A stretch of DNA of 64,000 nt, from contig OX578155.1 of NCBI GenBank assembly GCA_951213105.1, positions 34,183,984 to 34,247,983 of the forward strand, given 5' to 3'. The position numbers were made by a program, and so were the translations under genes. Position 1 is the stretch's first letter. The number at the start of each line of letters is the position of its first letter. The DNA comes from Amaurobius ferox (Eukaryota; Arthropoda; Arachnida; Araneae; Amaurobiidae). Below the pieces are notes generated by a model. It was not told the origin of the DNA, made no database searches, and worked only from the letters and a program-made list of their open reading frames with translations. Positions 1-64,000 of this stretch are shown here, in pieces.

Positions 1-330
1 AACGATTTGGCAAGTACAACATCCTAATTTTTCATCCTTGAATAGCAACCACAGATTTTTTTAAAGGAAAATTCATATCTTGTTGTTTTGACCAGCATGA
101 TGGTAAATTCTCTGAAAAGTGGAGACGCTGTTTTCTTCTCGATTTTCTTCTCTTAATCACTTGATGTTGAAACACATGATTTGTTTGAAACATTCGTCAT
201 CTGGAGTTCATTTTCAATCAGAATCTCCTTGGATGGCTCAATCAAAGCTGCTTTTTTATGCTCGAAGAACCAAAATAATCATAAATTATTTGCTTACTCT
301 TATTTCAATTCATATCTCCATCCCTATGTA
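1..330 (-). pseudogene. KIAA1586-like hAT-derived gene, N-terminal remnant (copy A)
   Basis: The minus strand carries the same coding remnant as 53101-53340 in the second repeat copy, including a Leu-Pro-Ser-Cys-Trp segment that in this family precedes the first zinc-binding motif. The frame is broken by stops and shifts. The rest of the gene would lie left of the window, because in the other copy the body of the gene continues on that side. No function is expected. The assignment rests on similarity to the better-preserved copy, not on this fragment alone. Confidence 0.5.
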
Positions 331-949
331 AAAACAAAAACTAATAACATGTAGTGGGAATGAGAACAATTACAAATCAAAGCATTGCCACCTATTTTGC
401 TGAAAATGAGCTCAGTTAGTGCATGGCCCCTGTTACTTTATGCCCTTCGTATTCTGCGGTAATTAGGCAACACTTACATCATAGTTTCCCCAACTAGGGG
501 GAATTTCTGTTGTGTATTGACTTTAATTAGGCATAGAAGCCTTTTGGCAGGTTGACATATACTGATGGATTCTTTCATCAAGAAGAAGAAATCAAAATAT
601 GTGCATGGCCTTTGCCGTCGCCAGCTTTCCTGTTAGGCAAAAGCGATTGCAAAATACTCAAAAACTGGAAAGAAAATTACTAATAATTTCATTTCAATTT
701 TGGAGTGCTCCAGAGTCCAAAAAGAGTATCCACTGAATGGCTCCGGCAAATATTTACATATTCGCCAAAATTAAAGAATTACCGGAGCAGGGTTCCAGTG
801 GGCTTCGGCCCCAAATAAGCCCTGTGTAAGATTAAATTCTCAAGAATTTGTTTTTTATTAGATGGTGAAAGAATTTCCTCATTTTCACACTTTTCTTCTA
901 AAAATTCTGAAGTTAATAAATAAATCTGTAGTCTTTTATGGTTGCTTAA

Positions 950-2658
950 GCAGGGCCCGCGCTAGGAATTTCAAACTGTTAGCAAACAAATTAGCCAAAT
1001 TGAAAAATCATTAGCCAAATTACATGATTATTAGTCAAAGTTATCATCGCCATTGGTAAAAAAATTTTTACTTTTAAGCCATAATGCAGCTAATAATATT
1101 AATTTCATTCTAAACAAGATATAAAGATAGGTAAATTTCTTTTTTTTAATCATTAAACAGGCTATTAGCAAATTAAACTTGTATTTACCAATGAAAGATC
1201 ACAATGAGTTACAAAATTGACAAATTTATTCTATAATTCACATAGTTTCATTATCATATAAACCAGGCAAGCATCGAATTTTTGCACTATACACCAATTT
1301 TCAAAAGCTGCCTTAAAGTTAAAATCTTTCATATCTGGCCCTTCACTATTTATAAGAATCAAGTCACTGAGATTTTTTACTCTGATGTTACTACTTAATT
1401 AAATTTATGTTCTGTTTACAAAAGCCTCTTTTAACGATGGTTATTGTCATAGGACATGTGAAACCAATTCCTGTTACATCCATAATATTTTTATATGCAG
1501 TACCATCATTATATTTCTTTAAAATTAGGCACCAAAACTATCTAAGGGATAAATTTTAATGTCGGTTTTAAAATTCAGGCAGGCGTAAGGATCCTATAAA
1601 AACCATAAAGATGATGATGAAGATGAAACGAAAACAAGCCAGGCAGGCTTAAAAATTCGTAACAAAAAGATAAACTACGATTCAACTTATGACAAAAACA
1701 GCAAACCGCAAATTGGCATCTGTGATAATAATCAGTAGTTGCCTTTTTTCTATTTTATTTTTAACTAAAATTAAATGCTTTTTTATTTACCGTAATATAC
1801 TCGCGTAAGTCAAAAAATTTGTGACAAAAAGAAAAAAAAAACGCTTCAAAGTGGAGGAGGGGGGCGATTTATATGCGGAGTCTGAAAAAAAAAGAACATC
1901 GTAAGTCTAAAAGTTATTTTTTCCCGCAAGACAATCGATCCTAAAACGATGCGGTAGTAATTACGCAATCGCACACTCCTAATTTCTCTGCCCTCCAGAA
2001 GCTCCGGACTACCATTGTATACGCGTCATCAAAAAATATACAACATTTTCGTTCGATGTTTATCACTTGTTTCTCTGATTACGGCTGATCGTTTTCGAAA
2101 AAAAATGGCTCTTTTCAGAAATAATTCTGTAACGGATTGCTTAAAACTATAATGCAGGATTTTAAGTTGAAAGTGTTTTTTTGTTTTGTTTATTGGAGAG
2201 TATCTAATAACTGTGTTGGGGGTTAACGGTTGTGCGATTCGGGTTTAACGAAAAAAATCGGCTCACATAACGGACGGAATCCAGATAATGTTTTGATTGT
2301 CGCGGTGAGTCAAGGATGCTTGAGAGACAGGAATGCGCGCTGTCTGCCGTCCGTTTTGAGGAGCAGCGTGCTGGGAATAAAAGAATACTTGGAGCTTGTC
2401 ACACGAGAACGAGCGTCCCCAAAACAGACGGGAGACAACGCACGTAGTATATCATAGGCCTACTTGTCTGGAATCGGACTTTTATTCCAAATTAAATCGA
2501 ACTTTTATTCCATATTACTTTCCAAAAAAATATTTACGAAATTTTCACAGTTTTCAAAAAATCATTCGTCATTTTTTTCGCCAAAGTATTTTTTTTATCG
2601 CCAGTTTTGCGATCTTTTAGCATTTGGCGCGTAGGCGAATGGCTAGCGCGGACCCTGC
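950..2658. mobile_element. Non-autonomous DNA transposon with GCAGGG termini at a TTAA site
   Basis: The block is absent from the matching place in repeat copy B, so its limits can be read by comparison. The left end GCAGGGCCCGCGCTAG is matched in inverse by the right end with one mismatch. TTAA stands immediately outside both ends (946-949 and 2659-2662). Short subterminal motifs (TTAGCCAAAT, TGGCGA-type) recur near both ends. No transposase is readable, so movement would depend on an enzyme supplied elsewhere. TTAA duplication is typical of piggyBac-like elements, but the GCAGGG terminus is also hAT-like; the superfamily is open. Confidence 0.7.
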
Positions 2659-2662
2659 TTAA

Positions 2663-5197
2663 CTTAAGGACATACTGGAACATTGTTATCCATGTATATG
2701 AATCATTAATGTCAGAACAACAGTACATTGACTTTCATTTACTTTTTCTAATAAATTCAGTAAAGAATCAGGGTCAGGTCTTCATTTTAAACATTATTTT
2801 ATTTGTTATCAGACACAAACCCTAAATGTTTAAAACATTTTTTATTGTTTGAGACGGAATTCCAAATTCTGGGAATGTATTGGCAGCATTGAAAATGGAT
2901 ACTTTAAACATGTTTTATTCCACTATTTTTATCAATTGCTTTTATTTGTTTATTGATAAATATAATTAACAGGCCCGGTTTAAGATGTGGTTGGCATGGG
3001 CAATTGCCCACAGCGACCGAATTAGTGGTGGCCATTTGGAAGTCAAATTAGGTGTAGTAAGAATGGCTTTTGTGGTTGTATTAAAGAATTTTGAAAATGA
3101 ACCACTTTAATATAAATGAATATGCCACTTTAATATAAATGAATTAATGTACTATTTTATATAGTACTAGCAGCATACCCATTCATCATACGGAGTATAT
3201 AATATAAATAAACTTAAAATTCACAATCATGTGCAAATTCCTATTGTGTACGAAATGGCATTTTTACTCAAAATATTCTGTTAAAATATTTAACATAATG
3301 CTCCTGAAAAGAAGTTAAGGAATGGCTTTTCTCTCTATTCAAAATTATCTTCACGGGTAGATCTGAAGAATAAAATATCCTGGCCTCTTCTGTAAGCAAA
3401 TTTACAAAAAATATGGTATTGAATCAATATATGCAAAATAAAAGCGTATTGTATGGGACCTGTACTACTTATATATGCGAATATTAGAAGATATTACCTG
3501 TATTAGTAGATTACATGTATAAATTGAAAATATCAATAAATCTGTAGTCTTTAAACCAGAAGGCAGTAATTAATTCCAATATGAGCCGAAATGAAAGTGC
3601 TACAATTATATGAGAAGATATACCCGAACTACTGATAATGTCATAGATTAGAAGATATGTCCTAGTGTTAGTAAAGGATTACCCGTATTGTAATATTTAG
3701 TCTCAAAAATTTTTGCCAATATATAACAGATTACATAATAAATTAAAAATATCAATAATCCCCGTAATCTTCATACTGGAAGGCTTGATTCCAATATATG
3801 CCAATATACCTGTACTACTTATATTCTCTTACATTAGAAGATATACCCGTGCATTTGTAGAAGATTACTCGTACAATGTGCAATATGGCATAAGAATTTG
3901 AAAATATCAATAATAATCTCTGAATCAATAATCCCCTAAAACATCAATAATAATAATGCTTACACCTGAAGATCGTAATTAATATTATCCAGTCAAAAAT
4001 GTGATGGCAATGAAATTTATTTTATATGCATATCTTCATTATTAAAATCGGAAAAGATTTAATAAAAATCTTCTGCATAAACACACTGGATTTAAATCCA
4101 TTGCTAAGCAATATGTTATGATTTGCTTCAAATAAATTGGTGGTCAAAATATTGTCTGAATAATGCTATCTGTAATGAGGGTTTGGCAACATTTTAAAAA
4201 GTCGTCAAATGTATCGCCAAGTGGGACTCTTAGAACTGAGAGTCCCACTTTGAGATAAATTGATGAACCATCATCAAAATATTATCCTCTAGAAAAACAC
4301 AATTTCATTTATTAAGTTCAATTTTATCAATTTCAAAATATTTTTATGGATTTATAAACATTTTTATCAATTTGGTGACATTTAAAAAATTCGCTAAATG
4401 TGTTACTAAGTAGGACGGTTGGACAAATGCTAACAAAACACCATTTCAGTACTTTCTTCTAACAAAACAAAATAAATTTCATTCATTTACGTTATTTTTA
4501 TAAATTTGGGGACATTTCAATCAATATGGCAACATTTAAGAAATTTGCCAAGTTAGTGATATCCAGCCAAATTCGTAGCTCTAAATTTGCAGATCTGAAT
4601 AAAATATCGTGATCCTGTTTGTATATACTAAATGAAAACACTAAAATATTATTAGTAGATATACCCGTTCTACTCTTTTACTGTTTCAACAATGGATAAA
4701 TGGATTTATCGGGTAAAGAGAATATATGAGTTTGTTAGCTAAACACAATATATAAGCTTGAAACCGCTTTACCAAAATAAATGAAAGTGATGTGCGCAGT
4801 TCGCAATTAATATAATTAATAGAAAAATCAAACCGTTGATTTATAAGATATATTTTAATATCTATTTATTTATTATTCAAATCGAAAAAATAATAATAAT
4901 CATTAACAAACATTTAATTTCATTCCGTTGCCGAGCAACATGATATAAGATAGAATCTTCCTCATAAAATGCGAAATTAAATAGCCATTTTCATTTCTTT
5001 ATACTGTTCATCGTTGAGTAAAAGCTTCTGAAAGATAAACCATGGAGGTAGATTTTTCCATTTAAATTCATGATTCAAACAATTCATGCTTTCAGATAGT
5101 GACTAATTAATTCAAAAATCCTGCACCAAACTCAGAAATAAAGTTTTAATTCGCTTTGACATTTTAAACAAACGATTTTCATCCTTTCTGTTTGGAT
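2663..5197. other. Gene-free AT-rich part of repeat A
   Basis: I see no coding region. The stretch contains irregular repeats of phrases such as 'atacccgtactact' and 'gaagatata', a perfect hairpin at 4219-4250, and microsatellite-like AT tracts. All of it recurs in repeat copy B. Confidence 0.7.
4219..4250. repeat. Perfect 12-bp hairpin
   Basis: AAGTGGGACTCT is followed by an 8-nt loop and then its exact reverse complement. The counterpart in repeat copy B (about 62260-62292) keeps the structure with one mismatch in the stem. Confidence 0.85.
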
Positions 5198-5214
5198 AAA
5201 TCACGGAGATGGAG

Positions 5215-5545
5215 AGTAGAACTCCTAGGAAAAAGTTAAGTTTTTCATTAATATCTCGACAACCCATGGTCTTAAAAACTCGAAACTTGAACAAAATTTA
5301 TGGGGGTCTATTTCAAGGCTACCCACAAAATTTCATTAAATTCGGTTTAGCCGTTATCTTTTGATGATGAAACAAACAAAAGTTTTGTTTTTTACTAATA
5401 TCTCGAAAACCACTGATGATAGAAACTCCTAACATGCACTAAATTTTAAGTGGGACTATTTCTAGGCTGTCCACAAAATCTCATCAAATTCGGTTCAGCC
5501 GTTCTCCCGTGATGACGGCACAAACAGACAGACAGATTTTCAATT
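5215..5545. repeat. Two tandem ~150-bp repeat units ending in a CAGACAGACAGA tract
   Basis: Two consecutive units share the order 'aatatctcga(c/a)aacc', then 'ccacaaaat(t/c)tcat(t/c)aaattcggtt', then 'agccgtt'. The second ends in ACAGACAGACAGA. The same plan (sensitive 'ctcgagaacgg', 'aaattcggtcc', 'cacagacagac') builds the satellite at 13090-17190. Repeat copy B lacks these units because another element starts at 63233. Confidence 0.7.
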
Positions 5546-7869
5546 TTATTTATATAGATTAAAACATTAAAAGGATAAAATCATCTTTCTCCCATAATTA
5601 TATCTTTTTTGAAGTAATGTATAGTTCTGCTTGAAAATACGCACAATATGCTCATACGAAATAAGATCATACACTTAGGAGATTATGAGATTTTATATAC
5701 AACTTGCAGCTGGGTGCAGCCTACAATCCCTGAGGCTGTGTTTCCCAAATACTGGAAAAAACCCAAAGGACAATTCCCAGAATTTATTTCTGCTTTCAAA
5801 TTCAAATTGGAAACACATAGATGCAGTCTTGTATGATCACACTTTTAAAAGGACGGGACATTAGTCCAGATGGTCATTCTTTTGGTCATCTATCATTTTA
5901 GCTCATTTAGGCATTGAGCCTAGCTGGAGGCCATTGCAGGTAACACAGTGACTAGAAGTAAAAAGCTACTTCTTAATGTTCAGAGTGTTGTGTTAGGCTT
6001 CTGTGCAAGATTCCCAAATTCATGTTCATCAAATATGACTTCTTTTTAAGTATTTGGGCAACTTTTTTTCAATTATTTAAAATATTTTCGTAAAATTTCT
6101 TAATTGACTATGTCTTTTGTTGATTTTTAATGTGTTTTAACAAATAAAATGAATTTGATGCTGAAATTAGTCGATGGCATTAGCCCCAGAACAATACTGA
6201 GAAAAGAATAATTTTTTCACGTTTTTATCCAAAATAATATTTATAGGTCTCGTAGCTGTTCTATAAAGAATTTCAGAGGTAAATAATTTAGCAATGGTGT
6301 AAAATGATCTTAATTTTGTAATTTTTCCAGTTTCATTACAAAACGAAAAAAAAAAAAAATATGGTATAAAATAATTTTGAAGCAAAATATTCCTTTGTGA
6401 ATATTTGCATAAAAATGCAAAAGTTGTTTCTAAATTGATAGAGCTGTTTTACAAATTAATAAATTTAATCTCTGGATCCAATCTGCGAATTTGACAGATG
6501 CTTATGCATAAAAATTTCTGTCTAGATATTCATTCAATAATCTGTAAATATTATTTTATTTTTTAATAATTACACTTTTAGTTATAATTATAATGTAATA
6601 CACTTTTAGGTAAAATCTTAAAATTTGTAATACACATTTTGATATTGTGTTTTTTTATATTTCTACTCAAACAATTCATTACCCCTACCCCCATGTTCTA
6701 GTCAATTTAAAACTTACGAGTTATTATTCTTATATAACGTTTTATTGTATGATATGTGGTATTTTAATTTGTCCATTTTTTTTCAAAACCGAGAAAAAAT
6801 GAAATAGTGACATTTCTCTTTTCCAACGAATGGAATTTTTTTTATTCTTAATACACCCTATTTTTATTACTCCACTCGATAGTCATATTTTTTTAATTTC
6901 TATCCCTGCCTCTCCTTTTTTGAATTGATTTGGAAGCATTTGGGTATTTCCTTGTGTTTCTGTTGGGCCCATGTATTTCTAAATTCTTTTCAGATATTTT
7001 CGTTTATTATTTTTTCCAAAATTATTAAAAAAATATTGCGTTTTTTACCACCTTGTCCTCCAATGATTGTAAATATGATTCGCTCCCCTCCCCCTCTTAG
7101 TTTTGTGATGCTCTTTATCTTTTGGTAGAAAATCAGAATATTTTTAATTTTTACTCCCCTCCCCCTTTCCTTCCTATTTGTTGTCCCCTTTTCAATTGTG
7201 TTTTTCATGCCTTTGGATTAGATTTTGTATCTTCTAACATTTTTTATATATTTTCATTCACTTGTCACAAACTCAGGGGCATATTAAACATTGCATTTCT
7301 GTTGTCTTCACCCCCTGTGAATCTATAATAATAAAAAGAAGAATCTGTCTGTTTGTTTGTCAACAATACCGCGCAATATCTATCGCACCGAATTTTTCCG
7401 TCACAGTCACATCTATACCTGAACTAATGCGTGTCGAAGGCCTTTTTCCAAAATTTAAATTAGGTTTTTTAACGTATTTTTAAATTCCAAAATTAGTTAA
7501 TCTCCAGCTACTGATATGACCTTACAGCTATATTCGCGATTTAACAGTTATAGAACCTCCAGCCATCGATATGATCTAACAGCAACCCATACGATTTAAC
7601 AGCTACTGTAACGATTTAATGCAACGTTCATCTCCTAGAGGTTATTAATCTTTCATTAATTTATTTTTTGCATTACAGCGAGCATGTATTTTTGTTTTGC
7701 TTTGTGGATAGCGTACTGGTAATTTGATGTTGGTTTAGGATTTGAAAAAAAAAATTATTAGTGTTATCTGTAAATGTATTATTCAAGTAGCAGGGGTTTA
7801 TTTACACCCCGGTCAGCACTGGGTAATTTGTTCAAGTGATACAATAAAACAAATGTTAAATTCATCAAG
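5546..7869. other. Gene-free AT-rich stretch
   Basis: No reading frame here looks like a protein. At 7330-7460 there is a diverged piece of the 'ctgtctgtttgttt' repeat class seen elsewhere in the window. Pyrimidine-rich tracts (CCCCTCCCCCTC) lie at 7085-7165. Confidence 0.6.
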
Positions 7870-8158
7870 GTTGTTGTTGTTGTTGAGACCCAGACCGTCC
7901 GACCTACCAGAAAGGTGTACGGTTAAGGTAACCATTTGGACGGCCGGGAAGTGCCACCCAATTTAGACCGGAACCCAGTGGGGGAGGCATCCACAGGGAC
8001 CGTACCCTCCTTCCCCTACCACCAACCTCTCGGAAGGACTTACGGACCCACATGTTTAATGTGATTGTACTCCGCATGAACACGACGACAGTTGTGACAG
8101 CGTGCAAATCCAGCGCGCAAACCACCGGGCTACCGCGTCCGAAATGTGCCAACAGCAC
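7870..8158 (-). mobile_element. 5S-derived SINE, 5'-truncated copy
   Basis: On the minus strand this matches the body of the full-length SINE at 30437-30823 over its whole length and ends in a (CAA)n tail, seen here as (TTG)n at 7870-7887. It starts within the last ~11 nt of the 5S-derived head, so the internal RNA polymerase III promoter is missing and the copy is transcriptionally dead. I found no convincing target-site duplication. Open frames through it are shadows of the repeat. Confidence 0.85.
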
Positions 8159-9779
8159 TTTTAATCATGTATTGGTAAATTCCAGTACTTGCATTGTTCA
8201 TATTTTATATGTATTCATAATATGATATATTTATCCTTTTACTCTTAATTCTAAACTATTAAAGAAAATGAGCAAATAAGTTCATGCAAAACTCACAAGT
8301 TAACGTTTTTATTGTTGGAGTATTTGAAATTTCAGCACTTTAAATATGTAAGCTTTTACCTAATTTATATGTTCTTATACATTTGTTGAGCTACTTTATA
8401 TACTATATGTTATTTATTCCTTTGATAATATAGTGTACAACAAACAAAATTCTATAAAATGAATACTTAGACATTTTATGAAAAAAATCACTTTTACTCA
8501 TCTTGACTCAAAAGAGTCTTGGCCACTTCCTGTACCTCTGTGTCAATGTTAATAGAAAACAGGACAAAATTAAAGCTTGGCTGAAAATGATCTTGACAAT
8601 TTCACACCTTTTTTTATTGCCCCTAAATCCACTTAATGAGTATTGAAAATTTTTGCTATTTGATTGAAAATTAAACTGCACATGTTTGTAATTCATTAAA
8701 GTAACTGAGTCATAACAGTAAATGTAATTATCAATGGTTACTTAATGATCTACGTTCATTATATATATTCCTCCCTTCTTATGTGCACATTCAAATTAAA
8801 AGGTAAGTCCTGCATCCTTTAATTTTTAACAAATGTGTCTAAAGCCAGTTAATAAGGAGTACTTCGGGACATTGATTTCTGAATTTGTGGTTATTTATTT
8901 GGGGTTTAACCTCCTATAAATAACTTGCATAATAAAGTATAAACATAATTAGTTACTTGTTATTCAATTGTTTTTCATTATTGTTTGATATAGTTTGTCC
9001 GAATGAACTTTGTGACATATAAAGCAACTATGATCAACCCAATCAAATTATGCCGCTGTACTTTAACCTATATAGATCTATCAAATAACATTTTTAAAAT
9101 GTTTTCATGATAATTGTGGTACATGAGAAATAAATTCTGCTGATATAGAATTTTTAAAAATGAAAATATCTCACGTTATTTCAAAGTGTAGTCTATTTAA
9201 ACATATTCAGATCTCTTATTTCATAATCATATATCTAATAACTATATTTTGGAACATTTTAGATTGAGATGAGTCTGGATGGCATTCATTAATTTAGATA
9301 GCAGCTGCAAATTTTAATTTTTCAGATTTTTCTTGATTTCTGAGAATGATAACTTGCATTCTCTCAAATTAAATTTATTGCTGGAAGACTGATTATAATT
9401 ATTTTTTTTATATTATGTACATGCATGTTGGTCGCTTATCATACAAAACCAGTAGAGATATAGGCTAGAGAAGAGACAATGAAAGAGATAAAAATTAGAT
9501 AATAATTATCGATTGTATTTAAGACTTTTAAAGGTATAATTCAAGACTAAGTAATTTTATTTAATTTTTCTGTGTAAAGATCTCATCTCAGTAAGGAAAT
9601 GAACCACTGATTTCTTGTTAGCTAGACAGTACTCTATCTACTGAGCAACTGAAATCATTATATTTTCAATTTCATGTTATTATTTTAAGATAGCATAGCA
9701 TCCTGTTCACCATAACATTTTGCAAATGAAAATGTTTCCAGTTGACATATTAATCTCTATCATATGTTGAAGTGGTACA
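8159..9779. other. Gene-free AT-rich stretch with a tRNA-like segment
   Basis: Nothing coding is recognisable. The only structured item is the tRNA-like sequence at 9585-9655. Confidence 0.6.
9585..9655 (-). repeat. tRNA-like degenerate sequence
   Basis: The minus strand reads TTGCTCAGTAGATAGAGTAC, which resembles a tRNA A box and D arm (GCTC pairing with GAGT). About 35 nt further on is GGTTCATTTCC, a weak B box. Anticodon and T stems do not pair well, so this is a tRNA pseudogene or the head of a tRNA-derived SINE rather than a working tRNA. Confidence 0.4.
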
Positions 9780-9798
9780 CTATATTCTTCTTCATTTA

Positions 9799-9846
9799 TA
9801 TTCACCTTTCTGGTAGGTTGGACGGTCTGGGTATCAACAACAACAA
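9799..9846 (+). mobile_element. 5S-derived SINE, 3'-end fragment
   Basis: Only the last ~40 nt of the SINE are present (CCTTTCTGGTAGGTTGGACG through the CAACAACAACAA tail). It is flanked by imperfect target duplications, CTATATTCTTCTTCA at 9780 and CTATATTCTCCTTCA at 9847. Extreme 5' truncation with a flanking duplication is the mark of LINE-driven retroposition. Confidence 0.75.
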
Positions 9847-11770
9847 CTATATTCTCCTTCACATTTTAAATCAAAGTATGGCCTCCTCACTACTCTGCTT
9901 TTTTATTTAAAATACAGGATAGCATCATTCTGTTTGATGTGACTTTCCATGAATTGAAATGTTACCACAAATTGTAGGGTTCAGAGAAAATTTCAATTTC
10001 TGATCAGATCCAGTCTCGGTTTAGTCTTATAGATCCCCAGCATTCATCAAAGGCATTGAACTTTAAACGACACTCTGTAATACTGCTCAATTACATCAAG
10101 AATAATGGTTTCAATACAATTTCAATTTTATAACTGTTGTCTACAAACATAACATGCATTTATTTCCCTGTTTATTGTTACAAAATATTAAAAATATTCT
10201 CTAGCTTTCACTTGTAATCTAAATAAAAGAATCCTAAAATGCAAATATAGGTTTAGAAGATGGACAGCATCAGATTCAGTTATGTACTACAAAATCATAT
10301 AAAATGACCTTTTACTGAAAAAGGGTAATATAATCATTATTTTTTTATTTGTGTACAAATATAAAAACATTATATTTAGAAAAATAGGTTTTCTACTTTG
10401 ATTTTATGAATTTTATTAATATCTTCTTCATAGTCATAAAACCGATTAATAGGAAGCAAATCATTCTAAAGTTTTATTTCAATCATGCTCCCAATGCAGC
10501 AACTAGCATTGGTAGATCGATTTTATTTTGTTCGAACTTATAAAAAACGAATGGAATAATTCACAGGGAATAAGGAATGAGTATATGCTACAATTTTGCA
10601 AATTTCTGCCAAGGGAGGATAATCTCTCAGAGATAACAGGGAAGGGGGGATTTACTTTTACAATTTTTTATTCATCATTTATCTAGTATACTTAGTAATT
10701 AATTATTAAAACTAATCAGAAATTCTTGCTTAATCATAAAATGTAGCAAACTGACCTTATAAAATTAAAGTTCATTTCATTTCTAGATATTTGTGTTGGG
10801 TTGCATTAAACTTTGTAAGGTGTATAGAATCACTGAAAATATCATACAACAGGGGGATGCAATTTGTCTAATTACCTTTCCCTGGATTTGTCTTCTGGAC
10901 TTCTGTGGTGACCTACAAAGTCAGTTTTACCACACAGCCAACAATGAGTTTAAACTGCACAAGGTTGAAATCAGGGTTATAACGATTTAAATTAACTGAT
11001 TTAAGAAACAGAGAATCACTAATTAATTTTAAGATATCAATATTCGAAATTTTATTGGAAAATAAAATCATTTCTTTGACTTAAACAGCATTGTAAAAAA
11101 ATTTGTTCTCTGTTGTCAGAATCTGAAAACTGAAGCTTCATAAGAACACAGCATCTGCTTTTGTTGGTAGTGGTGCTCTGTATCATTTATCATGATGAAG
11201 AAAACACTTTATTTCCTTTGAAACTGATTGAATCTTTATAGGCTGTGTTTTAATAAACATTACTAGTTAACAGTTTCTCAAATAAATTCCAAATGGCTAA
11301 TTTTTTAAAGACATTTATAGAATATAAAAAGTATTAGAATCAAATGATATAACTAAATATTTTTCAATTTCTTTTAATTTTTGATTTGTGTTATGGGAAG
11401 GACATTATACGCAAATTAGACATTTCAGACTCTAAGTAATCTCTAAATAAGCAATTAATAGGAAAATATGAAATAGATTTGGTCTCAAAATTTATTTTCT
11501 TGATGAAAGAAATGAATCATTGAGTTAAAAAAAATACTGCATTGTAAATTCGTAAATCTGACTTAGATAAGTTACTATTATATACATATTGAAAAGAGTA
11601 ATAAAGAAACTTTGAAATCAAATAAATTTGAGTTAAATAAAAACCAAAGTTGGAACTATTATGAATAAGACACTAATCATGAATTATATTGGATTCAGCC
11701 ATTTAACTGACCGAATGAAAATTTTCAACTCAATTCAATTCTTTCACTGTTAAAAAAAAAGGTGGGTGGT

Positions 11771-11804
11771 GGTGTGTGTGTGTGTGTGTGGGGGGGGGGG
11801 GGGG
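11771..11804. repeat. (GT)n microsatellite followed by poly-G
   Basis: About ten GT units pass directly into a run of 15 G. A second poly-G run of 15 stands at 12192-12206. Such runs are unstable in replication and in sequencing. Confidence 0.9.
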
Positions 11805-12851
11805 TTAATACTTTGTGATCTGGTTAAATTTTTATTGTTGTTTTGAAAGTTTCAAACTTTTATACAGATTCTTTTTCTTTTGTTATTATATTTAAAGCAA
11901 GAATTTTGATTTTGAAAATTTGACTTTATAGATTTCATGACTGGAAATTTAATTTTATCATTAAATTGGCTAATCGTTCCTGAAATTTTTTTTTTTCAGT
12001 TACTGAATTTCACTTTATGTCAGTAAATAAAATAAAATAATTATAGATAAATATAAATAATTATAAATTCTGTGATTTAAAAAAAAAAGAAAGTTTTCAG
12101 AAAATACTCAGGAAATTTCATTTCCAAGTGCCACTATGAACCCAACACTTTTGGCACGCCCAGTAACGTCGCCCGAAAAAAATTCTTGGATGGGGGGGGG
12201 GGGGGGAGTAATTAAATGTTTTGTTTTCCATTTCTCCATATATTATTTCTGTGAAATTCAATGGGTTCCTGGGGATGTTATGACTTCCAAATCCACCTAC
12301 TCCACCTGGTCGGCCTCGTAATTTTATGGACCCATCGTATATTTTAATATAAATTATAGAACCGCAGTACTAAAATAAATATTGGTCCACTCGAATTTCT
12401 CATACATTCATCACTCGGAGTGTTTAAGTCCACTTGCATAATTAGTATCAAAATACAAAAGACAATTATTATTTTATCGGATTTCGTATGCAAGTAATTA
12501 TTTTTTAGCCGTAAAAATAAAATTTCGTAAAAATTAAAGGTAAAATTACTTTTTCAAATTAACAGGTTTGTCATATCAATTAATTGGATACATTTGGCTG
12601 ATTTATGTTAATATAATATATAATTAGATACGTTTTAATAATCTTTGCATAACATAACGTAGTTTAAACTATCGTTTTTCCATAGTGGCGTTGCCAAAGA
12701 TGGAGAGATCCCCCCCCACCCCTCCGAACTCATTGAATTTCGAACAAATGATATTTGAGGAAATAGGAAACAAAATTTTTGTTTACCAACTGTCCCTTCA
12801 GAAATTATAGTTGCTTGCTATAAAAAACAATGTATGAAATGCGTAACTTTC

Positions 12852-12988
12852 GAATAACTTATGTTCTAATAGTATAGAAATTACAAAATATTCTATTCAG
12901 TTCTAGTTTTTTACATAAAAGAATAACTTATGTTCTAATAGTATAGAAGTACAAAATATTCTATTCAGTTCTAGTTTTTTACATAAAA
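12852..12988 (+). repeat. 69-bp tandem duplication
   Basis: The segment starting GAATAACTTATGTTCTAATA occurs twice in succession, nearly identical. Confidence 0.9.
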
Positions 12989-13089
12989 TTTTGTATCCAA
13001 ATAAAATTGCATAGCTATACAAGCATTCGTTCTTTCGTTCTTAACTTAGTATCTATACGTCACAACACACATAGAGATGGATATCTTTA

Positions 13090-16000
13090 TAAAAAATCTG
13101 ATGTGGGCAGCACATGACTTTCTTTCCCTGCAGACTTATATCCGCCCTCTCTTTATTTTAATTAAATTTATTTCACTTTTAATTCAATTTTCGTTCTCAT
13201 TCGGTAACCGGACTTATTTTCAAAGGTGGCGTAGAGAAAATAAGAAAAACTAAAATATCTCGAGAACGGCTTGTCCTAGTGTAATGGGGTTAGTCTTATT
13301 CTTTTCTTCGCTAAAAATTACGTATTAAACAAGCATTTAATGGATATATTTGAGCATACGTAGTTCTTTAGTTTAAATTTTGACGATTTTTGCGGGCCAT
13401 TTTGCAAAAAAAGGCAGGTTATTTTTTTCCGAATGATACCAAAATCTAATCAGTACCAGGGTGACCCACAAATGACTCATCTGCCGCATTTTGTGACATT
13501 CGGTCCATTAGTTTTTCAGTTAGATTGGATACAAACTTTTGCGGACCATTTCGCAAAAAAAAGCGGGTTCTTTTATCCCGAATCGTACCCAAAACTAATC
13601 AGCATCAGACTCGCCCACAAGTGACTTACCTACCAAATTTTGGGAAATTCGATCCATTAGTATTTTAGTTAGAGTGGATACAAAATCTGCACAGACACAC
13701 AGCGATACACACAGACGTCACGCTAAAAATGGTTTATTCGTATTCTAGAGATCTTGAAACGTGTAAATCCGTCGAAAACTCGAGTTGCGATTTTCGACAT
13801 GATTCCAATACTTTCCCTATACATTACCATGTATTGCAGGGAAAGTAAAAATCTGATCTGGGCAGCACATGATTTTCCCTGCTGACTTATATTCACGTTC
13901 TCTTTATTTTAATTACATTTAATTCTCTTTTAATTCAATTTCCATTCTCATTTGATAACTGGACTTATTTTCAAAGGTGGCGTAGAGAAAAAACGAAAAA
14001 ACTAAAATATCTCGAGAACGGCTAGTCCTAGTGTAATGGGGTTGTTTTTATTCTTTTCTTCGTTAAAAATTACGTATTAAACAAGCATTTTATGAATATA
14101 TTTGAGCACACGAAGTTTTTTATTTTAGATTTTGGCGATTTTTGCTGGCCATTTTGCAAAAAAAGACAGGTTATTTTTTTCCGAATCATACCAAAATCTA
14201 ATCAGCACCAGGTTGGCCCACAAGTGATTTCCTACCAAATTCTGTGGAATTCGGTCCATTAGTTTTTAAACTAGAGTGGATACAAGCTTTTGCGGGCCAT
14301 TTCGCAAAAAAAGGCGGGTTCTTTTATCCCGAATCGTACCCAAAACTAATCAGCACCAGATTCGCCCACAAATGACTTACCTGCCAAATTTTATGAAATT
14401 ATGTCAACTTTAGAGTGGATACAAAATCTGCACAGACACACACAGACGTCACGCTAAAAATAGTTTTCTCGTATTCTAGAAGTCTCGAAACGTGTAGATC
14501 CGTCGAAAACTCGAGTTGCGATTCTCGGCATGATTCCAATACTTTCCCTATATACATTACAATGTATTGCAGGGAAAGTAAAAAATCTGATGTGGGCAGC
14601 ACATGACTTTCCCTGCAGAATTAATTTCATATTTTCTTTATTTTTTTAATAATTCGTTGGATTGAGTTTTATTGCACCAAATAACACTAAATTTGCACTT
14701 TTAATTCCATTTTTGTTTTTATTTGGTAATTGGACATTTTCCCGAAATCGGCGTAACAAAAATGCAAGAAATCTCAAATATCTTGAGAACGGTTAGTCCT
14801 AAAGTATAATGGAGTGTGTTATATTCTTTATCCTCGTCAAAAATTGCATATAAAACAAACATTCATTTGATATATTTGAGCATATATAGTCTTTTTTTTT
14901 CGATTTTGGCGATTTTTGTGAGCCATTTGTAAAAAAAGGCGAGTTGTTGTTCTCCGAATTGTACCAAAATCTAATCGGCACCAAAGTATCCCACAAGTAA
15001 CTTATCTACCAATTTTTGTGAAATTGGATCAATTAATATTTTAGCTAGTGTGGATACATGCAATTTTTGCGGGCCATTTCCGAAAAAAATGCAGGTTGTT
15101 CTTTTCCGAATCGTACCAAATTCTAATCAGCGCCAGGGTTGACCACAAGTGACTTATCTACCAAATTTTATGAAATTTAGTCGATTAGATGCTTTAGAGT
15201 AGAAATATATAATTTTTGCGGGCCATTTCGTAAAAAAAGGCAGGTTGTTCTTTTCCGAATGGTACCAAAATCTAATCAGTACCAGGGTCGACCATAAGTG
15301 ACTCATCTACCAAATTTTATGAAATTTAGTCGATTAGATGCTTTAAAGTAGAAATATATAATTTTTGCGGGCCATTTCGTAAAAAAAGGCAGGTTGTTCT
15401 TTTCCGAATCGTATCAACATCTAATCAGCACTAGGGTGACCTACAAGTGACTTATGTACCAAATTTTGTAAAATTTGATCAATTAGTTTTTCAGTTACAT
15501 TGGATACAGGCAATTTTTGCCATTTTTGCCATTTCGCAAAAAAAGGTGGGTTGGTTTATTCCGAATAGTACCCAAAACTAATCAGCACCAGGGTCACATA
15601 CAAGTGACTTATCTACCAAATGTAATGAAAATCGGTCCATTAGTTTTTGAGTTAGAGTGGATACAAAATCTGCACAGACAGACAGACACGCAGACACACA
15701 CACAGACGTCACGCTAAAAATGGTTTTTTCGCATTCTAGAGGTCTTGAAACGTGTAGATCAGTCGAAAACTCGAGTTGCGATTTTCGACATGATTCCAAT
15801 ACTTTCCCTATATATTACCATGTTTTGCAGGGAAAATAAAAATCTGATGTGGGCAGCACATGACTTTCCCTGCAGACTTATATTAACGTTCTCTTTATTT
15901 TAACTAAATTTATTTCACTTTTAATTCAATTTTCGTTCTCATTCCGTAACCGGGTTTATTTTCAAAGGTGGCGTAGGGAAAGTACGAAAAACTAAAATAT

Positions 16001-17190
16001 CTCGAGAACGGCTAGTCCTAGTGTAATGGGGTTGGTCTTATTCTTTTCGTCGTTAAAAATTACGTATTAAATCAGCATTTAATGGATATATTTGTGTATA
16101 CCCAGTTCCTTAGTTTAGATTTGGACGATTTTTGCGGGCCATTTTGCAAAAAAAGGCAGGTCATTTTTTTCCGAATCGTACCAAAATCTAATCAGCACCA
16201 AGGTAACCCACAAGTGACTCATCTACCAAATTTTGTGAAATTCGGTCCTTCAGTTTTTCAGTTAGAGTGGATACAAGCTTTTGCGGGCCATTTCGCAAAA
16301 AAAGGCGGGTTCTTTTATTCCGAATCGTACCCAAAACTAATCAGCACCAGACTCGCTCACAAGTAACTGACCTACCAAATTTTGTGAAATTCGGTTCATT
16401 AGTTTTTTAGTTAGATTGGATACAAAATCTGCACAGACAGACAAACACACAGACAGCACGCTAAAAATAGTTTTTTCGCATTCTAGAGGTCTCGAAACGT
16501 GTAGATCCGTCGAGAACTCGAGTTGTGATTTTCGGCATGATTCCAATACTTTCCCTATACATTACCATGTATTGCAGGGGAAGTAAAAATCTGATGTGGG
16601 CAGCACATGACTTTCCCTGCAGACTTATACCCACGTTCTCTTTATTTTAATTAAATTTATTTCACTTTTAATTCAATTTTCGTTCTCATTCGGTAACCGG
16701 ACTTATTTTCAAAGGTGGCGTAGAGAAAATACGAAAAACTAAAATATCTCGAGAACGGCTGGTCCTAATGTAATGGGGTTGGTCTTATTCTTTTCTTCGC
16801 TAAAAATTACGTATTAAACAAGCATTTAATGGATATATTGGAGCATACGTAGTTCTTTAGTTCAGAATTGGACAATTTTTGCAGGCCATTTTGCAAAAAA
16901 AGGCAGGTTATTTTTTTTCGAATCATACCAAAATCTAATCAGCACCAGAATGACCCACAAATGACTCATCTGCCGAATTTTGTGAAAATCGGTCCATTAG
17001 TTTTTTAGTTAGAGTGGATAAAATCTTTTGCGGGCCATTTCGCAAAAATAGGCGGGTTACTTTATCCCGAATCGTACCCAAAACTAATCAGCACTAGACT
17101 CGCCCATAAGTGACTTACCTACCAAATTTTGTGATATTCGGTCCATTAGTTTTTTAGTTACAGTGGATACAAAATCTGCACAGACAGACA
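13090..17190. repeat. Hierarchical tandem satellite array (~745-bp units of ~150-bp subunits)
   Basis: Units begin at the phrase CTGATGTGGGCAGCACATGA or a near match, at about 13095, 13851, 14585, 15842 and 16590. Unit lengths are ~756, 731, 1257 and 749 bp, plus a partial last one. Inside each unit a ~150-bp subunit recurs, marked by 'gcgggccatttcgcaaaaaa', 'aatcagcacca' and 'aaattcggtccattag'. Most units have two subunits; the 1257-bp one has about five. Units end in a 'cacagacacacagacgtcacg' tract and an imperfect palindrome, ACTTTCCCTATACAT...ATGTATTGCAGGGAAAGT (from 13810, 14541, 15801, 16548). Open frames here are repeat shadows. Confidence 0.9.
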
Positions 17191-17249
17191 CAAGTAGAAG
17201 AGAAATGAGAGTTGAAGCCCCGCAGGCGGAGCTGCGGAGCGCATTCCAA

Positions 17250-17408
17250 TGTGAGGACGTCATCGGAGGATGACGTCACGTTATCTTATCAGATGACGTC
17301 ATCGGCTTATCTTATCAGATGACGTCATCTGATAAGCTTATCTTATCGGATGCGTCATTGGTTTATCTTATCGGATGACTCACTCGATAAGATTATCGGC
17401 TGACGTCA
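17250..17408. promoter_or_regulatory. Cluster of TGACGTCA palindromes and TTATC motifs
   Basis: Four exact TGACGTCA sites lie at 17271, 17294, 17320 and 17401, with near matches at ~17255 and ~17350. TTATCTTATC motifs alternate with them. TGACGTCA is the cAMP-response element bound by CREB/ATF proteins, and TTATC is a GATA site in reverse. The alternation is itself a short tandem repeat, so the cluster may be a by-product of repeat expansion rather than a selected enhancer. No promoter-proximal gene is evident. Confidence 0.5.
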
Positions 17409-17523
17409 TGTACTTGACACAGACAGTGAGGTTGAAGAAGACCTTGGCGGCCATCTAGGAAATTTTGGTGGCGCCCTCTATGGACAGGTTGGAGAACTGT
17501 GTTGGCTAAAAGGAAAGAATTAT

Positions 17524-17595
17524 TTCTGGACTGAGCTGGATTCGAACTGGGGACCCCTTGCACCGTAGGAGAGTGCTTTAACCAGTAGACACTTT
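17524..17595 (-). repeat. tRNA-derived sequence
   Basis: The minus strand reads GTCTACTGGTTAAAGCACTC (A-box-like), then ~25 nt, then GGTCCCCAGTTCGAATCCAG, whose GTTCGAATCC is a near-perfect B box. Acceptor and anticodon stems pair poorly, so a tRNA pseudogene or SINE head is more likely than a functional tRNA. Confidence 0.5.
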
Positions 17596-17616
17596 GAGAC
17601 TTGCAGTAAATGCTGA

Positions 17617-18205
17617 ATGAATGATATCTTCCCTGCGAAAGGAGTTGGGTACTTGGAATATTTTCTGAACTTCTACGAGGGGATGGTGCGAATGAATTAA
17701 GATTTTAATTCATTTTTAATAAATGAATAAAATATATTATGAAAAAAAAATGGAATATAGTCATAATGGAGTTTTAATAAGAGGATTATTTTTTTTAAAT
17801 AATTTAGTAATTATTGTTTTTATGAAATGGTTTAGAAAGCGTTTGAAGACATTTACGAAATTTTAGACGGCGGTGATGGCGCCCTCTATTGGCACTTGAA
17901 TGAAATAATGAATGATATCTTCCCTGCGAAAGGAGCTGGGTACTTAGAATATTTTCCAATCTTCTATGAAGGGATGGTGCGAATGAATTAAGGTTTTAAT
18001 TAATTTTTAATAAATAAATAAAATGTATTATGAAAAAATATGGAATGTAGTCATAATTGAATTTTAATAGGTGGATTATTTTTGTAATAATTGGAACGTG
18101 GGTAATTAATTTTTTTTATGGAATGGTTTGGAAAGTACTTGAAGACATTTACGAAAGTTTAGACGGCGGTGATGGCGCCATCTATTGGCACTTGAATGAA
18201 ATACA
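17617..18205 (+). repeat. Tandem duplication of ~295 bp
   Basis: The block from ATGAATGATATCTTCCCTGC to GATGGCGCCCTCTATTGGCA occurs twice (offset 291-296 bp) with ~90% identity by eye. A third, partial 'ggtggcgccctctatgg' lies at ~17470. No coding potential is clear. Confidence 0.85.
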
Positions 18206-18622
18206 TGCGACGAATTTTAATAGAATTAATTTCGAGAGAGGTTTTTGTGTTCTTTTAATTCGATAGTCGGACGATGACTGAATAATTTTAGCTTCACGCT
18301 CATACATGTTTTAATGAACGAAGATATTTTTTTTTACGTTGGCCGTTCATCAGAATTTTAAGAACGGGGTGTATGTTATTGAATTTTATTAATTTTAATG
18401 AAATGATTTTTGGGGTATTTTTGAATGAAGGAATGGGGGATTTCTACCACTCCATAGTGAACTAGCATATCGCATGTTTTAAATTTTACCATAAGATGCG
18501 AACAAGATTTGACCTTTTTAGAAGAGGTGTGTGTGCGCGTATGCCAGCCAAGATAATTAATTCTTTTAATGATTAGTAGGGGAGTCTGTGTTAAAACTGA
18601 CATGTTTTAAAAGCATGCGAAA
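18206..18622. other. Gene-free flank of the 16.3-kb element
   Basis: I see nothing recognisable. The sequence does not match the right flank of the element. Confidence 0.6.
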
Positions 18623-19432
18623 TTTTAGGAATAGGTTATAATACTCGCTGAACACGTTTCGACATTTTTTTTTTAATTTTACTGGGAATATTGTCAGATT
18701 TTTTATAATGATATTCATAAAAATGTTATGAAACGCAAAACTTTAACTATTTTAAATCATGCTGAATGTCTATTTTCACGTACCATGTGTGATTTGAATG
18801 CTAGGTTATACTACTTACTGAACATGACACGACACTTTTCAGAATGATTGTGTGTGCCACGCGATTTTTTATGACAAGTATCAGAACTTGCTGAATCCGT
18901 TTCGACTGTTTCTATCTACAAAAAAAATGGCTGTATTGATTTCTTTTCAAATATATGGGAAATTCAAGACTTTGCTATATTTAAGGACGTAGTTAAAATG
19001 AATAGGTGTACTGAATTATCAGTGAATGGAATAATTGGGAGATATTTTTAAAATGCAAAGTACTGAAAGCTTCACAAGCTAATGTTCTGCACAGATGTGA
19101 CTTGCATATGTATTGTGACATGGATGTTCTTACCAATGGCTTCTAAAAATGGAATCCAGATTATTTTGAAGAGTATACTGGGTTATTTTAAAGTATCCTC
19201 TAAAATGTTATGTATTAGAAAATAGCAAGATCCATTTCTATGTAGAAATAGTACATGCATGTCATACATTAAAAAAGAAATGAGTGTATGCCAATTCTAG
19301 TTTAGAAAATAGCCTTTATTTGAAAATCGTACGATCCATTTCTACAAAGAAAGGATATGATCGATTTTCAAATTAAAAAAAAATGATACATGCATGTTAT
19401 ACATTAGAAGAAAAAGTGTTAGTAAAAGTGGG
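18623..19432 (+). repeat. Left terminal inverted repeat of the 16.3-kb element
   Basis: It begins TTTTAGGAATAGGTTATAAT and runs to about GTAAAAGTGGGG. The reverse complement is found at 34120-34942 with scattered mismatches and small indels. Similarity stops abruptly at both limits. Confidence 0.9.
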
Positions 19433-19990
19433 GTATTCATCGAATTCTGCGATGAATTTCCTGACAATATATTAAAAGTTCTATGCATGATTTTTATACA
19501 TCCTTTTAAAATTTTACATGCTACTAAATACAAATTGATTATTTTTTTACGATGGCCCATAAATGTTCCGATGAAGGAGTTTAATTATCCTAAGTTAATA
19601 ATGAGTTTAACGAATTTTAATTACTTCGAATTTTAATTAATTTAAATTCGCATTCAATTTTTTTTTTCGCAAACTCTTTTTTTTTTTTCCAAAAACCTTC
19701 TCCAAAGAATGGATTACCTAAAGTATTTTTAATAACATACTGACTTATTTTAAAAGTCCAATTTAAGAGAAAATATCCATTTTAAAGCAAATTATTTTAA
19801 AAGTTCTCATTAGAAAATTCCAGATTTTTAGATATACACTCATTCAGCCCTTGACATTGAAACAGCAATCTAGTATCTCTCACTATCACACGAGATGGTG
19901 AATCACCATATACTGACTGGATGATTGTGCCTTGTAATTTGTTGAACTGAGAAGAGGGGAGGGGGGAGGGGGATTAGATAAGAAAAAGGG
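19433..19990. other. Unassigned internal region
   Basis: An 80-codon frame overlaps the TIR (19394-19636), but it shows no recognisable motif. The remainder is A/T and G-rich tract sequence (GGGGAGGGGGGAGGGGG at ~19955) just upstream of the TATA box. Confidence 0.5.
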
Positions 19991-19997
19991 TATAAAA
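19991..19997 (+). promoter_or_regulatory. TATA box of the small spliced gene
   Basis: TATAAAA stands ~20 bp upstream of the retrotransposon's left target duplication (20012-20024). Right of the insertion, the leader resumes at 25360 and the first ATG is at 25439. Without the insertion, the TATA box would lie ~110 bp from that ATG, which fits a short 5' leader. The insertion therefore separates promoter from coding sequence. Inferred from position only. Confidence 0.5.
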
Positions 19998-20011
19998 TGT
20001 GTGTGAGACTG

Positions 20012-20024
20012 AACATTTTTATCT
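20012..20024 (+). repeat. Target-site duplication, left copy (retrotransposon 1)
   Basis: AACATTTTTATCT is repeated exactly at 25347-25359. Confidence 0.95.
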
Positions 20025-20282
20025 TAAGCTGCGTAAATTGTAACTCGGGGCTCTCTCTCGTACTTTAGTATTGCTCCTGCTTTTACCAGTTGGTGATCTT
20101 CTTGCTTCCGCTTGGGCGTGTTATATCTAGTTTCGATAGAGCACGTCGGGCAAAGCAATTCTACAGCTTGTTGTGTACGGGCGATTCGCCATTTTGGATT
20201 TTGTGCTTTCCATTTTGGAGTGCCACGTGTGTTGTTACCACGTGGTAGTGCTATTTTTTTGGAACTTCTCCACCCTGACGAT

Positions 20283-22352
20283 ATGGATTTGGAACGAGGC
20301 GACGTGGCAGCTACTCGCGAACTTGCTGGTGAGCTGGACGAGGAAGAATTCGGGCCTCTCAAGGGTGCCTTGATGAATTACTGCGAAACTCTACCTGATG
20401 ATGGACTGATGACTGGACTGAAGGAAGAAATCAAGACCGCCGTCAACTTCTGCACCCTGGCAGTCTACGTGATGACTCTTCACATCAGGGAGCTGCTGAT
20501 GAACGGACTACTGGGACAGGAAGAGGATCAAGTCTCCAAGATGCTAGGTTCGTTACTTTCTGTGAACTCTTTTTTGTTTGCCCGGAAATTGGATAGGTTT
20601 ATTGATTGTGATATTTATGAGATTTCTAAATGTGAGGGATGTAATTCTAGTGTTCAAATCAAAAGTAAAATGATAGAGCAAGGCTTAATTAAGGATATTA
20701 AAGATGAAGATAAACTTAAGACGGTTGAAAATCCAAATAAAAAAAGAAAGATGGAGGGGCAATCCACTAAGGATGCTCCTACTAAAAGCCAGATTGTAGA
20801 AGAAAACTTAAATGTCCATGATAACATGGACTGTAATGAAATAGCTGATAATGTTGTAAATGTAACTGACAATGATTATGTTAAAACTAAGACTTACGCT
20901 GAGATTGCCGCGCAACCAGTAGTGTTTAAAAGTGCACCTAAACCTAAAACGGTCGAAAATAGTGACAGGCTAACAACAGTTGAAGTTGAGAAAAAAGACC
21001 CAAAAGCTGAATGTTTTTTCATAAAGTTCAATGATAATTACAAGGTTCTCCTTAAAAAACTAAATGATATCTCAGGAAATAAAGTATCTGGCAAGCTCAC
21101 AGGAGACATGCTAAAATTGATTCCAAATGACGCTGACACCTACAGGGTTGTACAGCGCCATTTAAGTAGTGAGAAAATCCCCTTCCACAGCTTAAACCTA
21201 AAGACGGAGAGGCCAAAAAAGGTAGTTCTGAAGGGGCTACCAACAAATTATAACATGGAGGAAATAAAAATCACTTTAACATCCGAAGGATTAGATGTAG
21301 TCCGGGTTTCTCAACTGAGAAACACTAAAACGAGATTACCCCTGCCGATCTTCTTAGTCAGCCTTAGGCCTACGGCAGACTGGCAGAGGGTCTACAGACT
21401 AACAAGATTAGGTTACTTGGCTGTGAAGGTAGAGGCCTTCAGAGCACGGGGCTTCAAAATCTGCTACCGGTGCCAACAGTTCAATCACTCCTCGGAGAAC
21501 TGCAGTATGCCACCTAAGTGCCTTAAGTGTGCTGAAGAACACTTCACACGGGACTGCCAGAGACCTAGGTCTGAGAAGGCTACGTGTGCAAATTGCAATG
21601 GAGACCACCCAGCGAACTTCAGGCAATGCCCGAAGAACCCCTGGAACAGAGGAAAGGCACCGGGGTATGCCCCCCCTCCCCAAAATCAGATACCCCCTTG
21701 GAGGCAAAAGGCCCTCGGATTAAACTCCCAGGCACCCCCTCAGGGCTCCTCGCACACTGTGCCACAGCAAAACAGATACCAATCTTCAGCACCCACCAGA
21801 TCGGTGCAAGAGCAGGCCCCCAAACCTTCGTCTTCCAGAGAATTGACTCCGGAAGAAGTAAAACTGGCTACTATAGCCATTATAAAGAGAAAGGAAGCCG
21901 AAAAAGCCAGACAGGCGGAACTAGAAGCTAAAATTGTAAATCAATATGCTAAATCAAAAGAAGAAATCAAAACACGTGAAGCCAAAACTAAACGAGTCAG
22001 AGAGGAAGAGCTCGCGCAAACCCAGCTGTTAGAAAAAACGGTTGAAAAAAGGCAAAAAACTACTGAGGTCCAAAAGGATACTCACGAAAATGACCAAACC
22101 GCGGTTGAGGCTGAGGATATGGAAGCTGAGACTGAACCTGTTGGTAAAACCAATGATGAAAAGATGGATGAAATCCTCAACCTCATCAGAGGGTTTATCA
22201 CCATGTTCGACCTAGATGCAATAAAACACCTGTTGATGCAGTTCGCAGAGCTAATACAAAAAAAGAGTGATCCAATGCAAATGGTCTTTGAGGCTTTTAA
22301 ATTAATCGCGGACTTTAAAAATAACAGTGAGAATCAAACCCGTCATGGCTAG
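20283..22352 (+). CDS. Retrotransposon 1 ORF1, nucleic-acid-binding Gag-like protein
   Basis: A 689-aa protein that would coat the element's RNA and chaperone its transfer. I chose the ATG at 20283 (MDLERGD); the frame stays open further upstream, but without another ATG. The N-terminal third is acidic and low in complexity. The central region holds the conserved RPKKVVLKGLP segment. Three zinc knuckles follow: CYRCQQFNHSSENC (CX2CX4HX4C), CLKCAEEHFTRDC and CANCNGDHPANFRQC. Next come a Pro/Gln-rich stretch, a charged helical region and a C-terminal ~60-aa helix. It overlaps ORF2 by 8 nt (ATGGCTAG), suggesting reinitiation-type coupling. The frame is intact. Confidence 0.92.
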   Translation: MDLERGDVAATRELAGELDEEEFGPLKGALMNYCETLPDDGLMTGLKEEIKTAVNFCTLAVYVMTLHIRELLMNGLLGQEEDQVSKMLGSLLSVNSFLFARKLDRFIDCDIYEISKCEGCNSSVQIKSKMIEQGLIKDIKDEDKLKTVENPNKKRKMEGQSTKDAPTKSQIVEENLNVHDNMDCNEIADNVVNVTDNDYVKTKTYAEIAAQPVVFKSAPKPKTVENSDRLTTVEVEKKDPKAECFFIKFNDNYKVLLKKLNDISGNKVSGKLTGDMLKLIPNDADTYRVVQRHLSSEKIPFHSLNLKTERPKKVVLKGLPTNYNMEEIKITLTSEGLDVVRVSQLRNTKTRLPLPIFLVSLRPTADWQRVYRLTRLGYLAVKVEAFRARGFKICYRCQQFNHSSENCSMPPKCLKCAEEHFTRDCQRPRSEKATCANCNGDHPANFRQCPKNPWNRGKAPGYAPPPQNQIPPWRQKALGLNSQAPPQGSSHTVPQQNRYQSSAPTRSVQEQAPKPSSSRELTPEEVKLATIAIIKRKEAEKARQAELEAKIVNQYAKSKEEIKTREAKTKRVREEELAQTQLLEKTVEKRQKTTEVQKDTHENDQTAVEAEDMEAETEPVGKTNDEKMDEILNLIRGFITMFDLDAIKHLLMQFAELIQKKSDPMQMVFEAFKLIADFKNNSENQTRHG

Positions 22353-25022
22353 GTCCCAAAAAGAAAGCTTTAAAATAATATTTTGGAATGCGAACGGCAT
22401 ATCTCCAAGAATAAATGAACTTAGGAGCTACGTAAATGAAAATGATGTAGATGCCCTGTTAATTCAGGAAACTAAAGTTAGAGAAAATAAAAAACTAAAT
22501 ATAGCAAACTATATTGGCTATCACAACCTAAGCTCAAATACAACTGCTAGAAACCCCCATGGAGGAACAGCAATATATATCAAAAGAAATATTCCCCACG
22601 AGGAAATAAACAACATAAATCTTCAAGGAGTAGAAAATACTAGCATAAAAATTAAAATAAATAATGTAAACCCATTTATCCTAACTTCAATATATGTCAA
22701 AAACATGAGTGGTATAAATGTAGCTGCGCAGCTGGAACTGCTTTTCTCGCGATATCCAAACACAATACTCGCGGGCGACTTCAATGCACACCACCGAGCG
22801 TGGGGCAGCAGGAGAGCCAACATACGCGGTACACAGATACACAGATTACTGAACACAACAAACACCAACATCATTGCACCGTCGAGACCAACCTGCTTCT
22901 CAGGTGCCAACGGCTCATTCATAGACTTTGTCCTAACGAGAAACATAGAATACGCTCACACTATCGATACCCTAGATGAATTCGACTAGGATCATTTACC
23001 GGTATTGGTGACATTTGATCTGAACACTCCCCTTCCAGCCTCTCTGGGACAAGAGAGGGTGAACTGGAACGTTTTCAAAAGAGCACTTTTTGAGCCGCAC
23101 TTGGCAGTACCCAACATTATGAGCACGGCGGATATTGACTCTGCCACACACACACTCACAACAGAAATCAAGAGAGCTATTGCCTCTGCCACAACACATC
23201 GTGAGTCACCAAAAATGCCCACACTTTCCCACCATGTCAAACAATTAGTTAGGCAAAGGAACAGAATGCGTAAGACATGGCAGGCTAATAGAGACCCTAC
23301 CCTCAAAAGGGAGCTTAACAGACTCACGTGGAAAGTCAGGGATAAAATTGTCGCAGAAAAGCAGCAACAGTATAAAGAGTTAATTGAATCCCTTAGCTCG
23401 GAAGACGTATCGCTCTGGCAATTCGCTAAAAGACTCAGAAAACCTCAAATTAAACTCCCGCCACTAATAGATGGCGTTAAAATCGCGTACTCAGACGAAG
23501 AAAAAGCAGAGGCGCTTGCTAGGCATTACGAAAAGCAATTTGAACCAAACCACGATCTAATGTGTCAGGACACCCTAAGAATGGTTAGGCAAACTCTAAA
23601 CAACTTCAGGAACTCCCCGGTCACGGCTGAGATTAACCCAGCCACCCCGCAAGAGATAATTGATATCATCAAGAACCGTAAAAGCCCAGGGCACGACAAA
23701 ATTAGGAATATTGCGGTCAAAAACCTACCCTTAAATATAATATTTTACTTGACCACCCTAATAAACAAAATACTAAAACTAAATTATTTCCCCAAAGAAT
23801 GGAAGGAAGCGATAATTATAGCGATCCATAAGCCTGGTGAGGATGCCACAATTCCAGCCAACTATAGACTAATCAGCTTACTACCGACACTTAGTAAAAT
23901 TACTGAGAAAATAATTCTTATAGACTGAACACACACCTTAGTGAGAATGATATTATCATTCCGGAGCAGTTTGGATTTCGGCCAAAACACTCCACCACTC
24001 ATCAATTGCTGAGAGTGGTAGAGTACATATCTTCTGGACTTAATAGTAAGACACCCACAGCTGCGATTTTTCTTGACATACAAAAAGCATTTGATAAAGT
24101 GTGGCACTGTGGATTAGCATACAAATTGATCACTCTAAAAGTCCCTGACGCACTTGTCAAACTTTTAATCTCATACCTTAATAACAGACACTTCCAAGTT
24201 AGAGTAAAAGATAACATGTCTACACCCAAGCTCATTAAAAGTAGTGTACCGCAAGGATCCATCCTGGGCCCGACACTCTTTAACATATATCTAAATGACA
24301 TCCCCAGGACCCTAGACACGGAGCTGGCACTCTATGCAGACGACAGTGCGATACTTGCAAAACATCCTTACGTCTCAGTAATGCACAGACAGCTACAACA
24401 ACACTTAGACATACTCCAAACATGGCTGGAAAAATGGCGAATAAAATTAAACCCCAATAAATGTCATTGGATTTATTTCTCTAGAAAACGTAAACCTCCG
24501 CCGCCTCTGTACATAAACAACCATACCCTAAAAGCGGAAAAATCTACTAAATACCTAGGTGTAACGATAGATTCCCACCTAACCTGGAAACAGCACGTAA
24601 CGAACTTAATCAAAAAAGCGTATATGGCCACAGGAGCCTTATACCCAATGATAGGAAACGGAAATCTAAGTTATCAAAATAAACTCCTAATTTATAAATC
24701 GGTCATCCGCCCGGGAATGCTATATGCAGCACCCGTATGGGGATATGCCTGTAAAACTACTATAGACTTACTAGAGACAAAACAAAACAAAACCCTAAGG
24801 ATTATAAGGAAAGCTCCTAGATACTTAAGAAACTCGGTAATTAGGAAAGACTTCAAAATAAAAACTGTTAGTGCCCAAATTAAAAAGCTAGCGCTTAAAT
24901 TCTATAAAAATCTGCCATCTGTTCCAAATGAACTACTATTCAATCTGCATGACTATGATCATCGCAAAGCCAAATCACGTAAGAGACCCCGCGCGGTACT
25001 TAATATTGAAAATCGGAATTAG
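22345..25022 (+). pseudogene. Retrotransposon 1 ORF2, endonuclease and reverse transcriptase
   Basis: This encodes the target-primed reverse-transcription machinery. The N-terminal APE-type endonuclease shows FWNANGI, LIQETK, GDFNAHH (about 22770) and DHLP. The reverse transcriptase shows the SPGHD region, PQGSILGP and the catalytic YADD (24332-24343). The C-terminal 'TLRIIRKAPRYLRN' segment is typical of the group. Two lesions break it: an in-frame TAG at 22987-22989 just before the last endonuclease motif, and a one-base deletion near 23915-23925 between the fingers and palm. Three open segments (22345-22989, 23005-23928, 24006-25022) together cover the whole protein, so decay is recent. 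Confidence 0.92.
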
Positions 25023-25346
25023 GTAAGTCCCAACTTAAATAGTTGATATTAAATTAAAACTCGATCAATGTTTTCTAAAAAATATTGTTAAACCTTAAAC
25101 TGCCAAATTGATAGGAAATCCTTAGAACTGCATCAACTCCCCAAAATTACTCAAACTCTAAATGTGCAACAAACTGCCACACTAGGAGCTAAGTCAAATA
25201 ATAAAAACAGTAAATCAAAAACCTCGAACCTCCAACTATTGGCAAATGAAATAATGTCACAGTAGGAAGATAAGAACCACACCTAGAGATTGGAGATTAA
25301 AGGCGCTTCGCGCCTGGTGCTCTTTTCTGGACGAAACCCACATCTT
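25023..25346 (+). other. 3' untranslated region of retrotransposon 1
   Basis: A/C-rich sequence ending with a GC-rich inverted element (GGCGCTTCGCGCC, ~25301-25313) before the terminal CCCACATCTT. A comparable 'ggtgctc' end is seen in retrotransposon 2, so the hairpin may help the reverse transcriptase recognise its RNA. Confidence 0.6.
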
Positions 25347-25359
25347 AACATTTTTATCT
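25347..25359 (+). repeat. Target-site duplication, right copy (retrotransposon 1)
   Basis: An exact second copy of AACATTTTTATCT. Confidence 0.95.
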
Positions 25360-25438
25360 AGTTTTTACTTAGATTTTCTGACTTTCTATAAGTTCTTTCT
25401 TCAAGTTCTATTATAGCAAATCCATTCCCAACGCTACA

Positions 25439-25661
25439 ATGTCTCTATCCAATATATATAAGGTATGTATATATATTTTTTAATTTATTTCGTACTTATT
25501 GTGTGATTGTAAGTTTATGCATATCGTTTGATTCTATATTTAAATAAATGCATTTTATATATTCCCAGTTAAATTTTGGATTATCTGAAGAAGAATTCCA
25601 ACTCATCTGTAGTGCCGAATCTAACGAGACCCTTACAAACCATGAAACGATCGCAAATCAG
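25439..25661 (+). CDS. Small spliced gene of the 16.3-kb element, first two exons (hypothetical)
   Basis: Exon 1 (25439-25462) starts at ATG and ends AAG before GTATGT. Exon 2 (25569-25661) follows an ATATATTCCCAG acceptor and ends CAG before GTTAGT. Both junctions are phase 0, and together they give 39 codons with a polar second exon (LNFGLSEEEFQLICSAESNE and on). A third exon is not certain; an acceptor-like TCTAATATAG near 25806 opens a frame of ~55 codons that looks poor. I do not recognise the protein. The TATA box at 19991 and the leader right of the retrotransposon fit it. Read-through of exon 2 gives the longer frame ending at 25784, which I do not favour. Confidence 0.45.
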
Positions 25662-25861
25662 GTTAGTCTATTACTTTATCTTCTTTTAAATGATGCATAT
25701 TTTTCACATTATTATTTTTTTTTAATGTTTATGAGGAGTTGTAGAAATAGATTTATATTAAAAAAATTATATTTAAATAATTAAAATGTAATATTTCTAA
25801 TATAGCATAAAATCACGAGTTTAAATTTCCTAACTAGGCTTTATTTAAACTTTAATTTATC

Positions 25862-26519
25862 GTGTTCAGAAATAAAACTTAAACGGAAATATCATCGTAG
25901 TCTAATACTTCTTTTTTTTTTTTTTGTATATGAGATTAGACAGCAGTTGAGTTTTTCCTTTTTTGCTTTATAGTGCATACTTATGAGTTTAGAAGTAAAT
26001 AAAGTTTAAGAATGTATACCACACGGAGCAGTTTGAACTTTATCGGAATAGTTCCACCGCTGATTTTATTTTGAATGAATCGCATATGTGTTAGTACTAG
26101 GGTGAGTGTCGTTTCTATATGAATAATGGTCTATATACGTTTTTGGTTTCAGAAATTTATTTTTTTAAAGTAATAAAACTTATGAATTTATAACACACGG
26201 ACTCCATCGAAATGGACTCATTGTTGAGTGCATATATTTTTTAAAAAAATTTGTTAAGAGTATACATAGGTAAAATTTCTCGAAACTCTAATTTGTCGTA
26301 TTTTAATTTAGAAATTAAACTTAACATTTTAATCTGGCGTTTTTATTTTATTTATTTGATGATTTGATATTTTTTAAATGAATTTGATTTTTGAAATTTA
26401 TTTTAAAACGGAAAGCATAAAACTAAATAATAAAATCATGTTTAGAGAAAAATAATATTTAATAAGATATGCAATAATACAACCATTTTTACAAAACATA
26501 ATAATAAGATTGAAGTAAC
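25862..26519. other. Unassigned region within the element
   Basis: AT-rich with poly-T runs. It might hold further exons of the small plus-strand gene or of the minus-strand gene that ends in a splice donor at 26520, but none is convincing. Confidence 0.5.
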
Positions 26520-27110
26520 TTACATATGGAAATGCTCATTCATAGCAGAAAAATGCTTCTCTACAGTAAATTGTTCAAAATATTGTGGTATGAGTAATGA
26601 AATATTGTTCTGATTTGTTTCACAAAACTCTCGTGCAATTTCTTGAGTGTTTATCAGGAGTAGTTCATGATCGAGCAGTTGATAATCCACAAATTGCATA
26701 TGACAGGGTAGAGTGCAACACTTATGTTTTAAATCGGTACACCCATGACTTGTGCATATATCGCCTTGATACACTTTATACAGCTCTGCACATAAATTTT
26801 TAAATATACTCTGTATTAAAAATATTTGTATTTGTTCTGGAGAGCATGTAGGAATTGTTTCGACGCACTTTCGTTGCTTCATGATAGAATCGGGTAATAT
26901 TTTTAAAAGTAATTCATGCAGCACACACTTGGTTACACTCTGAGCAATATTTTTAAGCATACAAAAATGCTCTTCGCTTAATGTAATCAACTTCTTTTTG
27001 AATTGAAGTGTACTAACACAGGGTGGTAATTGTTGCAAATATAGATTGCGTTGGTATACACATACTAGCAATTCGTTATGGATCACAAAAGATGCATTTT
27101 CATGATCCAT
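26520..27110 (-). CDS. Unknown 196-aa protein, possibly continuing past an intron
   Basis: The ATG (MDHENASF) lies 22 nt downstream of the AlkB stop on the same strand. The protein is leucine-rich and mainly helical in look. Its middle has a Cys/His cluster (CTSHGC, HKCCTLPCH) that could bind a metal. I do not recognise a family. The last codons read FHM then TAA, but the TAA belongs to a perfect donor, AT|GTAAGT, so a transcript may splice here and go on. Being packed against AlkB inside the element suggests it is an element gene, not a host gene. It might instead be the second half of an AlkB transcript joined by splicing. Confidence 0.5.
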   Translation of the reverse strand: MDHENASFVIHNELLVCVYQRNLYLQQLPPCVSTLQFKKKLITLSEEHFCMLKNIAQSVTKCVLHELLLKILPDSIMKQRKCVETIPTCSPEQIQIFLIQSIFKNLCAELYKVYQGDICTSHGCTDLKHKCCTLPCHMQFVDYQLLDHELLLINTQEIAREFCETNQNNISLLIPQYFEQFTVEKHFSAMNEHFHM

Positions 27111-27131
27111 ATTGATGTTTGATATTTTTTT

Positions 27132-28070
27132 TTAAAATGCACTCCAAGCAGCAGGTGTGAGTGTCGCGCCATTGGTGGTAGGCACGAGAACATTAGAAGT
27201 ATTTGTTTTGTAAACACGAAGGTGCACTTTAACATTTCCACGAAAATGTTGCACTGTAACATGCAGATCGCCTCCCAAATTGGAGCGGAACTTTTCGGAC
27301 GAAGGTGACTCGGTCGAAACCGATTCGGTGTGAGTTGTAGCATAGTTGAGGGCTGATGATATGATGTCACACTGGGTTTCTGTAGGATTTATAGATGGAG
27401 TATGCATATAGTTCCAATCGATTTCCGGTATAGGCGAAAGCGGAGCAGGCGGTACATGCATTGGAAATTGACACTTGCGTTTCAAAGTGGTCTTTTTAGG
27501 CAAAATTTGTCTGAATGTGAGACTTATTCTAGATTCAGTGACTTCGGGTTCTGCTGAAATTCCATGAGAATAGAATTTATTAGTCGGTGCATGCATTACA
27601 TACAACGAACCATGTTGTAATGGGAGAGTTAAAGGAGATTGTCCTTTTCTTTCGAAAATGATGGATCTCGTAGTCCCGAAGCTGAGAGCTGCTATGGGTG
27701 TTTTGGAGCACAAGGAACTTTCATTATCCTTGTGTTGTCCTATTTTAGAATGTCCATCAGGATAGTGGTTTAGAAGCACAAAATTGTAGTTAAATCCAGT
27801 GTGTTCCTCCACTCGAGCTTTAATGTCCTTTAACAGAGGTGTCCATTCCACGGCGGGAACACTACATCCAGAAAATTCGTAGGATAGTCCGGCATCTCCA
27901 AATGCATATACTTTTCGATTAGGCTGGTATGTGCGACCCTGCACGATGACTTCAGATTGTTGAAAGGGTAGACATTTTAATTCTTGTAAAATTGCATCGG
28001 CCACATTCACAGAATAAAATTCGCGAACATATTCAATATGCAGCTTTTCACGTTTAAACAACACAGACAT
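27132..28070 (-). CDS. AlkB-like Fe(II)/2-oxoglutarate dioxygenase
   Basis: The enzyme family removes alkyl groups from DNA or RNA bases by oxidation. This 312-aa protein has the whole catalytic set: an N-x-Y-x-x-G stretch at residues 101-106, the iron ligands His113-x-Asp115 and His169, and the 2-oxoglutarate-binding R-x5-R at Arg181 and Arg187 (RISLTFR). Residues 1-95 match the nucleotide-recognition lid region of ALKBH2/3-type proteins, including a YxxxFGxxGLxYxFSG-like segment. The last ~120 residues are Ser/Thr/Pro-rich and probably disordered. It starts ~400 bp from the divergent polymerase gene. The frame is fully intact although the polymerase is broken. It may protect element DNA from alkylation or act on RNA; which substrate cannot be told here. 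Confidence 0.88.
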   Translation of the reverse strand: MSVLFKREKLHIEYVREFYSVNVADAILQELKCLPFQQSEVIVQGRTYQPNRKVYAFGDAGLSYEFSGCSVPAVEWTPLLKDIKARVEEHTGFNYNFVLLNHYPDGHSKIGQHKDNESSLCSKTPIAALSFGTTRSIIFERKGQSPLTLPLQHGSLYVMHAPTNKFYSHGISAEPEVTESRISLTFRQILPKKTTLKRKCQFPMHVPPAPLSPIPEIDWNYMHTPSINPTETQCDIISSALNYATTHTESVSTESPSSEKFRSNLGGDLHVTVQHFRGNVKVHLRVYKTNTSNVLVPTTNGATLTPAAWSAF

Positions 28071-28074
28071 TTTA

Positions 28075-28468
28075 AGAAATAAGGAATAGCAACCTTCTAC
28101 TAGAACAATTGTAGAGCGAATGAGCTCTTATCTGTGCCTGATATGTCTTATCAGTAAATCAGATGATGCAATAAATCACGTGATATGTTTTATCCAATCA
28201 CGTATCGTCCTTATCGCACAGGCGCCATTTCTTTAGCGAATCAGGACACGGTTCGTGGTATGTCACGCGACACTTTTTAACCAATCAGGTGGCGTTTCGT
28301 GCTATGTCACGTGACATTTTTTAACCAATCAGGTGTTGTTTCGAATATCACGTGATATCGCGTGATTTTTTAAGTACCATTGCGCAGTGGGTAGAACCCA
28401 CTTTTGCTCGAGATTCGTGTTTAGAAAGACGTGTTTTTCAGCTTCTCCTAATTACGATACTTATTACA
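28075..28468. promoter_or_regulatory. Divergent promoter between AlkB and DNA polymerase genes
   Basis: The spacer holds three CACGTG sites (28177, 28308, 28349) and three CCAAT boxes (28194, 28281, 28325), the last two inside a repeated AACCAATCAGGTG unit. Two copies of 'gt.ctatgtcacg.gacattttt' repeat ~45 bp apart. CACGTG is bound by bHLH-zip factors such as Max/Myc and USF; CCAAT is bound by NF-Y. There is no clear TATA on either side. Its position and symmetry suggest one shared two-way promoter. Confidence 0.6.
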
Positions 28469-28761
28469 ATGGCAAACGAATTTCCTCAACATTTTAATCG
28501 AGTCATTTCAGAAGTGAGTTAAAGATGTTTCTGACATTAAGAAAATAATTAAATATTTTTAAAATTCAGGATACTTTATTTTGAATATAGTTTTGTAAAA
28601 TGTTCTAACATATGACTTTCATTTTAAGGAAATGTCGTCAGTCGATATGGAACCCAGTGTGGAACCTCAGATCCCATTAGCTGCAAAATCCAATGTGTTA
28701 GCCGTTGCAGAGTCCACTGCAACACCCCGTGGGGAGGCCGGGCTGAGTGGCACTCATATAA
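28469..28761 (+). other. Candidate 5' exons of the polymerase gene
   Basis: Candidate exon 1 (28469-28513) is ATG plus 14 codons (MANEFPQHF...) before GTGAGT. Candidate exon 2 (28629-28761) follows CATTTTAAG in phase 0 and continues in frame (MSSVDMEPSVEPQIP) to a donor-like A|GTAATT. The strong acceptor GTCTGTTTTTCAG at 28958-28970 opens the zinc-finger exon in phase 0, yet the donor of exon 2 leaves phase 1. Either the copy carries an indel, another donor is used, or translation starts at the zinc-finger ATG. Confidence 0.45.
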
Positions 28762-30423
28762 GTAATTTTTTTTTATTCCATATTTTGGTGGAGATAGGGA
28801 AGAACCGGCTGTTTTTGGGAGTGTAGGATGGCTTTTAAATGTATTTATATTTCAGAATATCTAAAAATAAACAGCTGATTAAATTTCTACGTAATTTATT
28901 TTTAAATTTAATTTAAAGTGTTAGGTGAGGGAGACATAGACACTAATGTTGGACTTTGTCTGTTTTTCAGATGTGTCCCACCTGCCATAAAGTGTTTACG
29001 TTAAAGCACAATTTGCAACGTCATGTGAAAACACACACCGAAGAAAAATCTTTCACGTGTGATGTCTGCCAAAAGACATTTTTAAGAAAAGGAGATTTAA
29101 ACAGACATAGCAAAACACATACCAATTATCGTATTTTCCAATGTGACATTTGCGAAAAGACTTTCACGAGGGAAGACAATTTAAACGCACATAGAAAAAT
29201 TCACTTACAGATGAAGACCTATCCCTGTACCCTTTGCGAGGCTACGTTCACTAGAAAGGGCGATTTGACTCAACATGTACGTACAATGCATAAGACTCCT
29301 CCCCCTGTTAGCATGAAGCGCAAGAATGACGATGTGGGATCCGCTTCTAGGAAGCGCGTAAAGCGTAGCAATAAGGCTTTGGGGGTGTTCCTAACACATA
29401 CGTTGGAACCCTCCGAAGAAAATTCGCAAGATCTGCTTCTTAGTTTAGAAGAACTGCGGCCCCACATTGAAAATCTTCTGGCAGAATTACAAACTCGCCA
29501 AATCAAATGGTATGTTATTCTAAATGTCAGGATGTCTCGTCTAAATTCTGATGGGGAGGAGGAGTTCGCAACACCTCATTTTCGCACAAACTGCGTCACC
29601 ACCCTTCAAGACTATACTGTTGAGGAGCATGTTAGGAAAGGAAGTGATAAAGTTGTACAATCTGTAGAGAAATTTCATCAGCTTGGATCTGCATGGACTT
29701 TGGATCGGGTGCTCAGTTTAGAAATGTACATTGGAACGTATCGACCCTTCCGTCCATCGAGTTACATTCCACTACCTCCCAAAATAGTGGCCAAGAAGGC
29801 GGTCCTCAACATTCAAAATGAGGACCAAAAGTGCATCATATGGTGTGTGCTTGCACACTGGAAGAATATAGATCCCTCCACTAAACCCTACCGTGTGAGC
29901 CATTACATCCCATTTGAAGGGGAGGTAGATATGGGAAATGTGGAGTGCCCAGTAGCGATTTGCAAGATACCAACGCTCGAGAAGTTGAACGAATGCCGCA
30001 TTAATGTGTTCGGATATGAAAAGGGAGAAGTTTTTCCTCTCCAAATATCCGAGCGGGAGGACTCCGACGTAATTAACCTACTTTTAATCAGCGACGGGGT
30101 CCAACAACATTATTGCCTCATTCGCAATTTCTCTCGTCTTCTCGCTGATGTAACATCACACAATGGGGAAAGCTACATTTGCTTCCGGTGCCTCCACAGA
30201 TACCATCGTGAAGACCTTCTACAGAAGCACATTCCATTTTGTAGAGAGCATGCTCCTCAGCGGGTCACGATGCCAAGTCCCGAAAAAAGCATCCTCAAGT
30301 TTAGCATGGAACACTACCAGCACCCCGTGCTCTTTGTAATTTATGCAGATTTCGAGGCGCTCCTGGTTAAGATGAGTAGCAGCGAACCCTCTCGTAAGAA
30401 CTCCTTTACGGAAAAGATGGCTC

Positions 30424-30436
30424 TTCACGAACCCTG
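30424..30436 (+). repeat. Target-site duplication, left copy (SINE in polymerase)
   Basis: TTCACGAACCCTG is repeated at 30824-30836. Confidence 0.95.
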
Positions 30437-30823
30437 TTGTTGTTGTTGAGACCCAGACCGTCCGACCTACCAGAAAGGTGTAAGGTAACTGTATGGACGG
30501 CCGGGAAGTGCCACCCAATTTAGACCGGAACCCAGTGGGGGAGGCATCCACAGGGACCGTACCCTCCTTCCCCTACCACCAACCTCTCGGAAGGACTTAC
30601 GGACCCACATGTTTAACGTGATCGTACTCCGCATGAACACGGCGGCATTTGTGGTAGCATGCAAATCTAGCGCGTAAACCACGGGGATACCGCACCCGAG
30701 ATGGCCAACAGCACGCGGTGTTCCGAGGTGGTCACCCACCAAGTACTAACCGCGCCCGATGCTGCTTGACTTCGGTGATCTAACGAGAACCGGTGTTTTC
30801 AGCACGGTACGGCCGTTGGCAAT
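30437..30823 (-). mobile_element. 5S-rRNA-derived SINE, full-length copy
   Basis: On the minus strand it begins with a 117-nt 5S-like head, continues with a ~250-nt body and ends in a (CAA)n tail. Perfect 13-bp target duplications flank it. A SINE with a 5S head belongs to the SINE3 type, transcribed by RNA polymerase III from the internal 5S promoter and moved by a LINE whose 3' end it copies. The body's CTTTCTGGTAGGTCGGACGG end is present in all four copies in this window. It interrupts the polymerase frame. Confidence 0.93.
30704..30820 (-). repeat. 5S rRNA-like head of the SINE
   Basis: Read on minus, it starts GCCAACGGCCGTACC and ends GTGCTGTTGGC, with AAGTCAAGCAGCATCGGGCG and GGTTAGTACTTGG in between. 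This is the eukaryotic 5S order with a few substitutions and a one-base loss after TACTTGG. The internal A box, intermediate element and C box are recognisable. It is not a 5S gene, because it continues without a terminator into the SINE body. Confidence 0.92.
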
Positions 30824-30836
30824 TTCACGAACCCTG
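30824..30836 (+). repeat. Target-site duplication, right copy (SINE in polymerase)
   Basis: An exact second copy of TTCACGAACCCTG. Confidence 0.95.
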
Positions 30837-33224
30837 TGGATATGCTTACGTAGTGATCGATCCACAGGGCAAGTGCCTCCGAGATCCCAAAATCTATCGA
30901 GGCACAGAAGCAGTCATCAAATTCATCGAAGATATCTTGCGAGAGAAGGACGAACTCATTCCCAAAATCAAAGCCAACAGGCCAATGAAGTTAACCAGGA
31001 GTGAGGCCGCTTCATTCGAACAAGCCACAGAATGTTATCTGTGTAAACGGCCATTCAAGCACGACGGTGTAAGGTATGTAGGAAAATGCAGAGACCACGA
31101 TCACATCAGTGGTGTATATCGAGGAGCACTGCATGTGATGTGTAATTTAAGATTTCGTCTCCCTACTACCATACCGGTAGTGTTTCATAATTTGAAGAAT
31201 TATGACGGCCACCACCTGATGTCGGGACTTGGTAAATTTAAAGAATACGAAATTGTCCCCATCGCAGTAAACATGGAGAAATACATATCATTTTCCTTAC
31301 AGAAGAAAACCGAGGGTGTGAGGCTGCATTTTATTGACAGTCTTCAATTTTTAAACACCTCCTTGCAGAAATTAGTAGATAATTTACCGAAAGGACAATT
31401 TAATATAACAGCTGCGGCTATGCCGAACCACACCGATTTGCTGCTGCGCAAGGGGGTATACCCATACGAGTACATGGACTCGTATGGAAAATTTGAAGAC
31501 CGAGTGCTGCCTCCACCTTCGTCATTTTTCAGCACCTTAACAGAAGAGAACGTATGTGAGGAGGATTACAAACACGCTCAGAATGTATGGAGGACATTCA
31601 ATTTGGAAACCATGGGTGATTATCATGATTTATACGTGAAAACGGATGTCCTTCTGCTGGCCGACGTATTTGAACATTTTAGGAAATTGTGTATGAGGTA
31701 CTACGGTCTGGATTGTGCTCACCTCATGACTGCACCGGGGTTGGCGTGGCAGGCCTCCCTGAAGAGGGTGGATCAGCCCTTGGATCTCCTGACTGACATC
31801 GACATGCATCTTTTCGTTGAAAGGGGGATTCGAGGGGGAATATCGGTCATCACTAAACGGTGGGCACGGGCAAACAACCCATACATGGCCGAGTATACTC
31901 ATACAGAGCCCACCCGGTATCTAATGTATTTAGATGCGAATAATTTGTACGGGTGGGCAATGTCTCAGCCCCTACCTTATGGGAATTTTGAGTGGGTTTC
32001 ACCTACCATCGCCAGTGAAGAGTGGATTTTGGCTATCCCCAGCGGTGGAACAGATGGGTATATATTAGAAGTGGATTTGTACTACCCATCTGAACTGCAC
32101 GACCTTCACAACGATTACCCACTTGCCCCGGAAACGTTGAAGATCAGAGAAGAAATGATTTCACCATACACGGTAGAAGTTATGAAAACAACTAAAATGC
32201 CTCGGTTCCAGAGTCAAGAAAAGTTAACTCCAAATTTATTTAATAAGAAGAATTATATTGTCCATCATGAAAATTTAAAATAATATCTGGAACTGGGGCT
32301 TAAATTAACAAATGTGCATAAAATACTCAAATTCAAGCAACGAGCCTGGTTGAAGCCCTACGTTGACTTCAACACGGAGCATCGTAAAGGGGCCCAATCA
32401 GGTTTCGAGAAAGATTTTTTTAAACTGATGAACAATGCCGTGTATGGTAAATGTATGGAAAATCTGAGGAACCGGGTCAAGATTGATCTAGTGAAGGACG
32501 AAAAACGCGGGGAGAAGCTTCTGGCGGCACCCACATTTAAATCTTTCAAAATATTCAATGAAGACTTGGTAGGGGTCGAGCGATTGTACAATAACATCGT
32601 ACTCAATAGACCCATATACGTCGGTTTTGCCATTCTCGGGCTCAGTAAACTCCTCATGTACAGATTCCATTACGACTATATCAAGCAGAAATATCAAAAT
32701 AAAGCAACACTTTTATTCACCGACACCGACTCTCTAACATATGAGGTCGAGTGTCGGGATTTTTATAAAGATATGAAAGAGAGCGCCCACCTCTTCGACA
32801 CATCGTATTATCCTACAAGTCATTCCGCCCACAATGTGTCAAACAAGAAGAGGATTGGATGTTTTAAAGACGAATTAAACGGAGCACCTGGACTTGAGTT
32901 TGTGGGACTCAGGTCTAAAATGTATTCTCTCCTCTCTACAGTGGGGGAGAAGAAAACAGCAAAGGGTGTCTCCAAAACTACCGTAAAAAAGCACATCAAG
33001 CATGAAAATTATAGCAATCTACGACCACAAGATCCTTTCAACATTGCATAGGGAGCGAGTGTCATCGTTTGTATACACTGAAGCAAAGTAAATTGGCACT
33101 TTCTCCTTATGACGATAAAGGATATGTTTTGGAGGATGGTATACATACCTATGCCCATGGACACTGTAAAATTCCTAAACAATAGGTATGCCAACTCCAT
33201 TTCAAGAGTTTTACTTGTACACAG

Positions 33225-33720
33225 AAAAAGAACTTTCAAGATTTTTTCCTCGCAAGAAGATTTAAAGATTTTTCCATGTTTACTGCGAAAGACTATTTCA
33301 AGATTTTAAATACAAGATTTTTCCATGTTTACTGTGCAAGACCATTTCAAGATTTTAAATACAAGATTTTTCCATGTTTACTGTGCAAGACCATTTCAAG
33401 ATTTTAAATACAAGATTTTTAGATTTTTTACAAGATTTTTACATATTTATCAAGATTTTTTACATTTTTATCAAGATTTTTTACATTTTGAATACAAGAA
33501 TCTCATACAGTGTATTTTTCTGAATTGTGCTTCCCTCGTAACATCTTTCGAAGATTTTTTACATTTTGAGTTCAAGAGAAGATCCTTTTCAAGATTTTTT
33601 CATTATACTTCCCTCGCAAGAAGATTTGAAGATTTTTACATTTTAAACACAAGATTGTCATACAGTGCATTTTCAACATTTTCACTTTCCCGGTAAGAAG
33701 AATTGAAGAAATTTTACATC
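33225..33720 (+). repeat. Degenerate tandem repeat of CAAGATTTTT units
   Basis: Downstream of the polymerase, a 49-bp unit (AGATTTTAAATACAAGATTT and on) is repeated at 33301, 33350 and 33399. It then decays into shorter 'caagattttttacattt' units. Open frames here are repeat shadows. Confidence 0.85.
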
Positions 33721-34119
33721 TTTCGAATGAACTCTGTTCATATTTTAAGGGAAATAGGCCTGCCAATGTGAAATAATCTAATTTTGTCACTTTACATTTA
33801 AAATCATTAAATTTCTATCTTGTAACATTTTTTTTTTCATAACCTTGCAATTAAAAAAAATATTACAAGTATCTAAATTCACATTCATTTTTTTTTAAAT
33901 GTTTTAAAAGCATTAAAGTTTATTTATTTTTTATAAACTTCTATCTTACCATTCAATTACAAGTAACTTAACTTAAAATTCATAATTATTTTTAAATCCA
34001 TATTTAAGAAAATTATTTCACGTTGGTGGGGAACACTGCCCATAAAGAGTGAAACGACAGCTTGACCTTCCAGGTACTGTCGGAAACGCTCCCACTCTCT
34101 TCTTCTGCTACTAACATTT
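33721..34119. other. Unassigned spacer before the right TIR
   Basis: AT-rich with poly-T and poly-A tracts; I see no gene. Confidence 0.6.
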
Positions 34120-34942
34120 CCCACTTTTACTAACACTTTTTCTTCTAATGTATAACATGCATGTATCATTTTTTTTTTTTTTTAAATTTGAAAATCGATC
34201 ATATCCTTTCTTTGTAGAAATGGATCGTACGATTTTCGAATACATTATAGGCTATTTTCTAAACTAGAAATGGCACACACTCATTTCTTTTTTAATGTAT
34301 GATATGCATGTACTATTTCTACATAGAAATGGATCTTGCTATTTTCTAATACACAACATTTTAGAGGATACTTTAAAATAACCCAGTATACTCTTCAAAA
34401 TAATCTGGATTCCCTTTTTAGAAGACGTTGGTAAGAACATCCATGTCACAATACATATGCAAGTCACATCTGTGTACAACATTAGCTTGTGAAGCTTTCA
34501 GTACTTTGCATTTTAAAAATATCTCCCAATTATTCCATTCACTGATAATTCAGTACACCTATTCATTTTAACTACGTCCTTAAATATAGCAAAGTCTTGA
34601 ATTTCCCATATATTTGAAAAGAAATCAATGCAGCCATTTTTTTTTGTAGATAAAAACAGTCGAAACGGATTCAGCAGGTTCTGATACTTGTCATAAAAAA
34701 TCGCGTGGCGCACACAATCATTCTGAAAAGTGTCGTGTCATGTTCAGTAAGTAGTATAACCTAGCATTCAAGTCACACATGGTGCGTGAAAATAGACATT
34801 CAGTATGATTTAAAATAGTTAAAGTTTCGCGTTTCATAGCATTTTTATGAATATCATTAAAAAAAATCTGACAATATTCCCAGTAAAATTAAAAAAAAAA
34901 TGTCGAAACGTGTTCAGCGAGTATTATAACCTATTCCTAAAA
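34120..34942 (-). repeat. Right terminal inverted repeat of the 16.3-kb element
   Basis: The reverse complement of 18623-19432. It ends ACCTATTCCTAAAA, after which the two flanks share nothing. Confidence 0.9.
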
Positions 34943-35620
34943 GAGGGGGCACTCACTAAAATATTCAATTTGATGAACTAATGAAAAATGTCTCCTTTAT
35001 AGTGTGATAAAAGCTTGAAATTTAGTATACAGGCATACATTTGATAAAAAAAACCGAGATGAATACGGATTTTCAAAAATGTTTATTTAAGGGGGTGCTA
35101 CACAGAAAAACGTTTGAAAGGTGAAGTAATAGGAAAAACATGCTGTACGATAGAATAGAGACTTCAAATTTGGTGTACGAGTAGATAGTTTGAAAGGAAG
35201 AAAGTGTGCAATGACAGATTTCCAATATTTGCTACTTTAAGGGGTGCTGCACACCAATATATTCAATTGTCTGAATATATGAGACACGCTTCCTTTTAAA
35301 TGTGATAAAGGTGTGATATTTGGTATACGGGCCAATCTGATAAAAAACCCACGACGAACAAAGTTTTTCAAAAATGTTCATTTATGGGTGTGCTCTACAG
35401 AAAAATGTTTGAAATTGGAAATGATAAAATAGTTTGCTTTGGGACGAGATAGAAACTTGGTGTACGTGTAGATAGTTCGAAAGGAAGAAGTGCACAATTT
35501 AAGTTTTCCAATATTTTCTTCTTTACCCTCTAAAGATTTCTGCACACCAAAATAATCGATTCGCCAAATAAATGTGAAACACGAATTATTCAAAATTTCA
35601 CATTATTCAGGGGCTGCTTA
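34943..35620 (+). repeat. Tandem repeat, ~295-bp period, flanking the element
   Basis: Phrases such as 'gggtgctgcacaccaatatattca', 'gtgataaa..tgaaatttggtatac' and 'cagaaaaatgtttgaaa' recur at intervals near 295 bp (34943, ~35236, ~35530; also 35091 and 35385). Units are diverged. Nothing similar stands at the left flank of the element. Confidence 0.75.
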
Positions 35621-38600
35621 TTGTGAGACCATTGATTTCCAATGGGTATTTGGCTAGTATATATACTAATTATTGTGCACAACAAACAATAGATACAAAG
35701 GGTATATAAAAATATCAACAATACTTTGTTCAAATTATCAACTTAAATTATTTAACATTTTAAACAGATTAACAGTAGGTGAAAAGATAATTTATTTCAA
35801 AATATTAAATAATATTTTTAACCTAACTAAATTAACAGTAGAATAACATTTTAAACAGGAAACTTGCCAGCCATGGATTTGGAAATGATAACTTGCCAGC
35901 ATGGAACATTGCAACATTCCTAAAATTGTAACACTAAAGGAAAATAAATAAATGTAATTGTAACACTTAAGGAATATAAACTTAAAAGTGCTTAAATTTT
36001 ATGGGGATAAATTAGTGGGTACTTTTTTTAATTATGGATGTGCAAAAACAAAGAATTCAAATAAAAGTATACAATGGTATCCAAAAATAAATATACTTAA
36101 TATGAATTCCAAATGCAGGATTTTAAAAAACATGTTAGACATAAATGAACTTTTCCAATTTTTAAGACTAAACAGAAATTAATGACTATAAAAATATACT
36201 ATTTTCCACTAAAACTTTTAGAAGGAATGTGAATAATTGAACCAGGTTTATTTAAACAATGATTAATGGGGAAGTTGCATAGGTCAGCGACAAACACACA
36301 GAACAGCATGACACATATACAACTTAGCCTAAACAGATTTTAAACAAAATATACATGAACTACTTAAAGTGTGAAAAGATAATAATTTGGCTATTTTTTA
36401 CATTTTAACTTCCCCTTTAACTTTTCCTGCCTATAAAAATTCAAACAATATGGCAGTTTGATGAGTAATGTGAAATGCGTGCATTAGATTTTAACAAATA
36501 CACTTTGAGAAGTATTTTAAGAATAAATTATTGCACTGTTTATAAAGTGAAAGAACAAAAAAAAAAAGAACTGCCTATTATTCTTACAAAGGGTTGATAA
36601 TAATAACAAAACATTCTAAATATAGTGTGATGCATTACTTTCAAACATAAGACATGATATTTAGAAAGATGAGATATTCTTTAGTATATTTTTTGCATAC
36701 CAGTAAACTATTCAGGGCTCCATATTAGCTACGTGTAGACAGTTGAAATATTAATTAAGGAATGTTGAAAAATACATATAACAAAATGCAGGTTATACAT
36801 TTAAACACTGAACACAAATGAACTGAAATGTAACTTACTGCTAAAATCTTAATTTGGTACATATAAATACAAAATAAATTTGAAATTATTCATACCTATT
36901 AGTTCAAAATACAATGCGAACCAAGAATAAATATATTTTTAAGAGCAAACTAGATATTAAAATTTTGTAACATAACAGTCAATATTTTGGCAGTTTACTA
37001 TTAATTGTAATGAAAAAGTACTAGCATTTTAAATATCAACTATCCACAAGAATGTCAAGTTGATAAAATATAATTTTTTACAAGAGGGAAAACCATAGTC
37101 ACAGAACCCCCCACCAGCTGTGGTGGAGGTGTTTGTTCTCTCAAAGCATGAAATCATGCTCTCAATGCAGTGATTAGCAATGTTGATCGCTGCACTGAGA
37201 ACACGAGAAAAAAGTATAAGGACATCATCAGAAGTATAAGGACTGCATCAAAATATGCAGAATATACTTTATTCTGAGCAATAAAAATATCTTAATGTGC
37301 ACCTTTTCCCTCTTTTTTGTGTAAGATATGAATTAAACTTTTAAATAAATTTCTGTGCATGGAAAGAGTATAAATTTAAACAGTATGGACGCTGCCCATA
37401 GAACTTTTTCCAGAGTGCTGGGGAGGCAGACCACTGATGTCAGTGGGGAAAACTCAAGGACAAGACGTACAACATTCACTAGATTTATGTCCACCTTTGT
37501 GACCATGAATGTCCCGGGGTGAGAGAGGCAAGTGCCCCCTCTTGCAGTTTCCCATGATAAAAAGCTATAATTTTCAGAAGAAACTACAAGTTGCACGTTA
37601 CACAATTGAATTATGAGTGAAAATATACATAAAATACAGTAATTTTTATTTAGAGGAAGGGAGCTTTTTAATGACAAGATCATGTACTTTAATATGAAGG
37701 TGGGAAGGCTTTGAGTGTTAATCTTAAATATTCAACTAATATCCACTAACACCTATTAGCTTTTGCCTAATCAAATACCAAGTATTAACTATATGCTGCC
37801 AATGTTATTAACTGTAATTACATATTGTATATTATTACTACCTATTAACATGTCTACTTTCAACATCTCGCAAAGATAAGCATACATTGAAGTCAATATA
37901 CATATATATACTGGTAATTTGACTATTTATAGAATACTTCAACTATAATTTGTTACAGTGTACCTTGCAGAAACAGATTCAAATCTCTGAAAGTTGAATT
38001 TTATAATAATAGTACTACAACTAGTTTTATGGTTTTTCTGACCAAAGTGTTCTTAAAATTATTTTTATTAAAGAGCAATATTGAACAGAACAAAGTACAG
38101 TAACTGTATGAGAGTTTGAAACAAACTCAAATTTATTTTTCCTTCAGCTTTAAGTTTTGCTCGATTTACATTGAAGCCTGTTTTACAACCAGGGACAAAA
38201 CAGTGACATCGTCTATACGTAATTAGAGAGATGTGAAACGTAATCAATTAATTATGCCTATTGTTTCGCATGTGAACAGAAGACATTAAGCTAGAAATGA
38301 CAGAAACAAACAAAATGTAAACAAGCAGACGAATCAAAAAATTAATCCCGCCATCGGTGTAGTATCCAATCAAAATGCAAAAGATGTTGATGTCATTGGC
38401 TAAAATGCTTCGTTGCCAAATTACAGAATGCTTGCAGATTAAAGATTAAATTAGAGAATAAAAATTATTTTTTTCTTGTCAAATTTTTGCAATATAATTA
38501 CTTTAATTATCTATAACGATACAAAATCTTCCATTTTCAACAAATAATGAAGGTATACACACTTTGTTATCCGAATTTGCATTTATACGGGTAAATCTAA

Positions 38601-39400
38601 CTTCAAATTAGTAAATCTAAATTGTTTTAAATATATAAAAATGATATGTATATGATAAATATTTGTGATGTATTAATTGTCATTACATTTTCATTTCATT
38701 CACATTTTTATAACATTTATCTGTTCAGAAATGGCAACACCAGCATCTCGAACTACTTAAGCAACACTAGCGGCGCGTAGATATAATTCTCAAAGCATTA
38801 TGGTATTTTAACGCCTTGCATCCATAGAAGATTTCCCTCCTTACTTCTAACTCCATGAGTCAGCCTGTAGTAGAGGAGCTCTAGATCCGCCCATGACGTC
38901 ATACCGAAGAATCGGCCTCGCAGCAGGTGGTATGAGGCATATTCTTTGGAACATAATGCACAAAAAATTACAAGCTAACATACTCAAAAGACTGAAATAT
39001 TATATAATATTTTCAGTCTAAAAAGTATACTAGCGTGTTGATCGTTAATTACTTGATCCTTAATTTATTCTGGGATACTGATAATAGACTTTTTCTTTTA
39101 AATATAAAAATATTCATATAGTAAATATCAAATTTACATAAATGCACTATCGAAGTTGTGGAACTCAATTATTAATTTACAATTTTAATAAACATAAATT
39201 ACATACCCTGTAACGCAACCAGTTTTCTTTTATCAATCCATTTCTATGAAATGATCTAAACACTTAACAAATAATCCTTTTTCACGTTACTCAAACCACG
39301 CTAGTCTGTTGTTCTAAGTTTTCGCCGAGCGAAATAGGGTTATAACATTGAAAATCGGCTTAGACCCAAACCAGACCATCGCCAAGAGCGCGCCAACCCT
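35621..39400. other. Gene-free AT-rich stretch
   Basis: No recognisable coding sequence. The 116-codon minus frame at 37333-37683 has no motif I can name. A hairpin stands at 37160-37200, and a TGACGTCA site lies at ~38894 in a short GC-richer patch (38820-38960). Confidence 0.55.
37160..37200. repeat. Inverted repeat with related copy at 10480-10520
   Basis: TCTCAATGCAGTGAT pairs with ATCGCTGCACTGAGA (two mismatches, 11-nt loop). A similar, less symmetric sequence, AATCATGCTCCCAATGCAGC, lies near 10480, so the hairpin belongs to an interspersed repeat. Confidence 0.6.
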
Positions 39401-39447
39401 ATCTATCTCTAATGGCCCTGGTCTATCTCTAATGGCCGCCGCGAAAA

Positions 39448-39530
39448 CTAAAGTGTCTATAATGTATCTAGTGTGTTGACCCGCGGCACAAACTGGTTCT
39501 CGAGCGAGATGAAATCCGCGTGAGGGCGCT
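39448..39530 (+). repeat. Inverted repeat, left arm
   Basis: The 27 bp at 39448-39474 (CTAAAGTGTCTATAATGTAT and 7 more) are an exact reverse complement of 41488-41514. Weaker inverse similarity continues for ~60 bp outward (GCGCTACAA / AGCGCCCTC, AACTGGTTCTCG / GGAAACCAGTTT). Confidence 0.85.
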
Positions 39531-40189
39531 ACAATCGATTTGTGTCCGGGTTAGCAGATGATAATACAGTGCATTATATTATGACAGCAGTTTTCTTGGG
39601 AGAGACTTGCTATTTAATAACATTGTTTGGGATAAAATTGTTAACGTGCGATAGGTTTCAGTTTTATACAACCTATTTGTGTGAAAACTGATAAATTTTA
39701 GTAACTGTAGCAGTAAAAAAAAAGAAAAATTGATAGCTAAAATGTCTTGATTTTCATTTTCTATTTCTTGACATCAGAAATTCCCCTAGAAAAAAGCTTT
39801 ATTACATGAGAAGGGAAAATTAAAAAAAAAAAGGCGTTCAAAATTAAATTCTATATATATATATATTTTATTAAAAACTACAATAAACTAATATTTCCAT
39901 AAAAAGTAGGTACATTTACATTCTTTGAATTAACAAACTATGTTGAATCCACTGGGGGGAAAACATGCATAATTTAGGAAAATACTGTATAAGTACAGCA
40001 TAAATACAGGAAATACTGTATATAAAATTTGAATAAATTTCTTGTTTAAGTAAACTTATTTTGCATTCATTTACATCTCACCACATCTTGTACACTAAAT
40101 TTCATAAGATTTCATCAAACGGTTCTTAAAATATCATGCGCAAGTTTAAAAGTCAGTATTTTGAAATAAATGAGATCAAAGTATATATT
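39531..40189. other. Gene-free stretch
   Basis: AT-rich; I see nothing recognisable apart from poly-A tracts and an (AT)n run at ~39855. Confidence 0.6.
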
Positions 40190-40700
40190 ACTTTCCTTAT
40201 ATACATAATGTATAAGGAAAGTATTGCGACGAAGTCGAAAATTCGAATTCGAGTTTTCGACGGGAGAGCACGTTTCAGGCATCCATGATCACGAATCAAA
40301 CATTTTTGAAGTGATGTCTGTGTATGTGTGTGTCAGTGAGTCTGTGGAGACGATAACTGACGAACGAATGGACCGATTTGAACCAAATTTGGTACAAAAA
40401 TCACAATCCGTAAACACTGAAAGCCTATTGTTTTTATAAGCAATCGAATGTTCAGAACCCACCTAAATTTTCGAATAAAATTTTGAAAAAATCGTCAAAA
40501 AATCAAAACCACTAATAAAGTTACGCAAATAGACATTTCTTATGTAATTTTTCATTAGAAAACGATTGACATAAATTTTAGAACGCTAACATGAACCGTT
40601 CTCGAGATATTGTTCATTTTTTAAAAAATTATCAAAAAGTCATATAAAATTAAAAAAAAATATTTCCTATTGAGAAACATGTTCACTTTTCATATGTAAT
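40190..40700 (+). repeat. Diverged single unit related to the 13-17 kb satellite
   Basis: It opens with a perfect 12-bp palindrome (ACTTTCCTTATA / TATAAGGAAAGT). It then shows CGAGTTTTCGACGG and 'cacgttt', the reverse complement of the satellite's CCGTCGAAAACTCG block. Translated, both give the pattern EFSTxxHVS...SV...MDRF.xNLVxKS, a sign of common origin rather than of a protein. Confidence 0.75.
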
Positions 40701-41410
40701 ATCATGCGATAAATTGGGTGACATCATTCTCGTAGATCTAGCTCGTTCCATTCATGAAAAAAGATACTTTGAGTAATACTTTTGTATTTGAACGCCAATA
40801 ATCATTTATCTGCTGTAAGAATAACTTATTTATTTGTGCATAGCGCTTGGCGAGATTTTTGGCGCGATATTTTCATGATTTTAAGGATACAGTGTCCCCT
40901 TTATTTATTTACACAGAAAATGTTTTATACGTTTATTTCCAATAATATACAATTAAAATGAAAGTTACTTGGTCTTAAATTATTTGGGCATTAATTCGCT
41001 ACTGTCTGCGTGGCAAATTTCATAACCCGGCGCGATATGGTTATTGTTCTAAAGGCGTAATAAACACACAGATAGACAAAGATACATTCTTTTATAATTT
41101 TCCTTAGAAAATCAGGGGATTTCACGTTTTTTTTTTATTAAGTTTGACCTCCGCCCCATCATTACTTCTATGATAATCGCTTAACAAGGGCCTAGATTGT
41201 TTTTTCGTCGACTGTGCAGAGTCCATCGTGTTAAAAAAGGGATTCAAACATGAAATAACAAGCTAAACAATCACATTTAGTCCTTAAAAGGGCTGTTAAT
41301 TTCTTTTAAATTGCAAAAATAAAAATCACTGTAGAATACCTTCGAACACAAACAAATATCTCATGAGTTTTAATTTAGCGCGAAGGGCGAGCGAGGCGAA
41401 CAACCGGACA
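40701..41410. other. Gene-free stretch
   Basis: AT-rich; I see nothing recognisable. Confidence 0.6.
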
Positions 41411-41417
41411 ACAGTTG

Positions 41418-41514
41418 ACTACAGCGCCCTCTCCCCGTTTCATCCTCCTCGGAAACCAGTTTTGGAAAACTTTCAAGGGAGCACGTTACACTAGATACAT
41501 TATAGACACTTTAG
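41418..41514 (-). repeat. Inverted repeat, right arm
   Basis: The exact 27-bp core is at 41488-41514. It is paired with 39448-39474, 2.0 kb away. Confidence 0.85.
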
Positions 41515-41549
41515 CGAAAACGAAACTATTGAGAGTGACAGGTCTGTAT

Positions 41550-41720
41550 AATAGTCTGTGGTATAGCGGGGACTGCAGCTCTCTCGATTCTTCATTGGAC
41601 GGAGCCAGGGGGGTGCCATTCCTCTGCCACGAACACTATCTGTGACGTCAGTTGGAGTTGGAGTTTACTTGCAGCGCGCGGCACAAGATGGCGCGCGGGT
41701 CTCTTTATTTTTTGAAGTGT
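41550..41720 (+). promoter_or_regulatory. Promoter-like GC-rich segment 1
   Basis: GGACTGCAGCTCTCTCGATT is followed by CATTGGACGGAGC (CCAAT in reverse), TGTGACGTCA and AAGATGGCGCGC, a YY1-type core. A near copy of the first part lies at 43850. This is the only strongly GC-rich patch for kilobases and could be a promoter or first exon, perhaps of the zinc-finger gene 4 kb downstream; that link is speculative. Confidence 0.4.
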
Positions 41721-42235
41721 TTATTGGTTTCGAAGACTTCTTACAAGTTCAACTAGAATTTTAATCAAAGATTTGCATCTTAAATTCCAGGCAATGCTAG
41801 CTTTATTTATGTGAATAAGTAAATGTTCTTTTCGTAATATAATGTATATTTTAAAGTCGTGTTTCCCAACCTCAGATACATGCAAAAATTTCAGTATTGA
41901 AGAATAGGACTCATTTAAATTCGTTTATTAAACCAAAGATATTTTTTATTAAGAAATTAATGACTAAAAGTACATTTATATTTTCAAAATTTATTTATAT
42001 TCCTTTTTTTAAGGTTGAATAATGCAAATTTTAATCAAAAATTTTCTTTTAAAGTAGTCAACATTGTAAAATTTAAATTAATTTGGGAAAATGCACTTCT
42101 TTCTTGAAACATTAGTTTAGTTCATGAAGTTCCATTATGTAGGATTTTTAAATCTTAAAAGACGAAAGTACAGTATACTTTTTATTCATTTCATTTTACA
42201 GCAAGTTATTTGTATCTTTATATATTTTCTAATGA

Positions 42236-43490
42236 TGTTCTTGTAATTTTTGAAAAATCTAACAGGATTTAATCTCGCACATTTTATATTAATTAAATTT
42301 TATTACATTATATTTTATTAGTTAAATTTTATTACATTACATTTTATTAATTAAATTTTATTACATTCAAAAAATGGGAGGGGGATTAAGAAAATAAACA
42401 GGCGCGGTTTTTCAAGGGGATAAAGATATTGAACCGATGTTTTAAATCAGATTGCAAGTTGTGTGCATGTATGTGCATGCAAATTGTGAACAAAATTCAT
42501 ATAAATTATAGAAGCATCACTTAAATCGTTTACTAGTTAGGCATAAGTACATCCCCCCCCCCCCCCCCAAAAAAAAAAGATATAAAATTCTTAGTGTTAG
42601 CGCTTTAATTATTGTTTTGATTTTCAATTATTAGAGATAACATAATCGAAAATAACTTTATTTATATGCATTTAGAAAGAAATTACGCGATGTTTATTTG
42701 TGTATAATGAAAATTTTAGAATGATTGCTTGTTTAGAAAACTTTCCGAACATATTTTTGTAAATTCGCGTATTTAAAACGAAAGTCATATACATTATAGA
42801 AGCATCACTTAAATCGTTTACTAGTTAGGCATAAGTACATCCCTCCCCCCCAAAAAGACATAAAACTCTTAGTGTTAGCGTTTTAATTATTGATTTGATT
42901 TAATCTCGCACATTTTATATTAATTAAATTTTATTACATCACATTTTATTAATTAAATTTTATTACATTCAAAAAATGGAGGGGAGGGGTACGATTTAAG
43001 AAAATAAACAGCTTGCCCGTATATTTTTCATCGTGAATCAATATACTATAATACATTTAATTTATTATTCTGAAAGTATATCATAGTGTGTGTTAAACGA
43101 TTAGTTTCTATATTTTTATATGTTTACATTGAATTTCGATTTGATATAAATTCTCTTTTTGATCTAAAAAACACTAATAAAATCAAGTGTTTAGCAATAA
43201 TATAAGTTCTTCACTATAAAAGCATAACTTAAATCGTTTACTAGTTCGGCATAAGTACATCCACCCCCCCTCCCACTAAAAAGATATACAACTCTTAGCG
43301 TTTTAATTATTTTTTTGATTTTCAATTATTACAGATAACATAATCGAAAATAATTTTATTTATATGCATTTAGAAAGAAATTACGCGATGTTTATTTGTG
43401 TATAATGAAAATTTTAGAATGATTGCTTGTTTAGAAAACTTTCCGAACATATTTCTGTAAATTCGTGTATTTAAAACAAAGTTCATTAAT
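42236..43490 (+). repeat. Complex segmental duplication with poly-C cores
   Basis: A module starting 'acttaaatcgtttactagtt(a/c)ggcataagtacatcc' and a C tract occurs at ~42515, ~42803 and ~43230. An 'aattaaattttattacatt' module precedes the first two (42290, 42920). The long 'ttacgcgatgtttatttgtgtataatg' block occurs at 42680 and 43380. The C run at 42553-42568 is 16 nt. Confidence 0.9.
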
Positions 43491-43779
43491 AAAAAAAACA
43501 TCGCCTCCTGTAATAACAATGACAGGTGTCAAAAAGCGAAACGAAACTTTCAGATGATTTACATTTTTCAGAAAGGGAAATACAGTTTTATTATGTATGT
43601 ACCCTTCCAAAAAACCCCAATACTGCATATTTAAGATGTGTTCACGTAAAATTAACGTTATTTGAGTATTTATTTTATATTTTAAATTAAAAAAAATGAT
43701 TAAATTAATTTTCTTAGCATCCTTTAACATTAGAGTCTACCGGGCCGTTCCTGACATTTAACTCCAAGTGACGTTGCGT

Positions 43780-43920
43780 CTTTACGTGCTCTCATTAGCT
43801 AGAGCTGAAGTGGCGCAAACTTAAGGAGTATGTTTTCGGAACATACTCCGGACTGCCGCTCTCTCGATCCTTGATTGGACGGAGCTGTCCCCTCTCTAAC
43901 GCGTCGTAAGTTTACTGCAA
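43780..43920 (+). promoter_or_regulatory. Promoter-like GC-rich segment 2 with perfect hairpin
   Basis: It contains GGACTGCCGCTCTCTCGATC and GATTGGACGGAGC, a near duplicate of 41570-41606. Just upstream is a perfect hairpin, GGAGTATGTT (43825-43834) with AACATACTCC (43840-43849). CCAAT in reverse suggests an NF-Y site. Confidence 0.4.
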
Positions 43921-44990
43921 CCAAAAGAATTGAGTGCTGTGATATTTTTGAAATTTCTTAACTGAGATATATTAATTTATTCTGATTTCTGTGCAATTCC
44001 TATTTGCTAAAGAATGAAATAAATATTTGAAGAGTTTCTGTTGGATGATGTTTATATTTCTTATTATTAAGTGCAAAAACCTAGCTTTTCTGATGCTAGA
44101 AATTGGAGGAAGAAATTGGTTGAAAGAAACTCAAACTAGTTTTAAATGAAATTCTTTAATTTATGCCTTACGTACATTTTTTCTAGACCCGTTATTTTAA
44201 TGTGATAAGTCTTTAGCTAAACTGAGAATTTTTATTGAGGTATACAAAAAAAAGCATGGTGGCTCATCTGATGAACCCCACGGAAACCTAATCAACTATT
44301 GCTGTTTTACAAGAAAATAATTTTTATTATAAATTTTCTGAATAGGAGGAGGCACACTAAGTTCTCTAAATCATAATCTAGATTTCATACTAAAATCATT
44401 TATGCAAACAAAAAAAAGGATTTGAATTAACGAATACCTGAACAATTCGAGAAATGTAATCTATTTGAACATATATCGTAATGCATTTACTACACGTTAT
44501 ATTTCATATCACTATATTATCCAGTGAAATATAAGAAAAAATGTTATGCAAAATTTTTCATTTTCATGTTATATGCCAAAAACATTGACCATTTGCATCA
44601 ATATTTGTAAAAAAATCAAAAGAAATTTGTTAAGTGAAACATATTTAATTAAAACAAATTGTTGTGCTCATATTAAGTCACTTGGATCAGAAATATATCA
44701 GGAGGCTTTTGGAGCAAAGAAAACTACATGTCAATCTCAGTGAAACATCGTTTTCTAGGAAATTGCATTAAGAAATTATTCTCAAAAAACAGAAACACAT
44801 TTATTTAGATAAATAAAAATTGTTGGCATTAGATAAAAAATATTTTGTAAAATACATGCAAAATATTTCAAAACATGCCTCTCTTCCATTTCCTCAAAAA
44901 ATATGTTTTAACTCAATATAAACATATGGACAGAAGCACACTATTTTTTGTTTGTATAATATATTAGAGGGCATTTATGTAAAATGGTGC
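43921..44990. other. Gene-free stretch upstream of the zinc-finger cluster
   Basis: AT-rich; no gene is recognisable. An upstream exon of the zinc-finger gene could lie here unnoticed. Confidence 0.5.
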
Positions 44991-45776
44991 TTTAATTAGT
45001 CACTAATTTGTGCATGCAAGTACACACTACATGTGGAATGGGAGAAAGCATTTGCAAAAGATTGTGCACACATGTAATAAAACTACTGCACACATGTAAT
45101 AAGCCATTTCAAATAATCTCAAGTTCCTACATACATCTGAATTACTATTTTCATCGAAAGTGTGCCAGAGAGCATTGTAACAAAAAGATGCTTTAAACAG
45201 TATTAAACTTATTCAAACATAGGAGGAACTATTTGCATGCCAGAAAAAATGTTTACTAAAAAGTGCCTTAAATGCACACAAACTTGTAGACACATGTGAG
45301 AAACTATTTACATGCAAAATGTGCCAGAAAGCATTTTCATAAAAAGTTCATTAAATAGATGTAAACTTATGCACATAGGTGAGAAACATTTCATATAAAA
45401 TGTCCCAGTAGGCATTTTCACAAAAAGTACTTTAACTGCACATAAACTTGTATAAAAGTGAGAAAGCATTTGCATGTGAAGTGTGGCAGAAAGCATATTG
45501 CTGAAATTTATTTTAAATGCATATAGGCTTGTGCACTCAGGTGAGACACCATTTCCATGTGAAATATTCTAGAACACAGTTTTACAAAAAGATGTTTTAA
45601 ATAAACATAAATAAACTTGTGCAAACAAGAGAGAAAGGATTTCCATGTGAATTGCGCCAGAAATATTTTCACTAAAATGCAGTTTAGTTCAACACTTATT
45701 CACATGGGTGAGAAACTATTTGCAGGTAACATATGCCAGAAAGTGTTAATAAAGATCAATTTAAATCAAAATTAAC
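44991..45776 (+). pseudogene. Decayed C2H2 finger modules, upstream block
   Basis: About nine remnants of the 84-bp finger module are visible, marked by 'ggtgagaaa.catt', 'tgtgccagaaagca' and 'cacaaacttgtgca', but each has stops or frameshifts. They run directly into the intact ORF, whose start codon replaces a linker Thr-Gly-Glu-Lys. The intact ORF is therefore the surviving middle of a longer array. Confidence 0.8.
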
Positions 45777-48062
45777 ATGACACCAGGTGAGAAAGCATTT
45801 ACATGTGAAATGTGCAAGAAAACATATTCAAGTAAAAGTTATTTAATTCAACACAAACGTGTGCATACAGGTGAGAAACCATTTGCATGTGAAATATGCC
45901 AGAGAACATTTTCACAAAAAAATAATTTAAATACCCACAAACTTGTGCACACAGGTGAGAAACCATTTGCTTGTGAAATATGCCAGAAAGCATTTTCACA
46001 AAAAAGTAATTTAGTTGTACACAAACGTGTGCACGCAGGTGATAAACCATTTGCATGTGAATTGTGCCATAAAGCATTTTCACAAAAAAGAATTTTAAAT
46101 AAGCACAAACTTGTGCACACAGGTGAAAAGACATTTGCATGTGAAATATGCCAGAAAATATTTTCACAAAAAAATATTTTAAATACGCACAAACTTGTTC
46201 ACAGAGGTGAGAAACCATTTGCATGTGAAATAAGCCAGAAAGCATTTTTAATTAAACGTAATTTAGCTGAACACAAACGTGTGCATACAGGTGAGAGACC
46301 ATTTGGATGTGAAATATGCCAGAAAGCATTTTCCAAAAAAAATATTTTAAATACGCACAAACTTGTGCATACAGATGAGAAACCATTTGCATGTGAATTG
46401 TGCCAGAAAGCATTTTCACAAAAAAATATTTTAAATACGCACAAACTTGTGCACACAGGTGAGAAACCATTTGCATGTGAAATATGCCAGAAAACATTTG
46501 CACAAAAAAAGATTTTAGATACGCACAAACTTGAGCACACAGGTGAAAAACCATTTGCATGTGAAATGTGCCAGAAAACATTTTTAAGTAAAAGTAGTTT
46601 AGTTGCACAAAAACGTGTGCATACAGGTTTGAAACCATTTGCATGTGAAATATGCCAGAAAGCATTTTCACAAAAAATTACTTTAAATGCGCACAAACTT
46701 GTTCACACAGGTGAGAAACCATTTACATGTGAAATGTGCCAGAAAGCATTTTCACATAAACATAATTTAAATAAGCACAAACTTGTGCACACAGGTGAGA
46801 AACCATTTGCATGTGAAATATGCCAGAAAATATTTTCAAGTAAAAGTCATTTAGTTGAACACAAACGAGTGCATACAGGTGAGAAACCATTTACATGTGA
46901 AATATGCGAAAAAGCATTTTCACAAAAAAATATTTTAAATACGCACAAACTTTTTCACACAGGTGAGAAACCATTTACATGTGAAATGTGCCAGAAAGCA
47001 TTTTCACATAAACAGAATTTAAATAAGCACAAACTTGTGCACACAAGTGAAAAACCATTTACATGTGAAATGTGCCAGAAAGCATTTTCACATAAGCATT
47101 ATTTAAAAATGCACAAACTTGTGCACACAGGTGAGAAACCATTTGCATGTGAAATATGCCAGAAAACATTTTTAAGAAAAAGTAGTTTAGTTGCACACAA
47201 ACGTGTGCATACAGGTGAGAAACCATTTTCATGTGAAATATGCCAGAAAGCATTTTCACAAAAAATTATTTTAAATGCGCACAAACTTATTCACACAGGT
47301 GAGAAACCATTTACATGTGAAATGTGCCAGAAAGCATTTTCACATAAACATAGTTTAAATAAGCACAAACTTGTGCACACAGGTGAAAAACCATTTGCAT
47401 GTGAAATGTGCCAGAAAACATTTTTATATAAAGGTAATTTAGTTGCACACAAACGTGTGCATACAGGTGAGAAACCATTTGCATGTGAAATATGCCAGAA
47501 AGCATTTTCACAAAAAATTATTTTAAAAACGCACAAACTTGTACACACAGGTGAGAAACCATTTACATGTGAAATGTGCCAGAAAGCATTTTCACATAAA
47601 CATAATTTAAATAATCACGAACTTGTGCACACAGGTGATAAACCATTTGTATGTGAAATATGTCAGAAAGCATTTTTACAAAAAAATATGTTAAATACGC
47701 ACAAACTTGTGCACATAGGTGAGAAACCATTTACATGTGAAATGTGCCTGAAAGCATTTTCACATAAACATAATTTAAATAAGCACAAACTTGTGCACAC
47801 AGGTGAGAAACCATTTGCATGTGAAATATGCCAGAAAGCATTTTCACAAAAAAGTAATTTAAATGCGCACAAACTTGTGCACACAGGTGAGAAACCATTT
47901 GCATGTGAAATGTGCCAGAAAGCATTTTCACACAGAAATATTTTAAATACGCACAAACTTGTGCACACAGGTGAGAAACCATTTACATGTGAAACGTGCC
48001 AGAAAGCATTTTCAACAAAAAGTTGTTTAGTTAGACACAAACATGTGCACACAGTTAAATAA
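45777..48062 (+). CDS. 27-finger C2H2 zinc-finger protein
   Basis: A 761-aa protein made of 27 consecutive 28-residue C2H2 fingers with TGEKPF linkers and almost no other sequence, a design for sequence-specific DNA binding in the nucleus. Finger 6 has Ser for its second Cys (residue 153) and finger 10 has Gln for its first His (residue 278); both should fail to hold zinc. Recognition segments fall into a few classes (SQKNILNTH, SHKHNLNKH, KSSLVAH), and a three-finger block recurs as fingers 10-12, 17-19 and 20-22. An in-frame stop lies 15 nt upstream of the ATG. No KRAB, ZAD, BTB or SCAN domain is present here, so an effector exon upstream is missing or unseen. Long minus-strand frames are antisense shadows. 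Confidence 0.88.
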   Translation: MTPGEKAFTCEMCKKTYSSKSYLIQHKRVHTGEKPFACEICQRTFSQKNNLNTHKLVHTGEKPFACEICQKAFSQKSNLVVHKRVHAGDKPFACELCHKAFSQKRILNKHKLVHTGEKTFACEICQKIFSQKNILNTHKLVHRGEKPFACEISQKAFLIKRNLAEHKRVHTGERPFGCEICQKAFSKKNILNTHKLVHTDEKPFACELCQKAFSQKNILNTHKLVHTGEKPFACEICQKTFAQKKILDTHKLEHTGEKPFACEMCQKTFLSKSSLVAQKRVHTGLKPFACEICQKAFSQKITLNAHKLVHTGEKPFTCEMCQKAFSHKHNLNKHKLVHTGEKPFACEICQKIFSSKSHLVEHKRVHTGEKPFTCEICEKAFSQKNILNTHKLFHTGEKPFTCEMCQKAFSHKQNLNKHKLVHTSEKPFTCEMCQKAFSHKHYLKMHKLVHTGEKPFACEICQKTFLRKSSLVAHKRVHTGEKPFSCEICQKAFSQKIILNAHKLIHTGEKPFTCEMCQKAFSHKHSLNKHKLVHTGEKPFACEMCQKTFLYKGNLVAHKRVHTGEKPFACEICQKAFSQKIILKTHKLVHTGEKPFTCEMCQKAFSHKHNLNNHELVHTGDKPFVCEICQKAFLQKNMLNTHKLVHIGEKPFTCEMCLKAFSHKHNLNKHKLVHTGEKPFACEICQKAFSQKSNLNAHKLVHTGEKPFACEMCQKAFSHRNILNTHKLVHTGEKPFTCETCQKAFSTKSCLVRHKHVHTVK

Positions 48063-49130
<1,068 letters not shown>

Positions 49131-50994
49131 GATAAAATAATTTTGGTAGATAAAAAATTGGAAACCAAAACTAGCAAATAGTTTTATTCTACGATATATT
49201 TTAACATGGTTACAAATAAAATATAGAATAATCTTTTGATAAGCTGGTATATTCTGGACTACAGCTTTGCCGAGTTATCAAATTTTCCCAATTATTGGGT
49301 GTCGAACTAAAATGGCATACAAAATGTGACGATTAATTTGAAATAAAATAATGGACAATAAATATTATGCTTTTTGCATAGAGAATTATACATTAACTTC
49401 ATTTAGTTTATACAATTATCAAATTTCAGAGAATATGAAGCATTTTTATAAGTAACTTATGATTTTTCTATTTCCACAACTTCTTACTTTTTTTTAATAA
49501 CAATTTGGGAATCTGTGCTTTATGATGAATCTGTTTTGCTAACTTCTTTTTATTCCTTTGACTACAGATTTTTGTTAGTGATTTGATAAAGTTCTAAAGT
49601 TATTTAAAAGCGAGTGAGATTTCTGATACAAGTGATAACTTTTTATGATAAAGGATCTTATTAAAAGTGTGATTTAAAATACTCTTCAATATGCTCATAT
49701 TCATCAGAAAGGAATATAAATGATATAATGTTAACATAATATTTTAACATAATTCAAAGTAGAATTTCCCAGTTACAAATTGGTAAATCATAACAGAATG
49801 ACATCATTTAATGAAATAAAGGAAAATATATATTCAGTTGTAAAAATAAAGATATCTAAAATGTACGCCAACCTTATTTTAAAATCAGCTTTCACTCTTA
49901 ATACCAGTCTACCACTCATGATAAAAGGTATATACAGATAAAACACCCATATTTTGTTTTCTAATTAAATTCTAGCAAGAAAATTCCCTTATGAAGTTTC
50001 TTGTTTTTGCAAACAATTATTCAACTGTGCGTGATATCAGTTTGTATGCTCTAAATCATCACATCTCACTTTTATCAAAACTTTTGGAATTAAAAAAAGT
50101 TAATATTGTAAAACCTTGACAAGTTGTCATTCAAGGTACCAAGAAAATTCGAGGACTTAAGTGGAGTGGAGTACTAATTAGTGAAAGTACTGAATATGCA
50201 TTACTGTAATGATCATTTAAATTTCAAATGTATGATGATATTGATAACAGTTATATAAATTAATAGTTAGAAGTACTGTTGAATTATGTAATGATAAAAA
50301 AGAAGTTAACTTTATTTCGTTTGCAGTTTACTTGAACATTCTTCAAGCTTTTATACTACCATTTTACATACATATTATGATACCATGTACTTGTCTAAAA
50401 TATATTGAAATGTATACTTATCGGTCAAATTAGCTTTTTTCTTTAAAACAGTTGAGCTCTGAATTCATTCTGTGTAGTACCAATGAACTGGCGTAAGATT
50501 GGGGCATAATTCCTAACAAAAAAAAGTGCAGGAGCCCTATCGTTATGCAGTATTTTCCAGTGCACCAAAACAACAATAATTGCAATGCTTGTCCATCGCT
50601 ACTAGCATACAAACTTTTATTTTGGAGGGGGGAGGTATTCCCCCCCCCCCAACACATACTGGGTACACCCTTGCCCATCTGTATTTCTTATTGCACAGTC
50701 CAGTGTGGTCCATGGTCCTACTATTTTTTAGTAGCTGGCTAGATATTTTACTATTTTTCAATCACTGCCCAAATTTTTTATATACTATTTACTATTACAG
50801 GATTTGTTGGACTAGCAGGGCCATTTATTGGTAAGAAAATTAACTAAAAATAAATAGTAGTATTAAAATAATTGACCCTGGTCCACTGTGCCCTTGATTT
50901 TCTATCACTAAAATTATTGCAAATAATAGTATACAATAGACATTATTTATTATTTTTAATTTGCCTTCTTGCATAATCTCATTGTGAAAAAAAT
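49131..50994. other. Gene-free stretch
   Basis: AT-rich. There is a possible 30-bp exon at 50801-50830 between TTACTATTACAG and GTAAGA. A short G/C tract lies at ~50628-50650. CAGGGCCATTTATTGG at ~50816 resembles a hAT terminus and lies ~180 bp beyond the C-terminal end of the KIAA1586-like gene. None of these is secure. Confidence 0.45.
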
Positions 50995-51311
50995 TTATGA
51001 AAAATATTCCACATGAAGTGTGTTTTCCAGTAACAAATCAGGATTTTCATCTTTCCCTTTCCTATTTTTCGTCTGGTTGTCAATTGCACTGTGACCACTT
51101 GCTATCCACGATCGTACATATGACCCTTGTTCAAATTTGTAAATGGAAGGGCCAACCAGACTAATAAACATTAAATTCGATAATGTGTGAATGTTAAGGG
51201 AAACACGCTGTGGAGTACAAATCAAATTCATCATTGAAAACCCTCTTTCACACTTGATATTTGATACAGGGATAAAATTGACCGATGAAATCAATTTTTT
51301 AAGTTCAGTCT

Positions 51312-52080
51312 TTATTTCTTTTCCAGAAGATTCTTTGAAAATTCTAAAGTCCCATAAGGCTATTCATTCATTGAGATGAAACCTTTTGCACAATTCCATG
51401 ATTTCTTCATCTCCAAATATAACTTCAATGGATTTTCCATCAGGTCAAAATTTTGGATAAAGAATTTTAATCTCTTTAATGATTTCTTTGTGATCTGTTC
51501 TAAAATTTCTTGAACAAACTGAAAGTTGCCTGCTCTAAATTGAGTGGGCTAAGCATCTGTAAAATTGACTATGTTCAATTTTAGGCATAGCCTTTCTGCT
51601 TTCTTGTAAACATGCATTTTTAAACTTCATGATTTTGACACTTTGAAGAGACTCAGAAGTGTGTAATTAGCAAAGAGTTTAATATATTCCATTTGCATTA
51701 GTATCTTCTAACTCATGTAAATTTAAAAATATGTTTACCAGATTTTCATAAGTTCATTCTTAATTTTTTTTCCAGAAGATTCCTTGAAAATTCTGAAGTC
51801 CCAAAAAGCTGTTCGTTCATTGAGATGAAATCTTTTGTACAATTCCATGATTTCTTCATCTTCAAACTTAACTTCAATGGATTTTCCACCAGGTCAAAGT
51901 TTTGGATACATACTTTGATTTCTTTGTGGTCTGTTACAACATTTCTTGAACGAACAGAAAGCCTGCTCTCAATCGAGTCAGCTAAGCATCTGTAAAATTG
52001 ACTATGTTCAATTTTAGGGTAAACATGTATTTTTAAACTTCATGATTTTGACACCTTGATGAGACTCAGAAGTGTTTTTT
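51312..52080. repeat. Tandem duplication inside the KIAA1586-like gene (~455-bp offset)
   Basis: CCAGAAGATTC(T/C)TTGAAAAT through 'gagactcagaagtg' is present twice at ~90% identity by eye. A further segment (51664-51745) recurs at 52424-52505. Confidence 0.85.
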
Positions 52081-52683
52081 CCAGGTTTAGACATTCGGGA
52101 TTTAAACACCTGTATTTGTAGGCTTATTAATCGATGAGCATCAACTAATGTTGTTTGTCTATTTTGTAATTCTAGAGATAAATCCTCAGTTTGTCCATGA
52201 AGATTTTGAAATTTTTGACATCTGCTACTATCTTAATAGTATCACCAGCACTAAGTTCTAAGCTGTGATTTAAGCAATGTCAGACAGTAATATCTGGAAA
52301 CTTATAGAGCATTAGTTTACAAAGTCCAGATTTTTTCCCCAAGCATAACTGAAGCCTATCATAAGTTATTGTAACTAATGTTCCTGAAGAATATATTCAT
52401 GAATTTTATATCACTTAAGTTCGGCTAGCAAAGAGTTTAATATTTTCCATTTGCATTTGTATCTTCTAATTCATTTAAACTTAAAAATATGTTTACCAGA
52501 TTTTCCATGTCCAAAAGCTGAGTTTACAAATACATAATGAGACATGCTTTATTACTGAGTAATGTTGATTCATCAAGAATCAATGCAAATTTCAGTTTTT
52601 CATCCACAACTTTTTTTGCAAGAGTTTCTTGTATACTCTTTGAAATGTGTGACACAATATTCATTGCTGAAACATTCGAGTGT

Positions 52684-52743
52684 TGAAAACCCAGGCCGTC
52701 CGACTCGTCAACAAGGACTAGAGCATCCATTTGGACGGCCGGG
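52684..52743 (-). mobile_element. 5S-derived SINE, 60-bp 3' fragment
   Basis: ACCCAGGCCGTCCGAC ... TTTGGACGGCCGGG matches the SINE's 3' end on minus. It is flanked by target duplications AAACATTCGAGTGT (52670-52683) and AAACATTTGAGTGT (52744-52757), one mismatch. It interrupts the KIAA1586-like frame just after its LLHS-type segment. Confidence 0.88.
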
Positions 52744-55134
52744 AAACATTTGAGTGTAAAATCTTCCTCATATCCAGTCCATCGAGAATTTGCACATCAA
52801 TTTCCTTTTCAAATTCATAAAATGTTTTATTCTGCTTCGCTAAATAATATGCAGTTCTAAAATTCTGCTCCGTCACAGCCTGTTCTTCTTTTCCTTTAGA
52901 GGATACCATTATGTTGATTTGATTTTTATTTTTGTCTTTTTCAATTTTTTCAGCTGTTAGATGCATTTTGGAAACCAAATCTTCTGTAAAGATTTTTTTT
53001 GATGAAATTTAGTTTCTCCATTTGGGCCAACATTAACAGTATTCCAGTTGCTTTCACTTGGAAAAGATGATCCTTGGGCTCTAAATGTACCCAAGCTACA
53101 AATGATTTGGCAAGTACAACATCCTAATTTTTGGTCCTTGAATAGCAACCACAGATTTTTTTAAAGAAAAATTCATATCTTGTTGTTTTAACCAGCATGA
53201 GGGTAAATTCTCTGGAAAGTGTGAGATGCTGTTTTCTTCTCGATTTTCTTCTCTTAATCACTCGATGTTGAAACACATGACTTGTTTGATACATTCGTCA
53301 TCTGGAGTTTGTTTTCAATCAGAATCTGCTTGGATGGCTCAATCTAAGCTACTTTTTTATGCTCGAAGAACCAAAATAAACATAAATTATTTGCTTACTC
53401 TTATTTCAATTTATATCTTCATCCCTATGTGAAAAAAAAGCTAATAAAATGTAGTGGGAATGAGAACAATTACGAATCAAAGCATTGCCACCTAATTTGC
53501 TGAAAATGAGCTCAGTTAGTGCATGGCCCCTGTTACTTTATGCCCTTCGTATTCTGCGGTAACTAGGCAACACTTACATCGTAGTTGCCCCAGCTAGGGG
53601 GAATTTTTGTTGTGTATTGACTTTAATTAGGCATGGAAGCCTTTTGGCAGGTTGACATATACTGATGGATTATTTCATCAAGACAAAGAAATCAATATAT
53701 GTGCATGGCCATGGTCTTTGCCAGCTTTCCTATTTGGCAAAAGCGATTGCAAAATACTCAAAAACTGGAAAGAAAATTACTAATAATTTCATTTCAATTT
53801 TGGAGTGCTCCAGAGTCCAAAAAATGTATCCACTGAATGGCTCCGGCAAATATTTAAATATTTGCCAAAATTAAAGAAGTACCGGAGCAGGGCTCCAGTG
53901 GGCTTCGGCCCCAAATAAACCCCGTGTAAGATTAAATTCTCAAGAACTTGTTTTTTATTAGATGGTGAAAGAATTTCCTCATTTTCACACTTTTCTTCTA
54001 AAAATTCTGAAGTTAATAAATAAATCTGTTGGCTTTTATGGTTGCTTGAATGACATTGTTATCCATGTATATGAATCATTAATGTCAGAACAACAGAAGA
54101 GTACATTAATGTCAGAAGAGTGCATTCACATGCATTTAATTTTTATTATAAATTCAGTAAAGAATCAGGGTCAAGTTTTCATTTTAAACATTATTTTATT
54201 TGTTATCAGACACAAACCCTAAATGTTTAAATCATTTTTTATTGTTTGAGACGGAATTCCAATTTCTGGGAATGTAATGGGCAGCATTAAAAATGGATAC
54301 TTTAAACATGTTTAATTCCACTCTTTTTATCAATTGCTTTTATTTGTTTATTGATAAATATAATAATTAACAGGCCCGGTTTAAGATGTGATTGGCATGG
54401 GCAATTGCCCACAGCGGCCGAATAAGGGGTGGCCATTTGGAAGGGAAATTAGGTGTAGTAAGAATGGCTTTTGTTGTTGTATTAAAGAATTTTGAAAATG
54501 AACCAATTTATGCCACTTTAATATAAATGAATTAATGTACTATTTTATATAGTACTAGCAGCATACCCGTTCACCGTACGAAGTATATAATATAAATAAA
54601 CTTAAAATTCACAATCATGTGCAAATTCCTATAGTATACTAAATGGCATTTTTACTCAAAATATTCTGTTAAAATATTTAACATAATGCTCCTGAAAAGA
54701 AGTTAAGGAATGGCTGTTCTCGCTATTCAAAGTTATCTTCACGGGTAGATCTGAAGAATAAAATATCTTGGCCTCTTTTGTAAGCAAATTTACAAAAAAT
54801 ATGGAATTGAATCAATATATGCAAAATAAAAGCGTATTGTATGGAACCCGTACTACTTATATATGCGAATATTAGAAGATATTACCTGTATTAGTAGATT
54901 ACATGTATAAATTGAAAATATCAATAAATCCGTAATCTTTAAACCAGAAGGCAGTAATTAATTCCAATATGTGCCGAAATGAAAGTGCTGAAATTATATG
55001 GGAAGATATACCCGTACTACTTATAATGTCATAGATTAGAAGATATGTCCTAGTGTTAGTAAAAGATTGCACGTCTTATAATATTTAGTTTCAACAATTT
55101 TTGCCAATGTATAACAGATTACGTAATAAATTAA

Positions 55135-55850
55135 CAAGAAAGATCAGTCATGCTTAAAGCATTGATTATGAAACATTTTCCAACTTCAATGCAATTTTAT
55201 TTTAAAAAAGTCGAAAAAAAGTCATTCCTCGGTAATATTTTAAAACTTATCACAATACTACATTTATTTATTATATTTGAAAACTTAAACCTTCATTGAA
55301 GAAAATGAACTTTATTCAAATGACGGCATTGAAATATAAATTGCCTGGTTTAAATATCTCTAAAACGCGATACATTCCACGGTAATATTTTTAAAACTAT
55401 CATAATACTACGATAATTTATTATATTTAAAAACTTCATCGAAAACAACTGAAATTAATTCAAATGACGTCATAGAAAAAATAACTCGCCTGGAACTCTC
55501 TATAAAAACAGGATTCCATTCATAACTTTCTCCCATTCATTTCATTCATCACAATACTATAATAATTTATTTTATTTAAAAATCAAGACCATGGAGCTAC
55601 AAGTAATTAAACCCTATGCTTAAAATTTCATCGAAAAAAATTGTCCTTCTCTTTATAAAATCAATTAATATTTCATTCATATCAGCCATGCAGACTCCAT
55701 GGACTAAATTATTTTGTGTTAAAAGATATATAGCAATTCTAATACAACTCATTCTACATATTTTGCTGTTTACATTTTACATAGGTGAAAAATAGGCTTC
55801 GTTATAGAAATAATCAAATTTGGATGAGCATTTATACTTAAATATATTAT
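55135..55850. repeat. AT-rich insertion with degenerate ~165-bp tandem units
   Basis: 'cggtaatatttt(t)aaaact.atca.aatacta' recurs at ~55225, ~55380 and (weaker) ~55550, with 'attcaaatgacg.cat' between. It is absent from repeat copy A. No gene. Confidence 0.65.
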
Positions 55851-56239
55851 AATTGCGTTGTTTCTGTACACAGCAGCCTTGGGTTGTCGTTCAGGAGCAC
55901 CTGGCCAAATTTGGCCGTAGGATGGATGTCTTTCTAGGGTCTTGTGCTCTGAAATACATAAAATGATCCATAAAAGGGGGATGAAAATGCTTAATAGAAT
56001 GATTTGGATGTGCGAAAAGTCAAGTGAAGGATGTTTCTCTATTTTTTTTTCTTTTTTTTTTTTAATTTTTATATACATTTATTGTTATCAAATATATATT
56101 TAAACTTGGTAATGGGATGTGCAACTGTGTACAATTATAAGTACAATGAAGGAGAAGTATAAAGAATTTATTTGAAGTTTTCAAAATTTACTGTTATTCA
56201 TAAGTTTAGAAGATTAAATTTGATTGGCTTAGAGGTTAT

Positions 56240-58900
56240 ACTAATATTGTAGAGGCTCTGGGCCTTTTCCTGAACTTCCATTGGTGCGGATCATATTCAG
56301 GGAGATTACAGATCTCTTCATTGGGAATTTTCTTAAGATTTTGGAAGAATTTATTTGCATTTTTAGGAATCTAGTTATAAATTTTATTGATCCCGAAGTC
56401 TTGAAGTATGACGTCATTCCTAAGGAATCTGGGGGCTTTTCTTATGAAACGAAGGGTTTTGTTTTGAACTCTCTGTATTTTTTTTAAGTTGGTAGCTTCA
56501 GTAAATCCCCATATCGTGGAACCGTAAAGCAAGATTGGTCGAAGAACTGTTTTATATAGAAGTGTTTTATTTTGGTAGCTGGCATGGGGGGAGTGCATTA
56601 TGGAAGACAGCATGTTTCTGGCTGCATGAAATTTCTTGATGGTATTTTTAATATGGGGTTTCCAAGTCATTTTGGCATCGAGGGTTAGCCCAAGATATTT
56701 AGCAGTATTTACATATGGAATGGTATTGTCATTAATTTTAATTTCTTTGGGTTTTTTATGTTTTTTCGAGAAAAGGATGCATTTAGTTTTGCTTTCATTA
56801 ATTTTTATTTTCCAATTGCGGAACCAGGCGGAAATTGTGTTTATGTGCTTTTGAAGTCTGGAGCGAATTACAAATCTTTTTGAGCTTCTAGTGTAGATGG
56901 CTGTGTCGTCCGCGTACATAGTGAGGTGATTGTTAGGTGCTCTAGGTATGTCATTAATGTAAAGATTAAAAAGGGTCGGAGCCAATTGTGAGCCTTGTGG
57001 GACTCCGGCCCTGAGAGGTTTGTGATTGGAGTACGTGTTTTTGTAGCGGACGATAAATGATCTGTCTCGAAGGTAGGAGTTTTTTAAATGGATGAGTGAG
57101 TCTGGCATGTTTTGCTGAATTAATTTGTATATTAAAGCATCATGCCACAGCTTATCAAATGCCTTCGAGACGTCAATAAGAAGAAATCCAGTGGAGAGGC
57201 CGATTTCAAGACCTTCGGTGATGAATTCGGTGACCCTGACCAGCTGGTGTGTTGTTGAGTGTAGAGGCCTAAAGCCGAATTGTTCCGGTTTAATAATGTC
57301 ATTGGATTCTATGTGTTGTTTGATTCTATTGTGGATAATTCACTCCGTAAGTTTGCTTAAAGAGTTTAGAAGGCTGATCGGTCTATAATTTTGGGCTAGG
57401 GTGTGGTCTTCGCCTGGTTTCGGGATGCCAATGACAACTGCTGTCTTCCATTTTTTGGGGAAATAGTTTAATTTTAGGATGGAATTAATGATTGTAGTTA
57501 GATAATAGATAATGTTGATGGGAAGGGATTTAATTGCTTTATTATTAATATTATCGTTTCCGGGGGCTTTTCTATTTTTGAGTTTTTTGATTTTATTGAT
57601 TACTTCCGAGGGAGGTGCAGGAATAGTTGTGTTTCTGGGGGGGCTATTGAAAAAGGAAACTAATTCAGACGTTACTTCATTTTCAATTAGAGGGCAGTCA
57701 AGGTTAAGGTTTTCTGAAAATTGCTCTTCGTAGTTGTTTGCAAGTGCATTAGCAATTTCAGTGTTTGTGTGTATGGTGCCTTGGTTGGTGGTAAGGTGAG
57801 TAATGTGTGTTCTAGGAGTTTTAATTTTTTTGACAAACTCCCACAGTGAGTTATCTGTGGGAGCGAGCGTGTTGATGAAGCGTTTCCATTGATGCTGTTT
57901 GTGTGATTTAATTTGAATTTTAACTTGTTTGCTTAAATTGTTAAGGTGTGTTTTAAAGGGGGGGAAGCGAGTAGTTTGCCATCTGTGTCTGGTTTCGTTG
58001 CGTTTTTTAATTAGTTTTTTTATATGAAAGGGAAGTTTGTGATGTGTGTGGGGGGGGGGGGAGGGTTGTAAGAGGTCACTGTGGCGATAGCAGATTTAAT
58101 TTCATTGGTGAGTTTTTGTGTGCAGTCATCTATATCCTGGGAGTTATTTATTTTTGCTATTAAAAGTGGGGAGTTAGAAAGGATTCCAATAAATTTTTTC
58201 CAATTTGTGGATTTAATTGAGGAAGTGATTGGGAAGTTAGTATTAAAATAAAGAGTGAGTTTTATGGGGAGATGGTCTGAGCAAAGGTCAATTATGGTGT
58301 GGATTTCGTGAGGGGCGGGAATGTTATTAAGAAGGGCAAAATCAATTATAGAGGTTGTTCTAGTGTTGTTTGTGGTGGATGTATTAGGGAAAAGGTGTCT
58401 GAGATTTGTGTTGTTTATGTGTGTGTTGATGTCTATGCCATATTTGGTCCTTCGGCTGCAGCCCCAATTAGTATGGTGGGCATTGAAGTCCCCCATCATA
58501 ATTGATCTGTCATGAATGCCAAATAAGGCAGAGAGATTGTCTGCTATGTTATGTCTTGACTTATGTGTTGCGTATATAGAGTCTATAAGAATGTAATGAG
58601 AGTTAGAAAGTTTAAATTTAATTAATGTGTGTTCGATAATGTTAGTGTCTAAAGGAGTTATGTTTACGTGTTCAATGTTGCTTTTAATGTAAATTGCGGT
58701 ACCGCCGTGCTGTGTATTAGTGTTGCTAGGACGAGGTGTGTGGAATGAAGAGTAATTTGGAATGCGGAAATTGTTGGGGGGGGGTCTTTGATCTTGGTTT
58801 CTTGAATTAGTAAGATATGAGGTTTATGTTCTTCGATGAAATCTCTGAGCTCGTGAATCTTGCTTTTGATTCCGTTGACGTTCCACGATATGATGGTGAA
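56240..58900 (-). pseudogene. Retrotransposon 2 ORF2, endonuclease and reverse transcriptase
   Basis: Endonuclease motifs are visible in order on minus: SWNVNGI (~58880), LIQETK, GDFNAHH (~58490) and SDHLP (~58280). The reverse transcriptase has RKAPGND, PISLL, EQFGFRPLHSTTHQL, PQGSQLAP and YADD (~56910). The C-terminal TLRFIRKAPRFLRN and a KRPRAS ending follow. Lesions include a nonsense codon in a WIIHNR-like position near 57340, a TAG at 56371-56373 after which the frame stays open to ~56240, and homopolymer shifts near 58050 and 58790. Most of the protein can still be read. Confidence 0.88.
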
Positions 58901-58981
58901 AGCATTTGGTGGGGGGGGGGGGGGGGATCATGATTGGCTATTGGGGCTCTGATTAAAATGGTGATCTACTAGTACTAATAT

Positions 58982-60991
58982 TTAAAGGCCTTTGTCAATA
59001 ATGGAGATGTTAGTTTGAAAAATTTTGCCTAGTTCTTTAAGAAATTTTAGGATTTTGTTTATGTTTAGGTATTGGAATAATACTTTGGCTTCGTTGTAAA
59101 TTTTTAGCAAATCGTTAAATGGGGAGGTTTTGTCTTGATCAGTATGATTGTTGGGAGGATTTCTGCGTTCTCCATTGATGTTATCATTGATTGTCCTGAC
59201 TTGGAAGTTTGGTTCATATTGGGGGGGTGGGGGGGGAGGAGGAGTACATTTTTGGTTTCCAGAAATTTGAGTTGTGCTATTTACACGAGTTGGTGTTTTG
59301 GTTTTATGGTTTTCATTTATTTCACTGCTTTTTGTATGGTTTTTATGGGTGGAGAGTGGATCAATGGTTTGATTTTCATTACTCTGTTGGGGAGGGGGGG
59401 GGACTGATTGTTGCTTTATTTGTTTGAACGTTTTCCATTTGTTTTTTAACTGAGGGGATGTCCTTGCATTGCAGATTGTTGCATGGAAGATTCCAGGCGT
59501 TTGAGGGGGGAGGGGGGAACCTACGCGGGGTGGGTTGGTTGTTTGCTCGGTTCGTTTGGTTAACTTGGTAAGAGTTTTGGTTTCTGACCGGTGAGTGGTT
59601 CCTTGAATTTGGAATGGAATTTTGAGGTGTATAGTTGTAATTGGTCCAGGAGGGAGGGGGGGGGGATTTATTTTATTTTCTGGGTTTTCAGGACAAGATC
59701 TATAATTCACAGGCTGAGGGCCTCCACAATTTGCACAAGTTGCAGGGGTGGACCGAGGCTTGGTACATTCACGAGTTGGGTGATGGCCGGCACATTTTAA
59801 ACATCTGTAGTCGTGCGAACACCGGTCTGACGAGTGTTACCACCCCTGGCACCTATAACATTGAGCGTAACCCTTTGAGATGAATGGGACGATTTCTGCA
59901 AATATATAATTTATATGCCTAATTTGATATATTGCTTTTAAGTCTGTGGTTGGGGGGAGGTGCATGAGGGAGTGGGAGTTTCGTTCTCAGGCTTCTCATG
60001 GGGTGTATTTTAAGTGGTTGATATCCATTTGCTTCAAAAAATTCTTTAATTTCTTCAGGGGGGGTAATGGGGGGGGGGAGTCCTTTAATTACAACCTTTT
60101 TTGGTCTTTCTTCTTTTAGGTTGATTGAATGGAATTTCAGCTTATTTTTTGTTAAGTAGTCTTGTACTATACGATAATGGTTTGCTGTTTTTGTATATAT
60201 TCTGAGAATTTCGCCAGTTAGTTTGGCTCTGACCTGATCTTCCGTAAGTTTGCTTAAATCTATCATTAACTGTTTTGGGTTGTCATTAAGTTCTACATAA
60301 AAAGGGTCAGGATATTTATCTCTACTGATTGTTTGAGGGGGGGGGGGTTCTTCATTGCTGTTGCTGGTGGAAGGGGTGTTTACTTTACTTTTAGTTATTC
60401 TAGTTTGATTATGATTTGTGTGTGTGTGTGGGGGGGGGGTTACTTGGTTTTAAGAATTCATGCGCCGCTATTTGGAGTTCTTTAAATTTAGGAATGGCGT
60501 CACAGTCATTTCCTTCGGATTCAGAGATGTCAGTTTCCCATTCTTGGTTTGAGTTTTTAGGGTGCTTTACACCAATGGAAGTTTTGATTTTAGGGTTTTT
60601 GCTTTAGTTACAATAGTTTTCGGTTTTTTGGTTGACCTTGTGGTCCTTTTATTTTCAACTAAGGTGAAATCATCTTTTAAGTAATAAGATTTAAGTTCTT
60701 CAAATTTCTCTTGCGTAGCAAAAATTAAGTTGAAGTTAATTTCGTTAAATTTAGGGGGGGAGCATTTTAATATAACAAGATCAGAGCACATACCTCTGAT
60801 GGCTTGGTTCGTCCTCAGTTGGCAGTCTGCATCCATTGAGTCTTTGTTGAGCTGGAGATATGCTACCGCTGCTCTGGCAAGATTCTGTAGCTGCAGGGCG
60901 TATTCAACAGTGAGGACTTGTTCGTCATCAAGGATGTCGCCAGGCTCCCATTCAGTGTCCAAAATGGCGGTCAGCTCAGAAAGTCCGACAT
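58982..60991 (-). pseudogene. Retrotransposon 2 ORF1, Gag-like protein
   Basis: It starts with MSDFL at 60991 and is shifted by one base within 30 nt. Readable parts are an N-terminal helical region (60567-60962), the conserved ERPKKVVIKGLPPP segment (59919-60266), zinc knuckles across ~59700-59880 (CYRC, CLKCAGHHPTREC, CANCGG...CP), and a Pro-rich tail ending in a Leu-rich helix (58982-59710). Every frame change coincides with a run of C on the coding strand (Pro codons), suggesting slippage. Confidence 0.82.
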
Positions 60992-61079
60992 TGCTGTCAT
61001 GTCTTCAGTCTTCGTTCATCTTGCAAGGGGTGTTAATAACAAGACGGAGCCATAATTTATAACTGATATGATAAACAAG

Positions 61080-61741
61080 CGTTTACAGATCTCCTTTCTC
61101 TTCTGAAAAACCGCTAACAACCGCACGCAAAGTTCGTAAAATTCCACGTGTTAGTACAGTTCCACGTGTTAATGCGTTGTTTCAGTATGTAGATGCACAG
61201 AATTTAAGCAAAAACAAAGTAGTTTTAGGACGGATACAACACTCATTATGAATTAAAAATAACTTAAAAATCACGATTTTGAAACAAGATGGATGCCATA
61301 TATCATATTGAAGTGGGTCATGTGATCGTTTCATATCATGGTCACGCGATCGTTTCATATAAGAGGTATAATTATTATTTTAATTTTTATTTTAAAAACT
61401 ACTGAATATATTTTGCTGAATTTTTTTTTATATATTTTATGGAATAATTTGAATATTACCTAAAATTTTCGAAGGAATTTGTGAATTTTAAATCCGCTTA
61501 AAAAATGTTTGAAAAATTAGTTCCCATAGGGCTCAATGTATTTCATTTTTTTAACCCGGGTTCAATCCAAAACTAATTGGGTGATATTATCCATTTATAT
61601 TCCCATAGGTCCTGCAGAGCGTCGGAACAACATACTAAAATTTAATTTTGATTAAGTCATTTTTACGGCAGTTATCGTGCTAACGGACAGACAGACAGAA
61701 TGAACAAAGTCATAAACACTTTTCAACTTTGTTGTAAAGTG
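61080..61741. other. Gene-free remainder of the copy-B insertion
   Basis: It holds two TTCCACGTGTTA motifs 21 bp apart (~61142), two 'cgatcgtttcatat' phrases (~61325) and a CAGACAGACAGA tail (~61687) of the class seen at 5530. TTAA at 61742 matches the TTAA at 55131. Confidence 0.55.
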
Positions 61742-63232
61742 TTAAAAATATCAATAATCCCCATAATCTTCATACCGGAAGGCTTGATTCCAATATATGT
61801 CACAATATATGCCAATATACCTGTAGTACTTATATTCCCTTAGATTAGAAGATATACCCGTGCATTTGTAGAAGATTACTCGTACAACGAACAATATATG
61901 AGTTTCAACAATTTTTGCCGCAATAAAACAATGGCATAAGAAATTGAAAATATCAATAATCTCTGAATCAATAATCTCCTAAAACATCAATAATAATAAT
62001 GTTTACACCTGATGATCGTAATTGATATTATCCAGGCAAAAATACGATGGCAATGAAATTTATTTTATATACATATCTTCATTATTAAAATCGGAAAAGA
62101 TTTAATAAAAATCTTCTTCATAAACATACTAGATTTAAATTCGTTGCTAAGCAACATGTAATGATTTGCTTCAAATAAATTGGTGGTCAAAATATCGTCT
62201 GAATAATGCTATCTCTAATGAAGGTTTGGCAATATTTTAAAAAATCGTCAAATTTATCGCCAAGTGGGACTCTTAGAACTGACAGTCCCACTTTGCGATA
62301 AATTGACGAACCATCATCAAAATATTATCCTCTAGAAAAACACAATTTCATTTATTTCGTGCAATTTTATCGATTTCAAAATATTTTTATGGATTTATAA
62401 ACATTTTTATCAATTTGGTGACATTTTAAAAATTCGCTAAATGTGTTACTAAGTAGGACGGTTGGACTGACAGACAAATGCTAACAAACACCATTTCCGT
62501 ACTTTCTTCTGAAAAACGAAATAAATTTCATTGATTTACGTTATCTTTATCAATTTGGGGACATTTCAATCAATTTGGCAACTTTTAAGAAATTTGCCAA
62601 ATTAGCGATATCCAGCCAAATTCGTAGCTCTAAATTTGCAGATCTGCAGCTCTAAATTTGATCCAGTTTGTATATACTAAATGAAAACACTAAATATTAT
62701 TAGTAGATATACTCGTTCTATCTACTCTTTTTCTGTTTCAACAATTGGATAAATGGATTTATCGGGTAAAGAGAATATATGAGTTATGCTAAACACAATA
62801 TATAAGCTTGAAACCTCTTTGCCAAAATAAATGAAATTTATGTACGCAGTTCGCAATTAATATAATTAAAAGAACAATCAAACCGTTCATTTATAAGATA
62901 TATTTTAATATCCATTAATTTATTATTCAAATCGAAAAAATAATAATAATCATTAACAAACATTTAATATCATTCCATTGCCGAGCAACATGATATAAGA
63001 TAGAATCTTCCTCATAAAATGCGAAATTAAATAGCCGTTTTCATTTCTTTATACTGTTCATCGTTGAGTAAAAGCTTCTGAAAGATAAACCATGGAGGTA
63101 GGTTTTCCCATTTAAATTCATGTTTCAAACAATTCATGCTTTCAGATAGTGACTAATTAATGCAAAAATCCTGCACCAAACTCAGAAATAAAGTTTTAAT
63201 TCGCTTTGACGTTTTAAACAAACGATTTTCAT

Positions 63233-63372
63233 CGGAGACTGGTCGAGCTGGTGTTCGGACGTGTTCGTGCTAGCTCCTGAGACTATTGGACGTGGTGACT
63301 TTTAGTGCTAGCCTGGGTATAATTGTACCAAGTTTTGGTAAAATATATCGGGCTAAGGCTAAGCTAATCAAG
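63233..63372 (+). other. 5' leader of retrotransposon 3
   Basis: The point where repeat copy B stops matching copy A (after ACGATTTTCATC) gives the left end exactly. The leader is GC-richer than its surroundings and starts GGAGACTGGTCGAGCTGGTG. Confidence 0.65.
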
Positions 63373-64000
63373 ATGTTTTCACCGGAGGAAAAAGAGAAAT
63401 TACTGCTTATTAAAGATTTATTTGTTAAGAGCTTTGGAAAAACAGAGGAGGAGGTACAGGAGAAACTAGAGGAATATAATTGGATTTCAAAGGAAAGTGT
63501 ACAAACTGAGGGACGACAGAAGATAGCCGAGATGCCTAGGCCTAAAGGCAAGAAACCCAACGACAGTAAGGAGATACCCCAAGACAAAGAGGAGGACGTG
63601 AAAGGCAGACAGACCAAGAGTAAGGAAAAAAATATTTTCGAAAGGCGCAGGAAGGACAAGGAAAAAGAGACTCTTAGCTGGATAGATGCCATGGAGATCG
63701 ACGAGGAGGAAAAGAAAAAAGAAAAGACTTGGACGGAGCAGCACGTGCTGAGAAGCTGGTGCGACAGGTGCACAAGACTCCTGAGCACTTCACATCCTTC
63801 GCTGCCAGATGCGAAGCAAACGTGGGATATATCCCTGAGACACCCAAAAATGAAGCCTTCGATATCCACAGGCACTGTGAAATCTATGAATGGGCCAAGA
63901 GACACCTGGATGACGAAATCGCCATCGAGGAAGCCGAGGACATCGACAAGGCGGCACAAATCAAAGAGATATTGGTAAGCATAACTTCTGATGCTATCTT
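63373..64000 (+). pseudogene. Retrotransposon 3 ORF1, partial and frameshifted
   Basis: The ATG (MFSPEEKEKLLL) opens a highly charged Lys/Glu-rich protein with coiled-coil character. Coding quality moves to another frame near 63725-63740: after that point the frame beginning RAEKLVRQVHKTPEHF and continuing FDIHRHCEIYEWAKRHLDDE looks genuine, whereas the original frame turns Ser/Arg-rich and ends at 63978. The position at a sharp insertion edge and the charged N-terminus suggest ORF1 of a non-LTR element; the family cannot be named from this part. It runs off the window. Confidence 0.6.

What the first reader, a model, noticed from the sequence alone, without database searches (positions are those of the whole stretch)
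18623..34942. 16.3-kb inverted-repeat element pairing a virus-type DNA polymerase with an AlkB demethylase
Seen: ~0.8-kb inverted termini, a complete set of polymerase B motifs and an intact AlkB on the opposite strand, with no integrase, capsid, ATPase or protease. Known: protein-primed polymerase B plus long inverted termini marks Polintons, adintoviruses, bidnaviruses and linear plasmids. Inference: a reduced or undescribed lineage of polymerase-bearing elements in arthropods whose gene set includes base-repair chemistry.
Basis: partly seen in the sequence, partly recalled or inferred. Interest (0 to 1): 0.92.

Follow-up and report, generated by a model that had tools for sequence, protein, structure and literature searches.

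The report
Split Polinton with AlkB polymerase segment
In what is probably a spider genome, a virus-like mobile element seems to be divided into separate pieces that share the same ends, one piece carrying a DNA polymerase and a DNA-repair gene and another the capsid and integrase genes, an unexpected layout for this kind of element.

Summary
The finding is real, but its boundaries and meaning change. The window holds a decayed copy of a Polinton-type element. Its left end is at 17193 (5'-AGTAG), not 18623; its right arm is cut off at 34942. A 5.3-kb LINE and a 0.39-kb 5S-rRNA-derived insert lie inside it. The AlkB belongs to an AlkB-PC4-DUF fusion (516 aa unbroken in another copy), divergent from a zinc-finger/EndoVII/PolB protein (1276 aa unbroken in two others). 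The pairing is a genuine family: 27 of 28 close PolB copies (this one included) have an AlkB within 22 kb; dN/dS is 0.09-0.29 in the copies compared. Other elements with the same long inverted repeats and ends carry a capsid protein, ATPase, protease-like ORF and chromodomain integrase but, as far as read, no polymerase. Among 40 scored copies each, no hexon or integrase lies within 100 kb of a PolB or AlkB, while 17 of 20 close hexons have an integrase within 2.6 kb. A third class shows only a PC4-DUF paralogue. Two integrase-less PolB/AlkB copies have perfect 6-bp target duplications. Best reading: a split (multipartite) Polinton complementing in trans. Rivals: deletion derivatives, or a PolB-AlkB satellite of Polintons.

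The parts
17193..19432 (+). Left terminal inverted repeat; true terminus 5'-AGTAGAAGAG at 17193. The inner part 18623-19432 is the part still matched by the right arm
   Evidence: ends of independent copies converge on AGTAG; arms 92-97% complementary
34120..34942 (-). Right terminal inverted repeat, outer ~1.4 kb missing
   Evidence: other copies continue beyond this point; no outer-arm match found in 34900-45000
20025..25346 (+). Nested LINE (Jockey-like: label recalled): PRE_C2HC gag, endonuclease, reverse transcriptase; 13-bp duplication 20012-20024 / 25347-25359. Not part of the element
   Evidence: empty site in L019
26520..27110 (-). C-terminal part of the AlkB-PC4-DUF protein (same frame as the AlkB ORF, after an in-frame stop)
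   Evidence: continuous 516-aa frame in L019; homologous to PC4-DUF proteins of the other classes
27132..28070 (-). AlkB (2OG-Fe(II) oxygenase, residues 14-187) plus start of PC4 domain (264-312)
   Evidence: Pfam E 1.9e-24 and 4.8e-7; ALKBH2 E 1.3e-32; dN/dS 0.21-0.28
28071..28955 (.). Intergenic region between the two divergent genes, with 44-bp tandem repeats at 28232-28343 (promoter region: inference)
28956..30437 (+). PolB protein, N-terminal piece: C2H2 zinc fingers and first exonuclease motif (motif name recalled)
30438..30823 (-). Nested 5S-rRNA-derived (SINE-like) insert; 5S match 30703-30820; 14-bp duplication 30424-30437 / 30824-30837. Not part of the element
   Evidence: empty site in L019
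30838..32283 (+). PolB protein, middle piece: Endonuclease VII-like and DNA_pol_B_2 domains
   Evidence: (dN/dS 0.09-0.29)
32314..33051 (+). PolB protein, C-terminal piece (FTDTDS motif; motif meaning recalled)
   Evidence: phrog_1907 E 0.0013; no Pfam hit
33052..34110 (.). Tail between PolB and right TIR with 49-bp repeats; its last ~360 bp is shared with capsid-class elements

Best explanation
The window element is a decayed copy of the replication segment of a split Polinton. Segment A (this element; 13.1 kb in one copy on C9) encodes a presumably protein-primed DNA polymerase and an AlkB-PC4-DUF protein. Segment B (10.1 kb and, degraded, 6.3 kb in the two copies with both ends read) encodes a double jelly-roll capsid protein, a penton-like protein, a packaging-type ATPase, a protease-like protein, a chromodomain integrase and a PC4-DUF paralogue. 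Class C elements show only a PC4-DUF paralogue. All share long TIRs and AGTAG...CTACT ends, so A's polymerase can copy A, B and C from their ends, and B's integrase can insert all of them with 6-bp duplications. PC4 domains bind single-stranded DNA (recalled); I infer that PC4-DUF coats displaced strands during strand-displacement replication, and that the AlkB fused to it removes N1-methyladenine/N3-methylcytosine lesions there. Shown: gene content, shared termini, TSDs, segregation of the two gene sets among scored copies, selection. Inferred: protein priming, trans-complementation, packaging, AlkB substrate, roles of PC4-DUF.
For: Linkage (start to start): PolB (>=93%) has AlkB within 21.8 kb in 27 of 28; hexons at 95-100% have integrase within 2.6 kb in 17 of 20; hexon-PolB 0 of 40, hexon-AlkB 0 of 40, INT-PolB 0 of 40, INT-AlkB 0 of 40 within 40 kb, nearest 125 kb; with 20 further PolB places, still none for hexon or INT. 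Same ends: AGTAG termini in A, B and C copies; perfect 6-bp TSDs in two A copies (AACGAA, CTTATT), one B (TTTGTT), one C (GATGAT). TIRs as similar between classes (A-B mean 92.5%, A-C 92.2%) as within (A 94.1, B 91.4, C 92.7), with class B copies placed among C and A copies in the tree. Of 35 sampled elements: 8 A, 5 B, 21 C, 1 unresolved, none seen with A and B genes together. Selection: AlkB 0.21-0.28, PolB 0.09-0.29, ATPase 0.14, INT 0.34. Unbroken 516-aa and 1276-aa frames. Ten AlkB-PC4-DUF proteins in other public contigs and a class C homologue, P0150, 56%. Hexon relative P0026 folds like double jelly-roll capsid proteins, best E 6.2e-16.
Against: Only the 40 best candidates per search are scored (of 457-1362), and most of the 35 TIR elements were read in part, so a one-piece element may exist unseen. 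The 20 hexons of a 94% subgroup have no scored integrase nearby and the 12 PolB copies at 85% have no scored AlkB nearby; what those elements contain was not read, and they could be one-piece Polintons. 13 of the 40 scored AlkB copies have no scored PolB within 40 kb, the C8 class A copy among them. The divergent class A copy on C14 has PolB but no AlkB in the next ~5 kb. The C11 class B copy has no matching TSD. Class C dN/dS reaches 0.98 in one pair. No virion, transcript or extrachromosomal DNA was seen. Two of the ten AlkB relatives are altered at the iron-ligand stretch (P0148, P0153).
Confidence: 0.6

Rival explanations
1. Internal-deletion derivatives: A, B and C are all deleted forms of a one-piece Polinton that supplied the missing functions in trans and is extinct or was not sampled.
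For: Deletion derivatives sharing TIRs are usual for DNA transposons (recalled). Class C and some AlkB copies are inverted duplications. The 94% hexon and 85% PolB subgroups have unknown partners.
Against: A and B are each repeated with the same arrangement and with dN/dS of 0.34 or less among copies that, as far as read, already lack the other set; A and B each carry their own PC4-DUF paralogue, only ~28-33% identical over the aligned stretches, so they do not look like two halves of one recently cut genome.
Confidence: 0.2
2. PolB-AlkB element as a satellite: class A is its own lineage that replicates itself and borrows integrase (and perhaps capsids) from whatever Polinton is present, without being needed by it.
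For: A has its own polymerase and at least 28 copies at >=93% identity; AlkB-PC4-DUF relatives occur in other datasets.
Against: Class B shows no polymerase in the three copies read end to end or nearly so (C11, C17, C7:115.9 Mb), so it needs one from somewhere; TIRs are not sorted by class.
Confidence: 0.17

Closest known systems
Polintons/Mavericks (Polintoviricetes; Eupolintoviridae)
   Same: PolB; long TIRs; 6-bp TSDs (definition recalled); in class B retroviral-type integrase, packaging-type ATPase, DJR capsid protein (gene list in passages of PMC11071308; family name in passages of PMC12567637)
   Different: Polymerase and integrase/capsid genes lie on separate elements; AlkB-PC4-DUF
Adintoviruses (animal subgroup)
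   Same: Integrase with C-terminal chromodomain, as described in passages of PMC11071296; virion gene set of the same kind
   Different: The passages seen describe PolB, hexon and integrase as genes of one virus (PMC11071296) and a 14.5-kb contig with PolB and integrase (PMC8363768)
Bidnaviruses (BmBDV; Vesanto virus)
   Same: Polinton-derived PolB, TIRs, segmented genome with similar TIRs among segments (passages of PMC4061559 and PMC8363768)
   Different: Parvovirus-type capsid protein and SF3 helicase; no AlkB or PC4 in the passages seen
ALKBH2/ALKBH3 DNA demethylases
   Different: Fused to PC4 and a C-terminal domain, encoded by a mobile element

Membership tests
Polinton/Maverick | Family B (organellar/viral type) polymerase | tested here: met
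   PF03175 E 2.8e-16 in class A
Polinton/Maverick | 6-bp target site duplication and AG...CT termini (definition recalled) | tested here: met
   4 of 5 elements with both ends read; the C11 class B copy has no duplication
Polinton/Maverick | Retroviral-type integrase in the element | tested here: not met
   Class A: none in the window ORFs scanned, and 0 of 40 scored INT copies within 40 kb of a scored PolB. Class B: met (rve + Chromo)
Polinton/Maverick | DJR capsid protein and packaging ATPase in the same element as PolB | tested here: not met
   seen in class B only
Polinton/Maverick | Adenovirus-type cysteine protease | tested here: inconclusive
   Class B 158-aa ORF: Peptidase_C5 E 0.04, below cut-off
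Adintovirus | PolB with N-terminal OTU-like domain (PMC11071296 passage) | tested here: inconclusive
   Pfam found zinc fingers and EndoVII, no OTU hit; no fold comparison made
Adintovirus | Integrase with C-terminal chromodomain | tested here: met
   Class B only: Chromo E 6.2e-9, residues 235-271 of 273
Adintovirus | Hexon recognisable by BLASTp with reference adintovirus hexons | not tested
   No reference adintovirus hexon was compared; the DJR fold of a close relative was shown
Adintovirus | PolB, hexon and integrase in one genome | tested here: not met
   (scored copies only)
Bidnavirus | Parvovirus-type SF3 helicase and capsid | tested here: not met
   Not among the 20 ORFs scanned with Pfam, LINE ORFs included
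Protein-primed replication | Terminal protein linked to 5' ends | not testable with these tools
   Inferred from polymerase type and TIRs
AlkB demethylase | AlkB fold with HxD...H iron ligands and C-terminal arginines (motif recalled) | tested here: met

The most novel reading that the evidence does not exclude
A multipartite Polinton/adintovirus-type dsDNA virus-transposon: at least two obligately complementing segments (replication A; structure and integration B) and a third PC4-DUF segment (C) with shared, exchanged termini, all endogenised by one integrase, with an AlkB-PC4 fusion acting as a DNA-repairing single-strand-binding protein.
Probability: 0.5. Interest if true: 0.9.

Novelty: new variant of a known kind. 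Interest (0 to 1): 0.8.

Why it matters
Polintons are usually described as one-piece, self-sufficient virus-transposons, and bidnaviruses are thought to derive in part from them (PMC4061559 abstract). A split Polinton would offer a possible intermediate towards segmented genomes and make the question of how segmentation arises in integrating DNA viruses testable from genomic copies. The AlkB-PC4 fusion pairs direct DNA repair with a single-strand-binding domain, kept under selection in a replicating element.

Tried and rejected
Rejected or left open: (1) element bounds 18623-34942: the left end is 17193. (2) ORF 26520-27110 as a separate gene: it is the rest of the AlkB-PC4-DUF frame. (3) The LINE and 5S stretches as element genes: both are insertions with empty sites in L019. 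(4) A tandem PC4 repeat: the model of P0001 shows two units of four strands and a helix, but profile comparison gave no sequence support (hhalign probability 0.1). (5) AlkB in the divergent C14 element: not found in ~5 kb beyond its PolB. (6) Relatives in IMG/VR: PolB piece, 3 pattern matches, none confirmed; hexon, none. (7) PolB middle piece against PDB sequences: no match up to E 0.1. (8) The 50 rows shown in each Foldseek/VIA list for P0001 were taken up by the AlkB domain, so the fold of the C-terminal domain was not tested. (9) For dN/dS I used only copies that align without gaps over the whole stretch (4 of the class A copies for each gene); others were left out. (10) Papers: the listings of searches (15 of 146 listed; 0 papers with 3 of 5 terms) showed me no segmented Polinton/adintovirus and none with AlkB or PC4; the library lacks many subscription papers and PMC8502044, so absence from print is not shown.
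Full report
What is there. The window lies at C24:34,183,984-34,247,983 of a 3.56-Gb animal assembly. The best-scoring named relatives of the associated capsid protein are from spiders (Stegodyphus, Araneus, Uloborus, Parasteatoda, Trichonephila, best 120 of 2488 listed), so the host is probably a spider (inference; no host name was given). The reported arms (18623-19432 and 34120-34942) are only the inner part of the inverted repeat. Copies elsewhere continue outward to a common terminus, AGTAGAAGAG..., at window 17193. The right arm stops at 34942. A LINE (20025-25346) and a 5S-rRNA-derived insert (30438-30823) are later insertions: copy L019 has the empty sites, and duplications of 13 and 14 bp can be read.

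A family with the same termini but three gene sets. One search scored 40 TIR copies of 839 candidates; five pairs of them are two ends of one element, giving 35 elements, of which I read part or all. Eight carry PolB and/or AlkB (class A): the window, C7:32.6, C9:156.7, C15:14.6 and C19:58.1 Mb show both genes; C2:33.2 shows PolB and, an AlkB nearby; C8:80.7 shows AlkB, and no scored PolB nearby; C14 shows a divergent PolB and no AlkB in ~5 kb beyond it. Five carry class B genes. In L016 these are a PC4-DUF protein, an ATPase (Pox_A32, E 3.5e-7), a protease-like ORF (Peptidase_C5, E 0.04, inconclusive), a 435-aa capsid protein, a small basic ORF, a penton-like ORF (name recalled from resemblance; no Pfam hit), and an integrase with rve and chromodomains. 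The model of capsid relative P0026 (77% identical, mean pLDDT 76.1) matches double jelly-roll capsid proteins of iridovirus, PBCV-1, Sputnik and mavirus. Twenty-one show only a PC4-DUF paralogue or its surrounding DNA (class C; 16 by protein match, 5 by DNA alone). One (C1:135.47 Mb) is unresolved. None was seen with both A and B genes. The PC4-DUF proteins of the three classes are about 24-36% identical over most aligned stretches.

Integration. Elements with both ends read: A on C7 (15.0 kb with an insertion, TSD AACGAA) and C9 (13.1 kb, CTTATT); B on C17 (6.3 kb, TTTGTT) and C11 (10.1 kb, flanks GTGGAT / TACGCT, no duplication); C on C2 (9.1 kb, GATGAT). So class A, without an integrase, was inserted in the Polinton manner; the integrase must have come from elsewhere, most simply from class B (inference).

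Genome-wide segregation. DNA searches of the host genome scored 40 copies each of hexon (482 candidates), PolB (1362), AlkB (457) and integrase (489). Distances are start to start. PolB at >=93% identity: 28, the window's included; 27 have an AlkB within 3.2-21.8 kb. The 12 PolB copies at 85% have none among the scored AlkB copies, and 13 of 40 AlkB copies have no scored PolB within 40 kb. Hexons at 95-100%: 20; 17 have an integrase within 2.0-2.6 kb; of the 20 at ~94%, none has; 22 of 40 integrases have no scored hexon within 40 kb. Hexon to PolB, hexon to AlkB, INT to PolB and INT to AlkB: 0 of 40 each within 40 kb, nearest 129, 125, 132 and 128 kb. A search with the divergent C14 PolB added 20 PolB places (60 in all); again none of its 40 places is within 40 kb of a scored hexon or INT, nearest 129 kb. 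The 40-copy limit means these are samples; the within-set pairs show that true linkage is seen where it exists.

Selection and exchange. Nei-Gojobori dN/dS: AlkB 0.21-0.28 in 6 of 6 pairs of four copies (one with a stop), PolB middle piece 0.09-0.29 in 6 of 6 pairs of four copies; class B ATPase 0.14 (one of the two copies has a stop) and INT 0.34, one pair each; class C PC4-DUF 0.37-0.98 in 6 pairs. The A copies compared, as far as read, already lack class B genes, so selection acted on the A form itself. TIR identities between classes are close to those within classes, the arms of one copy are nearest neighbours in the 5 copies with both arms in the tree, and two of the three class B TIRs group with class C or unclassed copies at 0.98-0.99 support (24 TIRs): the ends are exchanged or kept uniform across classes. 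Even the divergent C14 class A (PolB pieces mostly 56-68% identical) has a TIR 91-92% identical over the ~230 bp read.

How it most likely works. Shown: shared ends, TSDs, segregation of genes, selection. Inferred: A's polymerase copies all classes from the ends; B's integrase and capsid genes serve all; PC4-DUF coats single strands; AlkB repairs methylated bases on them. Inverted duplications in class C and in three AlkB pairs (C14, C19, C23) look like products of strand switching on linear DNA (inference).

Against known systems. As a one-piece Polinton or adintovirus, class A fails (no integrase or capsid seen) and class B fails (no PolB seen). As a working system A plus B is a Polinton gene set. 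Segmentation with similar TIRs is known for bidnaviruses, including Vesanto virus with up to twelve segments (passages of PMC8363768 and PMC4061559); the passages I saw of PMC11071296 and PMC11071308 describe adintoviruses and Polintons as encoding PolB, integrase and capsid genes. The listings of searches showed me no segmented Polinton and no AlkB-bearing one; that is not proof of absence from print. I therefore call it a new variant of a known kind, with the multipartite reading at about even odds.

Noticed in passing
window 45238-49033: About 45 head-to-tail copies of an 84-bp unit encoding C2H2 zinc fingers that resemble those at the N terminus of the element's polymerase (28-42% identity).
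   Followed up: no
window 13388-17169: Arrays of ~149-bp satellite repeats (and a 148-bp array at 5231-5503); the left ends of the window element and of the C11 class B element both adjoin sequence of this kind.
   Followed up: partly
window 56001-60000: Strong GC skew (+0.34 and +0.46 in 2-kb blocks), above the other blocks of the window; cause unknown.
   Followed up: no
G000 C23:11173707-11176690, C14:87532824-87535085, C19:78601069-78609258: Pairs of near-identical AlkB copies back to back in inverted orientation, without a scored PolB within 40 kb, like snap-back duplications.
   Followed up: no
L017, L020, L023, L028: Class C elements hold inverted duplicates of all or part of their PC4-DUF gene, making large palindromes.
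   Followed up: partly
L026 3915-9991 and L027 3095-9171: Two stretches 100% identical over 6077 bases, about 21.6 kb apart on C2; recent duplication or assembly effect.
   Followed up: no
G000, 20 hexon copies (e.g. C22:57701894): A second hexon subgroup with almost identical scores (2008-2012 bits), suggesting a recent burst; no scored integrase of the class B lineage nearby.
   Followed up: partly
L041 (C14:110875800-110879800): A divergent class A polymerase inside a TIR that is 91-92% identical over the part read: ends and genes have different histories.
   Followed up: partly
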